A DNA stretch of 64,000 nucleotides from Nicotiana tabacum (taxonomy: Eukaryota; Streptophyta; Magnoliopsida; Solanales; Solanaceae), in the NCBI RefSeq assembly GCF_000715075.1, contig NC_134082.1:60909466-60973465 (forward strand). The letters are read 5' to 3'. The notes below the pieces were generated by a model. That model searched no databases, was not told the DNA's origin, and worked only from the letters and a program-made list of their open reading frames with translations. The translations under genes and the position numbers were made by a program. Positions 1 to 64,000 of this stretch are shown here, in pieces (the stretch's first letter is position 1; the number at the start of each line of letters is the position of its first letter).

Positions 1-1060
1 ATATCCAGACGTAGAACGTCTATCAGAAGGCGATCCTGCCCAATCAGCATATGAGTATCCAACGATCTGTTCATGGCCTCGATCCTCAAACAATAAACCT
101 TTGCCTGGAGCTGATTTTATATACCGAAGAATGCGAACAACTGCATCCCAATGACTATCACACGAAGAATCCATAAACTGACTCACAGCACTCACAGGAA
201 AGGAAATGGCAGGTCTTGTCACTGTAAAGTAATTCAATTTACCAACCAACCACCTATATCTTGTAGGATCGCTAAGAGGCTCCCCTTGTCCTGGCAGAAG
301 TTTAGAATTCGGATCCATCGGAGTGTCAACAGGTCTACAACCTGTCATTCCTGTGTCCTCAAGAATATCTAAGGCATACTTCCGTTGTGAGATCACAATA
401 CCTGAGCTAGACTGAGCGACCTCGATACTCAGAAAATATTTTAGTTTGCCCAGTTCCTTAGTCTGAAAGTGTTGAGAGAGACGTTGCTTCAATTTAGTAA
501 TATCATCCTGATCATTGCCGGTAATAACAATATCATCAACATAGACCACCAAATAAATACAAAGACTCGAAGCAGAGTGCCGATAAAACACAGAGTGATC
601 AGCTTCACTCCGAGTCATGCCAAACTCCTAGATAACTGTGCTGAACTTACCAAACCAGGCTCGAGGAGACTGCTTTAGACCATAAAGTGACCGGCGCAAG
701 CAACATACAAGGCCATGAGACTCCCCATGAGCAACAAACCCAGGTGGTTGCTCCATATAAACTTCAGCCTCAAGGTCACCGTGTAAAAAGGCATTCTTAA
801 TGTCCAGCTAATGGAGAGGCCAATGGCGAACAGCAGCCATTGATAGAAAAAGGCGGACTGATGCTACCTTAGTCGCGGGAGAGAAGGTATCACTGTAATC
901 GAGCCCAAATATATGAGTATATCCCTTGGCAACAAGACGGACCTTAAGGCGATCAATCTTGCCATCCGGACCAACCTTGACTGCATATACCTAGCAACAA
1001 CCAACAGTAGATTTACTTGAAGGAAGAGGAACGAGATCCCAAGTACCACTCGTATGTAAA
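1..1060 (-). pseudogene. pol: copia reverse transcriptase and N-part of RNase H (damaged)
   Basis: Minus-strand translation gives the copia RT in order: [11 protein letters not shown] near 1030, LDIKNAFLHGDLEAEVYM near 780, SLYGLKQSPRAW near 665, the catalytic VYVDDIVITG at about 530-550, then the connection domain, ending in the RNase H start with YADWAGSPSDRRSTSG at the window edge. At least three in-frame stops are visible: a TAG in place of the usual Trp near 994, a TAG before LDIKNAFL near 812, and one before EFGM near 630. The YVDD catalytic pair itself is intact. The RNase H domain is cut by the window start. Confidence 0.9.
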
Positions 1061-1640
1061 GACGACATCTCGTCAGTCATAGCTTGTCGCCATCCTGGAT
1101 GAGACAATGCTTCACCTGTAGATTTAGGGATGGAAACAGAGGACAAAGAAGATATAAACGCATAATAGGGTGATGACAAACGATGATAACTTAAACCAAC
1201 ATAATGGGGATTAGGATTAAGGGTGGTCCGTATACCTTTCCGAAGTGCAATCGGTGTACTAGGAAGAGACAAGTCCGCAGTAGGAGCAGGGTCAGGTGCA
1301 GGACGTGAATCAGCTGGGTCTGATGCTGGGTGCGGACGCCGATGATATGCCAAGAGTGGTGTTCCTGTGGCGGGGAGTCTAGGAGGAGCCACACTAGACT
1401 TCCCAACGGTTGGAATGGGTAAGACTTCTGTGGCGAAAGGTGAAGGAGGAGCTATAGTAAACTCCTTAAAGGTCGGTATAGGTAAGACCTCAGATATATC
1501 AAGCTGGTCAGAATGGTCAGAAGAGGTAAAGAAAGGTTTAGACTCAAAAAATATGACGTCAGATGACATAAAGTACCTACGAAAATCAGGTGAGTAACAA
1601 CGATTCCCTTCTAAACACAAGAATAACCAAGGAAGACACA
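1061..1640 (-). pseudogene. pol: copia integrase C-terminal region / RT linker
   Basis: Continuous minus-strand frame of about 190 codons between the integrase core and RT. It is rich in Pro, Ser and Thr with low complexity (repeats around VLPIPT), and ends in [15 protein letters not shown], the conserved lead-in to the copia RT. This matches the poorly conserved integrase tail of copia polyproteins. No catalytic motif is expected here. Confidence 0.75.
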
Positions 1641-2440
1641 CTTGAGAGCACGAGGAGCTAACTTATCTATCCCAGGGGCTAAGTTATGAACGAAACAAGT
1701 GCTCCCAAAAATACGAGGGGGAACAGAGTATAAGGGTGATTGGGGAAACAATACTGCATATGAAATCTGAGTTTAGATGGGAGATGAAGGCATCCGATTA
1801 ACCAAATAACAAGCTGTGAGAACTGCATCGCCCCGAAAAAGCAACGGAACATGAGATTCAATGAGAACTGTGCGAGCAGTCTCAATGATGTGCATATTCT
1901 TTCTCTCTGCAACTCCATTTTGCTGAGGGGTATAAGGACAAGAGGTCTGATGAATAATTCCTTAAGAAGTCATAAACTGCTGAAATTGAGAGGATAAATA
2001 TTCTAAGGCATTATCACTGCGAAAAGAGCGAATAGAAATACCAAATTGATTTTTAATTTCAGCCCAAAAATTCTGGAATATATAAAACAACTCAGAACGA
2101 TCTTTCATTAAGAAAATCCAAGTACATCTTGAATGATCATCAATGAAACTAACAAAATAACGAAATCCCAAGGTTGAACTAACTCTACTAGGACCCCATA
2201 TATCAGAATGAACTAAAGAAAAAACAGACTCTGCATGACTCTCAATACTACGAGGAAAGGAGGCTCGGGTATGTTTTCCGGGCTGACATAACTCACACTC
2301 TAATGTAGATAAACTAGACAAACTAGGCATCATATTCTGAAGCTTGGATAAGCTTGGATGTCCTAAACATCTGTGAATTAGGTCCGGAGGATATGTAACT
2401 AGACATGCCTTGGAGGAATTGAGTGAGTTAAGGTAATAAA
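1641..2440 (-). pseudogene. pol: copia integrase (damaged)
   Basis: Minus strand. The HHCC zinc region shows HRCLGHPSLSKLQ near 2350-2390 and CELCQPGKH near 2280-2300. The catalytic triad is visible as HSDIWGPSRV (first D), SFRSDNALEYL (second D) and TPQQNGVAERKN near 1905-1930 (E). Frames change between 1679-1918 and 1962-2333, and a stop separates the core from the upstream part, so the enzyme is not encoded intact. The role in the family is insertion of element cDNA into chromosomal DNA. Confidence 0.88.
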
Positions 2441-2471
2441 GGCCTTCTGATTCAAGTCCTATTCCAATCGT

Positions 2472-2825
2472 CTATCCCGTACTACTGTCCTGCATAATAA
2501 AAGAATCATCAATAAAATATATACCACAATGGAGGGCACGAGTCAAACGACTAATAGATGCAAGATTAAAAGGACAGCCAGGGACATAAAGAACGGAATC
2601 TAGAGTGACAGAGGGTAGGGGATTCGCTTGTCCAACTCCTTTTGCTTTAGTTTGAGACCCATTGGCTAAAGTAACAGTGGAAAGAGACTGTGAATACGCA
2701 ATATTTGACAAAAGTGATTTATTACCAGAGATATGATCAGAAGCGGCTGAGTCCACAACCCATTGTCCAAGAGTACTAGACTGGGAAACACAAGCAAAAG
2801 AAGTACCAGCAACAGAAGTATCAGT
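2472..2825 (-). pseudogene. pol: copia aspartic protease region (damaged)
   Basis: Minus strand. The conserved motif WVVDSAASDHISG near 2730-2765 corresponds to the copia DSG/A-type catalytic site. It is followed by LPSVTLDSVLYVPGCPFNLASISRL, the usual segment leading to the pre-integrase region. A TAA at 2826-2828 separates it from the zinc knuckle, although the frame before and after otherwise reads through. Confidence 0.85.
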
Positions 2826-3772
2826 CTAAGCAACAGAGGCTACTTGTGGAGATGTCTGCTTACTTGCTCGATACTGAAGTAACTCATACTCCCCTTCAGA
2901 TAAAGAAAATCCCTGGTTACCTATAGTCTCGGTCTGAGCAACATAAGCATTTTTGGGTGGACGACCATGTAAAGAATAACACACGTCACGAGTGTGTCCA
3001 AGTTTATGACAATAAGAGCACTTGGGTCTAGATCTTCCAAAACGACCTCCTCCTCGTCTATTCTCTATAGTTTGAGATGCCCGATTGTCCACTGACTGGG
3101 ATGCGAGAACAGATGAGTCAAGCGTCTATGATGAGCTCACTGGGTGACTTGGTGCTGCAGCAAGGCGAAGTAATCGAAAGAATAATTCATCAACTGTAGG
3201 GACAGTCGGACTAGCCAAAATCTGGTCACGTACTGAATCAAGGTCAACAGGGAGTCCAGCGAGTGTAAGAACTAGAAACATCTTCTATCGTTGCTCTTGT
3301 TGCTTTTCAATACTAGCAGAAACTAGCATCAACGTCTCAAATTCTTCCATGACTGCCTGTACTTGTCCGAAGTAAGTAGACATATCCAATTCTTGTTTCT
3401 TCAAGCTTGTCATCCGCGATATTACATCATAGAAACGAGTTATGTCATTAGTGTATAAATTACGAGCCTTTTCCCAAACTAATTAACATGTCTGGAATGG
3501 ACGGAACAAGGGCATCAACTTGGAATCAATAGATCGCCACAAGATACTACATAACCGAGCATCGACCTTCTCCCGAAGTGTTTTGGCCTTTTCATCACCT
3601 TCGCTAGCCTTTTTTGTTAAATGATAACTCCTTGACCTTTACACCACAACTCGACAGACGAAGCCCAAGCTAAGTAGTTTGAACTTCCCATTAAAGGTTC
3701 TGAGGTAATCATAACACTGGAACTGCCAGAACCCGGGTTTTTAGACCCGAAAGCATCGACTCCCAAAGACAT
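2826..3772 (-). pseudogene. gag: copia gag with CCHC zinc knuckle (damaged)
   Basis: The start ATG is at 3770-3772, beginning MSLGVDAFGSKNPGSG. It is followed by a UBN2-like gag domain containing SNYLAWASSVELW and LREKVDARLCSILWRSID. The zinc knuckle CSYCHKLGHTRDVC (C-x2-C-x4-H-x4-C) is at about 2990-3030 after an RGGGRFGR basic stretch. A frameshift lies near 3620 and at least two in-frame stops lie further on (near 3483 and 3286). Gag packages element RNA into virus-like particles; this copy is not translatable as one protein. Confidence 0.85.
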
Positions 3773-4271
3773 CGTTGGATTGAAGTGAGGTCTATAAAAT
3801 TATCACCAAATAACAGAAAGAATCAATTGAAAACTCGCTGAAACAGATAAAGGAGACATTGTTTTTGCTAGAAAATTATTGTAGCTGCCGGAAAAAATCA
3901 GTGTAGTCGCCGGAAAAACTCAAAGTGGTCAGAATCAAACGGAAACAGTATGGGTGGGGTCGGAATTGGTACATGACCCAACTCTTCTGAAGAAATTTTT
4001 TCAAAAACTGGCCGGAGGATGCTGCACGCGCCGGCGCTTGAGCTTCTGGTGGCGCGTGGGGGCGCGTGGGGAGGCTGTTGCCGGAGATTTTTCTGGGGTT
4101 TGGTCGCCGGACAGTGGTGACTCTTGTGGTAGTGTTGGATTTTGTACACCACTGACAGAGACAACGCAGACACAACAGCCTTGAAAAAGTCGCCGGAAAA
4201 AGGCTTCCGGTGACTGATTTCTCTTCCTGGAATCGCTGGAATTTATGCACAGCGATAAATCTCTCACAATT
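3773..4271 (-). other. copia 5' leader between PBS and gag start
   Basis: About 500 nt between the primer binding site and the gag ATG. It contains GC-rich CGCCGG repeats near 4030-4100. Overlapping open frames on both strands here have no recognisable domain and I treat them as non-coding. Confidence 0.6.
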
Positions 4272-4283
4272 GCTCTGATGCCA
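4272..4283 (-). other. primer binding site, initiator tRNA-Met type
   Basis: Minus strand TGGCATCAGAGC directly follows the LTR end. It differs at one base from TGGTATCAGAGC, the usual copia PBS complementary to the 3' end of initiator tRNA-Met. Confidence 0.85.
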
Positions 4284-4432
4284 TGTGAGAAAGCACGGGA
4301 GAAAATATTATTGATATTATTCTCATATGTTAAACATGATACAATGAGCCCTATATATATACATAACATGTCTTACTCCTAATACATATGGGATTAGGGT
4401 TATTTACTACTATTTACATAACTATTCTAACA
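4284..4432 (-). repeat. 5' LTR of the copia element
   Basis: 149 bp starting TGTGAGAAAG and ending CTATTCTAACA on the plus strand (TG...CA termini), directly beside the PBS. It contains the TATATATATA-rich tract expected of a small LTR promoter. The partner LTR is outside the window, so identity cannot be measured. Confidence 0.8.
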
Positions 4433-4617
4433 CCTAGTATGACTAAACTACCCTTAATTAAACATTTAATGTGAGGAATAAGAAAACTTTTTAGGGATAT
4501 GTACATAAGGGTAATTTTGTAAAAATAAATTGAATTTTTTCTTGATTATATAAATGGACACTTATTTTTTACCAAAATAAAAAAGCAAATTGGCCACTTA
4601 TTGTGGACCGGAGGGAG
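4433..4617. mobile_element. right half of a Stowaway-like MITE
   Basis: The sequence ends in GGACCGGAGGGAG followed by TA at 4618-4619, the signature terminal repeat and target site of plant Stowaway (Tc1/mariner) MITEs. No matching left terminus is seen on this side of the copia LTR, so the copia element probably inserted into the MITE and its left half lies beyond the window. Confidence 0.7.
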
Positions 4618-4892
4618 TATGTTATATCATATAGTTTTCTAAAACCTAAATGACCATTGTGTCGTAGCAACATCAAATTTCCATCTTGCTCCAACATAAC
4701 ATATAAAATCAACAAAATGGATCACCAATTTCAACTGAGGTTCTTCTTATTTTCTTTTTTTTTTTGGAGGGGGCGGGGTGTGTTTGGCCGGTGCACTTAA
4801 TGATTTCAACTGAATTGGAAGAATGCTTTTTCTTGAACAGCAAGCAAGAAACAAATATCATGAGTGTATCAAATTGAGTAATGCTTGCTCAC
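4618..4892 (-). other. proximal part of PAT10-like intron 7
   Basis: Non-coding sequence downstream of the exon-7 donor (GTGAGC at 4892-4887), with a T-rich stretch at 4751-4763. The intron continues through the MITE and the copia element out of the window. Confidence 0.7.
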
Positions 4893-7800
4893 CAAAACCG
4901 GCAATGGTTTCCCTGTCCTACGCATGTGCCAAGCCAAACGCAGTGATGATCAAACTGGAGAACGCATTTGTCACAATCATGACAATGTTTAGCTCGTGGA
5001 GGCTGGAAATCAAGCAGAATAAAGATCATAAATCTTAGGAATTGTTAGCACAACTGTAACAAACATAAAAGGACAAATTATAAGTACTTAACAAATCAAA
5101 AATAGTCTCATTATTAACCCATTTCTTTAAATCTTCACCTATTAACTTGACCTCTTTGATCTTTCACAATGTCTAAGTTTTTGTGCTTGTCAAAAGATAT
5201 CATCCATTTGAGGCAAGAGTATGTGCAAATACAAGGACCCCGACGTGTAAATTGGCAGGGTTATTAGATTTAAAATGTATAGCTAATCTTTACCACGTAA
5301 AGTTTACTTAAATTGAAAGAAATGGAAGCAGTTTGAAGTTTCAAAATAACATCAGACACAAGATCACAAAATCTCCAAGACACAGTCCAATCCAAAATGC
5401 ATCAATAAGACAAAATACTGAAATACATGTTAACATACCATGCTCTGGCATAGCAATTGCAAAGGAAGAAGAGAAAAAGGGTAAAGGCATGGTGCCCCAG
5501 TAAGGAGAACTACCCAAGCTTCTTTCACAAACATATGCACAAAAGATAGGACAAAGTTCGACTTCACCAATTCAAACAAGACGGACTATCAAATATCAGT
5601 GTTCCATTTATCTAACACAACTAGGTGCACATTTGTTCAGGATGTATATACAGTAGGATAAGTCTCGAACAAAGTATACCATTGTATGGATGGAATATCT
5701 TAGAAATAAGTAATATTCACGAGAGAAAATATAAGAATTGTATTTAAGGTCAAAATTCAGCTAATTTCCTACCAAAATATAGCACAGAGATTCATATCAT
5801 ATAGCTCGCATATCATGTCACTAATTTGGCTAATCCAAAGATACTTCAAGTCGTTAAGAATCATCCGCAGGTATTGAGGTTAATATTTGCTTTGCATACA
5901 AATGGAAGACAGAGATAGGAGTTTCTACCTGCATAATATTACAGTAGGTGCACGTCACACTTCTGGAAAAGAGAACGAGAATCAGTTAGCAAAACCTGAT
6001 GATAATACTAAGAAAATCATGCAATCTGACTGCACAACCGCACAGTAAGATTTCTATCTAAAATAGGTGGAAATGAAAGAACATAGAAAGGAAATAATTT
6101 TGGTAGATTGAATTCATATGGTAAAATATATGTCCACCAACTGGGAAAATCGTTATTAATGTAAACTGTCATCAACCTCAAAGATAATACAAGCTTCATC
6201 ATCAAAGAGAGACAAGAAGAATTTACAGTGGCAGAGCTTATGACAACATTTCCCCGGTTTGTTGGTGCAATTATATCACCCTTTAAAATAGTTAAGCATT
6301 CAGTATTGTATAATCCATCTATAACTGCTTCTAAAACTAAAAGCGATGAACAAGAAAGAACGGGTTAATCACACAAATTGCGCACATAATCAAATTCAAT
6401 GACATATTAGGGGGGTTACATCAGCTTCCTGATCAAACTCATCTAATAACTTGTCAAAATCGTGCAGTGTGTGGAATCTTGAGAGGGAAATCGCCATCCA
6501 TCAAATGCAAGCAGCTATACTACATTCCATCAGGTGTGCCTTTAAACAACCGAGTAACAACAAGTCTCCTCATGAGTTGGTCGTGTGAATATTCCTTTAC
6601 CATGTCTTGATTTGTTAAGAAATGCAAGATTAGGCTTCTCCTGCTTCACATAAGGGCTTCACTTGTAAGCTATACAGCAGTTTTGCTTCTTCATGGGACT
6701 ATGCAGTTTCCAAATGGAGTACCTTGCTATAACATTTATATCTGAAAGTGCTAATATGTTCATCCACAGGCCACAGCTAATCACATTGTTCAAAATGGAT
6801 AGTGTGGGATAAATACTACTTCACCACTATAAGCTTTTTAACTTAAGAAGCCAGAATCCTCCTAGTCCAACTAGCACCATGAAATATAATTCGTCAAGCA
6901 CATTTCAGTCTCACAGCAAACTTTGAAATCCATGGTTCATACAAAATTGAAATAAGCAGAATCTAAATGCAAAACTGAACTTGATTAAGCAAATAGAGTT
7001 AATAGATGCTGTATATTAGTTACAATTTACAAAGCACTCAAGCTGCTTTACATATAACAAGAAAAGCATAAACATGCTGATATTCAAGTCAGCCCTACCT
7101 AACAGATGTTCCTGGAGGATACATATCCATCACTAGCTTTGCCCAAGATGTTGTACCACTCCCAAGAAGATTCTTTTCTAACTGGTTTCTGTCGATCGTA
7201 ATAACCACACTGCCATTTTTGCTTGAAGCAGGCTGGCTTTGCTTGTTCATATAACATCACAAAAGGCAGAAAACAACAGAAATTAGATAAACCTATTTTC
7301 CACCTTATTTACAGAGAAAATCCTTATATTCCAGTTATTTATTTTGCATGTAACAAACCAGAGAGGAAAAATATCTTACTTTGAGGTTATTGATGTCCTA
7401 TTATGTGATGCATCTGTCTCATTGGAAGCCCTCATTGCATCAAGAACATAGCTACATATTCATGAAAATTAACTTTTTACAGGCCTTTCAGTAAAGTAGT
7501 AGGGTGAAGCTAGTAAAGACTTATTACATGCTTAGCTTAAAAATAAAATCATTAGCCCAATTACCCAGGAGAAGAACCAGAGGTGATGAAGTATTGAGCC
7601 AGTGTAGCAGCAAGCAACAGCAAATACGCTGTCGTGTACCTTAGAAGCAAAAAAGGAGGGTGATGAGCAATTTCATCAAAAGAGCCTCGGAGAAAGTGAA
7701 ATATTAAGAAAAGTCATCCAGTAAAATAATCAAAGACATGAAGTTTTGATCAGTTAAGGAAATCTAACTTTTGCATTGGCAGGTAACTCAATTGGGATTT

Positions 7801-10041
7801 CTTTGACATCCTATAATTACAAAGTTCTAAATGCTTCTATGCATTGGCATTTAACCTAGATCTTTACCCCACAAAATCGGGAAAAAAAAAATCCATTTGA
7901 GCAGCATCATGGAGTTTTTAGATTCTCAAAAAAGATAAAAAGAAAACAAGGAGAGAAAGAGAAAGAAGTTTCTACTTTCTAATGAAACACAGGATGTTAG
8001 CTAAGAGAACCTTCATTCCTATATACACATTAACAATGAATTGTGTCCTTCAGAACTAGTTGGTTTCTACCAAATCAATAAAATGAAATTCTAAGGAAAA
8101 GCAATTTTACCATATGCAACTCCAGCACTTACAGTTTTTTTTTTTTTGTTTAAAGCCACCACCTTCAGACATGTTGCCTTAGGTGTGGGGGGTTAGGCAA
8201 GACCCCTACCATGTCTATTCATAAGCAAAAATGTACAGATAGAAGAGGGGGACATGGACCTTACCTCTTCCTACAATAAAGACTGATTGAATCAATCTTT
8301 CAATTTGTAATGAAAGGAAGCAGCCTATTCAATCCTTTCATCATACTTCCAGAGATCAACTAACAAAGAAATTACATTTTTCGTATCTTCGTCTAATAGT
8401 AGGTAGTTGCCATCTATCTAGTGGAACTGGCACCTTTTACTACTCTCTTCAACAACTTCATAGAGAGGTTAAGGGCTCTTACAGTTTTTGTAGTCAGTAT
8501 CAACCATAAAAACCTAGCCCTAGCTAGTAACATGTATGCAGTTCACCTGAAAGTTTAATCCTAAATTTAAAAAAAGTAGCTGACTCAAAAGTCTGATTAA
8601 CCAAACATCCTATAGTGTCCAATATGAGATGGGGCATTTTAAGTCCTTATAACTTCTCCAAGCTCGTATTAACCACTCACAACCTAATTGTTGCTCACCT
8701 GAAAATTTAAACCTAAATTTCAAAGAGCATGGACTACCTTTAAGATTAAAACGTCCTGTTTCCTTCTCTTTCATTGCACTCATCCGCCACCAACCCTGGA
8801 GGCTTACTGTTTTCCTTAATATATCATCAGAACCCACTTTTAATCCCTGAAAAGGAGAAGTTCCAGCAACCAACTCTATTTAACATGTTTATCTACCAAT
8901 GATTTTGTTCTCTCAAAATCAACACTAAAGCAGTTTAAATCGAAGGATTGGTACTTATTGAATTACAGAACTCCTTGGCATTTCAATTATGCCGAAGCTC
9001 CCGTTTGCTGATCAATATGGTCTTTAGCTACTCTGAAACTAAATCACTTACTATTAGCTAGAATTTGCAAGTACTGGAAAACAAAGCTATAGTAAGCAAT
9101 TTCCTAGTCAAGCTTAAAGACATTGCTGCTTAAAGATTGCATCTTTCAACCAATTACATGTCATTTTATTCCTTCACATAGTATCCTCAACTTCAAAATC
9201 AGTTCTCTGTTTTACCCAAAGAATAAAAGTGACAACGAGTGACGTTGACACAGACGAACATACTTTACATGACAAATCATCATTTTCTTTGTTTGGTTAG
9301 GTATAAAAGCAAGTAATATGTTCTTTATTCAGAAAACAAGCAAGTAAAATATAGAAAATCCTACACGTATCATAAAGGCATAAAGCTAGTGATGTTTCTG
9401 TGATATTTTTGAGTATTGAAGGTTGGTATACACGTCTAGATGTTGATTGAAAGAAATACTCCCGCCGTCCCAGTTTACATAACATTCTTTCCTTTTAGTT
9501 TGTCCCAGAAAGAATGACACTTTTCTATATTTAGAAATAATTTAGCTTTACACTTCCTATTTTATTCTTAATAAGATGAATTATAGCAACACAAATAACC
9601 ATAGCTTATTTTTCACAAGTTTCAAAATTCTTTCTCTCTTAAACACTGTGGTTAGTCAAACACCATCACGTATAATGGGATGAAGGTAATAATACTGAGT
9701 TAGAATATTTGTTACCAGGGATCTTGTTTGGTTTTCTGAATCAAGTCTTTGTCAAATTCAAATAGAACACCGGCATAGATCAGGTGCAGCATCACCAGTG
9801 CAACTTTCAAACAAAATGTCGATCTCCGAGCTAAATTCAATCAACAAAAATTTAAAATATATACATAATTGAGAAATATCAATTGAACTAACTTTGTTGT
9901 AGAAACAGTGTACACTCAATATACAAACATAAATATATACAAATAGGATCGTAGAGGTTACGGACCGGGGTCGGAGAGGCAGGGGAAGAAGGAGAGACCA
10001 TCCCATGTGTCGCGGAATATGCCGCCACATAATGCTACCAT
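4893..10041 (-). CDS. PAT10: DHHC protein S-acyltransferase, PAT10-like; exons 1-7, 3' part outside window
   Basis: Integral membrane enzyme that attaches palmitate to Cys residues of client proteins; plant PAT10 acts at Golgi/vacuolar membranes (family knowledge). Proposed coding exons on the minus strand: 10041-9966, 9830-9716, 7639-7565, 7451-7380, 7236-7099, 5962-5929, 5002-4893. All junctions are GT...AG and keep one frame of 545 nt (182 residues begun). Residues 1-27 begin MVALCGGIF and include CLSDPARRS; TM1 is about 30-50; KTKQDPW precedes TM2 at about 65-82, followed by TSGSSPGYVLDAM. The cysteine-rich domain has C138, C141, H151, C152, C155, C158, the DHHC core D163-H-H-C166, and C172. 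The family is about 340 residues, so TM3, TM4 and the tail are missing here and should lie left of position 1. No stop or frameshift is seen in these exons. The first exon junction could also use a GTAACC donor at 9961, but only GTCCGT at 9965 keeps the conserved frame. Confidence 0.88.
5003..5928 (-). other. PAT10-like intron 6
   Basis: 926 nt between exon 6 and exon 7, with donor GTAGAA at 5928 and acceptor TTTCCAG ending at 5003. AT-rich; no further coding or repeat signal recognised. Confidence 0.75.
5963..7098 (-). other. PAT10-like intron 5
   Basis: 1136 nt with donor GTAGGG at 7098 and acceptor TTTTCCAG ending at 5963. It contains a 26-codon open stretch at 6420-6497 that begins with ATG but has no acceptor before it; I do not call it an exon. 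Confidence 0.75.
7640..9715 (-). other. PAT10-like intron 2
   Basis: 2076 nt with donor GTAACA at 9715 and acceptor CTTCTAAG ending at 7640. It holds a Stowaway MITE at 9457-9692. Two diverged copies of a short element (CACCTGAAAGTTTAATCCTAAATT near 8545 and a related copy near 8697, about 150 bp apart) suggest a local duplication. Otherwise AT-rich and unrecognised. Confidence 0.7.
9457..9692. mobile_element. Stowaway-like MITE inside PAT10-like intron 2
   Basis: The left end is TA plus CTCCCGCCGTCCCAGTTTAC (near-canonical Stowaway terminus). The right end reads TCAAACACCATCACGTATAATGGGATGAAGG, a decayed inverted copy. About 235 bp, AT-rich, with no coding capacity. The right boundary is uncertain by a few bases because of decay. 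Confidence 0.75.
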
Positions 10042-11460
10042 TCTTCTTCTTCTTCTATAATCATTCAGTAAAATCTGTCTATTTTTCAATACAAATTCAT
10101 CAAAATTGACGCTTTTTCAAAAAATTGCAGTGTTGTTTGATGAGGGTTGCAGAAGAGTTGAATAACTTTGTCTTTTTCCAAAAGAGATAAAAAAAAAAAA
10201 AAAAGAGAGATAAAAGGAGTTCGTTCACATTCAATCAGATGTGAAAACGTGCCCTGGGGTGGAGCTTAAATCCATTAGAATAACACCCCTTCACTTATTA
10301 AATACTACTAACTCTCATTTGGTTTGCCTCATTAGCCACATATAATGGAAAATTTAATACTCACTTTAATCCAAAATATTATTAATGTTTTAGCAAACAG
10401 AATTTATTTCAATTAATTCTTATTAAAAAGAAGATATTTATTATTTTTCAAGTTTACCCTTACTGTTTAAATTAGTGTAAAGTTAATTAAGTAAGACATT
10501 AAATTAAGTGAGATACTTAAATTTTAAAGTTATAAATAATAATTTAAATAAATACTCTCATAATTAAGACAATTAAATATTTTTTTAAGATAAATTCTTT
10601 AAAAAAGATAGTATGGAACGAAAATCACCCTATAATTTAATATAATGTTTGATTGGCTTTATTAAATTTGTGCTTTTAATACTCAGTAGATTTACTGGGG
10701 GAAAGGGAAAACAAATAATACATATAGCTTTTTTATCGCTGGTAAGTAAAATAGATGTATAGATATTAAATTCTATATTTAGCTTAAAACATTTGTTTTT
10801 ACAAAGAAAATGGCTTTTTTTACCATATAAATGTGTAAAATACAACTAACATGGTGATGAGGAAAACCACATGGTTATTAGCCTCGAATCTTTTCCTAAG
10901 CAAATCGGCCTGAGATTAAAAAGAAAAAAAGAATCGCTTAAAATATTTTAAGTGATCACTGTCACTGAACAATGATTGGGCAACGATACGAAGAAATGTG
11001 AAGAAAAAATTAATGAAAGAAAAAGGAACTCAAAGAGATATTTATAGGTCTATTGACCGAAAACTCCAGAACTTTTTTCCAACATTAAGGAACTTGATAG
11101 GTAAAGTTTAGAGTAATAAATTGAGACTTTTAGACTGTTTATAAAACGTAACAGGTAAAGTTGGAGTAATAATAATTGAAATGTATATTTTTATAATAAG
11201 ATAAATGTCAAAATTCCGAAAAAGGAAAAAGAAAAGGAAAAATTGCATATCAAGTGGATTTTAATATCGACACACTGAGCTTTGATCAACTAAAATAGTA
11301 TTTAGATGAAAATATTTGCCGAAAACATAGTCTATCAAGAAATATTCAATAATATATGAACATATTATATAGTTGTACATCACATTAAAAGTAATGTAAT
11401 ATTTCAAAAAAACAAGATTTTTTTGTTGCGAACTAAATGTATAGATTAATAAGCGTACGA
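10042..11460. other. AT-rich upstream/intergenic DNA of the PAT10-like gene
   Basis: The first 200 bases left of this interval's start should hold the 5' UTR and promoter of the minus-strand S-acyltransferase gene: a CT-repeat (GAAGAA on the minus strand) directly before the ATG and a poly-A tract at 10189-10205. I could not fix a TATA box or start site. The rest is strongly AT-rich, with no supported gene or repeat. Confidence 0.5.
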
Positions 11461-11489
11461 TATGTCCGCTAACGTGTGCCCCGCCGGTA

Positions 11490-12175
11490 ATGGGGAGGGG
11501 AAGGCTGGCAAGGAAAGGTGTGAAGGTGCAGCTTGCGGATTTTATTGCAACTGAAAGGAAGCTAACTAGATCTGGCAAATCTCCGCTAGGAATCCTAACC
11601 AATGACGCCAGCGTAACTATGCCAAAATCAATGGGTGGTTCGATCAGGAAAGTGAGCCCTACTGTCATCACATGCTCGGAATCAATGGAGAGTGACAAGG
11701 TTAATCGAGAATTAAACATGCAATCAATGAAGGCCAACTCTAGCAATACACAGTAGCTCAATCGGAACGGAAGAGAGTAATTGAAGCCTCGTATAAACAA
11801 AATATTGCAGGTAAGATGATTAACAGACAGGGAAAAATGGGACTACACTCAACCAGGATGCTAGGGAGAAAGTGAAAAATGAAGCTCAAGAGAAACAGGG
11901 AATGGATAAAGGGAAAAAGACCTGAGCAGACTTAATTGCGGGTAACAAATTTGCTGCAAGAGGGATGAATTTAACCTTCATTGCTCTCAAGATACAAAAT
12001 GGTGAGAAAATAGTGGAATTGCAACAAACTAAGATTGAAAATGGGACTGAGAAATAAAGGATGATTATAATCTTGTATGTTGTCAGGGGAAAACCTAGTA
12101 TTGGGTCAGTTGAAAGGTTTATCGCTTCGCATATGAACTTTGTGTCTAAGCCCTGTGTATTACAATAATGATATT
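11490..12175 (+). pseudogene. LINE ORF1 remnant (DUF4283-type N-terminal region)
   Basis: Plus strand. An 88-codon frame starts MGRGRLARKGVKVQLADF and runs on with KSMGGSIRKVSPTVIT. After frame changes the text continues as ADLIAGNKFAARGMNLTF near 11930-11980 and KPSIGSVERFIASHMNFVSKP near 12100-12160. This arrangement matches the ORF1 leader plus DUF4283 start common in Solanaceae LINE-type proteins (family knowledge, recalled and not searched). Several stops and a frameshift are present. The copy ends abruptly at a run of T near 12175, with no endonuclease or RT following. Confidence 0.65.
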
Positions 12176-12189
12176 TTTTTAACGACTTG

Positions 12190-14698
12190 GCTGGTCTTTT
12201 GTGTATTGTAGTGTCGTCCCCCCATTTATCACTTCTTTTATGCTTAATTATGGTTATGTGACTTGCCGAGGTAGTTGGATTGGTTCCAGGGAGGTTTCGG
12301 AGTGAATTGGGATACTTAGTCCCAAGGTTAAAGGCTTAAGTTAAAAGAGTTGATCGGAATTTAACTTTTGTGTAGACGACTCCGAAATGGAGTTTTGATG
12401 GTTCTGATAGCTTCATATAATAATTTTGGACATAGGCATATGTCCGGATATTGATTTGGAAGTTCTTAGGTTATTTTGGCTTGAATTAGCAAAAGTTAGA
12501 AAGTTGAAAGTTTGGAATGTTGAGAGATTTGACTAAGAGATGACTTTATTATTATCTGGTTCGAATTTTGATTTCGAGAGTTGGAGCAAGTCCGTTGTGT
12601 CATTTATCACTTATGTGAAAAATTTGAGATCAATAGAAATCGGTTTGGTATGATTCGGCATTAGTTTTAGAAGTTGAAAATTCATTAGTTCATTAAGCTT
12701 GAATTGGGGTGCGATTCGTGATTTCGATGTTGTTTGATGTGATTTGAGGCTTCGATTAAGTTTGTATCGTGTTTTAAGACCTGTTGGTATGTTTGGATGG
12801 GATCCCGGAGGACTCGGATGTGATCTGGATCAAGTTGGGCTTCATTTTGGAGTTTGTTGGACTACAGATTTTCTGTATCTGGTTTCCACTTTCGTGATCG
12901 CGAAAAAAGGGACGTAATCACGAAGAGTTGTTGCTGGCAAGTGGTAATTCATTCTTCGCATTTGTGATATTGGGCACGCATTCGCGAAGCTTTGAGGTTT
13001 CAAGTCATCGCAAGCGAGATGGTTCACGTGTTCGTGTAGAGGAGTGGTCAGCTGGAGCGTCGGGCTTCAAGTCTACGCGATCGCGTTATTGTGCATGCGA
13101 TCGCGAAGAGTTAGGTCTGGTAACCATCGTGTTCGCAGCTGTGGCTTTGTGTTCGTGTAGTGTATTTTGAAGGCAGTGATCATTTGTTCTTCGCGACCAC
13201 GAGGTTGGTCCTGAGATAGCGATTCATTATTGATGGTAGGCTAGAATCACGTATTTTAGTCTTAGTTTGCACTCTAATTATTGTATTTTACTTGTATTTG
13301 AGCTTGAATTCTAGTGTATTGTGGCACGCCTAGGTGTGATTTTCTCAGAGTATTTTCCTGTTTCGGCTTGGAAAAGGTAGTTTCGCCTGGGACAACTCCT
13401 ACATAGTATAAATACGCCAAAACGACGTTTTTTAAGTGACTTTTGATCTTGGAAGCTTTAGGAGAGCATTTGAGGCTACAAGACACGAGATTTTATCATC
13501 TTTTCATTAATTCAATACGAGAGTTTGGATGTAACATTAGATTGATGCTTTCTTACTCTTTAATTATAATTGTGATGACTTCCTCCATGATTAGGGAGTA
13601 GTTTTACTTAGGGTTTAATGGATATGGTGTTTTGATAAGTATTTGTGGATTTTAACTTTAGGAGGGTGTTTGGCGAAGCTTATAAGCTGGTCAAACTGGC
13701 TTATCTACGTGTTTGTAAAATTAAAAGTGCTTATTAGCCAAAAATAAGCCAAAAGTCATAAGTTGGTCTTCCCCAACTTATTAAATTTCAGCTTATAAGC
13801 ACTTTAGGTTTGACCAAAATATTTACTATTCTATCCCTAAAATAATTCTTTTTAAACAAAACTCTTCGTATACCCAATTCTTCAGCTGCTTATTATTAAT
13901 TTCAGCACTTTTATCCAAACACGTAACTGCTTATTTTTTAAATCAGCTTCAGCACTTAAAAGTGTTTTTCAGCACCTAAAAGTGCTTTTCAGCACCTAAT
14001 GCTTATCAGCTACTTAAATCAGCTAAGTCAAACGGGCTCTAGTTCCTGCTTGAATTCGCTTATGGAATTTTGAATTGTTGCAATTTTATTCACCAGCTTA
14101 TTTAATCGAAAGAGGAATAGTTTGGTGATTATCTTTGCATTATTTTGTTTGATTTAACTCATTGATTCTCTTAAGTAATCGAAAGAGCTTGTTGAATTGT
14201 CGATTAAATCAAGTTACGAGAATATTCGAAAGACGTTTTCCTAAAGAATAATCCATTAACGAATGCTTGCATACTTTCACAGTGCTTATATTATTTCACC
14301 TCATAGAGTTAAGATTTAATCGAGAGAGGAATCTTGACTACATGATTGAAGTAATCATTGAGTGAATTCGTGAGAATCATTAGAACATTAGCGTGAATTA
14401 AACTAGAGTTAGATCCCAAATAACTATCTGGCACCTGTCATGTCAGCCCCTTATTCCTCACATTGATAAGAAACCAACTGTGCGAATCTCTAATTCCTTG
14501 CTGTCAATTATCAATTGCTTTATTTTAGTAGTTAAACGTAGTTCATAATCATTTAACTCAAGTGTTGATCCTCCTGAATAGCAATTAAACCAGAAATTAC
14601 TCGAATATTGTTTAAATCCAATTCCCGTGAAGACGATATTTTACTATACTATCTTTGATTAGCGAGCATCAATTTCGTGTTGTGTTTTGCGCTCGTCA
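12190..14698 (+). repeat. gypsy LTR (Athila-like element), left boundary uncertain
   Basis: The right end is CGCTCGTCA at 14690-14698, followed within 6 bases by a PBS, so an LTR ends here. Upstream sequence has the style of Solanaceae gypsy LTRs: CGATCGCGAA-rich words at 12890-13200 and a TATAAATA box at 13408-13415, followed by a plausible transcript start. The left end is not definable because no clear TG terminus and no second LTR are present. A MITE sits inside at 13662-14039. Confidence 0.55.
13662..14039. mobile_element. MITE with imperfect GAGGGTGTTTGGC / GAGCCCGTTTGAC termini
   Basis: Imperfect terminal inverted repeats (GAGGGTGTTTGGC left, rc GAGCCCGTTTGAC right) are flanked by TAG on both sides (13659-13661 and 14040-14042), suggesting a 3-bp target duplication as in PIF/Harbinger MITEs; a hAT origin is possible. 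Subterminal repeats AGCACTTAAAAGTG / CAGCACCTAAAAGTGC lie near the right end. No coding capacity. Confidence 0.65.
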
Positions 14699-14703
14699 AA
14701 TTT

Positions 14704-14720
14704 TGGCATCGTTGCCTGGA
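14704..14720 (+). other. primer binding site of the Athila-like element
   Basis: TGGCATCGTTGCCTGGA lies 5 bases after the LTR end. It resembles TGGCGCCGTTGCCGGGGA, the Athila/Tat-type PBS complementary to tRNA-Asp, with a few changes consistent with decay. Confidence 0.7.
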
Positions 14721-14817
14721 ATTGGCAATCAATAGTATTTAAAATAGTTTTTGGTGCTAATTCAGGAATATATTTTTATTTTGTTCTTCACGGGTTTCAT
14801 TTCCGAGTGTAGGCAAC

Positions 14818-15339
14818 ATGTTAAGTTCGTGGTGGATGACTCGATCTTCTTCAAAAGAAGTAATACCCTACAAACCGGAGTTGGAAAAATACCTGCAACA
14901 ACTGAGGAAAGAGAAAGAGTTCACCGAAAAGTTCTTGGGGCAACCTTCAACCCAAGAACACATGGCTAATAACGGTGACGACGAGGTAGATTTAGCTGCA
15001 AGAGAGTCAGCACAGCATAGAGAAGAAGCTGCAAGGATAGCAGCTGAGGCAACCCATAGAGCTGCTGAGGAGACCGTCGAAGATGATAGGGGTCAAAGAT
15101 TCAATCTAAATCGACCCTTGATTGAAGTCCAGTTTGAGAATGCGGTACCCAGGCCCGGTAGAGCATTGGGTGATTATGCCAGACTAGTATACAATCAGGG
15201 GTTGTCCAGTGTTTGACCTCCACCAGTAGCAGCGAATAATTTCGAGTTGAAACAAGGCTTGCTTCAAACTATCCACAACAACTATGTCTTCAGAGGGAAG
15301 GTAAATGAAGATCATAAAACTCACTTGATGGATTTTGAG
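14818..15339 (+). pseudogene. gag: Athila-like gag N-terminal fragment
   Basis: The frame starts at the ATG at 14818 and runs 132 codons with a charged coiled-coil-like stretch (RESAQHREEAARIAAEATHR). It then reads GRALGDYARLVYNQGL and, after a TGA at 15214-15216, PPPVAANNFELKQGLLQTIH, the segment that precedes the retrotransposon gag domain in Athila-type elements. It stops at 15339, where a new LTR-like sequence begins, so most of gag and all of pol are absent. Confidence 0.7.
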
Positions 15340-17596
15340 TGTTACACCCCATATTTTTGTACGTGAAAGTATGTCGTAAGTCAATTTATGTAAGCTCGGA
15401 AATGAGATGTTCTTTGAAAGTATATAAAGTGATTTAATTTTGTTACACTTCGTACTTCACACGTCATTGTCATTATAGGATTATCTAATGTGAACTCAAA
15501 AAGGACGAAATCCTTCTACAAGGATAATAAAGGTTTACTAAAGTCTTAGGTAAGTTAAGATGAATATGAGACTTGTTAATCATGATTTAAATGAGTTTAA
15601 AGTCATGATATGACTATATATGATATTTGGATATGAAATATAAAGTTTGGGAAAAATCGGATTTAAGCTACGGAAAATCCGACTAAGGATTTGCCTTGTA
15701 ATAAAATATTTTGAGCAATATATTTCATGTGTTATATGAGGTTGTTTTGGGACATATTATATATCAAAATGAAGGTCTTGGAACCTAGTTTCCAACGTTC
15801 CAAACCATTTATTCATACAATATCGAGGTAGAGAAATATGAGTTTATAAAGTAGGATGGTCAAGTCACGTCGCCGCACTTCGGAGAAACTGGCAGTTTTA
15901 TAGGCCAGGTTGCGACACAGTTTTCTCTCAATATATTAAGAGTTACATGGAGATCTTTATATGTAATTAAATCCCTATGTGTTTAGTTTCCAACGCTGTA
16001 AACTGTTTGTCAATATGATATCATAGTAGAGAGATACAAGTATCCGAAGTGGCACTACTCAAGCTGCCAAGCAGGCAGCTTACCCACCTGCTTGGAGAAT
16101 TGAGGCGGTGGTATTATCCCCTTAAATCTCGTTAAAATTGCAGATGTTACTCATACCAAAACACTCTAAACATCTCCAAAACCCACCCTAACATATCCCA
16201 AGATCCCAAGAACCAAACTCAAGGAAAATCAACTCAAATTATCATCAAATGTGTTAAAGACTATAAGAGAATGTTTCTATGGTGTTGTGGTGTGATTGAG
16301 GGCTATTGTGGGCTAAGTTGAGATAGGGTTTTGAGTGGTAGCTACTGTCCAAGGTATGTATAACATCTTCTTGATTGTTCCTAAGGTTAATCTAGTGTTT
16401 GTTATATATTTTGAGTGAAAAACCATAAGATGCACTTGAAGGAACATGATATGGTTGTCTTTTTGGTTGGACTGTTTTGGGGCTAAATATATGGTTTGTG
16501 GTGGCTGTAAATTGTGAGAAATAATTTGATAATTTTGTGGTTGCTATTGTTAAGCTTTTTTAGGTGTTAATTAAGTTGATTGAAGAAGAAAAGATGAAAA
16601 CAAAGTGATTGGCGATAAAAATTAAGGTGCTTGACTCATGGGGTTCTTTTGGAAGGCATTTTTTGGATGTTTTAAACCAGAAATAATATGGTACACATAA
16701 GTATGATGTTATGAAGGTTGTAATAATTTATGGAATAAGAGTTGGATTCAATTCATATCTTGTTATGAGTAAAAACGAGCTTCTGCTCAATATGATTGTT
16801 AAGTTAATCAGAGAAACTCATATTGGATTATGTTGTCGCTATTGTTGGTTATAGTTGTTGTTGTTGGGATGTTTGTGACCCTTATTGGATGTATTAAAAA
16901 TAGGGGAGTTTCTGCCCGATTTTCCTTAAGTCATACGACTAGCCAAATACGATGGTACAACATTATATATTAACGACAATATCATTTCACTTGTTGTAGA
17001 TGCAAGATGTTGTGTCGAGCTTGGTTGAGTAATAAGGAAGATATCATACAGGTATGTTAAGGCTATCCCTTCTTTCCTTTTGGCATGATTCATATGATAC
17101 AACGAAACGAGCAAGCACGTAAGCTTCACAAATGGTTCTATTCTTAGAAGTACTAGGGTTGCCTATGTTCTTGATTTCCCATATGTCCTACTATCATATT
17201 GTCTGTTCATAGGTCTCATGACATTTTGAGAGATCTTATTGACTTACTTCATTATGCATTGCATTCATTTATACATTATATTGACCCATGACCAGATGGC
17301 GTTATATACGCGTATAGTATATATATATGGGGTATGGGAAAAGGTTATGGCGTTATATACGCACCACCACCTGATCAGTTGGTATACATTGATGATTTTG
17401 CCCACAGATGTCGAGATGATATGATGGGATGCCATCAGAGCTCGATGATGTTATGTACGCATATACTTATGCATGATATGACATTTACATGCACATGCAT
17501 GACATTATAAATGTTTTATGATTCACATAGCTACTCAGACTTACAGGTTGAGTACTTACTCCATATTTCTTTCATGTATTTTATATACTACTTTTC
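15340..17596 (+). repeat. gypsy LTR-like segment, probably truncated on its right
   Basis: Starts TGTTACACCCCATATTTTTG, a terminus typical of Solanaceae chromovirus LTRs. About 2.2 kb of non-coding sequence follows. It ends without a recognisable CA terminus exactly where Ogre-like integrase coding homology begins (about 17597), so it looks like an LTR cut by recombination. A candidate TTGAG duplicate near 17548 is not preceded by CA and is not accepted as a target duplication. Confidence 0.5.
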
Positions 17597-18945
17597 ATAT
17601 CATCCAGATAAGGCTTATATAGACCCGTTGCATATTCAGGTCCGCGATCAGCATGTGTTATTATAATATGGTGGAAGAATAACTCGATGGAAAATCGTGG
17701 TTCCACGATATCAAGGAATATATCCGGATGAGAGTATATCCAATACAAGCTACAGGTGATCAAAAGAGAACAATTCGTCGTTTAGCAAGCGGATTTTTCT
17801 TCAATGGGGGAGTTCTGCACAAAAGGACTCCAGATCTAGGACTGCTGAGATGCATAGATGCTAGGCAGGCTACAGCTATCGTGACCAAAGTACATTCTGG
17901 AGTCTGTGGACCGCACATGATTGGGTACGTGTTGGCAAAGAAGATTCTCCGAGCAGGTTATTATTGGCTCACTATGGAGCGAGATTGTATCAGTTTCGTG
18001 CGTAAATGTCATCAGTGCCAAGTGCATGGAGATTTGATTCATTCTCCACCATCTGAATTACACACGATGTCTGCATCGTGGCCTTTTATTGCTTGGGGAA
18101 TGGATGTCATTGGACCAATTGAGCCAGCAGCGTCCAACGGGCACAGGTTTATTCTGGTGGCCATTGATTATTTCACTAAGTGGGTAGAGGCTAAAACATT
18201 CAAGTCTGTAACCAAGAAGGCGGTGGTTGATTTTGTGCACTCAAATATCATTTGCCGGTTTGGGATACCAAAGGTGATCATTACAGACAATGGGGCGAAT
18301 CTCAATAGTCATCTGATGAAAAAGGTATGTTAGCAGTTCAAGATTACACATCGCAATTCTACCCCATACCGCCCCAAGGCAAATGGAGCGGTTGAGGCAG
18401 CCAACAAGAATATAAAGAAGATACTTCGAAAAATGGTGGAAGGGTCCAGGCAATGGCATGAGAAGTTACCTTTTGCATTGTTGGGTTATCGCACTACTGT
18501 TCGTACTTCAGTAGGGGAAACTCTTTATTTGTTGGTGTATGGCACCGAAGCTGTGATACCCGCAGAAGTGGAAATTCCATCCCTTCGAATTGTCGTGAAG
18601 GCTAAGATCGATGATGAGGAGTGGGTCAAAACACGCTTGGAACAATTGAGTTTGATCGATGAGAAGAGACTGGCAGTAGTGTGTCATGGCCAGTTGTATC
18701 AATAGAGAATGGCAAGAGCATACAATAAGAAGGTGTGTCCACGGAAGTTTGAAGTGGGGCAGTTAGTAGTGAAACGCATTCTTCCTCATCAGGTTGAAGC
18801 AAAAGGAAAATTCACCCCAAATTGGCAGGGGCCGTTCGTTGTTCTTAGAGTGTTGTCCAATGGTGCATTGTATTTGACAGATGTAGAAGGCAAATGTGTA
18901 GAAAGGGCTATCAATTCTGATGTAGTCAAGAGATACTATGTATGA
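17597..18945 (+). pseudogene. pol: Ogre/Tat integrase (three nonsense codons)
   Basis: A single frame runs from 17597 to the final TGA at 18943-18945, with no frameshift but in-frame stops near 17676 (TAA), at 18331 (TAG) and at 18703 (TAG). The zinc-binding region shows HSGVCGPHMIGY ... CHQCQVHGD. The catalytic core has WGMDVIGPIEP (D), IITDNGANLNS (D) and VEAANKNIKKIL (E). The C-terminal domain reads TPNWQGPFVVLRVLSNGALYL. It aligns residue by residue with the integrase of the complete Ogre, which has frameshifts instead, so the two copies decayed independently. Confidence 0.9.
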
Positions 18946-19307
18946 TTTCTTTCTTTAATTGTACTTGTTTGTATTTGGCATGTCTCGAATATTGAAATGA
19001 CGAAGTCATTTTGTTCTGCTATCTAAACACTTTATCCCTTATCACCCCTTTTGAGCCTTATTTGTTTTCTTTCATAACCCTCTTTCGGAATTAGTAACAA
19101 ATATCAGAAACACAAGCGTAAAATATAAGTAAAGGAAGGAGAGAAAAATAGGAAGAAAAGAAAAGAGAAAGAAAGAATGAAAAAAGAAAGAAAAGAATGA
19201 AAAGAAAAAAAGAGGAAGAAAAACAACAAAAGGGAAAAAGAAAGCAAAAGAGATAGTAAAGAAAGTGAAAAAGAAAAATCACAACAACAAAGTAATTTCT
19301 ATGACAT

Positions 19308-19364
19308 GAACTACGTTTGACCTGATTCCTTTTAAGGATACGTAGGCAGCCTCATGGTTCGGTC
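19308..19364 (+). ncRNA. Ogre pseudoknot-like RNA motif, copy A (after pol)
   Basis: GAA, then CTACG (19311-19315), GACC (19319-19322), hairpin TCCT/AGGA (19327-19338), CGTAG (19341-19345) and GGTC (19361-19364). CTACG can pair with CGTAG and GACC with GGTC; because the pairs interleave, the fold is a pseudoknot. An AGCC/GGTT hairpin lies between the last two strands. No known family is recognised; the RNA nature is inferred. Confidence 0.55.
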
Positions 19365-19635
19365 CCATCAAAATAAAAATTCAAAAGTCCCCAAGCAAAA
19401 AACTGGGGCAGAAGTTGTGGTTGTTGCAAGAAATCTGATTCCGAAAGTTGTAATTTTTAACCCATTTGAGTTGTTTTGAGCATTTTATACCCTTTCTTTC
19501 TAACCCCATCCAAAAGCCCACATTACGGGCCAAAGAAAGACCTTCTGATCAGTCTTCAAAAAATGCCAATTCGAGCAGGTAGAGAGGATTCATAGCAGGG
19601 GCAACACTCTGGTCCAAATAGGAAAAAGAAATTAA

Positions 19636-19830
19636 AATGAGAGAGAGTCTTATTGGTGAAAACCCTCATGGGCACCGTAAGGCAACGGGAGCAGAGAGAA
19701 ATAAAAATGAGAGAGTCTTATTAGTGAAAACCCTTATGGGCACCTTAAGGCGAAAGTGAGTTGACGGATGAACGAATGAGAGAGGTCTGCTGGTAAAAAC
19801 CTTTCAAGGCACCGCAGGATGAACAAGGTC
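19636..19830 (+). repeat. three hairpin-forming repeats after Ogre pol
   Basis: Units of about 65 bp share GAGAGAGTCTTATTGGTGA followed by a hairpin: GGTG/CACC plus CCC/GGG at 19655-19676, AGTG/CACC plus CCC/GGG at 19723-19744, and GGT/ACC plus CCTT/AAGG at 19792-19813. The same unit occurs twice in the complete Ogre at 34530-34660 (minus). Confidence 0.6.
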
Positions 19831-21086
19831 AGGATTTGGGTGAAGAAATCAGGTTATGGAAATTCCAATGCAACAAAGTATGGCAACTGAAAGTTGATTG
19901 GTTGAACAGATTGGGCCGATTAATCCGAAATACATGTCATGATCATTGGTGCCAGCTGCTCCACTCAGATAAGTCTCTTTTCCTTTTCCTCTTCAGATAG
20001 TCTTCTAGTTTTGAATTTTATTATCCTTAACTCTGAAATCATTGCATTTCATTTCTTTGGGTTTATTTCTCTAAGATGTTCCCAATGTCAGTTTTGTTGG
20101 AGCAAGTAAGAAAGAATTTCAAAGCTTACTACCAACGTCCAAATGTGCAAAGCACAATGTGGCTAGGACATACCAAAGACAGCATGATGTGAAGTGGGAT
20201 ATAAGGAGTCACCGAAAGTTTCATCGGTGGAATGATTCAGTAATTTCATGGGAGATGCAAAGACTCAGATAAAGCGGGCAGAGATATAAAACAACGATTT
20301 GGGTATAGAACACTCGGGTCATTCAGGGTCATAGTGTTTTGAAAGTCAGTCGGAAGTCAAGCGGTTCAGGGCCAGTTCGGGGAAGCCAGTCAAAACAAAA
20401 CAATGAAGCGGAGAGACCTTCAGCAAAGAATGCCATCAACCAACCACCATATTTTAAACAGACAAGATTTTTCTTTGATTAAAACAGGGGCAGGAAATTT
20501 CGGTTGTTTCGGAGAAACCCACCGTGGAGAAAGGCGGTCACCAAACAGGTTTGATTTTTGATTTTCAGGACCCTCCTGGAAAATGGGACCCAGTGTAAAG
20601 TTTAGAAATAGCGTAATCTAGCATCCCAAAGGAGTATAAGCAGGTTTAGAATTTTGTATGTTCAAGATAGGATTCAATTAGGAGTTTCCAAGACCCTCCT
20701 AAATAATGAAACTTAGCTTTAAGATTTCGATTAGATAACAACATTTAGCGTAAATTCTGTTGTAGGATAGTATAATTCAGCCATAAAAGTTGTCACTCTT
20801 AAGATAAAATTTGACCTTTGAGTTTCAGGACCCTTCTGGATAATGGGAAGTAGTTTAAAAGATCCTCTTAGATAGCAAGATTTAGCAGAAGCCACACCTG
20901 TAGAAGATATAACTTAGATTTATAATTGTCGTTTAGTAAAGAGTTGTCAGGACCCCCCTGAATAATGGGATCTAGCTTTCAAATCCTTAGTAATACTTGG
21001 TAATATGATTTAGTTTTACACTCACATCTGTGCCCAGCTACCAAACTGGGGCGGAAAATTTCCTTTGTTTTTGTCTATTTTGTTGA

Positions 21087-21310
21087 AGTTAGGAGCCCGC
21101 CTGGAGAGCAGGGAATACACTCAAGTTTAGCAATCAAGAGACCGCTTGGAGAGCAGGGAATACATTTTAACACAGTAGTCAGGAGCCCGCCTGGAGAACA
21201 GGGAATACATTCAAGTTCAACAGTCAGGAGCCCGCCTGGAGAGCAGGGAATACATTCAGGTTCAGCAGTCAGGAGCCCGCCTGGAGAACAAGGGAGTACA
21301 ATTCAAGTTT
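21087..21310 (+). repeat. Ogre minisatellite, first block (5 units)
   Basis: Five tandem units of about 46 bp with core AGGAGCCCGCCTGGAGA followed by GCAGGGAATACATTCAAG. Units 2 and 5 are the most diverged. The block is separated from the second block by a duplicated unique segment. Confidence 0.9.
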
Positions 21311-21424
21311 TAGTTTTCAAGTTCTTATTGATATTTGGTAATGTGACTAGTTTTACACTTACATATGTTCCCAGATACCCAAACTGGGGCAGAAAATTTC
21401 CTTTGTTTTCGTTTATTTTGTTGA

Positions 21425-21830
21425 AGTCAGGAGCCCGCCTGGAGAGCAGGGAATACATTTCAAGTTCAGCAATTAGGAGCCCGCCTGGAGAGCAGGGAAT
21501 ACATTCAAAGTTTAGTAGTTAGGAGCCCGCCTGGAGAGCAGGGAATACATTTCAAGTTTAGCAATCAGGAGCCCGCTTGCAGAGCAGGGAATACATTTCA
21601 AGTTAGAAGTCAGGAGCCCGGCTGGAGAGCAGGGAATACATTGCAAGTTAGAAGTCAGGAGCCCGCCTGAAAAGCAGGGAATACATTCAAGTTTAGCAAT
21701 CAGGAGCCCGCCTGGAGAGCAGGGAATACATTCAAGTTCAACAGTCAAGTGTCCACTCGGAGAAAGGAAAAACGTCTCAAAGTGTAGGTGGCAGTCAGGC
21801 ATCCACCTGGAGAAGCGGAAAACATCTCAG
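21425..21830 (+). repeat. Ogre minisatellite, second block (7 units plus 2 decayed)
   Basis: Seven clear 45-47 bp units with the same AGGAGCCCGCCTGGAGA core, then two decayed ones (from about 21744 and 21793) in which the core becomes GTGTCCACTCGGAGAA and GGCATCCACCTGGAGAA. The 85 bp preceding this block (about 21340-21424) repeats the 85 bp preceding the first block (about 21003-21086), so the array was partly copied as a higher-order unit. Confidence 0.9.
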
Positions 21831-22059
21831 ATTATAACTCAAGGCGGCAACAAAGAGATTTCATCAAGTCAGCAAGGCAACAAGAACCACAAGAGCAAGT
21901 GTGAAGACATAGATATGATTTTGTAATGCATAGATCATAGTATAGTCTAGCTTCTTTTTATTTTATCATGGTGTAATAAGGGGATGCAGTAAGTAGTAGT
22001 AGCAGCAACAACAACAGTGAAATCACGGCTTCATGGTAGTCCCAGCTACCAGACATTCC

Positions 22060-22127
22060 GGAACTACACTGACCTGATTTCTTTTTAGCCAAGGATATGT
22101 AGGCAACCTCGGAAGCAGGGTGCGGTC
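22060..22127 (+). ncRNA. Ogre pseudoknot-like RNA motif, copy B (before PPT)
   Basis: GGAA, CTACA (22064-22068), GACC (22071-22074), CTT/AAG hairpin, TGTAG (22098-22102), hairpin ACCT/GGGT (22106-22121), GGTC (22124-22127). Relative to copy A, the first helix has changed on both strands (CTACG/CGTAG to CTACA/TGTAG). It lies about 100 nt upstream of the polypurine tract. Confidence 0.55.
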
Positions 22128-22224
22128 AAATATTTCAAAAATGCTTCCCACAGAGTATTCAAACGGGCAAAAATTGCTTGTGCACGCTCACTTTATCTTT
22201 GCACGAAAACTCTTGGGGTTTCCG

Positions 22225-22240
22225 GGCAAAAAGGGGCAGT
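22225..22240 (+). other. polypurine tract of the truncated Ogre
   Basis: GGCAAAAAGGGGCAGT lies directly before the 3' LTR. The equivalent position in the complete Ogre reads AAAGAGGGGCAGC, so the site is conserved between the two elements. Confidence 0.8.
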
Positions 22241-25200
22241 TGTGAGCACGTGATTTTTTTCCTATATGAATTACTCCCATAAATTCAAAACAAAATAACT
22301 TCTTTCATTATTTGCAATTCTTGTGGATTTCGTGGCATTTCCTGATAATTGTCTGCATTTGTATGTGCGTGTTTATTTTATTTAATTCATGAAAATACAA
22401 AAATACTCTGCATTTGCATTTAGGATCTAATTTTGCATTAATTAAGTAATTTAGTTGTTTTATAAAAATGAAAAAATCACAAAAATAGTTTATCTTGCAT
22501 TCTTTAGTTTTAGTTTTGATTTTTGGTGGTTTTTCTTTAGATTGGTATTTAATTAGTTGTGGTAATTATTATTTAGAGATAGTCAATTTAATTGGATAGG
22601 ATAATTTGATTAGGAATTAATTTAGATTTGTTTTAAAAGAAGTTAGAAAAAAAGAAATGAAAAGAAAAGGAAAAGAAGAAAGAGGATTGGAATTTTGGGC
22701 TAAGTAATAAATCTTTCCAGGCCCAATGTAAAACCCATCCAAACCTGCCCCAATCCGGCCCAAATCCGCCCCATTACCCGGTTCCCAATCCCCCTTAAAC
22801 CAAAACGACACCGTTTAGTCAGGATAGATCTGAGCCGTCGAGGTTAACCGATCTAACGGCTCAGAAGTGGGGGACACATGGTATATATATCCGAATCCGC
22901 CTACCCCCCCCCCTCTATCTTCGTCTCTCACCATATCAGAGACCTTCCCTTTTTGCCCCGCCCTAAACCACCGCCTTTGCCCCGCCGGAAATCGCCCACG
23001 GCGTCGGCCGGCGTCCAAACACTACCAAATTTTACACCCCTGATTCCTCTCCACCTCCCCATTCCAAATCTCCAAACCCCCTCCCTTGAATCTTACTAGA
23101 ACTCTTCGAATCTTGAATCGAAGTGAACAACCAAAACCCTAACGCCTCAAATCCTCACCAAATTTACACCACATAACCACCATGACCCCCTTGTTCCTAA
23201 TCCACCGTTGGTTTCCCTCGAATCTGTCTGATGCTTCTCGAATTTCAAATCTAGGGTTCAAGCCATGGAAGTCATGGTCGAGTTCGTTAATGCAAAGGTG
23301 TTTCCCCAGTCTTCACGAGTGTTCAAGGCCAGTTTTACCACAAAACAACGTTATTCGACAAAGAACGAGCAGTTGACGTTCGTTGGGGATTTAAATCAAA
23401 ATATCGGTCGCGAGTTCAAGTTTTGGTCAGTGAGTTTTCCCTCCTTACTCCTTTCTGACATTGTTTTAGTCTCGTTCATCTTCATCTATCCTTTTTCTTC
23501 TTTGGTCAATTCAATTGAAATTCGACCAAAATTTTCTGGGAGAGAATATATAGTGTTCTTTTTATTCCCTTTTAAATTTGTTTTTCAAAAATCCTATCCC
23601 CTGGTTTTTCTTGGTAGGTTCAGTTTTTCTTGGTAACAGCATGAATGAAGTTCTGATTTCGTCTCTTGTTTAGTCATTTAGTTAATTTAATTAGGTTTAT
23701 TTTGATAATTTAGTCAACTTCCTACTTACTTGTGTTCAATTAGTGCAAGTTTAGCTTCAAAATCATTTAAGTGACTGCCCTCAATTTGTTGACTAATTTG
23801 ATTTGGATCATTTTGTTTGGGCTTTGAAGCAAAAATCAGAACCTCCTCCAAGGGGTTTGTTTTAGGCCATTGGGTCAGCATTGAGCCCACGTTGGGCTTA
23901 ACTACTGGGTCAATTCAACCCATGACCCAAATTCGTCTAATTTTAGGGGTAATAACATGGTGTTTAAGGGGTAAAATAGGAATTGTATCAGTTGTAACAG
24001 CCTAAGGAAATTTCTAGGAAGCTGGGGTGGGGGGCTAATTTGAAAATCTGAGTTTTAAGCTAAGGGTATCTAAGCAAAAACCAAAATTTCAAAAGGTTCT
24101 AAGTGCAAAATTGAATTCTTTTAAGCAGCCCTAAATGCCTTGCCTATAAAGGCACTCTACCTTGATAATCAAGGCAGGGATTAAAAATAGAAACCTGAAA
24201 ACAGAAACGGAAAAAGAATTGTACAGAAATTCCGAATAAATTGGAAATTGTTGATCCTTTCCTTAGTGAGAATTCCTTGAAAAACTTCTGAAAATCATAG
24301 ATTCTCTTTCTGGGGTTGAAATGGATTGAATTTGGGTTGTGAAAAGTTTTGGTTCAAGTCTTGTTGTTGGTTTAACGTTCTATTGATCTTCTTGAGCTAA
24401 TTTCATAGCTTGACTGGTTGAATCTGGGCTGACTTCTATTGTTGCCTACTGCTAATCCTTCAGTCTTCTTATTTTTCTTTGCTTTTCCAGGTATATGTTC
24501 TTTAATTCTACCTAATGTAAAGCTTGCTTCAAGTTTGATATGGAAATCTGGAGCTTTGGAGCCTATTGTCAACCTGTTCTTTTGTGTAGCGTAGCTTTAT
24601 TTGTTTTCTTTTTCTAAAAAATAATCATGAGTTATATGGTGCCTGTTCTCCTTTTCCACTGGTTGGTGATGATACCCTTTAAGGGCTGAATTTGGTTTAG
24701 AGTTGGCCAGAGACACCATTTTCTGTCAAATGTCTCATAGTTAAATGATGGTGTTGTATAACTGAACTTTATCGTGGTTCTAAATTATCATGAAAGTTGA
24801 TTAACAGTAGGCCTAGTCAAGTTTAGTCATCTCTTGGGTTCTTTTTGCTCTAAATCTTAATCGAAGTTGTTGTCTACCTGTTCCAAATGCTGAATTTGAA
24901 TTTTGTTTGAGTATAAAAGACTCTAGAGTGCTGTAGACTTGGTGGAACATGTAATAATTAGGGACTCTGATTTTGTAGTTTGATTAGTTTAAATTATTTG
25001 GCTTTTGGATTCCGTGTGGTTTGAAACACGGTTCAATGTTTTCATAATTTATCATTGGTTCTTCTTTTACGTGTGTCCTGAGCTCTTCGAATTTCTGGAA
25101 AGGGATTTTCAAGTGAACTGAGTCTGACTTCAAATTTGACAACCCCCAGGCCTAAGTCAGTTCACGTTTGGTTTTCTCTCCTCTTCTTTAAGAATTGCGA

Positions 25201-26371
25201 GTCATGTATGATCTAGTTAAATGTGTTGGTTTGAATCAGACCTTGCACGAGTTTATGATCATTAAGTTTTGATATCAAATGATGGATATTTTGGGCAAAT
25301 GCTTATTAACGTGATTGGGAGTTCCACTTTGCCATAGAATATATGTATTATTTTCCGAATTTTGACTTTCATGTGTTTAATGTGTGTCAAGATTTGGTTC
25401 AAAGTGGAAATGGTATAGAAGATGTAATACTCTCAAATATAACAGCATTGGGTTGGCCATCAACAGGGATCCATATACACTGAGCTTCCCCATTTGTGTT
25501 AAGTTTTAACCTGGGCTTCATGGTGAGCCCAATCATGCCCCCTCGCCTATCATGGCAATTAACTGTCGGGCATCAAGCCAGGCCCAAGTTCTGAGACGGA
25601 AATAGAGCAGACTTCACTTAGTCTTAGCCTTTATATTCACAACTTGAATTTAGCTGCGGTTTAAAAGTAGCTATGATTCCTTTAGCCTCATTTAATTAGC
25701 AGATCCTTGTAGTTGATTTGAGGTGCGTCGTGCCGAATAAAATATCAATTGTGTAGCCCTTGTTTTAATTAGCTTGAACTCAACCTTAGAATCCGAGGCG
25801 TGCCATTTAGCAAATTCCATGGCCCTCGCATAGTGCAAACGCGTAGTTGCTTTAGGCGCGTCATTTAATAATATTACCTTCCTAAACTCGGGTGTGCATT
25901 TCATGTGACCCAAATCCAAATCTTAACAACGTTAAATAAAATGTGTCTCGGATTGTGGGTGCATTTCATGTGGCGCGGTCTAAAGATGTATTTCAGATGA
26001 CGTTGAAAGTTTCCTTAAAATGATTAAAAGCTGTTTAAAGCTAAAAGGCACATAAGTGTTTTAAAATTAGATAATTAAGCTGAATATAGCAGTTGAGCGA
26101 CCGTGCTAGAACCACGGAACTCGAGAATGCCTAACACCTTCTCCCGGGTTAATAGAATTCCTTACTCGGATTTCTGGTTCGCGGACCGTTAAATAGAGTC
26201 AAGCTTTTCCTCAATTCGGGATTCAACCGGTGACTTGGGACACCATAAATCTCCCAAGTGGCGACTTTGAATTTAATAAATAATTAATCCCGTTTCGATT
26301 GTCACTTTAAGTTGGAAAAAACTCCCTATATACACCCCCTCCTAGGGTGTAGGTAAAAAGGAGGTGTGACA
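22241..26371 (+). repeat. 3' LTR of the truncated Ogre (4131 bp)
   Basis: Starts TGTGAGCACGTGATTTTT and ends GGAGGTGTGACA. Both ends match the LTR termini of the complete Ogre. Near the 3' end it shares the block around CCTTCTCCCGGGTTAA, CGGATTTCTGGTTCGCGGAC and GGGACACC (26100-26370). The middle differs strongly from the other element's LTR. No ORF inside is supported. Confidence 0.85.
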
Positions 26372-26717
26372 CCTGTAAAAGAGAGAAACACTGACATTTA
26401 ATAGGTTAGTAATCAGAGTTTGACTGGGATTCAATTGCTACTCTTATATCGTAGAAGAGTTCATGGTGATCTCAAACTCTAACACTATCTTCTTCCTAAA
26501 CTGTGTTCTCTTCATGTAAAGAGTCTTTCTCTCCTTATCCAATATGCAACATTTTCGATCAGATCAGGAGATATTGCTTCTTGATCAGTTAGATTTATCT
26601 CCTTTACGTGCATCTCACATGTACAGGTTGATCATAACTGTGCTTCACAAGATGGACCTGGTCCATGTCTGAGTTCTTTTGTCAATCTTTAAAGTTTCAC
26701 TTGTTCTTGGGCCAACA
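26372..26717 (-). repeat. partial 3' LTR of the SIRE-type element
   Basis: On the minus strand it begins TGTTGGCCCAAGAACAAG at 26717 and runs 346 bp until the end of the plus-strand Ogre LTR at 26371. The rest of the LTR is missing. Its truncation coincides with the neighbouring Ogre, either because that element inserted here or through a later rearrangement. Confidence 0.65.
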
Positions 26718-26735
26718 AATTCCCCATTTTTGATG
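26718..26735 (-). other. polypurine tract of the SIRE-type element
   Basis: Minus strand CATCAAAAATGGGGAATT immediately precedes the LTR start. It is close to the usual SIRE/Maximus tract, in which TCATCAAAAA is followed by a G run. Confidence 0.7.
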
Positions 26736-27189
26736 ATGACAAACTCTGTGCTTTTTACTTACTTGGATCCTATAAGAACTCAGCTTAACCATCAATACAA
26801 AGTTTAGAAAATTTATTTATCATTAAGGACCAGGTTAATTAGGTTATAAATATCACTTATTCAGAATGAGTAAAGCACAAATTCTCTTTCCCCTTTTGGC
26901 ATCATCGAAAAGTTGCATACAAAGTACGAGTCCCAGATTTTAATAAGTACTCATGCCCACTGGGGCAACTGCAAGTGCAATCATGGTTTAATCATCAGTA
27001 ATCAAGCAAACATATTTAAACTATCAAGGAAAGATTAACATAGAACAAGAGCAAAAACAGTAGATATCATTGATAGAGGATATGTTGCTACCACAATCCA
27101 CAACCAGAAAGAAAAAAACATTTAAAACATGAACAAAAAGATAGAAAAATCCCTAATGCTGGTCACTGAAGGTACTAGACAGGTTTAGG
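26736..27189 (-). other. non-coding region between envelope-like ORF and PPT
   Basis: About 450 bp, AT-rich, with no ORF or known motif recognised. Gln-, Pro- and Ser-rich codons end near 27190. Confidence 0.5.
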
Positions 27190-27775
27190 AGACAAAAGCT
27201 AGAATTTCTAAGGCTTGGGGGAGCTAGAGGGTTAGTTTTGGGCTTGGAGAAGATTCAGCATATTATGAAGAATTCCATCATTCTTCTACTTTTCTTTAGT
27301 AAACTCAGTTCTGAGAGCATCCCTCTCAGATTCTACCTCTGCCACACGAGCCTTGAGCCTAGCTATCTCAGCATCCTTGGCTGCATATTCCTAAACAAGA
27401 GTCCTGACTTTACTGTTGATAGGAGTCTTCTTGGATCAACCAGGTTCATTTGAGATGGCACTGACTAAATAGTCACAAACAATCAGAGTGTTAATGCCAA
27501 AGTGATCCTTGCTTGAGGCCATTTCCCATTTCTTCAGAGGCACATTGCACATATCCAGAATCATAGTCAGAATAAAGCCATAGGGGGTAGCATGAGCCTT
27601 GGAGCCATTGATGACCCTGTCCAGTAGCTTGATGATGAAGGCAGGCCAATTAATTTACCTTCCACTTTCCAGGAACTCCATAAGAACTAGGTCCATATAA
27701 TTTGCAATATGCCTTTTCTCCTGTCTAGGCAATAGGCACTTGTTGACAAATTCAAACAAGACCTTGTGTTGAGGC
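27190..27775 (-). pseudogene. SIRE envelope-like ORF, C-terminal half
   Basis: Minus strand. It continues the frame of the ORF at 50365-51922 when the Ogre and one copy of the 5-bp duplication are disregarded. Segments include KVLFEFVNKCLLPRQEK, MDLVLMEFLESG, HATPYGFILTMILDMC and a C-terminal coiled coil (DAEIARLKARVAEVESER). In-frame stops lie near 27650, 27440, 27390 and 27300. The region resembles the plant-transposon domain found in the third ORF of SIRE-type elements (recalled, not searched); its function is unknown. Confidence 0.7.
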
Positions 27776-30700
27776 TGTCACACCTCCTTTTTCCGCCCCG
27801 CGAGGGGTGAAGGAGTTTTTTCCAATTAAAGGACAATCGAAACGGAATTTATTTATTTATTTCAGAGTTGCCACTTGGGAGATTTAAGGTGTCCCAAGTC
27901 ACCAATTTTAATCCCGAATCGAGGAAAAGAATGACTATGTATTACAGTCTGCGAACCAGAAATCCGGATAAGGAATTCTGTTAACCCGGGAGAAGGTATT
28001 AGGCATTCCCGAATTCTGTGGTTCTAGCACGGTCGCTCAACTATTATATTTGGCTTATTTATCTGATTTTTTAAATAATTAAGAACTTATATGCAAATTT
28101 AGCTTTTAAACCGCTTTTATCATTATTCCTCTTATTATTTTATACAAGAATTGCAACGTTGTGAAAACGCATCTCGAACCACGTCACAACCAGTGTACAC
28201 GTGATTTGTTGACGCATTTTGACTCTGCCAAGATTGGGATTTGGGTTACATAAATGCACACCCATGTTTAAAAAAATACCCTTATTAAATATGCGCCAAA
28301 ATACTACGCGTTATTATACTATTAGGTAGGACTGTGAAATTTACTAAATGGCCCATCCCAGAATCTAAGTATTTTTTTAAAAAAATAAATAAATAAGATT
28401 GAAGGACCCTGCAAATTTTGTATTGTTTATATTTATTTATTTTTAGCGAAATCCTCCCTTATTTTATGAATATCTTAAAATGACTACATTTTTTATTAAA
28501 CTTGTCTATAAATACAAAAATCAATTTTTTACATACTTAAAATAACGTATTAAATACTAGTTTAAGACAAATATTTAACGAAATGAAATATCACTAAAAA
28601 TGTAATTGTAAAAACAATATGGAATTGTCAAATAATATTTTAAAAGAAACTAATTATCCCATCTTGATTAAATTCACATTGTTAGATGACTTGAGCTATT
28701 GAAATTAATTATTTACAATTACGGAGAATTAGAAACAATCTTGATTACTAATGCGTATTTCTAAAATTTAATTAATTTAACCTTAACTAACCTTGTTTTA
28801 ATTCAAATCATGTTATAATACTTGATTCGCAAAATCAAAAAAAATTCCTGTTTCACCTAAATTTAGCTACATGATTTTGATTAACTTAAGGTTAGCGATA
28901 CTAAAACCCTTATAAATAAGGAACTTAATCAATTCTGCCAAACTAATTTAATAAAGTCATTTTTTACGTTATTTTTTTTCTCGCTCTAATTATTAGACAG
29001 TTTAATCAGTAATGAACAGGCTTAAATATATACTACCTAATAATCAGGTTAAGGCATTGTTTAATATACGCTAAAACATGTCTAGTTATGCCAAATGACA
29101 GTGATTTACAGAATAATAATACATGAAATAATCTAAATACAATTAAAAAAAATTAAAACTAAATTAGAAATTTAACATTCCATTCTTCATTTCAGCTTAC
29201 AAAATTTCAAAATTACAGTTGTGTACCTGATATTGCCAATATAAGAAGAAGAAAGTCAGCCACGTAGTACGTAACACAACAACAACAATAATAACCAGCA
29301 ATCCAGTCAACAGAAATCCCAGTGACAGATTTGAAAATCAAAATAAAATCTAGAAACACCGACAACAAACAACGGACAGAAACCAAGGGAATTTTCAGAT
29401 TTGAAAGGCTAATTAATGTTTAACCCTTAATTTCTAAACCCGTATATCAGAATATTTATCAGGTGTGTGCTACTCTCTATTCTAATTTCCAGCTCCTTTT
29501 TTATTTGTATTTTTTTTTCTTTTTTTTTCTTGAAAGTTTTAATATTTTTCGGAATTTTTCTTTCTCTCTTAAATATTCAGCTCTTTTTTTCTCTCTCTCC
29601 CTATCTGTCTTCCTTTTTTTTTTCAAAATCTGATCAAGTCCTTCCTTTTATTAACATCTTTCAGCATTAAAAAAAAATTAAAACTCACTATCTTCCACTC
29701 ATCCCCCTTTTAATCTCACTACCTAATGTTTTGTCCCCCACTTTATTAAACAAATACCCCATTATATCTTGTCCCCCATGCTTATATTAAACAATTGCAT
29801 TATTCCCCACCATTATATCTTGTCCCCCCATTATTGATTATTTTAATATTATCTTAATTTTAATGGAAAGAACACTCAAAATAAATAATTATTCAGAATT
29901 TTAATTCCAAAAATACCCCTCTGCCCTTACTGAAATTATCATTTTACCCCTGAACGTACTGCAAATTACCAAACTACCCCCATCAGCTATAACCAATTCA
30001 CCTAATTAATTTCAACCAAAATACAGCAAATATGACCAATTTCTAAACAAATTTTTAACAACAAATTCAAACTAAATGATGAACAACAAAGAAACAACTA
30101 AAATTATCTTGATTGACCAATATTTTTAACAACAAACAAACCTACTTTCAGATTCAACAACAACAAACATGTATATTCAGATTTCTAAATTCAATAATCA
30201 TTTGAACTTAAAATTAAATCTAACAACATTACAACCAACAATTTCTATATTAAAACTAAACAAGATCATGAAGCAAACTGAAGAAATAATCATAAATGAT
30301 AAACAACAAACAAGAAAATCAAACTTATACTAATTTCGGATTCAAGAACAATCAAACAAAGTATGAACATAAATGAAAAGTTTCAACAACAATAACAAGC
30401 AAGTTTTATTCAAATTCGAATTAAGCTTAAACAAAACAAATAAACATATTCAAATCACTAAACTTCAAATAATCAATTGATCTTTTTAATTAACTCCAAT
30501 AAAATTATAACAAAAATACATGATTCAAAAAATTAAAAACCAAAACATAAACTCACATTAAATTACCGAATTAAAAACGAACTTCAAACAAAACAAAAAA
30601 TGAACACGAATTAAATCTAAACTAAACAACAAAGATGGATGATTCAAGCGATCGAACTAACATTCTTTTATGTTAAAACTAAACCAAAACAAATGAATAA

Positions 30701-32110
30701 AAACAAAAATGAAGGAATAATCAAGAAATGATAAATAATGAACAAGAAAAGAATCAAACATATACTTATTTCAAATCCGAAAATATCAAACAAAATACGG
30801 AAGAAATGAAACTTAAAATAACTGACCGGAAATGACCAACGATGAACTCGAACGGACTCAAACGAAACCAAACGAAATTTGACAGAACTTCGCCGGACTT
30901 TAACCGGACTGCTTCGCTTTTCCTCCGTGTGTGTGCGTGTAGTTGTGGAAGTTGCTATGGTTGTTTGGTCGAGGGACTGACGTGAGGGAGAAAAAACCAC
31001 AGCTATGAGAGGTGAGGTTAAGCAGCGGCAGCCATGGTAGTTGCTACTGGTTGTTTGGTTGATGAAGGCGACGATAGTCGTTTGGACATGACGACGACGG
31101 GGCTGGGGATGATGGATGCTGGTTCGCTGCTGGGCGGGGTTATGGGTGACGGACTGTTTAGGCGGAACGAGGAAGAAGATGACCGGAGCTCAGCAAATAA
31201 CCATGGGAGCTTGACATTGGAGAAGAAATAGAAAAGAGCCGTTTGGACGTGAAGGAACAGAAGTGAAGAAGAAGAAGATGACGACGGGGCAGCCATGGGA
31301 GCTCGACGAGCTTCATCAATGGCGGATAGGGCTGGGACAGTTGGACGAAGAAGAAGGAGATGAAGACAAGGCAGCCATGGGTGGTCGGAGAGCAGCTTCG
31401 TTGCTGCGTCAATGACGGACGTAAAGCTGGGACTGTTGGACGAAGGGTGGTCGACGGGCGAACATGGGAGGGCAGCTTGGAAGCTTTGAAGAAGAAGAAG
31501 GTAAGAGAGGGGCGAGTGGGATTTTTCAACAGTGAATTTTTTTTTAGGGTTTTGTTTTTTGAAATGAAAGATAGGGAAATAGGGGTGTTGGGTCTTTGGG
31601 GTTATGGACTGGGTCGACCCGCTTTGAAATGGACCGGGTCATAGGGAAAGGTTGGGTATATTTGGGCCTGTGGTTCAAAATTGAAGAAAAGACCTAATTC
31701 CGATTTTCTTTATATTCTTGCTCTCTTTTCTTTTACTTCCTAATTAATAAAACTAAAATTCTAAATTAACTTATCAAAAATATTAATTAATTCCAAATAA
31801 CTATTATCACACATTTAAATAGCAATTAACGATAAAATCGCACAATTTAGACGTTAAATGCTAAAAATGCAACGTACATTATTTTTTATGATTTTCTCAT
31901 TTTGTAAAACAAACTTAAATAAATACTAAATGAAAATGCTACATATTTTATATTTTTATTAATTTAAAACAAATAAACATGCACATACAAAAATACAAAT
32001 AATTATACAAAAATACCACCAAAATACAAAAATTGCACACAAAGGAAAATTATTTTATTTTGAATTTTTTGGGAGTGATTCTCATATAGAGCAAAAATCA
32101 CGTGCTCACA
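27776..32110 (-). repeat. 3' LTR of the complete Ogre
   Basis: 4335 bp, near-identical to 46047-50359. In the first 340 aligned bases I count about nine differences. GC-rich segment at 30880-31650 inside otherwise very AT-rich sequence. The open frames in that segment (for example 31018-31296 and 31158-31529 minus) recur in the other LTR simply because the LTRs are copies; they have no recognised domain. Confidence 0.95.
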
Positions 32111-32126
32111 GCTGCCCCTCTTTGTC
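32111..32126 (-). other. polypurine tract of the complete Ogre
   Basis: Minus strand GGACAAAGAGGGGCAGC immediately precedes the 3' LTR start TGTGAGCACGTG; it is the primer site for plus-strand DNA synthesis in this family. Confidence 0.8.
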
Positions 32127-32224
32127 CGAAAATACGAAGGGTTTTCGTGCAAAGATAAAGTGAGCGGATACGAGCGATTTTTGCCTGTTCGAGTACTCCG
32201 TGTGAAGCATTTTTTGAAAGATCT

Positions 32225-32292
32225 GACCGAACCTCTGCTTCAAAGGTTTCCTACATATCCTGGGCTGAACAGGAATCAGGTCAATGTAGTTC
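32225..32292 (-). ncRNA. Ogre pseudoknot-like RNA motif, copy D (before PPT)
   Basis: Minus-strand order: CGAA, CTACA (32289-32285), GACC (32282-32279), hairpin TCCTG/CAGGA, TGTAG (32255-32251), hairpin AACCT/AGGTT, GGTC (32228-32225). It has the same position relative to the PPT as copy B of the other element, with the same CTACA/TGTAG version of helix 1. Confidence 0.6.
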
Positions 32293-32685
32293 GGGAAGTT
32301 TTGGTAGCTGGGACTACCATGAGACTGCAATGTTACTGCTGTTGCATGCTACTTTTACTGTTTGCTGACCTCCTTATTATACCATGCTTAAAAGAAAAAT
32401 CAAGAAGTTAGGTTAGACTACGAATTACAAGATCTTATCTGTCTTCCCCCTTGCTCTGGTTTCCTTGCTTTCTTGTCGGCTTGTGTTTCCTCTGGCGCCT
32501 TTCTTTCGAAAACTGCTGGGGATGACACTGGCCTTTTGCCTTTTTGAGTATAAGTTTTATTATTCCGTTCTGTCTGCTGGGAACAACTGCTTCCTATGTT
32601 AAAGCTTGTTATGTTGGGGATCTTCGTTGTACTCCTCCTGATTACTGATTTCTCTGTTTGATCTGGAAATGCGTTCCTCTATTCT

Positions 32686-33440
32686 GCAGGCGGGCTCCTG
32701 ACTTCAACATCTTCCTCAAAAATAACACCTCCATTCTCCAGGAGGGCTCCTGACTTCAACAACTTTTAAAAATATAACAACCTCTGTTCTCCAGGCGGGC
32801 TCCTGACTTCTTCAACTTAAAATATATCAACCTCCGTTCTCCAGGCGGGCTCCTGACTCCAACAACTTCTTAAATTCTATCACCTCTATTCTCCAGGTGG
32901 GATCCTGACTTCTTCAACTTCTTGCATTTTATCACCTCCATTCTCCAGGTGGGCTCCTGACTTCTTCAACTTTCTCAAAATTTTAACACCTCCATTCTCC
33001 AGGTGGGCTCCTGACTTCAACAACTTTAAAAATATAACAACCTCCGTTCTCCAGGCGGGCTCCTGACTTCAATAACTTCTTAAATTTTATCACCTCCATT
33101 CTCCAGGCGGGCTCCTGACTTCAATAACTTCTTAAATTTTATCACCTCCATTCTCCAGGCGGGCTCCTGACTTCTTCAATTCCTTAAAAATAACACCTCC
33201 ATTCTCCAGGCGGGCTCCTGACTTCTTCAATTCCTTAAAAATAACACCTCCTTTCTCCAGGCGGGCTCCTGACTTCTTCAACTTTAAAAATATAACAACC
33301 TCCGTTCTCCAGGCGGGCTCCTGACTTCTTCAACTTCTTACATTTTATCACCTCCATTCTCCAGGCGGGCTCCTGACTTCTTCAACTTCTTAAATTCTAT
33401 CACCTCTATTCTCCAGGCGGGCTCCTGACTTCTTCAACTG
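32686..33440 (-). repeat. Ogre minisatellite, 15 units
   Basis: Fifteen tandem units of about 48-54 bp. On the minus strand the core is GTCAGGAGCCCGCCTGGAGAA, the same as in the truncated Ogre, but the spacer (AAGTTGAAGAA and T/A-rich tracts) differs completely. Units 10 and 11 (about 33155-33250) are nearly identical, as are units 8 and 9, indicating recent local duplication. Confidence 0.92.
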
Positions 33441-35017
33441 CTTCCTTCAAAATTGATGTTTTATTCCTCTGAAAATTGCTGGGGATAACATCGATATTTT
33501 ATTTCATTAATGTGTCATTTTTCTTCCTTAAAGACTATTTCCTTTAAAGCTGGTGCTTTCACTTCCCTGAAACCTGTCGGGAATAACACTGTTGGGGAAT
33601 TATCTTTCTCCTTTTAACAATGGTAGGGATGATACTGATTATCTTGCTTCTTCCAAGATTGCTTTTCTCTTAAAACTTGTATCTCTTTTCTCGTATATTG
33701 CTGGGGATTTTTTTTCTTCCTTCAACACTTGTGTTATTTTTTCTCTTTCCCAAATGACTATCTGATTTTAAGAAAATTTTTGTAATGAGAGAAAATTTTC
33801 TGCCCCAGTTTGATGATCTTCTCTGTGACCCTGTCTTCCTGCGGTCAATAATATTTCTTTTCCCTGTTTTAAATCAAAGAAAAATTTATTAGTTTAAAAT
33901 GGTGAAGAGTGGTTTTTCCCTTTTCCTTTCCTTGCATTGCTATAAAACTTGCTGGGGAGAATATTAATTGTTGGGGCTGATATTCCCGCTGGGGATGGTT
34001 GTCGTTTCTCTTCCTTCTCCACTCCGTGTCGTCCGACCATTGTGGAGCTTGGTCGAGAATCTGTCGGAGTTATCCTTGTATCTCGCAAATCTGTTGAGGA
34101 TCATCTTGGAATTTGATCCATAACTTCCCTTGGAAATTTGGGCCTCTTAAGATCTAGACTCATTCATCATTTGGTCTTGCGACAAACTTCTTTTCGCTTT
34201 GTCGCCTTATCTTTGGCTTGTCCTTTTCGCATTTTGCCTTGCACCATTTTGGCAATTGGCAGTAAACTCTGAAAATCCTTTTCAAAAATAAACTATTGGG
34301 GAAATAAAATCTTTTAAACCGAGAAATGAAAAAGAAAACTTTCTGAACAAACGCTGGGGAAAAAGAAAAGAAAAGAACTTATCTGAATGATATAACTAAT
34401 CCCAACGATCATGTCGTGCATTTCGGATTGATCAACCTAGTCTACTTGTATCAATCAATCTTTCGGATGGCCTCATATTGCTGGGGATAAATAAATACTC
34501 AACTTTTGACAAAGGTGGACCTTCTCCGCCAATCTCGCCTTGTCGCCTCATAGTGCCCTTCGAGGGGTTTTCACTAATAAGGCTCTCTCATTTCTCTCAA
34601 CTCCCGTCGCCTCATGGTGCCTGTGAAGGTTTTCACCAACAAGACTCTCTCATTTTATTTTATTTTTCAGTTGGGGATTGGAGCGTTTGTCGATATGACG
34701 CTCTTTGTTGGGGATTCTTTCGGCTATCAATTCATTTCCAGCTTATGATCTTTTTCTCTGTTAGGGATCAGAGTGTTATTCCCGACTTCCGTTTGCATGA
34801 CTTGGCACTTCTCGGATACTGATCGGGAGGTCTTTTTTTTGGACATCAATAGGGATTTTTGTGTGGGGTTAAAAGAAAAGGCTATCAAAAGCTCAAAATA
34901 ATTTTGACGGGTAAAACATTACAACTCTTGGAATCAAACTTTCTTTCCCAAAATTATAAACACAAATTCTGCCCCAGTTTTTCTTGCTTGGGGATTCTTA
35001 TTTTTTGTTTACATTAT
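33441..35017 (-). other. Ogre 3' non-coding region between minisatellite and motif C
   Basis: No supported ORF. Repeated short words ATCCCCAGCA (minus) occur every 50-250 bp between 32515 and 34490. PPT-like CTGGGGCAGAA words occur at about 33800 and 34975. Hairpin repeats lie at 34530-34660. Confidence 0.55.
34530..34660 (-). repeat. two hairpin-forming repeats after Ogre pol
   Basis: Minus strand. Each unit has GAGAGAGTCTTGTTGGTGA or GAGAGAGCCTTATTAGTGA followed by a hairpin. One unit pairs GGTG/CACC with CCT/AGG, the other AGTG/CACT with CCCT/AGGG. They are homologous to 19636-19830 of the other element and occupy the same place after pol and the pseudoknot motif. Confidence 0.6.
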
Positions 35018-35075
35018 GACCGAGCCGTGAGGTGCCTACGTATCCTTCTTTGAGGAATCAGGTCAAACTTAGTTC
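35018..35075 (-). ncRNA. Ogre pseudoknot-like RNA motif, copy C (after pol)
   Basis: Minus-strand order: GGAA, CTAAG (35072-35068, one mismatch in helix 1), GACC (35064-35061), hairpin TCCT/AGGA (35056-35043), CGTAG (35040-35036), GGTC (35021-35018). It starts about 230 nt after the pol stop at 35307, as copy A does in the truncated element. Confidence 0.55.
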
Positions 35076-35306
35076 CCAACTCCTTTGTTTTTCTTGTGAT
35101 CTTGCTTTTGTCTTTATTATTGTTTTTCTCTCTTTTTATCTTTTATTTTTAATTACTGACTCCAAAAGAGGGATATGAAAGAATAAATAAGGCTCAAAAG
35201 GGTAAGCAAAGGTTAAGGTGTTTGGATAGAAGAAAGAATTGCCTCGGTCATTTCATTCTCCGATAAATGCCAACCACAAACAAATGACAATTACAATCAA
35301 AAGAGA

Positions 35307-36026
35307 TCATACATAATATCTTTTAACTGCGTCAGAATTGATAGTCATGTCGACGCATTTCCCTTTGATATCTGTTAAACATAAAGCGCCATTGGACAAC
35401 ACTCTGGTTACAATGAATGGTCCTTGCCAATTCGGGGTGAACTTGCCCTTTGCTTCTGCTTGGTGTGGCAGGATTCGTTTCAACACTTGTTGCCCCACTT
35501 CAAATTTTCTGGGGCGCACCCTCTTGTTGTAGGCTCTTGCCATTCTCCTTTGATATAACTGGCCATGACACACAGCTGCCAATCTCTTTTCATCAATCAA
35601 GCTCAACTGTTCCAAACGGGTTTTGATCCCACTCATCATCATCAATCTCAGCCTCGGCGACAATCCGAAGGGATGGAATTTCCACTTCCGCCGGTATTAC
35701 TGCTTCAGTTCCATATACCAACAAATAAGGGGTTGCACCTACTGAGGTCCGGACGGTAGTGCGATAACCCAACAATGCAAATGGTAATTTTTCATGCCAT
35801 TGCCTGGATCCTTCTACCATCTTCCTCAGTATCTTCTTGATGTTCTTGTTGGCCGCTTCAACAGCTCCATTTGCCTTGGGACGATAAGGTGTGGAATTAC
35901 GGTGTGTAATCTTAAACTGTTCACATACTTCTCTCATCAAATTGCTATTAAGATTAGCACCATTGTCCGTGATTATCACTTTCGGGATCCCAAATCTACA
36001 GATGATATGGGAATGGACAAAATCCA
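35307..36026 (-). pseudogene. pol: Ogre integrase catalytic core end and C-terminal domain
   Basis: Minus strand, in two frames (36027-35593, then 35663-35307), joined by frameshifts near 36030 and 35640. Shows IITDNGANLNSNLM (second D), VEAANKNIKKILRKM (E), KLPFALLGYRTTVRTS, and the C-terminal TPNWQGPFIVTRVLSNGALCL, ending VKRYYV plus stop. The sequence is otherwise close to the truncated Ogre's integrase. Confidence 0.88.
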
Positions 36027-37937
36027 CTATGCCTTCTTGGTTGCTAACTTGAAAGTTTTGGCTTCAACCCACTTAGTAAAATAGTCGATGGCCACCAGAA
36101 TGAACCTGTGACCGTTCGAAGCTGCCGGCTCAATAGGCCCAATGACATCCATGCCCCATGCCACAAATGGCCATGGTGCTGACATTGTGTGCAATTCAGT
36201 TGGTGGAGAATGAATCAGATCTCCGTGTATCTGACACTGATGGCATTTTCGTACGAAACTGATACAATCATGCTCCATAGCGAGCCAATAATACCCTGCT
36301 CGAAGAATCTTCTTTGCCAATATATATCCGCTCATATGTGGCCCACAAACTTCAGCATGTACCTCGGTCATAACTGTCGTGGCTTGACTGACATCTATAC
36401 ATCTCAGCAATCCCAAATCTGGGGTTCTTTTGTACAACACTCCCCCACTGAGGAAGAAACCATTTGACAATCGCCGAATGGCTCTTTTTTGATCTCTGGT
36501 GGCCTGCTCCGGGTATATCCCCATCCTGAGGTACTCTTTGACGTCATAAAACCATGGCTCGCCATCCACTTCTTCCTCTATCATGTTGCAATAGGCATGC
36601 TGATCACGAACCTGGATGTGCAACGGGTCAACATGAATTTTGTCTGGGTGATGCAACATTGATGCTAAAGTGGCCAATGCATCGGCAACCTCATTGTGAA
36701 CTCTTGGGATATGTCTGAACTCCACTGATCGAAATCGCTTTCTCAAATCGTGCAAACATTGTCGATATGGTATGAGCTTCAAATCCTGTGTTTCCCATTC
36801 ACCCTGAATTTGATGCACCAGGAGGTCCGAGTCCCCTAAGACCAAAACGTCCTGGACATCCATGTCTTCCACTAATCGCAAAACCAAAATGCATGCCTCA
36901 TACTCAGCCATGTTGTTGGTACAATAGAAATGCAGTTGAGCTGTAACAGGATATTGATGTCCTGTTTCAGAAATAAGCACTGCTCCTATTCCAACTCCCT
37001 TCGCATTTGCGGCTCCATCAAAGAAAAGCTTCCAACCTGGTTCCTCAGGTAAGTTCAACTCATCTATATTCATTACTTCCTCGTCAGGAAAATACGTCCT
37101 CAACGGCTCGTATTCTTCATCAACAAGATTCTCAGCCAAGTGATCTGCCAACGCTTGGGCCTTCATGGCTGTCCTCGTCACATAGACGATGTCAAACTCC
37201 GTGAGTAATATTTGCCATTTTGCTAACCTTCCTGTGGGCATAGGCTTCTGGAAAATATACTTTAACGGATCCAACCGGGAAATGAGATAAGTAGTATATG
37301 AGGATAAATAATGTTTCAACTTCTGGGCCACCCAGGTTAGGGCGCAACATGTCTTCTCGAGTTGAGTGTACTTAACCTCATATACTGTAAACTTCTTGCT
37401 GAGATAATAGATGGCTTGCTCTTTTCTTCCTGTAATGTCGTGTTGCCCCAACACGCAACCAAAAGAATTCTCCAAGACCGTTAGATAAAGAATTAATGGT
37501 CTTCCCGGCTCAGGGGGAACCAATACAGGTGGATTTGATAAATATTCTTTGATCTGGTCGAATGCCTCCTGGCATTCCGCCGTCCATCCTATTGCAGCAT
37601 CCTTCTTTAACAGCCGAAAAATGGGTTCACAGGTTGCTGTGAGTTGAGCAATAAATATGCTGATGTAATTCAATCTTCCCAACAGACTCATTACTTCTGT
37701 CTTGTTCTTTGGCGGTGACAACTCTTGGATAGATTTGATCTTTGATGGATCCAGTTCAATACCTCGCCGACTGACGATGAATCCCAAAATCTTTCCAAAT
37801 GGAACACCAAATACACATTTGGCCGGGTTGAGCTTAATATCATACCTTCGAAGTCTTTGGAAGAACTTCCTTAAGTCTGCTACATGGTCTTCCTGATGCT
37901 TGGTTTTTATGATCACATCGTCTACGTACACCTTCAA
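36027..37937 (-). pseudogene. pol: Ogre pol: RT palm end, RNase H, archaeal-type RNase H, integrase N-part
   Basis: 636 codons open. The RT catalytic motif VYVDDVIIK is at the start, then connection and thumb. First RNase H at about residues 145-265 reads LYLTVLENSFGCVLG, lacking the usual first catalytic Asp, as in a degenerated domain. Second, archaeal-type RNase H at about 305-430 has all four acidic positions: FFDGAANAKG, NNMAEYEAC, LGDSDLLVHQ, NEVADALATLA. The integrase zinc region shows HAEVCGPHMSGY and CHQCQIHGD, then WGMDVIGPIEP. Two RNase H domains mark the Tat branch of gypsy elements. It is connected to the upstream RT frame through a frameshift near 37935 and to the rest of integrase through another near 36030. 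Confidence 0.93.
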
Positions 37938-38785
37938 TTTCTTTGTGTATCATGTCATGAAACATAGTGGTCATTGCTCTCATGTACGTTGCCCCAACAT
38001 TCTTCAAACCAAATGGCATTACCCGGTAGCAATAAGTTCCCCACGGCGTAATGAAGGCTGTCTTTTCTGCATCTTCCTCATCCATCAGAATCTGATGATA
38101 CCCAGCATAGCAATCCACAAAAGATCCGATCTCACGTTCGGCACAATTGTCGATCAAGATATGGATGTTGGGTAAAGGAAAGTTGTCTTTAGGACTTGCC
38201 CTATTCAGATTACGGTAATCGACACACACCCTGATCTTTCCATCTTTCTTTGGTACCGGCACCACATTAGCCAACCAATCAGGATATCGAGTGACACGAA
38301 TAACCTTTGCTTGCAGCTGCTTGGTTACTTCTTCTTTAATCTTCACACTCATATCCGTTTTGAACTTCCTTAATTTTTGCTTGACGGGATGGCATGCCGG
38401 GTCAGTGGGTAATTTATGAACCACTAAATCTGTGCTTAACCCCGGTAGGTCATCATATGACCATGCAAAAACATCTTTGAACTCAATAAGTGTTTTGATC
38501 AATTCCTCCCTGATATTTGGTGCAATGTGGATGCTTTTTTTAGTTTCTCTGATATCGCCTGCATTCCCTAAATTGATGGCTTCTGTGTCATTTAAGTTGG
38601 GTTTTTATTTTTCTTCAAACTGGCTCAACTCCCTGTTTATCTCCTCGAATGTTTCATCCTCATCGTATTCCGATTCATTATCATAATCGACCTATTGTAT
38701 GGTTAGCTCGGAATCAGATTGATTTTTTAGACTAGGTTGAAGATCCGTTGTGCATGCCATGTCATTAGAACCAGTATGAAAAGAA
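37938..38785 (-). pseudogene. pol: Ogre reverse transcriptase N-part (exon 2 of pol)
   Basis: Begins at the proposed intron acceptor (AACAG ending at 38786). An acidic leader (SESEYDEDETFEEIN, with TAG near 38695 and TAA near 38610 in frame) leads into FKDVFAWSYDDLPGL and the RT fingers/palm: VPKKDGKIRVCVDYRNLN, KDNFPLPNIHILID, YAGYHQILMDEEDAEKTAF, YCYRVMPFGLKNVGATY. It ends by frameshift just before the YVDD motif. The RT copies element RNA to DNA in particles; here it is inactive through stops and frameshifts. Confidence 0.88.
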
Positions 38786-38976
38786 CTGTTCAGAAAAAGA
38801 AACGAAAGAAACAAAAATTAAAATAATAACAAATAAGATAAGAAATAAAGAAGAAACTTTTCGTTTTATTTATGGTATAACAAGGCTTCACACTGTATTT
38901 GATGTAATAAAAAGAAATCTGGATTACAGCCCTGGAATAATCCAGAAAATAGAAAAGGAAAATCAGAATCAACTAC
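38786..38976 (-). other. predicted spliceosomal intron of the Ogre element (191 nt)
   Basis: Minus-strand donor GTAGTT at 38976 and acceptor TTTTTCTGAACAG ending at 38786, with a long T-rich tract before it. The protease frame otherwise ends at TAG 38975-38973, inside the donor. Splicing joins it in phase to the RT leader frame. An intron between protease and RT is known for Ogre elements. Confidence 0.75.
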
Positions 38977-40448
38977 CAAGACTCCCTCCAAGTAGGAAGA
39001 GGAGTAGCCACCCAATTGTTGACCTTGACTTTGGGACGCACAAATTGTATGTCTGCCTTACTGGAGCCCTCTCCAGCTTCTATCATGTTGACGTCGGTAA
39101 ACACTCTTCCAAAGCATTCATTCAAATCTCCGTTTGGCCCCATCAGAGGTCCAAGAACTTCCGGGACTGGCAACTTTCTGCATCCTGCTTTGACAAATGA
39201 TCTGGACAGGCGTGGGACTGGTTTAGGAAGGACCCAAACTCTTTTCTTCAATTTGCGGGCTCGCTTCACATCCGCTGCGGTAGGCTTGAATCCTAACCCA
39301 AAAGTTTCCAGGTTCTTGGGCAAAGAAACTGGCTGGATCATTCCCTGCAAATCAACCCCCAGACCTTTCCCTGGTACAAACCCATTATTCAATATTTCTG
39401 CTGCTATCATGAAGGCTGCAGCTGTGATTCTGGGAAGTGGAAGGCCCTCGCCCTCAGGAATTTTGTCTACCGAGACTGCATAAAAAACCTGATAAACCCA
39501 CGGGCCCTTATCATCGTCGGTTTCTATGAAGGGCACAATAGCATCACTGACGGCGTGTGTGCCGTCATCCCCGTGTATCACAATCTCTTGTCTATCCCAT
39601 TCAAATTTGACCACTCGATACAGTGTAGAAGGCACTGCTTTATCTGCATGGATCCATGGTCGCCCCAACAAAAGATTGTACGACACTGCCACATCTATTA
39701 CTTGAAATTCCATGGTGAACTCGACTGGGCCAATGGTTAGTTCCAGTACGACATCACCTACTGTGTTAATGCCGCCCCCATCAAAACCTCGGACGCAGAC
39801 ACTGTTCTGGTGGATCCTGTCATCAGCAACCTTTAGCTTGTTGAGAGTGGCCAAAGGACAGATATTGGCACTTGACCCGTTATCAATTAATGCTCGAGTG
39901 ACCATCGATTCTTCACATTTTACCGTCAGGTAGAGTGCTTTGTTGTGTTCAGTACCCTCTATTAGTAACTCATCGTCAGAGAATGTCACTCGGTTTACTT
40001 CAAAGATCTTGTGCGCTACTTTCTCCAAGTGGTTCACTGAGAGTTTGTCCGGGACATAGGCCTCGTTCAGAATCTTCATTAAGGCCTGACAGTGATCGTT
40101 TGAATGGATTAACAAGGATAGCAACAAAATCTAGGCTGGGGTCTTTCTCAATTGCTCTATAATTGAGTAATCCTGCGCCTTCATCTTTTTCAAAAATTCC
40201 TCTGCTTCTTCCTCTGTTACAGGTTTCTTTATTGTTTCAGGATTGACCCTTCTCAACTCTGCGGGAGCAAAACACCTTCCCGATCGAGTTAACCCTTGTG
40301 CCTCGCATATGTCTTCCACAACCTCCTTCCCCTTATGCGTCACCGTCACTTGACTGTAGCTCCACGACACAGCCTTCTCACATGTTATTGACAACTGTAT
40401 GACCGGCTTGATAACAACTGGTCCCACATGGACCCCTTTTACTACCAA
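38977..40448 (-). pseudogene. pol: Ogre protease region
   Basis: Same frame as gag, separated from it by a TAG at 40470-40472 and with another TAG at 40131-40133. The aspartic protease active site reads ALIDNGSSANICPLATL (D-N-G-S in place of the common D-T/S-G) and is followed by hydrophobic strands ending in YNLLLGRPWIH, the retropepsin C-terminal motif. A G-patch-like tail (GFVPGKGLGVDLQGM) and a basic stretch (RARKLKKRVW) follow. The polyprotein continues across the intron. Confidence 0.85.
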
Positions 40449-40469
40449 CCTTGGTTTGTTTGCTACTCT

Positions 40470-42467
40470 CTACAACACTGCTCTGACTGACTCTGGCCTC
40501 TTCGCAGTAATAGATGATCCTTTCCCTGCTATCACAAAGGGCTTGTCATATACCTTTCCCGACTGTACCACTGCCTTTCTACTGGTCGACTCTTCATTAG
40601 TACTGGCGCGAATCATCATTACCGTTTGTGAGGGTGTTTTTGGTTTCCCTCCCTCGTGCACTAATTCGATCATGTGGGCTTCATGGTGTACCGGTAATGG
40701 ATTTTCATTGATGTTGGGGGCCCCTGGTGCCTGAACCTCGATCCTATTTGTGTCAATAAGATCTTGTATGGCAGTCTTCAACTTCCAACATTTCTCAGTA
40801 TCATGCCCGGGAGCACCCGAACAATATTCGCAGCTCACTGAATGGTCCAGATTTCTGGGAAGGGGATTTGGCAATTTGGTTTCAACAGGACTTAATAGGC
40901 CTATCTGCTTCAACTTATGAAACAGAGTAGTATAGGTTTCTCCCAACGGAGTGAATGTTCTTGGCTTCTGCATCCTTTCGTTCCTGAAAGCCTGATTTCC
41001 GCGGAAACTTGGCCCTGAAGGATTCCTGTAGGCCCTCGGTGGCGGATATGTGTTTTGGGGAGGTAGATATGTATGTTGGGGAGCAGGTACACGCCATTGC
41101 GGACGAGCCGGAGGCTGGGTGTAAGTTTGGGCGTGATGGACGGAAATATTTTGTTCTTGTAGTGGGTAGTAGGGTTGTGGAGGGTTATATGGATTGGATG
41201 GGTAGTTTAGATGATGGGGTCTGGGTTGGTAATGAGGGGAAGGGCCTTTAGATCTGGACCAATTGCCCGCCTCTATTGTTGTGACCTCCTCTCTCCTTTT
41301 CTTTCCGAGCGCACCTCCCGTGCCGCTTTGAATGGCTTGAGTTGTTACCTTAATTGCCGAGTAACTCAGGATCTTGTTGGACTTAAGTCCCTCTTCTATC
41401 ATACCCCCCATCTTCACCACTTCATTGAAGGATTTGCCAACTGATGTCACCAAGTGACCGAAGTAAGTCGACTCTAGAGTTTGTAGAAAGTAATCTACCA
41501 TTTCTCCTTCTCTCATTGGAGGATCAACTCTGGCTGCATGTTCTCTCCATCGGAACCCGAATTCCCTGAAGCTTTCTCCGGATTTCTTCTCAAGCTTTAG
41601 CAATGTGAGACGGTCTGGGACTATCTCAAGGTTGTATTGGAAGTGTCCAGCGAAAGCCTGTGTCAAGTCATCCCAGGTGTACCACCTGCTCGGATCTTGT
41701 CTTGTATACCACTCCAGTGCCGACCCGCTCAAACTCTGGCCAAAGTAAGCTATCAGTAGCTTATCTTTTCCCCCTGCTCCCCTCATTTTGCTACAAAAAC
41801 CCCGTAGATGCGCCATAGGATCGCCATGCCCTTCGTACAAATCGAACTTGGGCATTTTGAACCCTGGTGGTAATTGAACGTCAGGGAAAGGGCATAGATC
41901 TTTGTAGGCCACGCTGACCTGGTTGCCTAACCCGTGTATGTTCCTGAAGGACTGCTCCAGGCTTTTAAATTTCTGCATCACCTCGTCCTGCTCTGGGCTC
42001 TTAGCCGGCTTTTCAATCTCTGCCGGGACCTCAAAGTGGGGATTATAGGTATGTGGCTCGGGTGCTTTGAATGTGAGTTCAGGGGGGTAATATTGTTTGT
42101 CGTGAGCCTGAAACAGTGGCTCACTGGATGATCTGTGCAATGGGGCTGGGGGAGGTGCCACAAAGACGGGAACATTTGGTGGATGAGGGTTTTGAGTGGG
42201 TGGTAGAGCTTGGGGATCATAAGCCTCTCTTCCCTGATAATAGTGATGGCTTGGGAAACTTGTTGAAGGACCAGGAGAGGGGTATTCTGACGTGTGTCCT
42301 AGTTGGAGAGTAGGAGTAACAGGTAGTTCCTGCCCTTTTTGGGATCTAGCCAAGGCTATCTGCATTTCATTCATTTCCAACCTCATTTTTTCCATTTTTT
42401 CCATGGCTTCCTTCAGCATCTGATGTGCCGTCTTTTCCGACTCAACACTGTTGTCTGATCCAGTCAT
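40470..42467 (-). CDS. gag: Ogre gag
   Basis: 665 codons from ATG 42465-42467 (MTGSDNSVESEKT). An N-terminal coiled coil (KEAMEKMEKMRLEMNEM, about 20-45) is followed by a Pro-rich region (60-150). The retrotransposon gag capsid domain at about 210-350 includes DPMAHLRGFCSKMRG, LIAYFGQSLSGSALEWY and GESFREFGFRWREHA. A basic, aromatic-rich region precedes a zinc knuckle CEYCSGAPGHDTEKC near residue 560 with spacing C-x2-C-x5-H-x4-C, one residue longer than the common form. It is the longest intact frame in the element and might still be translated; the TAG at its end probably interrupts an original gag-protease fusion. Confidence 0.88.
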   Translation of the reverse strand: MTGSDNSVESEKTAHQMLKEAMEKMEKMRLEMNEMQIALARSQKGQELPVTPTLQLGHTSEYPSPGPSTSFPSHHYYQGREAYDPQALPPTQNPHPPNVPVFVAPPPAPLHRSSSEPLFQAHDKQYYPPELTFKAPEPHTYNPHFEVPAEIEKPAKSPEQDEVMQKFKSLEQSFRNIHGLGNQVSVAYKDLCPFPDVQLPPGFKMPKFDLYEGHGDPMAHLRGFCSKMRGAGGKDKLLIAYFGQSLSGSALEWYTRQDPSRWYTWDDLTQAFAGHFQYNLEIVPDRLTLLKLEKKSGESFREFGFRWREHAARVDPPMREGEMVDYFLQTLESTYFGHLVTSVGKSFNEVVKMGGMIEEGLKSNKILSYSAIKVTTQAIQSGTGGALGKKRREEVTTIEAGNWSRSKGPSPHYQPRPHHLNYPSNPYNPPQPYYPLQEQNISVHHAQTYTQPPARPQWRVPAPQHTYLPPQNTYPPPRAYRNPSGPSFRGNQAFRNERMQKPRTFTPLGETYTTLFHKLKQIGLLSPVETKLPNPLPRNLDHSVSCEYCSGAPGHDTEKCWKLKTAIQDLIDTNRIEVQAPGAPNINENPLPVHHEAHMIELVHEGGKPKTPSQTVMMIRASTNEESTSRKAVVQSGKVYDKPFVIAGKGSSITAKRPESVRAVL

Positions 42468-42691
42468 GCTTTCTGGTATAGGACCTTTCGATCTTGTTTG
42501 ATAATGGTACGGTGCCAGTACGCTCTAACAACTAACTGATATTGATTGGAAAAACAACAAACTTGTCAGTGTTAGAGTCTTAACAGATATTGTAATTGCA
42601 CGTTGGGGGGATGCAATGCTCTTAGGTTGTTAATCATTTCTAACATGCTTTTGCTCTGACCGCATGCATCATCCCGGCTTATTTTGTTCTG

Positions 42692-42719
42692 ACAGATATA
42701 TATATATATATATATATAT
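42692..42719. repeat. TA dinucleotide microsatellite
   Basis: About 13 TA repeats in the non-coding gap between Ogre ORF1 and gag; not conserved in the other element, which lacks this region. Confidence 0.9.
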
Positions 42720-42741
42720 TTCTTCTTTTTTTCATAATTAC

Positions 42742-42806
42742 GGTCGAATCCTATAGAGATTGCCTACGTATCGTGACCCCGCACGAATCAGACCAAGCGT
42801 AGTTCG
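42742..42806 (-). ncRNA. Ogre pseudoknot-like RNA motif, copy E (between ORF1 and gag)
   Basis: Minus-strand order: GCACGAA, CTACG (42802-42798), GGTC (42794-42791), hairpin CGTG/CACG (42785-42772), CGTAG (42768-42764), hairpin AATC/GATT, GACC (42745-42742). Helix 2 is GGTC/GACC where all other copies have GACC/GGTC, a double compensatory change. GCACGAA can also pair with the following TTCGTGC as an alternative fold. Confidence 0.6.
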
Positions 42807-42972
42807 TGCCATAAAAATAAAGACTCAATTTTAACTTTTATTATTCAAATATGCTATTACAAGCCATCATTAAAAAAAACAAACAAAAATACAGACTCCA
42901 TACTTTTCTTTTTAAGAACGTTTGAAGAGAACATAAGGGTAGACAACAGACTCAAACAAGTGCAAGATTGAG

Positions 42973-45028
42973 CTAGGGATACATTAAAGCTTTGAATTTT
43001 GGTGCCCGCGAGGCATCGTTCGGCCTTTCCGCGGGCTTTAGTGACAGTCCTCTTTGCAAGCTTTTTAGTTCCTCCATGATCCGGTGGAAATAACCCATGA
43101 CTGAGGCAAAAAGGATATCACGGGGCATCTCTTCACATGTTAGGCACTTCGTGGTGATATAGCGCCCTATCTCATTGATCCTACCCCTGATTCTATCCCT
43201 CTCTATGCACAGTTGTTCTATCCGTTGATTCTTTAGTCCCAATATTCATATTGTCAATGAGCTGATCTTGGAACCTCTCCATTTGTTCTTCCATCCGGGC
43301 TATCGACTCATAGCATCATTCTCTATCTGTTCTAGCATCCCAGGTTTGTTTAAGGACCCGATTATTGAGAATGGAGTTTATTTCTCTCAATGTTGCGACA
43401 CTCATTTCGTAGTCTCTTTTTGCTTGCCATAGGTGCTCTCTCCGCGCTACTGTAACTTTTGCCCACCTGACCCGTATTCTTGCTATACAGGCCTCGGATC
43501 TCTCCAAATCCTCTCGGCTTTTGTTGACCTGACTCCTCAACTCTCCTATCAACCTTTCATTGGACCGCCTTTTCTGTTGGTCACCGACATTCTTTCTGAC
43601 TTGGCGAATTCGGGATCTCAAGGCCTTGTTCTCTTGAATCAACTTGCTTTTCTCTCCTGTATCGGCATCAATTTGCAAGCTGCTTTGGTATTTTAGCCCC
43701 TCAATTTGCTGTTTTAACTTGCCAATCTCGACCCGATATTCCTTCTCTTTTGCTAGCCAACCCCATTGTGCTCGCGATGATTCTACAAAGTATTGGACGT
43801 GAGCTCTCTTAGTCGGTCTCTGGTGCTCAAGCTCTCTTCTGTACCATGTGAGGTATTTTGGCGATACTTCGCCTTTGGCCCGGTCTTGTACATGAGTATC
43901 TACTTTCAGGGTTTGACATTCATTCCAGATTCTTCGAACGACTGCTTCAGGGAACTGTCCACCAGGCCCGATTTCGATTACCTGGCCACTGAGATCCTCT
44001 TCCTTTGGGACTATTTGGTATCGCCCCAACTGTCTCAACACTCTGTATGGTGCATAAGGCTGGATACTTTGGAGGCCCATCAACAACAAATGAGATTCGG
44101 TGGCTGACATGTGTACGACTTCATCTATGGGTAGCCACCCAAATGCCCATTCTATCTAGTTTGCTAAGACTGAACGCAACAAAGTGACCCATTCGGCGAC
44201 CCCTTCTGGCAGGCTAAACCCATTGACCTTTGTGGAAAACTCTTCTATACAAGTCTTTTGTGACGACTCATATTTCAGGAACTGAGGGCGATGACATAGG
44301 TGTTCTATCATCCACATTTGCAGTAGTACATTGCAACCCTCAAAGAAACCTCCTCCGGTTTTGCAAACAGTGAGAGCGCGGAAGATGTCTGCTATAATCA
44401 TTGGCGCCAGAGTGCTGTTGTTTTGCTTGAGCAAAGTGCTGACGACCCCAGCGACTTGTATGTTAATTTTCGCGTCTTTTCTAGGGAATACCAGAAGGCC
44501 CAGAAAGGCTACCATGAAAGCAATACACCTATGTCCTTCCCATTTCAGCTGGTTTTCCCCGCTGCAGATCTTTCCCTCAGGATTGTTGAACCCTCCAAAA
44601 TGACCGTATCTGTCGTACAAGAATGCAAAACTACAAAAACCTTCAGATAATTTTGGGTTGTGTATAACTCTGCGGATCTTCACGGTGTCTAAAAATTTGT
44701 GTATGGTCACGGTCCTTGGTGCGATAAGATACTACTCTCTTATAGGGACTTTGGGACTCCCGATGTACCCTGCCAGCTCTTCCAGTGTCGGTGTGAGCTC
44801 AAAGTCTGAGAAATGAAATACATTGTGTGCTGGGTCCCAGAATGAGATTAGCGCCCTTATAATGTCCCCTCTTGGAACAATGTCCAGTAACCCAACTAAG
44901 TTTCCTAAGTACATCTTGACTGTATCTCGTCCTGATTCTTCTAAGTCGTTCCACCACATGCGTAAGCCTAAAGGGATCCCATTTACAATGGCCTCAAATG
45001 AATTCCTATTCGTGCTCATTCTGCACAT
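42973..45028 (-). pseudogene. Ogre ORF1 (extra ORF before gag), function unknown
   Basis: Three segments in one frame (45028-44732, 44710-44156, 44110-43316) separated by TAG or TGA codons, then a frameshift near 43245 into 43242-42973: about 680 codons in all. The N-terminal third is alpha-helical with WWNDLEESGRDTVKMYLG and LTPTLEELAGYIGSP, resembling the plant mobile-domain-like region seen upstream of gag in Ogre elements (recalled, not searched). The C-terminal half is a long charged coiled coil (KLKQQIEGLKYQSSLQ, NERLIGELRSQVNKSRED). No catalytic motif is recognised. The position before gag, in the same transcript, is the Ogre hallmark. Confidence 0.75.
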
Positions 45029-46024
45029 TTATTAAGGGATTTAGACAAAACCAAAAATCTTTATTTGACTCATAAACTAATTTTCCTATTTTTTCCTAAT
45101 TTTGAGGAAAAGAAAAATTGATTCTTTAAATACGGCCTTCTGACTCTTCAGGGATGAAGATTTTAAGGCTGTAGGGATTTAACCAGCCGAAAGGTAAAAA
45201 AAAACAAAGGTGGCTGCTTATGCAGAGTCAGCCTTTCAGCGCCCCTTTAGGGAATGTTCAGCTATTTTTGCAACATGGCATAACCTGACTCTTTTATTTA
45301 TTTTTTGGCATTTTTGTAGATAAATAAATAAAAAAAAAAACAATTAAAAACAAGACCTTTTTTTTTCATGGTAATACAAACTATTTTTTTTAAAATAGGC
45401 AATTAATTCTCTACACTGTTACTTCGTCCCTTTTTTCACAATTTTCAATATTCCTGATTTTCCAAAGCCGGTCAGCATGCAAGTCTAAAGTAAATAAATG
45501 CATAAAGCAAATAGGATGCAGCAGGATGGTCTTTGCATTTCAGGTTGCTAGTCCTAGACGGACCCAACCCCTGTGTTGAGTCCCCTAAGTCAGATGCAAC
45601 GTGATGCAAATAAGCGTTTTCCTACTAGGGATCCAGCATGAAGTCATATTTTACTAAGCTTTAAACTGGGCTTTGTTCTAGACCTGGCTTACCCGAGCGG
45701 ACAACTCGAGTCGAGGAGGGGGCTACGTACCGGGGACCCGCGGGGTCGTCCAGCTTTGTAACTTATCCGAGCCTCTTTCTTATTTCAGGTATTGACACTA
45801 ACAGAATAGGGAGTCTCGACCAGCGAGCTTCTCCCCGGAGGCAAGAAGAGAAGGGTTTCAACACAGTTTATACACACTTTACATAATATTAAAGCGGTAA
45901 AGGCAATCGATTAGCACATTTAAGCCAAAACATGTAATAAAATCAAATAATAGATAAAGCCAAATAATAACAATTATTCTAAGCTCGAATTCTTGAATCC
46001 TGAACCAGAGATTCTGGGTTCATT
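45029..46024 (-). other. Ogre 5' leader
   Basis: About 1 kb between PBS and ORF1 with no ORF of note. A GC-rich island at 45680-45780 (GACCC-GCG-GGGTC inverted repeat at 45734-45747) stands out from AT-rich surroundings and is a candidate packaging or dimerisation structure (inference). Confidence 0.5.
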
Positions 46025-46042
46025 TCCCCAGCGGAGTCGCCA
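46025..46042 (-). other. Ogre primer binding site, tRNA-Arg type
   Basis: Minus strand TGGCGACTCCGCTGGGGA, four bases inside the 5' LTR end. It fits the tRNA-Arg complementarity reported for Ogre elements. Confidence 0.8.
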
Positions 46043-46046
46043 GAGC

Positions 46047-49000
46047 TGTCACACCTCCTTTTTCCGCCCCGCGAGGGGTGAAGGAGTTTTTTCCAATTAA
46101 AGGACAATCGAAACGAGATTTATTTATTTATTTCAGAGTCGCCACTTGAGAGATTTAGGGTGTCCCAAGTCACCAATTTTAATCCCGAATCGAGGAAAAG
46201 AATGACTCTGTATTACAGTCTGCGAACCAGAAATCCGGATAAGGAATTCTGTTAACCCGGGAGAAGGTATTAGGCATTCCCGAGTTCCGTGGTTCTAGCA
46301 CGGTCGCTCAACTATTATATTTGGCTTATTTATCTGATTTTTTAAATAATTAAGAACTTATATGCAAATTTAGTTTTTAAACCGCTTTTATCATTATTCC
46401 TCTTATTATTTTATACAAGAATTGCAACGTTGTGAAAACGCATCTCGAGCCACGTCACAACCAGTGTATACGTGATTTGTTGACGCATTTTGACTCTACC
46501 AAGATTGGGATTTGGGTTACATAAATGCACACCCATGTTTAAGAAAATACCCTTATTAAATATGCGCCAAAATACTACGCGCTATTATACTATTCGGTAG
46601 GACTGTGAAATTTACTAAATGGCCCATCCCGGAATCTAAGTATTTTTTTTTTTTAAAAAAATAAGATTGGAGGACCCTGCAAATTTTGTATTGTTTATAT
46701 TTATTTATTTTTAGCGAAATCCTCCCTTATTTTATGAATATCTTAAAATGACTACATTTCTTTTTATTAAACTTGTCTATAAATACAAAAATCAATTTTT
46801 TACATACTTAAAATAACGTATTAAATACTAGTTTAAGACAAATATTTAACGAAATGAAATATCACTAAAAATGTAATTATAAAAACAATACGGAATTGTC
46901 AAATAATATTTTAAAAGAAACTAATTATCCCATCTAGATTAAATTCACATTGTTAGATGACTTGAGCTATTGAAATTAATTATTTACAATTACGGAGAAT
47001 TAGAAACACTCTTGATTACTAATGCGTATTTCTAAAATTTATTTAATTTAACCTTAACTAACCTTGTTTTAATTCAAATCATGTTATAATACTTGATTCG
47101 CAAAATCAAAAAAAATTCTTGTTTTACCTAAATTTAGCTACATGATTTCGATTAACTTAAGGTTAGCGATACTAAAACCCTTATAAATAAGGAACTTAAT
47201 CAATTTTGCCAAACTGATTTAATAAAGTCATTTTTTACGTTATTTTTTTTCTCGCTCTAATTATTAGACAGTTTAATCAGTAATGAACAGGCTTAAATAT
47301 ATACTACCTAATAATCAGGTTAAGGCATTGTTTAATATACGCTACAACATGTCTAGTTATGCCAAATGACAGTGATTTACAGAATAATAATACATGAAAT
47401 AATCTAAATACAATTAAAAAAAATTAAAACTAAATTAGAAATTTAACATTCCATTCTTCATTTCAGCTTACAAAATGCCAAAATTACAGTTGTGTACATG
47501 ATATTGCCATTATAAGAAGAAGAAAGTCAGCCACGTAGTACGTAATACAGCAACAACAATAATAACCAGCAATCCAGTCAACAGAAATCCCAGTGACAGA
47601 TTTGAAAATCAAAATAAAATCCAGAAACACCGACAACAAACCACGGACAGAAACCAAGGGAATTTTCAGATTTGAAAGGCTAATTAATGTTTAACCCTTA
47701 ATTTCTAAACCCGTATATTAGAATATTTATCAGGTGTGCTACTCTCTCTTCTAATTTCCAGCTCCTTTTTTATTTGTATTTTTTTTCTTTTTTTTTCTTG
47801 AAAGTTTTAATATTTTTCGGAATTTTTCTTTCTCTCTTAAATATTCAGCTCTTTTTTCTCTCTCTCTCCCTATCTGTCTTCCTCTTTTTTTCAAAATCTG
47901 ATCAAGTCCTTCCTTTTATTAACATCTTTCAACATTAAAAAAATTAAAACTTACTATCTTCCACTCATCCCCCTTTTAATCCCACTACCTAATATTTTGT
48001 CCCCCACTTTATTAAACAAATACCTCATTATATCTTGTCCCCCATGCTTATATTAAACAATTGCATTATTCTCCACCATTATATCTTGTCCCCCCATTAT
48101 TGATTATTTTAATATTATCTTAATTTTAATGGAAAGAACACTCAAAATAAATAATTATTCAGAATTTTAATTCCAAAAATACCCCTCTGCCCTTACTGAA
48201 ATTATCATTTTACCCCTGAACGTACTGCAAATTACCAAACTACCCCCATCAGCTATAACCAATTCACCTAATTAATTTCAACCAAAATACAACAAATATG
48301 ACCAATTTCTAAACAAATTTTTAACAACAAATTCAAACTAAATGATGAACAACAAAGAAACAACTAAAATTATCTTGATTGAACAATATTTTTAACAACA
48401 AACAAACCTACTTTCAGATTCAACAACAACAAACATGTATATTCAGATTTCTAAATTCAATAATCATTTGAACTTAAAATTAAATCTAACAACATTACAA
48501 CCAACAATTTCTATATTAAAACTAAACAAGATCATGAAGCAAACTGAAGAAATAATCATAAATGATAAACAACAAACGAGAAAATCAAACTTATACTAAT
48601 TTCGGATTCAATAACAATCAAACAAAGTATGAACATAAATGAAAAGTTTCAACAACAATAACAAGCAAGTTTTATTCAAATTCGAATTAAGCTTAAACAA
48701 AACAAATAAACATATTCAAATCACTAAACTTCAAATAATCAATTGATCTTTTTAATTAACTCCAATAAAATTATAACAAAAATACATGATTCAAAAAATT
48801 AAAAACCAAAACATAAACTCATATTAAATTACCGAATTGAAAACGAACTTCAAACAAAACAAAAACTGAACACGAATTAAATCTAAACTAAACAACAAAG
48901 ATGGATGATTCAAGCGATCGAACTAACATTCTTTTATGTTAAAACTAAACCAAAACAAATGAATAAAAACAAAAATGAAGGAATAATCAAGAAATGATAA

Positions 49001-50359
49001 ATAATGAACAAGAAAAGAATCAAACATATACTTATTTCAAATCCGAAAATATCAAACAAAATACGGAAGAAATGAAACTTAAAACAACTGACCAAAAATG
49101 ACCAACGATGAACTCGAACGGACTCAAACGAAACCAAACGAAACTTTGACAGAACTTCGCCGGACTTTAACCGGACTGCTTCGCTTTTCCTCCGTGTGTG
49201 TGCGTGTAGTTGTGGAAGTTGCTATGGTTGTTTGGTCGAGGGACTGACGTGAGGGAGCAAAAACCACAGCCATGAGAGGTGAGGTTAAGCAGCGGCAGCC
49301 GTGGCAGTTGCTACTTGTTGTTTGGTCGATGAAGGCGACGATAGTTGTTTGGACATGACGACGACGGGGCTGGGGACGATGGATGCTGGTTCGCTGCTGG
49401 GCGCGGTTATGGGTGACGGACTGTTTAGGCGGAACGAGGAAGAAGATGACCGGAGCTCAGCAAATAACCATAGGAGCTTGATGTTGGAGAAGAAATAGAA
49501 AAGAGCCGTTTGGACGTGAAGGAACAGAAGTGAAGAAGAAGAAGAAGATGACGACGGGGCAGCCATGGGAGCTCGACGAGCTTCATCAATGGCGGATAGG
49601 GCTGGGACAGTTGGACGAAGAAGAAGGAGATGAAGACGAGGCAGCCATGGGTGGTCGGAGAGCAGCTTCGTTGTTGCGTCAATGGCGGACGTGAAGATGG
49701 GACTGTTGGACGAAGGGTGGTCGACGGGCGGACATGGGAGGGAAGCTTGGAAGCTTTGAAGAAGAAGAAGGTAAGAGAGGGGCGGGTGGGATTTTTCAAC
49801 AGTGAAATTTTTTTAGGGTTTTGTTTTTTGAAATGAAAGATAGGGAAATAAGGGTGTTGGGTCTTTGGGGTTATGGACTGGGTCGACCCAGTTTGAAATG
49901 GACCGGGTCGTAGGGAAAGGTTGGGTATATTTGGGCCTGTGGTTCAAAATTGAAGAAAAGGCCTAATTCTGATTTTCTTTATATTCTTGCTCTCTTTTCT
50001 TTTACTTCCTAATTAATAAAACTAAAATTCTAAATTAACTTATCAAAAATACTAATTAATTCCAAATAACTATTATCGCACATTTAAATAGCAATTAACG
50101 ATAAAATCGCACAATTTAGACGTTAAATGCTAAAAATGCAAAGTACATTATTTTTTATGATTTTATCATTTTGTAAAACAAACTTAAATAAATACTAAAT
50201 GAAAATGCGACATATTTTATATTTTTATTAATTTAAAACAAATAAACATACACAGACAAAAATACCACAAAAATACAAAAATTTCACACAAAGGAAAATT
50301 GTTTTATTTTGAATTTTTTGGGAGTGATTCTCATACAGGGAAAAAATCACGTGCTCACA
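46047..50359 (-). repeat. 5' LTR of the complete Ogre
   Basis: 4313 bp, pair of 27776-32110, with the same TGTCACACC...GCTCACA ends. Small indels in T/A runs explain the 22-bp length difference. The GC-rich segment at 49150-49920 matches that of the other LTR and may be the transcribed leader region. Confidence 0.95.
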
Positions 50360-50364
50360 GAGGC

Positions 50365-51922
50365 CTCATTTCACTTTTCTGAATAGCCCTAGCCTCATTC
50401 ACATCTTCAGCATCGCAGAACCTCCTGGTAATTTCAAGGGCAGTAGGAAAGGAGTCTAGACAAGGCCACCTTTGCCTTGTATAGTCATCAAACCCTTCAG
50501 AGGGTATATGAAGGATCTCTCCCAGTTTTTCTGCATCAAAGGACACTTGAACTCCTTTCACCAGGCTACTAACCTTACTATCCTTAACCTCTGCATTTTC
50601 CATGAACTCAATGATCTCATTTCTGGCTAGCCTACCATCAATCTGAAGGACCATGTCCTTCCACCCCTGAGCAGCTAAGGCATCCACCAGTCTTATCATT
50701 CCTAGTTCCACCAGGTCTTTCAGCAGTCTACCTTTCAAAATCTTTCTTTTGCCAAACATGGCAAGCTTGTCTTGTTCACCATTAGACTTATCCTCTTCTT
50801 CTTCTTCTCCACTCCATTCCTCATCTTCAGAAATTCTTAATTGTTTACTTTTCACTACAGACCTTGTCCTTTTGGCTAATGAAGGTTCAGCAGCCTCAGA
50901 CACAGAGGAAGACTTCTTGGAAGAAGTCTTGGACTTTTTGGGCTTGGGGGTCTAAACCTCCACTGTTTGAACTTCCTTCTGATGGACTTGTTCCATCTCC
51001 TCAACCTCCACAGCCTCTGAGGACTCTGCAACCTTCCCTTTTCCTTTAGCCAGCCTTTTCTTCTTACTCTCAGCTAGAGCCTTTTAAAGATCAGTCTCAC
51101 TCTACTTCACCCTGCTTCTTATAACTCTTCCATTTGGCAATGAAATTTCAGTAATTGTTGGGGATGAAGCCTTTCTTTTCTTGGAGGGTTTAGGAGCACT
51201 GGGGGCTTTTGGTTTGGGAGTTCTGCATTTTTTGGGATCATAACTTGCCCCAACCTTTTTCAATAGGTCTGCTAGGGTCTCTTTAGTAGATGAACCAGGT
51301 TCATCTCCTTGTGTACTTAGATTAACTAACCCATCAACAGCTTCACCAGAACCACTTTCCCCTGACTTCTTGCCACTCTCTTCTACATCTTCTTGTTCAA
51401 TCTCACAGATACCAGGCATAGACAAATCAGCAGTGGGTGATTGATCAGCCACTCTTTTCCTATTTCCCCTCTCTTTACCACATGCACCCTCTCTCTCTTT
51501 TTATTTTTCAGATTTTTTTTACCTTCGCTCCTTCGTACCTCAGGTAATTCTACGTCCCTGATAGGCCCAACCAGAACAAACCTAGTTTCTAGATTTTCAG
51601 TCAAAGAAGAACTTACCTTAGAAGGGGATTCTTGAGTCTTCTCAAAGTCAAAAGACCCAGGTCCTTCCCCCTCACTAGCGGATTTGTATGACTCAGAATC
51701 AGAGTTGGAGTTAGAGTCTTGGACCTGGCTTGCCTTCAATTTCTCATTTAATTACTTTGAGAGAGCCTAAGACGCTACTGTTTTTCTAGCAAGCATTTTT
51801 ACCCTTCTCATCCTAGGTTTGGGAGATGTACTAGGTGGAGGAGGGGTAGATAAATTAGAGGGAGTGAGTGGTGGAGGAGTTCAAGGATTGTCTTGTGGGT
51901 TTGTCATGATCGCTGGTTTCAT
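50365..51922 (-). pseudogene. SIRE envelope-like ORF, N-terminal half
   Basis: Starts near ATG 51920-51922 (MKPAIMTNPQDNP), with a Pro/Ser-rich N-terminus followed by acidic, low-complexity sequence and basic patches (KKNLKNKKRER, KPSKKRKASSP). A more folded segment begins MFGKRKILKGRLLKDLVELG and continues LVDALAAQGWKDMVL and AEKLGEILHIPSEGFDDY. Frames change at about 51450 and 51100 and stops occur near 51765. The Ogre inserted in frame position 50365. No transmembrane segment is evident in what is visible, so the envelope label rests on position only. Confidence 0.65.
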
Positions 51923-52534
51923 GGGAGAATTGGTGAGTTAGAATTTTGGAGAAGAAAGAAAATGAAAGTAAAGAGAGATTTTTGACGGTTTAGAATTATG
52001 GAGATGGTAGGAGGTAATGATGTGTATTTAAAGAGAAATACACATTTAATGTATAACGGCAGCTTTAGTAGTGGTCAATTAGAGGTCTAATCAACCAGAA
52101 ATTGCAGGTTTGAATGATTGGTTAAGCTTCCCTAGATTTTAGGCATTTTTGTGGTTTAGAGTTCTAAGGCTGACGGAACTAGTTCAAAGCTAACGGATAT
52201 AATTTTCTAAGGAAATGAACAATTGTAGGACTTTTGCTCATGATTTAAATATTTATATTTCTAATTGTGCAGAGCATAAAAAACATACATTAGCTTTCAG
52301 ATGAACCCATACTGATGAACCAGGTTCTTTATTTAGAATTCTCTTGAACATGCCTCAATTTACCATAATAGAGAAAATTTTGTAAGAGATCAGTGAGTCA
52401 TATTAACACATGTCACAAGAGTATACTAATTACAGTATGAAGCTGAGTAAAATTAATCTAGATATTTACACAAGTTCAGATTTCCTAACCAAAAAAAATT
52501 ATTTTTTTTCATTGTGCATTTTGAACTGGTCCTA
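51923..52534 (-). other. spacer between SIRE RNase H and envelope-like ORF
   Basis: About 610 bp, AT-rich; no ORF or motif recognised. Confidence 0.5.
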
Positions 52535-54037
52535 TTAGGTGATCTTAATCATCCCTAATTCCAACATGTTCCTCTCAAAGTTTTCTCTAGTTAGTGTTTT
52601 AGTGAAGATGTCAGCAATTTGTTTATCAGTAGCACAAAATTCTATGGAGCTCAATCCTTTCTCATAGTAATCTCTTAAGAAGTGGTGTCTAACATCTATG
52701 TGCTTAGTCCTCTTATGATGAACAGGGTTCTTTGTCATACTTATAGCACTAGTGTTATCACAGAAGATAGGAATACAACCAACTTCAATGCTAAAATCTA
52801 CCAGCTACTGTTTGATCCACATCAATTGAGCACAACAAGAGGTAGTAGCAACATATTCAGCCTCAACAATGGATAAGGCCACTGAATTTTTCTTTTTAGT
52901 GGCCCATGATACAAGACATGGACCAAGAAAATGAGCCGTACCTAAGGTGATTTTCCTATCCACAAGGAAACCTGCATAATCAGCATCAGCATACCCTACT
53001 AGATTGAAATTACTACCTTTAGGATACCAAAGACACAGATCAGTAGTGCCTTTCAAATATCTCAGTATCCTCTTGACAACAGTCAAGTGAGATTCCTTTG
53101 GATTAGCCTGAAAGCGAGCACAAATCCCTACATTGAAAACTATGTCAGGTTTGGTGGTAGTAAGATACAAAAGTGAACCAATCATACTCCTATACAACTT
53201 CTGATCAACAGATGAACCAGGTTCATCTCTGTCTAATTTAGTGGAAGTTTCAATTGGGGTGTCTATTTCCTTTTATTCATCCATTTAAAACTTTTTGATA
53301 AACTCTTTTGCATATTTCTGCTGATGGATCATGGTTCTATTTGGGTTTTGTTTGATCTGGAAGCCTAAGAAAAAATTAATCTCTCCCATCATACTCATTT
53401 CAAATTCACTCCCCATTAATTTGGCAAAATCCTTACTCCGTTTGTCAGTGGTTGCCCCAAAAATTATGTCATTAACATATATTTGTACCACAAGAAGATC
53501 CTTACCCTTTTCTTTCAAGAATAGAGTACTATCAACTTTACCTCTTTTATAGCCATGTTCAAGCAGGAATTTGGACAATCGTTCATACCATGCTCTAGGA
53601 TCTTGCTTGAGTCCATAGAGAGCCTTGTCTAATTTGTACACATGCTCAGGACATTCCTTACTCTCAAACCCCGGAGGTTGTTTAACAAACACTTTTTCTT
53701 TTAGGTAGCCATTCAGGAAGGCACTTTTTACATACATCTGATGAAGAGTGAATTCCATGTGTGCTGCAAAGGCTATAAGGAGTCTTATTGCCTTCAGTCT
53801 TACAACTAGAGCAAAAGTCTCATCATAATCTATACCCTCCTCTTGGCTATAACCTTGGACCACCAATCTTGCCTTGTTTCTTGTAACTGTTCCATCTTCA
53901 TCAAGTTTGTTTCTGAAGACCCATTTTGTGCCAATCACTGATCTGTCCTTAGGTCTTGGAATTAAATGCCAAACTTGACTTCTCTCGAACTGATTGAGTT
54001 CATCTTGCATTGCATTTTCCCAATCTGTATTTTGCAA
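52535..54037 (-). pseudogene. pol: SIRE reverse transcriptase and RNase H (YVND active site)
   Basis: One frame with stops at 53282-53284, shortly after it (near 53268) and near 52802. RT motifs: HLIPRPKDRSVIGTKWVFRNK, NKARLVVQGYSQEEGIDYDETF, KSAFLNGYLKEKVFVKQPPGF, ALYGLKQDPRAWYERL. The catalytic pair reads QIYVNDIIFG: the first Asp of YVDD is Asn, which should abolish polymerisation. RNase H follows with MIGSLLYLTTTKPDI, YADADYAGFLVDRKITLG, VEAEYVATTSCCAQLMW and HIDVRHHFLRDYYEKG, ending MIKIT plus stop. Confidence 0.92.
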
Positions 54038-54052
54038 AGCCTCAACAACATT

Positions 54053-55732
54053 TTAAGGTTCAATAAGAGAGAGGAAAGCATCAAAAGCGCACAGATTCTT
54101 TAATTGTGATCTAGCTTTAACTCCAGAGGTTAGATCAGTAATTATGTTCTCAATGAGATGAGAACTTTGATACTTGTGAGGTTTCACAACCAGCTGATTT
54201 CTGCTAGATGTTTCTCCCATGTTCTGTTGTTGAGGAACAGGGTCATGAACAAGTTCCTTTGGGGGATTGGTTTCAGTTCCTCTTTGATCAGTTCCTCTTG
54301 CCAGGTTTCCCCGGATGAAAGAACCTGTTCCATCACATGTTCCTTCTTTTGGTGGCACTTTAGCTTTAGCTGAGACTTCACTCAATTCTTTTACGAGCCC
54401 AATAGCTTCATCTTCATGTTCTTGTCTCTTAGAAAGAATGCTAGTTTCATCAAACACTACATGTACACTTTCTTCTACACACAAAGTTATTTTATTGAAC
54501 ACTTTATATGCTTTGCTATGTGAAGAATATCTCAAGAATACTCCCTCGTCACTTCTGGGATCAAACTTACCTAGGGAGTCCTTTCTATTATTGTGCACAA
54601 AGCACTTGCATCCAAATGCCCTAAGATGGGATATATTTGGTTTTCTCCCTTTAAGTAACTCATAGGGAGTCTTCTCTACAAGAGGTCTAGTCTTGCATCT
54701 ATTTATGATATAACATGCAGTGTTTACAACCTCTGCCCAGAAGCTATAGGGCAGCTTACTAGAAAGAAGCATAGTCCTAGCCATATCTTCAAAGGTCCTA
54801 TTCTTTCTTTCAACTACTCCATTTTTTTGAGGAGTCCTAGGGGCAGAGAAGTTATGATCTATACCATGCTCATCACAAAATTCAGCAAACTTAGCATTTT
54901 CAAATTCAGTTCCATGATCAGACCTGATGGATGCAAGTTGATTACCTAGTTGTTTCTGAGTCTTTCTAACAAAGGTAGTAAACATGTCAAATGCTTCATC
55001 CTTAGATGTTAAGAATAGTACCCAGGTAAACCTAGAATAATCATCAACAAGTTCCATCACATATTTCTTACCACATATGCTCAATGTTCTCATTCGACCA
55101 CAGAGATCCATATGAACCAGTTCCAACATCCTGGTTGTGCTTACCATTTTCTTGCTTTTAAAAGATGATCTTACCTGCTCCCCCCTTGCACAGGCCTCGC
55201 AAACTTTGTCTTCCTTGAACTTGATGTTAGGTAACCCTATCACCAAGCCCTTGGAGACTAATTTGTTGAGTTGATTCAGACTTGTATGACCAAGTCTTTT
55301 GTTCCAAAGGAGGGGATCATTGTCCAACACACTCAAGCAAGTGAGTTCATTTTCTAAAAGAGTAGACAATTCTACAATGTAGATATTGTTAACTCTTTTT
55401 CCCTGCAAAACAATCTTGTCAGTGGTAAGGTTAATCACAAAGCATTTAGTAGAGGTAAATGATACAAGGTTACCTCTGTCACACAGTTGTGATACACTGA
55501 TTAGGCTATATTTCAAGCCATCTATCAAGTAGACATTCTCAATGGATTGTGAGTTTGTCTTACCTACCTTTTCAACCCCAATAATCTCACGTTTCTTCCC
55601 ATTTCCAAAGGAGACATTACCTCCTTTTAAGTCCTCAAGTGAAAGGAACTGGTTCTTTCTTCCAGTCATATGTTTTGAGCAACCACTATCAATGAACCAT
55701 ATTTGGCTACTTCCTTTCACTTGGACCTGCAA
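54053..55732 (-). CDS. pol: SIRE protease and integrase
   Basis: 559 codons open, same frame as the RT, separated from it by a TAA at 54053-54055. The protease motif IWFIDSGCSKHMTG is near the start. The pre-integrase region reads LLWNKRLGHTSLNQL and CEACARGEQ (HHCC zinc). The core has HMDLCGRMRTLS (D), SIRSDHGTEFEN (D) and TPQKNGVVERKNRT (E), then RAFGCKCFVHN and a variable C-terminus. The listed first Met is not the true start; the polyprotein begins upstream in gag. This is the best-preserved enzyme block of the element. Confidence 0.88.
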   Translation of the reverse strand: MQVQVKGSSQIWFIDSGCSKHMTGRKNQFLSLEDLKGGNVSFGNGKKREIIGVEKVGKTNSQSIENVYLIDGLKYSLISVSQLCDRGNLVSFTSTKCFVINLTTDKIVLQGKRVNNIYIVELSTLLENELTCLSVLDNDPLLWNKRLGHTSLNQLNKLVSKGLVIGLPNIKFKEDKVCEACARGEQVRSSFKSKKMVSTTRMLELVHMDLCGRMRTLSICGKKYVMELVDDYSRFTWVLFLTSKDEAFDMFTTFVRKTQKQLGNQLASIRSDHGTEFENAKFAEFCDEHGIDHNFSAPRTPQKNGVVERKNRTFEDMARTMLLSSKLPYSFWAEVVNTACYIINRCKTRPLVEKTPYELLKGRKPNISHLRAFGCKCFVHNNRKDSLGKFDPRSDEGVFLRYSSHSKAYKVFNKITLCVEESVHVVFDETSILSKRQEHEDEAIGLVKELSEVSAKAKVPPKEGTCDGTGSFIRGNLARGTDQRGTETNPPKELVHDPVPQQQNMGETSSRNQLVVKPHKYQSSHLIENIITDLTSGVKARSQLKNLCAFDAFLSLIEP

Positions 55733-57257
55733 AAAGAAATCAGGGGTTAGTCTTAGGAATCCAAACTAGTTTGGGTCCCTTTCTATAGGCAAAGGGGTAA
55801 ATCAAATTTCTTTTAGCCCACCCAGGCAGCCTATTTTTCTTTTGAACAAAAGCTTTGTTCTTTTGATTGGCCTTTTCTTTTGCATTACATTCATTTTTGT
55901 AATGACCAGTCTTGCCACAATGTGTGTAGATTTTGTTTTTTCAGGAAGAGTGAGGTACTTGCTTTTGGGATCCCACTTAGGTGCTTGTGCCCTATAGCCA
56001 AGTCCTCTCTTGTTGCTACTGTGATGTTCTTATAGCCAGGATAGTACATCAGAAGCCTTATTTCATTTGCAAGTTCTATCTAGTTCATGTTTTACCTTCC
56101 CTAGATCTTCTTTTAAGACTCTTATTTGCTCATCTTTCCTGTACAACTCATCCTTCATTTTTCCTATGTTTTCTTCTAAGGTGAAATGTGTGTGATCAGC
56201 TTTCTTCTTACCTGTTCTTAATTTTAGTTTTAAATTTTCAGACCTAAGTTTTAGGACACCGGTGTCAAGTTTAAGAACCTGGTTCTTCAACTCAGCATTT
56301 TTACTGTCACTCTCATTAGCCCTAGATTCTAGATTTTTGCACTTGGCTTTTAAGATCACACACTCCCTAGACATCTCTTCCTTCTCATTGTTAATTATCT
56401 CAGACTCATCAATGAAGTCCAGCAACAGTTCAGACAACCTTCCTTTAGACAGAAATTTAATCTTGTCTTTGAGATGAAAGACACTTACCTCTTGTTCATC
56501 ATCTGATTCTCCGATGGCTATAAGTGCTTGTTCATCTCCAGCTTCATCTTCTGAATCCTCATCTGATGTTTCTCCCCAAGCAGCAACCATAGCCTTTGTT
56601 GATCCCTTGCTCCTTTTGGGTTGAACCTGTTCCTTCGTTCAGCCCTTTCCTTCTTCCATTCAATTTCCCACTAAGGACAGTTCTTGATCATGTGATCAGT
56701 CTTACCACATTTGTAGCAACCATCGTTGGTCTATTTCTTAGGAGCCCTTGGTTTGTTGAAGGTTGTACCTCTTGAAGAACCCTTTCCTCTCATTAGGTAC
56801 TTTTTGAAATCTCTTGTGATCATGGCCATTTCATCATCCTCCAGATCTGCACCTTCAGCTATTCTGAGAGCCAGACTTCTTTCCTTCTTGGGTGCATCCA
56901 TTTTAATGGTTTTCCTTCTCAGTTCATAGGCAGTGAGGTTTCCAATCAGTTCATCCAACTTCAGAGTAGCAATGTTCTTTGATTCCTGAATAGAAGTGAT
57001 TTTTCTTTCCCAAGTCACTGGTAAGACCCTTATCAAGATTTTCTCAACCTTGTCTTCTTCAAGGATAATGCTCCCAGGAGATTTAAGTTCATTTGTTAGT
57101 GTTGTGAACCTTGTGTACATCTCCTGGATAGTTTCTCCTTCCTTCATAGTGAAATTCTCATATTGAGAATATAGCAGTATTCCTCTTGATCTCTTTACTT
57201 GAGGAGTTCCTTCATGAGACACTTGTAAAGTGTCCTATATCTCCTTCGTGGTGGTAC
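55733..57257 (-). pseudogene. gag: SIRE gag, 5' end removed by gypsy insertion
   Basis: Minus strand. The capsid region DTLQVSHEGTPQVKRSRGI, with YENFTMKEGETIQEMYTRFT, runs from 57257; a TAG replaces the usual Trp just before DTLQV. A zinc knuckle CYKCGKTDHMIKNC (C-x2-C-x4-H-x4-C) lies at about 56690-56725. A frameshift leads into an acidic coiled-coil region (56590-56063: GETSDEDSEDEAGDEQAL, KNAELKNQVLKLDTGV). A second knuckle near 55895-55930 reads YTHCGKTGHYKNEC, with its first Cys changed to Tyr. The N-terminus of gag lies beyond the inserted element. Confidence 0.85.
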
Positions 57258-57913
57258 TGTCATGACCCCGGTTCGCCCACCGTGAACCATCGTGACAACA
57301 CCTAGTCTCTACGACTAGGTAAGCCTAAATTGCGGAATAAAAACAACTTAAAACAAAGATAAAGTGATATAACAGTGTTTAAAAGTGACGCTCGACATAC
57401 ACAATATAAATTCTCGAAACCAATACAGTTTTCCCAAAACCCAAAAACCCATTAATCACAAGCTAAGGATCACTACAGAGTGCTCTAACTCTAGAATTGT
57501 CTAAAACAAAATAAATACAGGAGGGCTGTAACTATAAGAGAGAATGGAGAGAGACTCCTCGGTCTGCGGACACGGCAGATATACCTCAAAGTCTCCGAAT
57601 GGTCGCCTCGCCTCAAGGATGGTAATTCTGAGTTGAAGTACATGTATCTGCACATGAAAAACATACGTAGAAAGGGCATGAGTATACCACAGCGGTATTC
57701 AGTAAGTGTCAAGCCTAACCTCGGTCGGGTAGTGACGAAGAAGGTCAGGGCCCTACTGAGATTAAATAACTATAAAAATGACAGAATAAGATAAACAGTT
57801 TAATTGAGAATCTACAGTAAGAATCTAATACAGGATAATAAGGAATTCAATAACTGAAATAGAGATAAAGGCAAAACAAAAGGAAATACTACTCATAACA
57901 AGGATGATAACTG

Positions 57914-58150
57914 GGGGATCTCTCAGTATCCTCAATATAGATGTCGGGGATCTCTTGGTATACCAAGGATCTCTTGGTATCCTCAATGTATACGAGGGAT
58001 CTCTTGGTATCCTCAATATATACTAGGGATCTCTTGGTATCCCGAGGATCTCTTGGTATCCTCAATATACATGCCAGGTATCTCTTGGTATCCCGCACCT
58101 CAGTTCAAATCATAAATATGTACAGGGGATCTCCTAGGATACCGTCCCGT
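57914..58150. repeat. short tandem repeat tract in the Tekay LTR
   Basis: Seven to eight irregular units, 20-32 bp, of GGATCTCTTGGTATCC followed by a variable TCAATATA-containing spacer. Length differences between units suggest slippage; the open frames across it are artefacts of periodicity. Confidence 0.85.
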
Positions 58151-58983
58151 AGTCTCAAAGTAAAACACACAGCAGCAACACAAGAATACTCAATTAAGTT
58201 CAATTTCGTACCAAATAAACAAGAAATTATAACCTAACATGCTTCACATAATTCAACTAAGGCAGTTTAAGCAAATAAGCAGTTAAGTCAATTAGACATT
58301 CTTTTCCTAAGCTAACAACAGATTTAAATTGCAAGAAAAATGAAACAGGAACAAGGAACCCAAATGAAATTACTTAAAAGAAAACCGGATTTTCAACAAT
58401 TAGCTCAAGAACGCACACGCCACCTCACGTACAAGGCATTTCAATTATCAAATATACCAAATCCTAAGGGGAAGATCCCCCGCACAAAGTTAGGCAAGCC
58501 ACTTACCTCGAATCGGCTCAAAATCAATCCGAAACCACGCTCTTGCCACGGGTACTTGACTCCAAATGGCCCGAATCTATTCAATTCAATTTCATAATAT
58601 AAATAACACTTCAAGTAATTGATTATACAAAGAAATTCTATGCTAATATGCGAAATTAGGTAAAATGACCAAAATGCCCTGGGGTCGACATCTCAGAATC
58701 GAGTAATATTTATATTTTCAGAATCCTCATACTCTCACGAGTTCATGCATACCAAAATTATCCAAATCTAAGGTCAAATTTCCAAACAAAAGTCAAATTT
58801 TAGGTCTAAGAACTTTCTTCCAACTTTTTCCCAATTTTCATCTCCAATCCGAAATTAAATGATGAAACTAACTATAGATTGATGGAATATAACTATAAAG
58901 GATCAAAGAATTGTTAACCAATGATCTCCTCTTAAATTTCCTCTCAAAATAGCCCTCTCTCGAGCTCCAAATCGAATTTCCAG

Positions 58984-59330
58984 CTTTTGAAACTAAACCC
59001 TCGAAATTTCATATTTCTGCCCAGCTGTTACCGCATCTGCGGTCCTGGGACCGCTTCTGCGGTCCCTTTCTACGGAACAATGGTCGCATCTATGACCCCT
59101 CACTTAAAACCAGCTTCTGCATCTGCGACTCCCCATCCGCGAATGTGGTACTGCTCCTGCAGAAAACCTACCGTTTCTGCGGCTCCTGCTGAACCTCCCC
59201 ATTTCCGCTTCTGCGATTGATCCGCCACTTCTGCGACTCCTACTGAACCTCCCCATTTCCACTTTTGTGATTGATCCACTGCTTCTGCGACTCCTCATCT
59301 GCGGTCCCACACTCGCAGGTGTGGTTATGA
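58984..59330. repeat. TTCTGCGG/TTCTGCGA word-rich tract in the Tekay LTR
   Basis: Many copies of CGCTTCTGCG and CTGCGGTCC, including a tandem duplication of about 50 bp (CTGAACCTCCCCATTTCC at 59190 and again at 59242). Unlike the AT-rich remainder of the LTR. Confidence 0.7.
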
Positions 59331-60009
59331 CAGAAAAACAGCTAAAGCTGCAACTCCAAATTCCAAAAAACTTTCCGTCAACTATCCGAAATCATCTTGA
59401 GGCCCTCGGGACCTCAACCAAACCTACCAGCATATCCCATAACTTCATTCAAACTTGTTGCAACCTTCGGAACGCTAAAAACAACATCAAAACACCTATT
59501 TTTCATCGGATTCAAGCCTAAGAATTCCAAAAACTCTAAAAATATGCTTTCGATCAAAAAGTTTATCAAACCTTGTCCGAATGACCTGAAATTTTGCACA
59601 CACGTCACATTCAACACTACGGAGCTACTCCAACTTCCGGAATTCCATTTTGAACCTCGGATCAAAATCTCACTATCAAACCGGAAACTTTAAAATTTGA
59701 CCTTTCGGTATTTCAAGCCTATATTAGCTATGGACCTCCAAAATACAATCCGAAAATGACCCTAAAACCGAAATCACCCAACGGAGCTAACAGAACCATT
59801 AGATTTCCATTTCGAGGCCGTCTTCACATTATTCTGATTACGGTAAACTTTCCAACACTTAAGCTCTCATTTAGGGACTAAGTGTCCCAAAACTCTCTGA
59901 AACTCAAAACCGAACATCCCGGCAAATCAAAATAGCAAAAATAAACTCGGGGAAAGCAGTTAATAGGGGATCAGGGCATAAATTCTTAAGACAACCGGCC
60001 GGGTCGTCA

Positions 60010-60024
60010 TATCCTCCTACACTT
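60010..60024 (-). other. polypurine tract of the Tekay-type element
   Basis: Minus strand AGTGTAGGAGGATA directly precedes the LTR start TGACGACCC; the usual chromovirus tract position. Confidence 0.7.
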
Positions 60025-60059
60025 AAACATCCGTTCGTCCTCGAACGAACATAGAGACA

Positions 60060-60762
60060 TACCTGAAGTAGTGAAAAGATGAGGGTAACGGCTACGCATA
60101 ACCTACTCGGTTTCCCAGGTCACCTCCTCGACCGGCTGACCCCGCCACTGAACCTTCACGGATGCAATGCTCTTTGACGTTAGCTTTCTAATTTGGCTAT
60201 CTAATATTGCCACTGGCTCCTCAACATAAGATAGATCCTTGTCCAACTAGACTGAATTGTAATCCAACATGTGTGACAAATCACCATGTTACCTCCGGAG
60301 AATCGAAACATGAAATACCGGATGAACTCCTGCTAAGCTGGGAGGTAAAACAAGCTCATAAGCAACCTCCCCAACACGCCTCAATATTTCAAAAGGCCCA
60401 ATAAACCTCGGACTCAACTTTCCCTTCTTCCTAAATCTCATAACGCCCTTTATAGGCGAAACTCGAAGCAGAACCCGCTCTCCAACCATATAGAAAACAT
60501 TACGAACCTTCTGGTCCGCATAACTCTTCTGTCTGGACTGGGCTGTATGGAGTCTATCCTGAATCACTTTGACCTTCTCTAAAGCATCCTGAACCAAGTC
60601 TGTGCCCAATAATCTGGCCTCACCCGGCTCAACCCACCGGGGATCTACACCGTCTACCATATAAAGCCTCATACGGTGCCATCTAAATGTTGGACTGATA
60701 GCTGTTGTTGTAAGCAAACTCTGCCAATGGCAAGAACTGATCCCAAGACCTTCCAAACTCAA
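60060..60762 (-). pseudogene. pol: Tekay integrase C-terminal domain and chromodomain
   Basis: The frame ending at 60289 shows [34 protein letters not shown] and [12 protein letters not shown] (the GPF/Y module). After a stop the frame continues in the chromodomain at about 60100-60230: SYVEEPVAILDSQIRKL, VKVQWRGQPVEEVTWE, then RSRYPHLF. The chromodomain is thought to guide insertion into heterochromatin. At least three stops and a frameshift near 60650. Confidence 0.85.
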
Positions 60763-61389
60763 TCACACACGCACGGAGCATATCCTCAAGAATCTGAATA
60801 ATGTGCTCGGAATGCTGAACGGCTCTCCAGAACCGTGATGTGAACTGAGTACCTCTATCTAAAATGATGGAAACTGGAATACCATGCAGACGAACAATCT
60901 CTCGGATATAGATCTCCACCAACCGCTCTGAAGAATAAGTAGTACATACAGGAATGAAGTGAGCGGACGTGGTCATCCGATCCACAATCACCCAAATAGC
61001 ATCGAACTTTCTCAAAGTCTGTGGGAGCCCAACTACAAAGTCTATAATAATTCGCTTCCACTTCCACTCCGGAATCTCTATCTGCTAAAGCAATCTCCCA
61101 GCCTCTGGTGCTCATACTTTACCTACTGACAGTTGAGGCACCGAGCTACAAACCCAACTATATCTTTCTTCATCCGCCTCCACCAATAGTGTTGTCTCAA
61201 ATCCTGATACATCTTCGCGGCACCCGGATGGATGGAATACCGCGAACTATGGGCCTCCTCTAGAATCAACTCTCGAATCCCATCAACATTGGGTACACAA
61301 ATCCGACCCTGCATCCTCAATACCCTATCATCACCAATAGTCACATCTATGGCATCACCGTGTTGAACCTTGTCCTTGAGGACAAGCAA
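60683..61389 (-). pseudogene. pol: Tekay integrase zinc region and catalytic core
   Basis: Minus strand. The HHCC zinc region EAHSSRYSIHPGAAKMYQ ... CLNCQ (61389-61123) is followed, after a frameshift, by the core with IIIDFVVGLPQTLRKFD (first D near 61040), SIILDRGTQFTSRFW (second D) and [14 protein letters not shown] (E), and [13 protein letters not shown]. Frame breaks near 61110 and 60680 inactivate it. Confidence 0.88.
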
Positions 61390-61404
61390 ATGAGGGTCAT
61401 CATA

Positions 61405-61967
61405 CTAACGCCCCCTGATACGATCAAATAAGGAAGACCGAGAAACCACGCAAGCTAGAATCCGACTGGGATCTGAAAGATCCAATCTCACAAACTGGCT
61501 GGCTAAGGCCTGAACATCCATCGCCATAGGCCTCTCTAATGCTGGTAAATAAGCCAAACTCCCCAGACTCTCTGCCCGGCGACTCAAGGCATCGGCCACC
61601 ACATTGGCCTTGCCCGGGTGATATAAAATAGTGATATCATAGTCCTTCAGCAACTCTAACTACCTCCTCTGGCGCAAATTAAGATACTTTTTCCTGAATA
61701 AGTGCTGCAAGTTTTAATGGTCAGTATAAATCTCACAGGGAACCCCGTATAAGTAATGGCGCCAGATCTTCAAGGATGAACAATGGCAGCCAACTCAAGG
61801 TCGAGGACAGGGTAATTCTTCTCATGTACCTTCAACTGTCTGGACGCGTAGGCAATCACTCTACCGTCCTGCATCAACACTGCTCCAAGGCCAATCCTCG
61901 AGGCATCACAATAAATCGTATAAGACCCCGAACCTGTAGGCAATATCAAAATTGGGGCTATAGTCAA
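61405..61967 (-). pseudogene. pol: Tekay RNase H
   Basis: [49 protein letters not shown] supplies the first catalytic Asp and the Glu helix. After a frameshift near 61770 it continues LKDYDITILYHPGKANVVADALSRR with the last Asp. A TAG near 61660 and frame breaks disrupt it. Confidence 0.88.
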
Positions 61968-62030
61968 AGTTGTCTTGAGCTTCTGAAAGCTCGCCTCACA
62001 CTTCTCTGTCCACTAGAATGTAGCACCCTT

Positions 62031-62741
62031 TTAGGTCAACCTGGTCATAGGGGCTGCAACCGATGAGAACCCCTCTACAAAACGATGGTAGTAACCCGCC
62101 AAGCCAAGGAAACTATGGATCTCTGTAGTTGAAGATGGTCTGGGCCAACTCTGCATGACCTCTATTTTCTTCGGATCCACCTGAATACCCTCACTCGATA
62201 CCACGTGGCTTAGGAATGCCACTGAATCCAACCAAAACTCACATTTTAAGAACTTAGCATATAACTTCTTCTCCCTCAGAGTCTGAAGCACAGTACTCAA
62301 GTGCTGCTCATGATCTTCCTGACTCTGAGAATACACCAGAATATCATCAATAAAGATAATGACGAACGAGTCAAGATACGGCTGGAACACATTATGCATC
62401 AAATGCATAAAGGCTGATGGGGCATTGGTCGGCCCAAATGACATAACAAGGAACTCGTAATGACCATACCGAGTCCTGAAAGCAGTCTTCGGGATATCTG
62501 GCTCCCGAATCTTCAACTGATGGTAACCTGAGCGCATGTCAATCTTAGAAAACACATGTGCACCCTGAAGCTGGTCAAACAAATCATCAATACGAGGCAA
62601 AGGATAACGGTTCTTCATTGTAACCTTGTTTAACTGGCGATAATCAATACACATACGTATAGAACCATCCTTGTTCTTCACAAATAAGACAAGAGCACCC
62701 CAATGTGATACACTGGGCCGAATAAAACCCTTATCAAGCAA
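62031..62741 (-). pseudogene. pol: Tekay reverse transcriptase
   Basis: 236 codons open. [61 protein letters not shown] and the catalytic [16 protein letters not shown] motif ([14 protein letters not shown]) are all present. Stops flank it at 62742-62744 and 62028-62030, within the same frame as protease and RNase H, so only a few nonsense codons interrupt the polyprotein here. Confidence 0.92.
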
Positions 62742-62744
62742 TTC

Positions 62745-63548
62745 CTATAACTGATCCTTCAACTCCTTCAACTCAGGAGGAGCCATACGATACGGAGGAA
62801 TGGAAATGGGATGAGTGCCCGGCAACAGATCAATGCCGAAATCAATATCTCTATCAGAAGGCATGCTTGGAAGGTCAGCTGGAAACACATCGAGAAAATC
62901 CCGCACTACTGGAACTGAATCAACATAAGGGGTATAAATAATGACAACTCTCACATAGGCTAAATACGCGTCACACCCCTTCTCAACCATACATTGAGCT
63001 TTAAGAAAAGAAATAACTCTACTGGGAGTGTGATCTAAAGTACCCCTCCACTCAACACATGGTACACCTAGCATAGCCAGCGTCACGGTTTTGGCGTGAC
63101 AATCAAGAATAGCATAATGGCGTGACAACCAGACCATGCCCAAGATAATATCAAAATCTACCATGCTGAGCAACAATAAATCGGCTCTGGTCTCAAAACC
63201 ACTAAGAGCAACCAAACATGATCGATAAACGCGGTTCACAACAAGAGAATCTCCCATAGGAGTAAAGACATAAACAAGGGAACTCAAAGAATCCCGAGGT
63301 ACACCCAAATGCGGAGCAAAATACGAAGACACATAAGAGTAAGTGGAGCCTGGATCGAATAGAACCGATGCATCTCTGTGACAAACCAGTATAATACCTG
63401 TGATGACAGAATCGGAGGCAACAGCCTTGGTACAGGCAGGAAGGGCATAGTATCTGGCTTGGCCTCCCCCTTTAGGGCGACCTCTACCTCCCTGACCTCC
63501 ACCTCTGGCTGGCTGAACAGGTAAGGTGGCAATTGGAGCTGTAACCAA
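62745..63548 (-). pseudogene. pol: Tekay protease and RT leader
   Basis: The aspartic protease site reads SVLFDPGSTYSYVS (DPGS where most relatives have DSGS/T) and IILGMVWLSRHYAILDC is the C-terminal retropepsin motif. It then leads through VRDFLDVFPADLPSMPSDRDIDFGIDLLPGT to the RT start. Same frame as the RT, ended by a TAA/TAG at 62742-62744. Confidence 0.88.
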
Positions 63549-64000
63549 ATCCAGAGAACTCTACGGGGCACGCTGTGGGTGAGAAGTCTATGGAGGTGCG
63601 CCCCTCCCAAGTCTAGGGCAATCCTTCACCACATGGTGTGTGTCACCACACTCAAAACAATCTCTGGGAGGACATGGTGGTTGTGACTGGCTCGGGCCAG
63701 GTCTGCTGGACTGACCTCTAAAAGCACCCCGCGCAAGAGGTGCACTAGAAACTGGCAGTGCATAATAAGGCTCCTGAGGCCTAGGAGGAGCTGGAATACC
63801 ATTGGCTGCTGGAAGAGCTGAATGAACAGAGCGACTCATATAACCCCTACTATGATGACCTGTTGCTGGGGCACGGGCACCAGAGAAATGGCCCAACTCT
63901 CGAGACCTCTTGGCCTCCATCTCCTCTCTATCCCTAGCATATATACCCTCAATCCTCCTAGCAATGCTCACAACCTGCTGATAAGATATATCTATATCCA
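63549..64000 (-). pseudogene. gag: Tekay gag C-terminal part with zinc knuckle
   Basis: Minus strand. ARRIEGIYARDREEMEAKR, a Pro/Ser-rich stretch, then the knuckle CFECGDTHHVVKDC (C-x2-C-x4-H-x4-C) near 63610-63660. A frame change and stop lie near 63560-63590, before the protease region. The capsid part of gag is outside the window. Confidence 0.85.

Follow-up and report, generated by a model that had tools for sequence, protein, structure and literature searches.

The HDV ribozyme has the helix order P1-P2-P3-P1'-P4-P2', with its catalytic C between P4 and P2 and a P1 of about 7 pairs, and compact pseudoknots act as exoribonuclease-resistant RNAs in some plant viruses. Among mammalian LTR retroelements, cis-acting structured RNAs that serve in RNA export include the constitutive transport element (CTE) of M-PMV and the transport element of mouse MusD (MTE). 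The MTE contains a pseudoknot and is the means by which unspliced RNA of this LTR retrotransposon is exported (excerpt of PMC12786077). Retroviral export elements likewise act on unspliced genomic RNA (excerpt of PMC4829213). In plants, the hammerheads of retrozymes are structured RNAs tied to Ty3-type retrotransposons (excerpt of PMC7761336). Ogre elements make up 45% of the genome of Lathyrus sativus and have hypervariable tandem repeats in their 3' UTR (excerpt of PMC7004042), and their transcripts are spliced only in part (excerpt of PMC6317226).

We analyzed a stretch of 64 kb of Nicotiana tabacum DNA, hereafter the window (assembly GCF_000715075.1, contig NC_134082.1), in which Ogre (Ty3/Tat) elements carry an RNA motif of 60-75 nt composed of four helices. 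The pseudoknotted structure of this motif is nearly certain. Very probably, the motif has a function in Ogre elements, in which the pseudoknot was kept while the letters forming it changed, and its best interpretation is a new family of cis-acting RNA elements, probably read by a protein. The motif resembles the MTE and CTE in being a structured, presumably cis-acting RNA of an LTR retroelement, and the MTE also in having a pseudoknot, and it differs from them by residing in a plant Ogre element and by occurring in several copies at fixed places; we know of no sequence relation between the motif and either element. With HDV-like ribozymes it shares the helix order, and it has a C between P4 and P2, but its P1 has 5 pairs, the loop of its P3 is not fixed, it has additional fixed UGAU and UA junctions, and several copies are present per element. 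The viral exoribonuclease-resistant RNAs are, as is the motif, small pseudoknots in untranslated spacers of RNA genomes, but the order of the pseudoknot strand and the hairpin differs. In contrast to the retrozymes, the motif gave no match to a hammerhead model of Rfam, and its copies in the window are located outside the LTRs. The tandem repeats of the Ogre 3' UTR occur in the same elements, in a region flanked by motif copies (A and B in one element, C and D in the other), but the repeats are hypervariable whereas the motif is conserved, and the two are separate features.

Ogre elements of the window and their motif copies

The window contains two Ogre elements. Element 2 extends over 22.6 kb from LTR to LTR on the minus strand, with a 5' LTR (46045-50360) and a 3' LTR (27774-32111), both of 4.3 kb, detected by self-comparison with blastn and 96.8% identical. 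From 5' to 3', it comprises the 5' LTR, a PBS-like stretch called by eye, ORF1, copy E of the motif, gag, and pol. Pol is followed by copy C and then by a zone of tandem repeats; copy D comes next, ahead of a purine-rich tract and the 3' LTR. The ORF1 region (43316-44731, minus strand) encodes a plant mobile domain (PF10536, 1.7e-9 in 44156-44731); the match to the same model in 43316-44155 (8e-5) is below Pfam's cut-off. The gag gene (40470-42524, minus strand) was identified by PF03732 (9.3e-7), and Pfam domains of reverse transcriptase, RNase H-like type (two), and integrase were found in pieces between positions 35307 and 40130 of the same strand. One reading displayed PF17917 (148-252), RVT_3 (310-428), and Integrase_H2C2 (520-574), the second RNase H thus preceding the integrase. 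The piece at 38973-40130, in which a G-patch match is below Pfam's cut-off, was taken as the protease by position alone, and the piece at 35307-35696, which has no Pfam match, is homologous to element 1. Element 1 is truncated and lies on the plus strand. The features of the elements fit Ogre as described in excerpts of PMC6317226 and PMC3305785; according to the former, the domain order is the one found here and the plant mobile domain is present in 57% of Ogre elements. A Ty1/copia element (52805-57234, minus strand) and a retroelement fragment with protease and reverse transcriptase (62031-63560, minus strand) contained no copy of the motif by our models.

The original prediction, made from the letters of the window, had listed five copies with a shared order of elements. 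All five were confirmed. They follow the sense strand of the two Ogre elements, which places copies C, D, and E on the minus strand, a correction to that prediction. In element 1, copy A (19303-19372, plus strand; alignment and cmsearch) follows the integrase and copy B (22056-22135, plus strand) precedes the 3' LTR. In element 2, copy C (35010-35080, minus strand) follows the integrase, copy D (32217-32297, minus strand) precedes the purine-rich tract and the 3' LTR, and copy E (42734-42810, minus strand; 84.9 bits by cmsearch) is located in the spacer between ORF1 and gag. The core GATANGTAGG was found 5 times in the window for an expected number of 0.25, and 5 occurrences were reached in 0 of 100 shuffles. 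A chance origin of the five copies was rejected on the basis of this count and of the pairing shuffles reported below.

A covariance model, R1, retrieved no copy beyond the five in the window. A later model, R2, retrieved nothing further except a weak match at 38083-38139 (plus strand, E 0.0013), which was found by eye to lack the core and was judged to be due to chance. This match remains among the 94 rows used for counting pairs and was left out of the tree-aware test, of the P2-combination counts, and of the count of exact 12-mers among the copies of the slices and the window. The leader of element 2 (44740-46040, minus strand), which is complete, held no copy by either model, which indicates that a given element does not need a copy at all of the positions.

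Fold of the motif

The motif consists, from 5' to 3', of GAA, the 5' strand of P1, 2-4 nt, the 5' strand of P2, UGAU, hairpin P3, UA, the 3' strand of P1, GCA, hairpin P4, a single C, and the 3' strand of P2. In the alignment of the five copies, P1 is CTACG/CGTAG and P2, which forms the pseudoknot, is GACC/GGTC. In copy E, all parts of which are on the minus strand, P1 is formed by CTACG (42798-42802) and CGTAG (42764-42768), as read from the sequence and the alignment. Its pseudoknot helix P2 is formed by GGTC (42791-42794) and GACC (42742-42745), a pairing also backed by the covariation of P2. Hairpins P3 (TCGTG...CACGA, 42771-42786) and P4 (AATC...GATT, 42747-42761) were defined by alignment and covariation, and the single C at the P4-P2 junction is at position 42746.

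The differences between copies that had drawn attention to this structure can all be read in the sequence. P2 is GACC/GGTC in copies A, B, C, and D and is exchanged on both sides, to GGTC/GACC, in copy E. P1 is CTACA/TGTAG in copies B and D, and copy C has one P1 mismatch. The single-stranded letters had been described as nearly invariant. This holds for TA (93 of the 93 distinct rows of alignment A3), TGAT (90), and the single C between P4 and P2 (90), as well as for GAA (88) and GCA (84), part of this fixed core being the same 12-mer by which the loci were chosen. It does not hold for the GTAGG that had been counted among these letters, since its GTAG belongs to the 3' strand of P1.

In P2, P3, and P4, the letters change freely and pairing is kept. 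The loop of P3 varies from 2 to 16 nt and its letters are not fixed. A fixed core combined with free stems suggests that the core resembles a recognition or active part and that the remainder of the motif is a scaffold. P1 (columns 9-13 and 62-66 of alignment A4) is a helix with nearly fixed letters, unlike the three other helices, and in most copies the palindrome TACGTA results from its 3' side. Folding energies were ordinary for all five window copies (z from -1.10 to +0.90), as computed by a program that cannot form P2.

Pairing and covariation

In the alignment of the five window copies, 96.6% of 89 cells were paired and 6 of the 18 pairs had changed on both sides. Neither value was reached in any of 500 shuffles. 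When the partner was shifted by 1 to 3 columns, pairing fell to 21-39%. Of the five measures applied, one did not stand out: the observed count of further pair types was reached by 251 of the 500 shuffles.

Across 71 sources, some of which are overlapping loci, R2 gave 128 matches. These correspond to 94 distinct rows, or 93 without the chance match. Among the 94 rows, the proportion of paired cells was 98.7% for P2, 97.6% for P1, 96.9% for P3, and 87.2% for P4, the outer pair of the latter helix (69-88) being unpaired in 40 rows. P2 was absent from both of the models used for alignment, and its pairing is therefore an independent test. This helix was fully paired in 88 of the 93 distinct copies and contained a mismatch in the other 5. 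It displayed 16 combinations, 12 of them fully paired, including GGTT/AACC (24 copies), GACC/GGTC (20), GGTC/GACC (19), GATC/GGTC (6), GACT/AGTC (5), and GATC/GATC (4). G-U pairs were present in the sense reading. In the shuffle test performed on the 94 rows, none of the 500 shuffles attained the observed value for three of the five measures; the two others were weak (31 and 40 of 500).

Covariation was assessed with a script of our own that follows the idea of R-scape and takes the tree into account, based on a G-test with average-product correction, a FastTree tree, and 300 null alignments obtained by replaying the parsimony changes on random columns. The test was applied to the 93 copies, all from one genome. 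Pair 21-90, which belongs to P2, ranked first of the 3003 column pairs. The top five were all predicted pairs (two in P2, two in P3, and one in P4), and the sixth was a non-predicted pair. When the test was restricted to the 18 predicted pairs, none of the top five had an E value higher than 0.0012. With all 3003 pairs considered, E was below 0.05 for two of them and 0.06 to 0.21 for the other three. In an earlier run (alignment A3, 200 null alignments), the top six pairs were all predicted and four had E values of at most 0.015 over all pairs.

These results bear out the interleaving of two helices into a pseudoknot and the variation of the enclosed hairpin, P3, with retention of pairing, both of which had been read from the five copies. 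They extend to P4, a second hairpin that the original prediction had listed without a test. The proposed compensation in both helices stands for P2. The pairs of P1 were not significant in the tree-aware test, with one branch showing a double change, since P1 is too invariant for its pairing to be provable by covariation. The copies are not mere unconstrained paralogues, a possibility rejected because their flanks have diverged to the level of shuffled sequence and because P2 covaries.

Copies in the tobacco genome and database searches

The count of five copies, correct for the window, understates the abundance of the motif. In the assembly, which comprises 3,996,098,646 bases (4.0 Gb) in 700 contigs, the core 12-mer GATACGTAGGCA occurred at 29,629 + 28,648 = 58,277 exact places, compared to 40 + 28 = 68 for the reversed control. 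The pattern GGTC...GATACGTAGGCA...GACC occurred at 9744 places genome-wide, compared to 0 for its reverse. The loci that we sampled were drawn from the first 100 places listed, all within the first 5.1 Mb of one contig, and consisted of 30 loci of 3 kb, 20 slices of 10 kb picked where exact 12-mer places cluster, and 20 pieces of 401 bases. The whole motif was detected by R2 in all 50 of the singly fetched loci (the 30 of 3 kb and the 20 of 401 bases). In the 20 slices and the window, the exact 12-mer was present in only 47 of the 61 copies detected by R2, indicating that the true copy number is higher; since the slices were chosen by the 12-mer, we claim no exact total for the genome. A weak R1 match in locus L164 (9927-9999, E 0.009) lacked the core and was left out of alignment A3.

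A pattern scanned against a collection of genome contigs gave 0 matches. A loose pattern gave at least 120 matches in viral contigs. Among the matches listed, GAACTA was never present in the 25 nt upstream, and a form with one mismatch was present there in 11; all were judged to be due to chance. A stricter pattern retained a single locus in viral contigs, by eye an unrelated viral sequence.

The motif had not been recognized as a member of a described family when it was first noticed, and database searches agree with this. Rfam 15 gave 0 matches at the gathering score over the 64-kb window, hammerhead and HDV-like models included, and 2 matches at E 1 over 20 loci, neither of them over the motif. 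Two matches to snoRNA models (E 0.47 and 0.93), with scores well under the cut-offs of these models, extended into the 5' part of copy E. On this basis, membership in a described Rfam family was rejected. Among the titles and abstract openings of the papers searched, we found no such RNA element of Ogre, although the body of the primary Ogre papers may mention one. The letters of the core, searched as text, occurred in one paper of the collection searched, on a human virus disease.

Placement of the copies in Ogre elements and gene-less relatives

Each of the 20 slices contained 2 to 4 copies, and in all 20 the copies of a slice were on one strand. The slices keep one order of copies relative to the LTR end, the leader, ORF1, gag, and the 3' UTR homology, with up to four kinds of place: the leader, the ORF1-gag spacer, the region after pol, and the region before the 3' LTR. 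A leader copy was present in 20 of 20 slices, a count biased by the choice of slices with clustered cores. Two leader copies were observed in L158, L161, L170, and L171, and copy number thus varies from element to element.

The letters of P2 differed between places. The leader copy mostly had GGTT/AACC or a near form; those of L152 and L167 (TACC/GGTC) and of L162 (GGTC/GGTC) were exceptions. The ORF1-gag copy mostly had GGTC/GACC, GGTC/GGCC, or GATC/GRTC, and the post-pol copy GACC/GGTC or GACT/AGTC, with GACA/GGTC in L162 as an exception. Three copies are located before the 3' LTR, namely B, D, and L163:538, the last of which was assigned from its homology to the 3' UTR. A fourth, L162:1519, probably belongs here, judging from order only. 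All four, the probable one included, have CTACA/TGTAG as P1.

Five slices (L154, L156, L169, L170, and L171) were gene-less, defined as giving no tblastn match (E 1e-5) to any of eight ORF1, gag, and pol protein pieces. They harbored 3, 3, 3, 4, and 4 copies, respectively (17 copies), at leader, spacer, and post-pol places, with the 3' UTR homology about 1 kb past the spacer copy. Comparison of these slices with the ORF1-gag spacer of the window (blastn, E 1e-8) revealed similarity within 466-597 of the latter, the motif itself corresponding to 506-582. The presence of copies in gene-less elements and the confinement of the similarity to a short stretch around the motif argue for a function of the RNA in cis and against a function tied to the next gene. 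A limit to this argument is that gene-less elements may keep their copies simply because these escaped deletion, and that all five seem to belong to a single family.

Identity was compared for all pairs of copies of the same class. It was 0.51-0.62 for the flanks and 0.89 (leader), 0.76 (pre-gag), and 0.72 (post-pol) for the motifs, figures for the latter that are somewhat inflated by the choice of loci via the 12-mer, and shuffled controls gave 0.55 for the flanks and 0.51 for the motifs. For pairs with a flank identity below 0.55, motif identity was still 0.87 (leader), 0.73 (pre-gag), and 0.66 (post-pol), with the same inflation.

Candidate functions

An RNA that stands apart from any gene and is present at several places of a transcript is best accommodated by a role in recognition. 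Our best reading is thus that the motif is a cis-acting recognition RNA for the handling of Ogre genomic RNA. We give it a probability of about one half and infer both that a protein reads the motif and at which step of the life cycle this occurs. As for an export element, the motif is a structured RNA, presumably acting in cis, on the sense strand of the predicted transcript and outside the coding regions. The varying helices P2, P3, and P4 would act as a scaffold presenting the fixed core (P1 together with GAA, UGAU, UA, GCA, and C). The core could be read by the Gag or the ORF1 product of the element or by a host protein, and as a result the long, partly spliced genomic RNA would be exported, protected, or packaged. 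Packaging by Gag would be an equal form of the same idea. The MTE is a known analogue, and the partial splicing of Ogre transcripts also speaks for this reading. If so, the motif would open a direct way to study RNA export or packaging in plant LTR retrotransposons. The tens of thousands of natural variants present in one genome offer a rich substrate for probing, and the motif can be used as a marker for the annotation of gene-less relatives that hold the RNA without the genes.

It is rather unlikely that the motif is a new class of catalytic or mechanical RNA, with an HDV-like fold and an active core of its own, which Ogre elements would use at several places per transcript. If it were one, it would rank with the most abundant RNAs of this type known from any genome. 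A compact pseudoknot with fixed loop letters, located between genes, could also be an exoribonuclease-resistant RNA that halts 5'-3' decay and stabilizes the downstream pieces. We consider this doubtful because Rfam gave no match, because the pseudoknot strand of the motif lies 5' of the inner hairpin and not in its loop, and because a piece starting just ahead of the 3' LTR would be of little use.

Doubt also weighs on the motif being a new class of self-cleaving ribozyme related in form to HDV. Its helix order P1-P2-P3-P1'-P4-P2' is that of HDV, with P2, P3, and P4 supported by covariation, the unpaired core is fixed, and the near-fixed C occupies the P4-P2 junction, although this junction is just one base long. 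Against this, Rfam has no match over the motif, the variable length and letters of the P3 loop mean that the P1.1 contact of HDV is not seen, P1 is shorter than the approximately 7 pairs of HDV, and several self-cleaving copies would cut the genomic RNA to pieces. Ribozymes are known in other retroelements, according to an excerpt of PMC7761336, which speaks for catalysis.

In elements that have both ORF1 and gag, copies precede each of these genes, as would be expected from a translation element serving internal entry or re-initiation at the next ORF. This role is quite improbable, as no recognized ORF follows the post-pol and pre-LTR copies and as the gene-less elements have leader, spacer, and post-pol copies. 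Still less probable is a dimer-linkage site, in which P1 would form between two genomic RNAs through the palindrome TACGTA. Such a site would explain why the letters of P1 are nearly fixed while P2, P3, and P4 vary, but in B, D, and two copies similar to them the sequence is TATGTA, with the palindrome lost and P1 kept. Finally, amplification of the elements could alone account for the high copy number of a DNA-level repeat or chance pattern devoid of any RNA role, but this is extremely improbable given the compensatory changes in P2, P3, and P4, the G-U pairs on the sense strand, and flanks no more alike than shuffled flanks.

Other features near the copies

In both elements of the window, tandem repeats of 45-52 nt (21046-21809 and 32676-33495) are located in the part of the 3' UTR that separates the post-pol copy from the pre-LTR copy. 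The repeats of one element are related to those of the other. Shortly 3' of copies A and C, CCCC...GGGG arms are followed by CAGAA (19389-19408, plus strand, and 34972-34993, minus strand); CTGGGGC is found again among the tandem repeats. The sequence TGGTAG-TCCCAG-CTACCA, which may form a hairpin of 6 bp, is identical by copies B and D (22034-22051, plus strand, and 32302-32319, minus strand), 9 nt upstream of their GAA.
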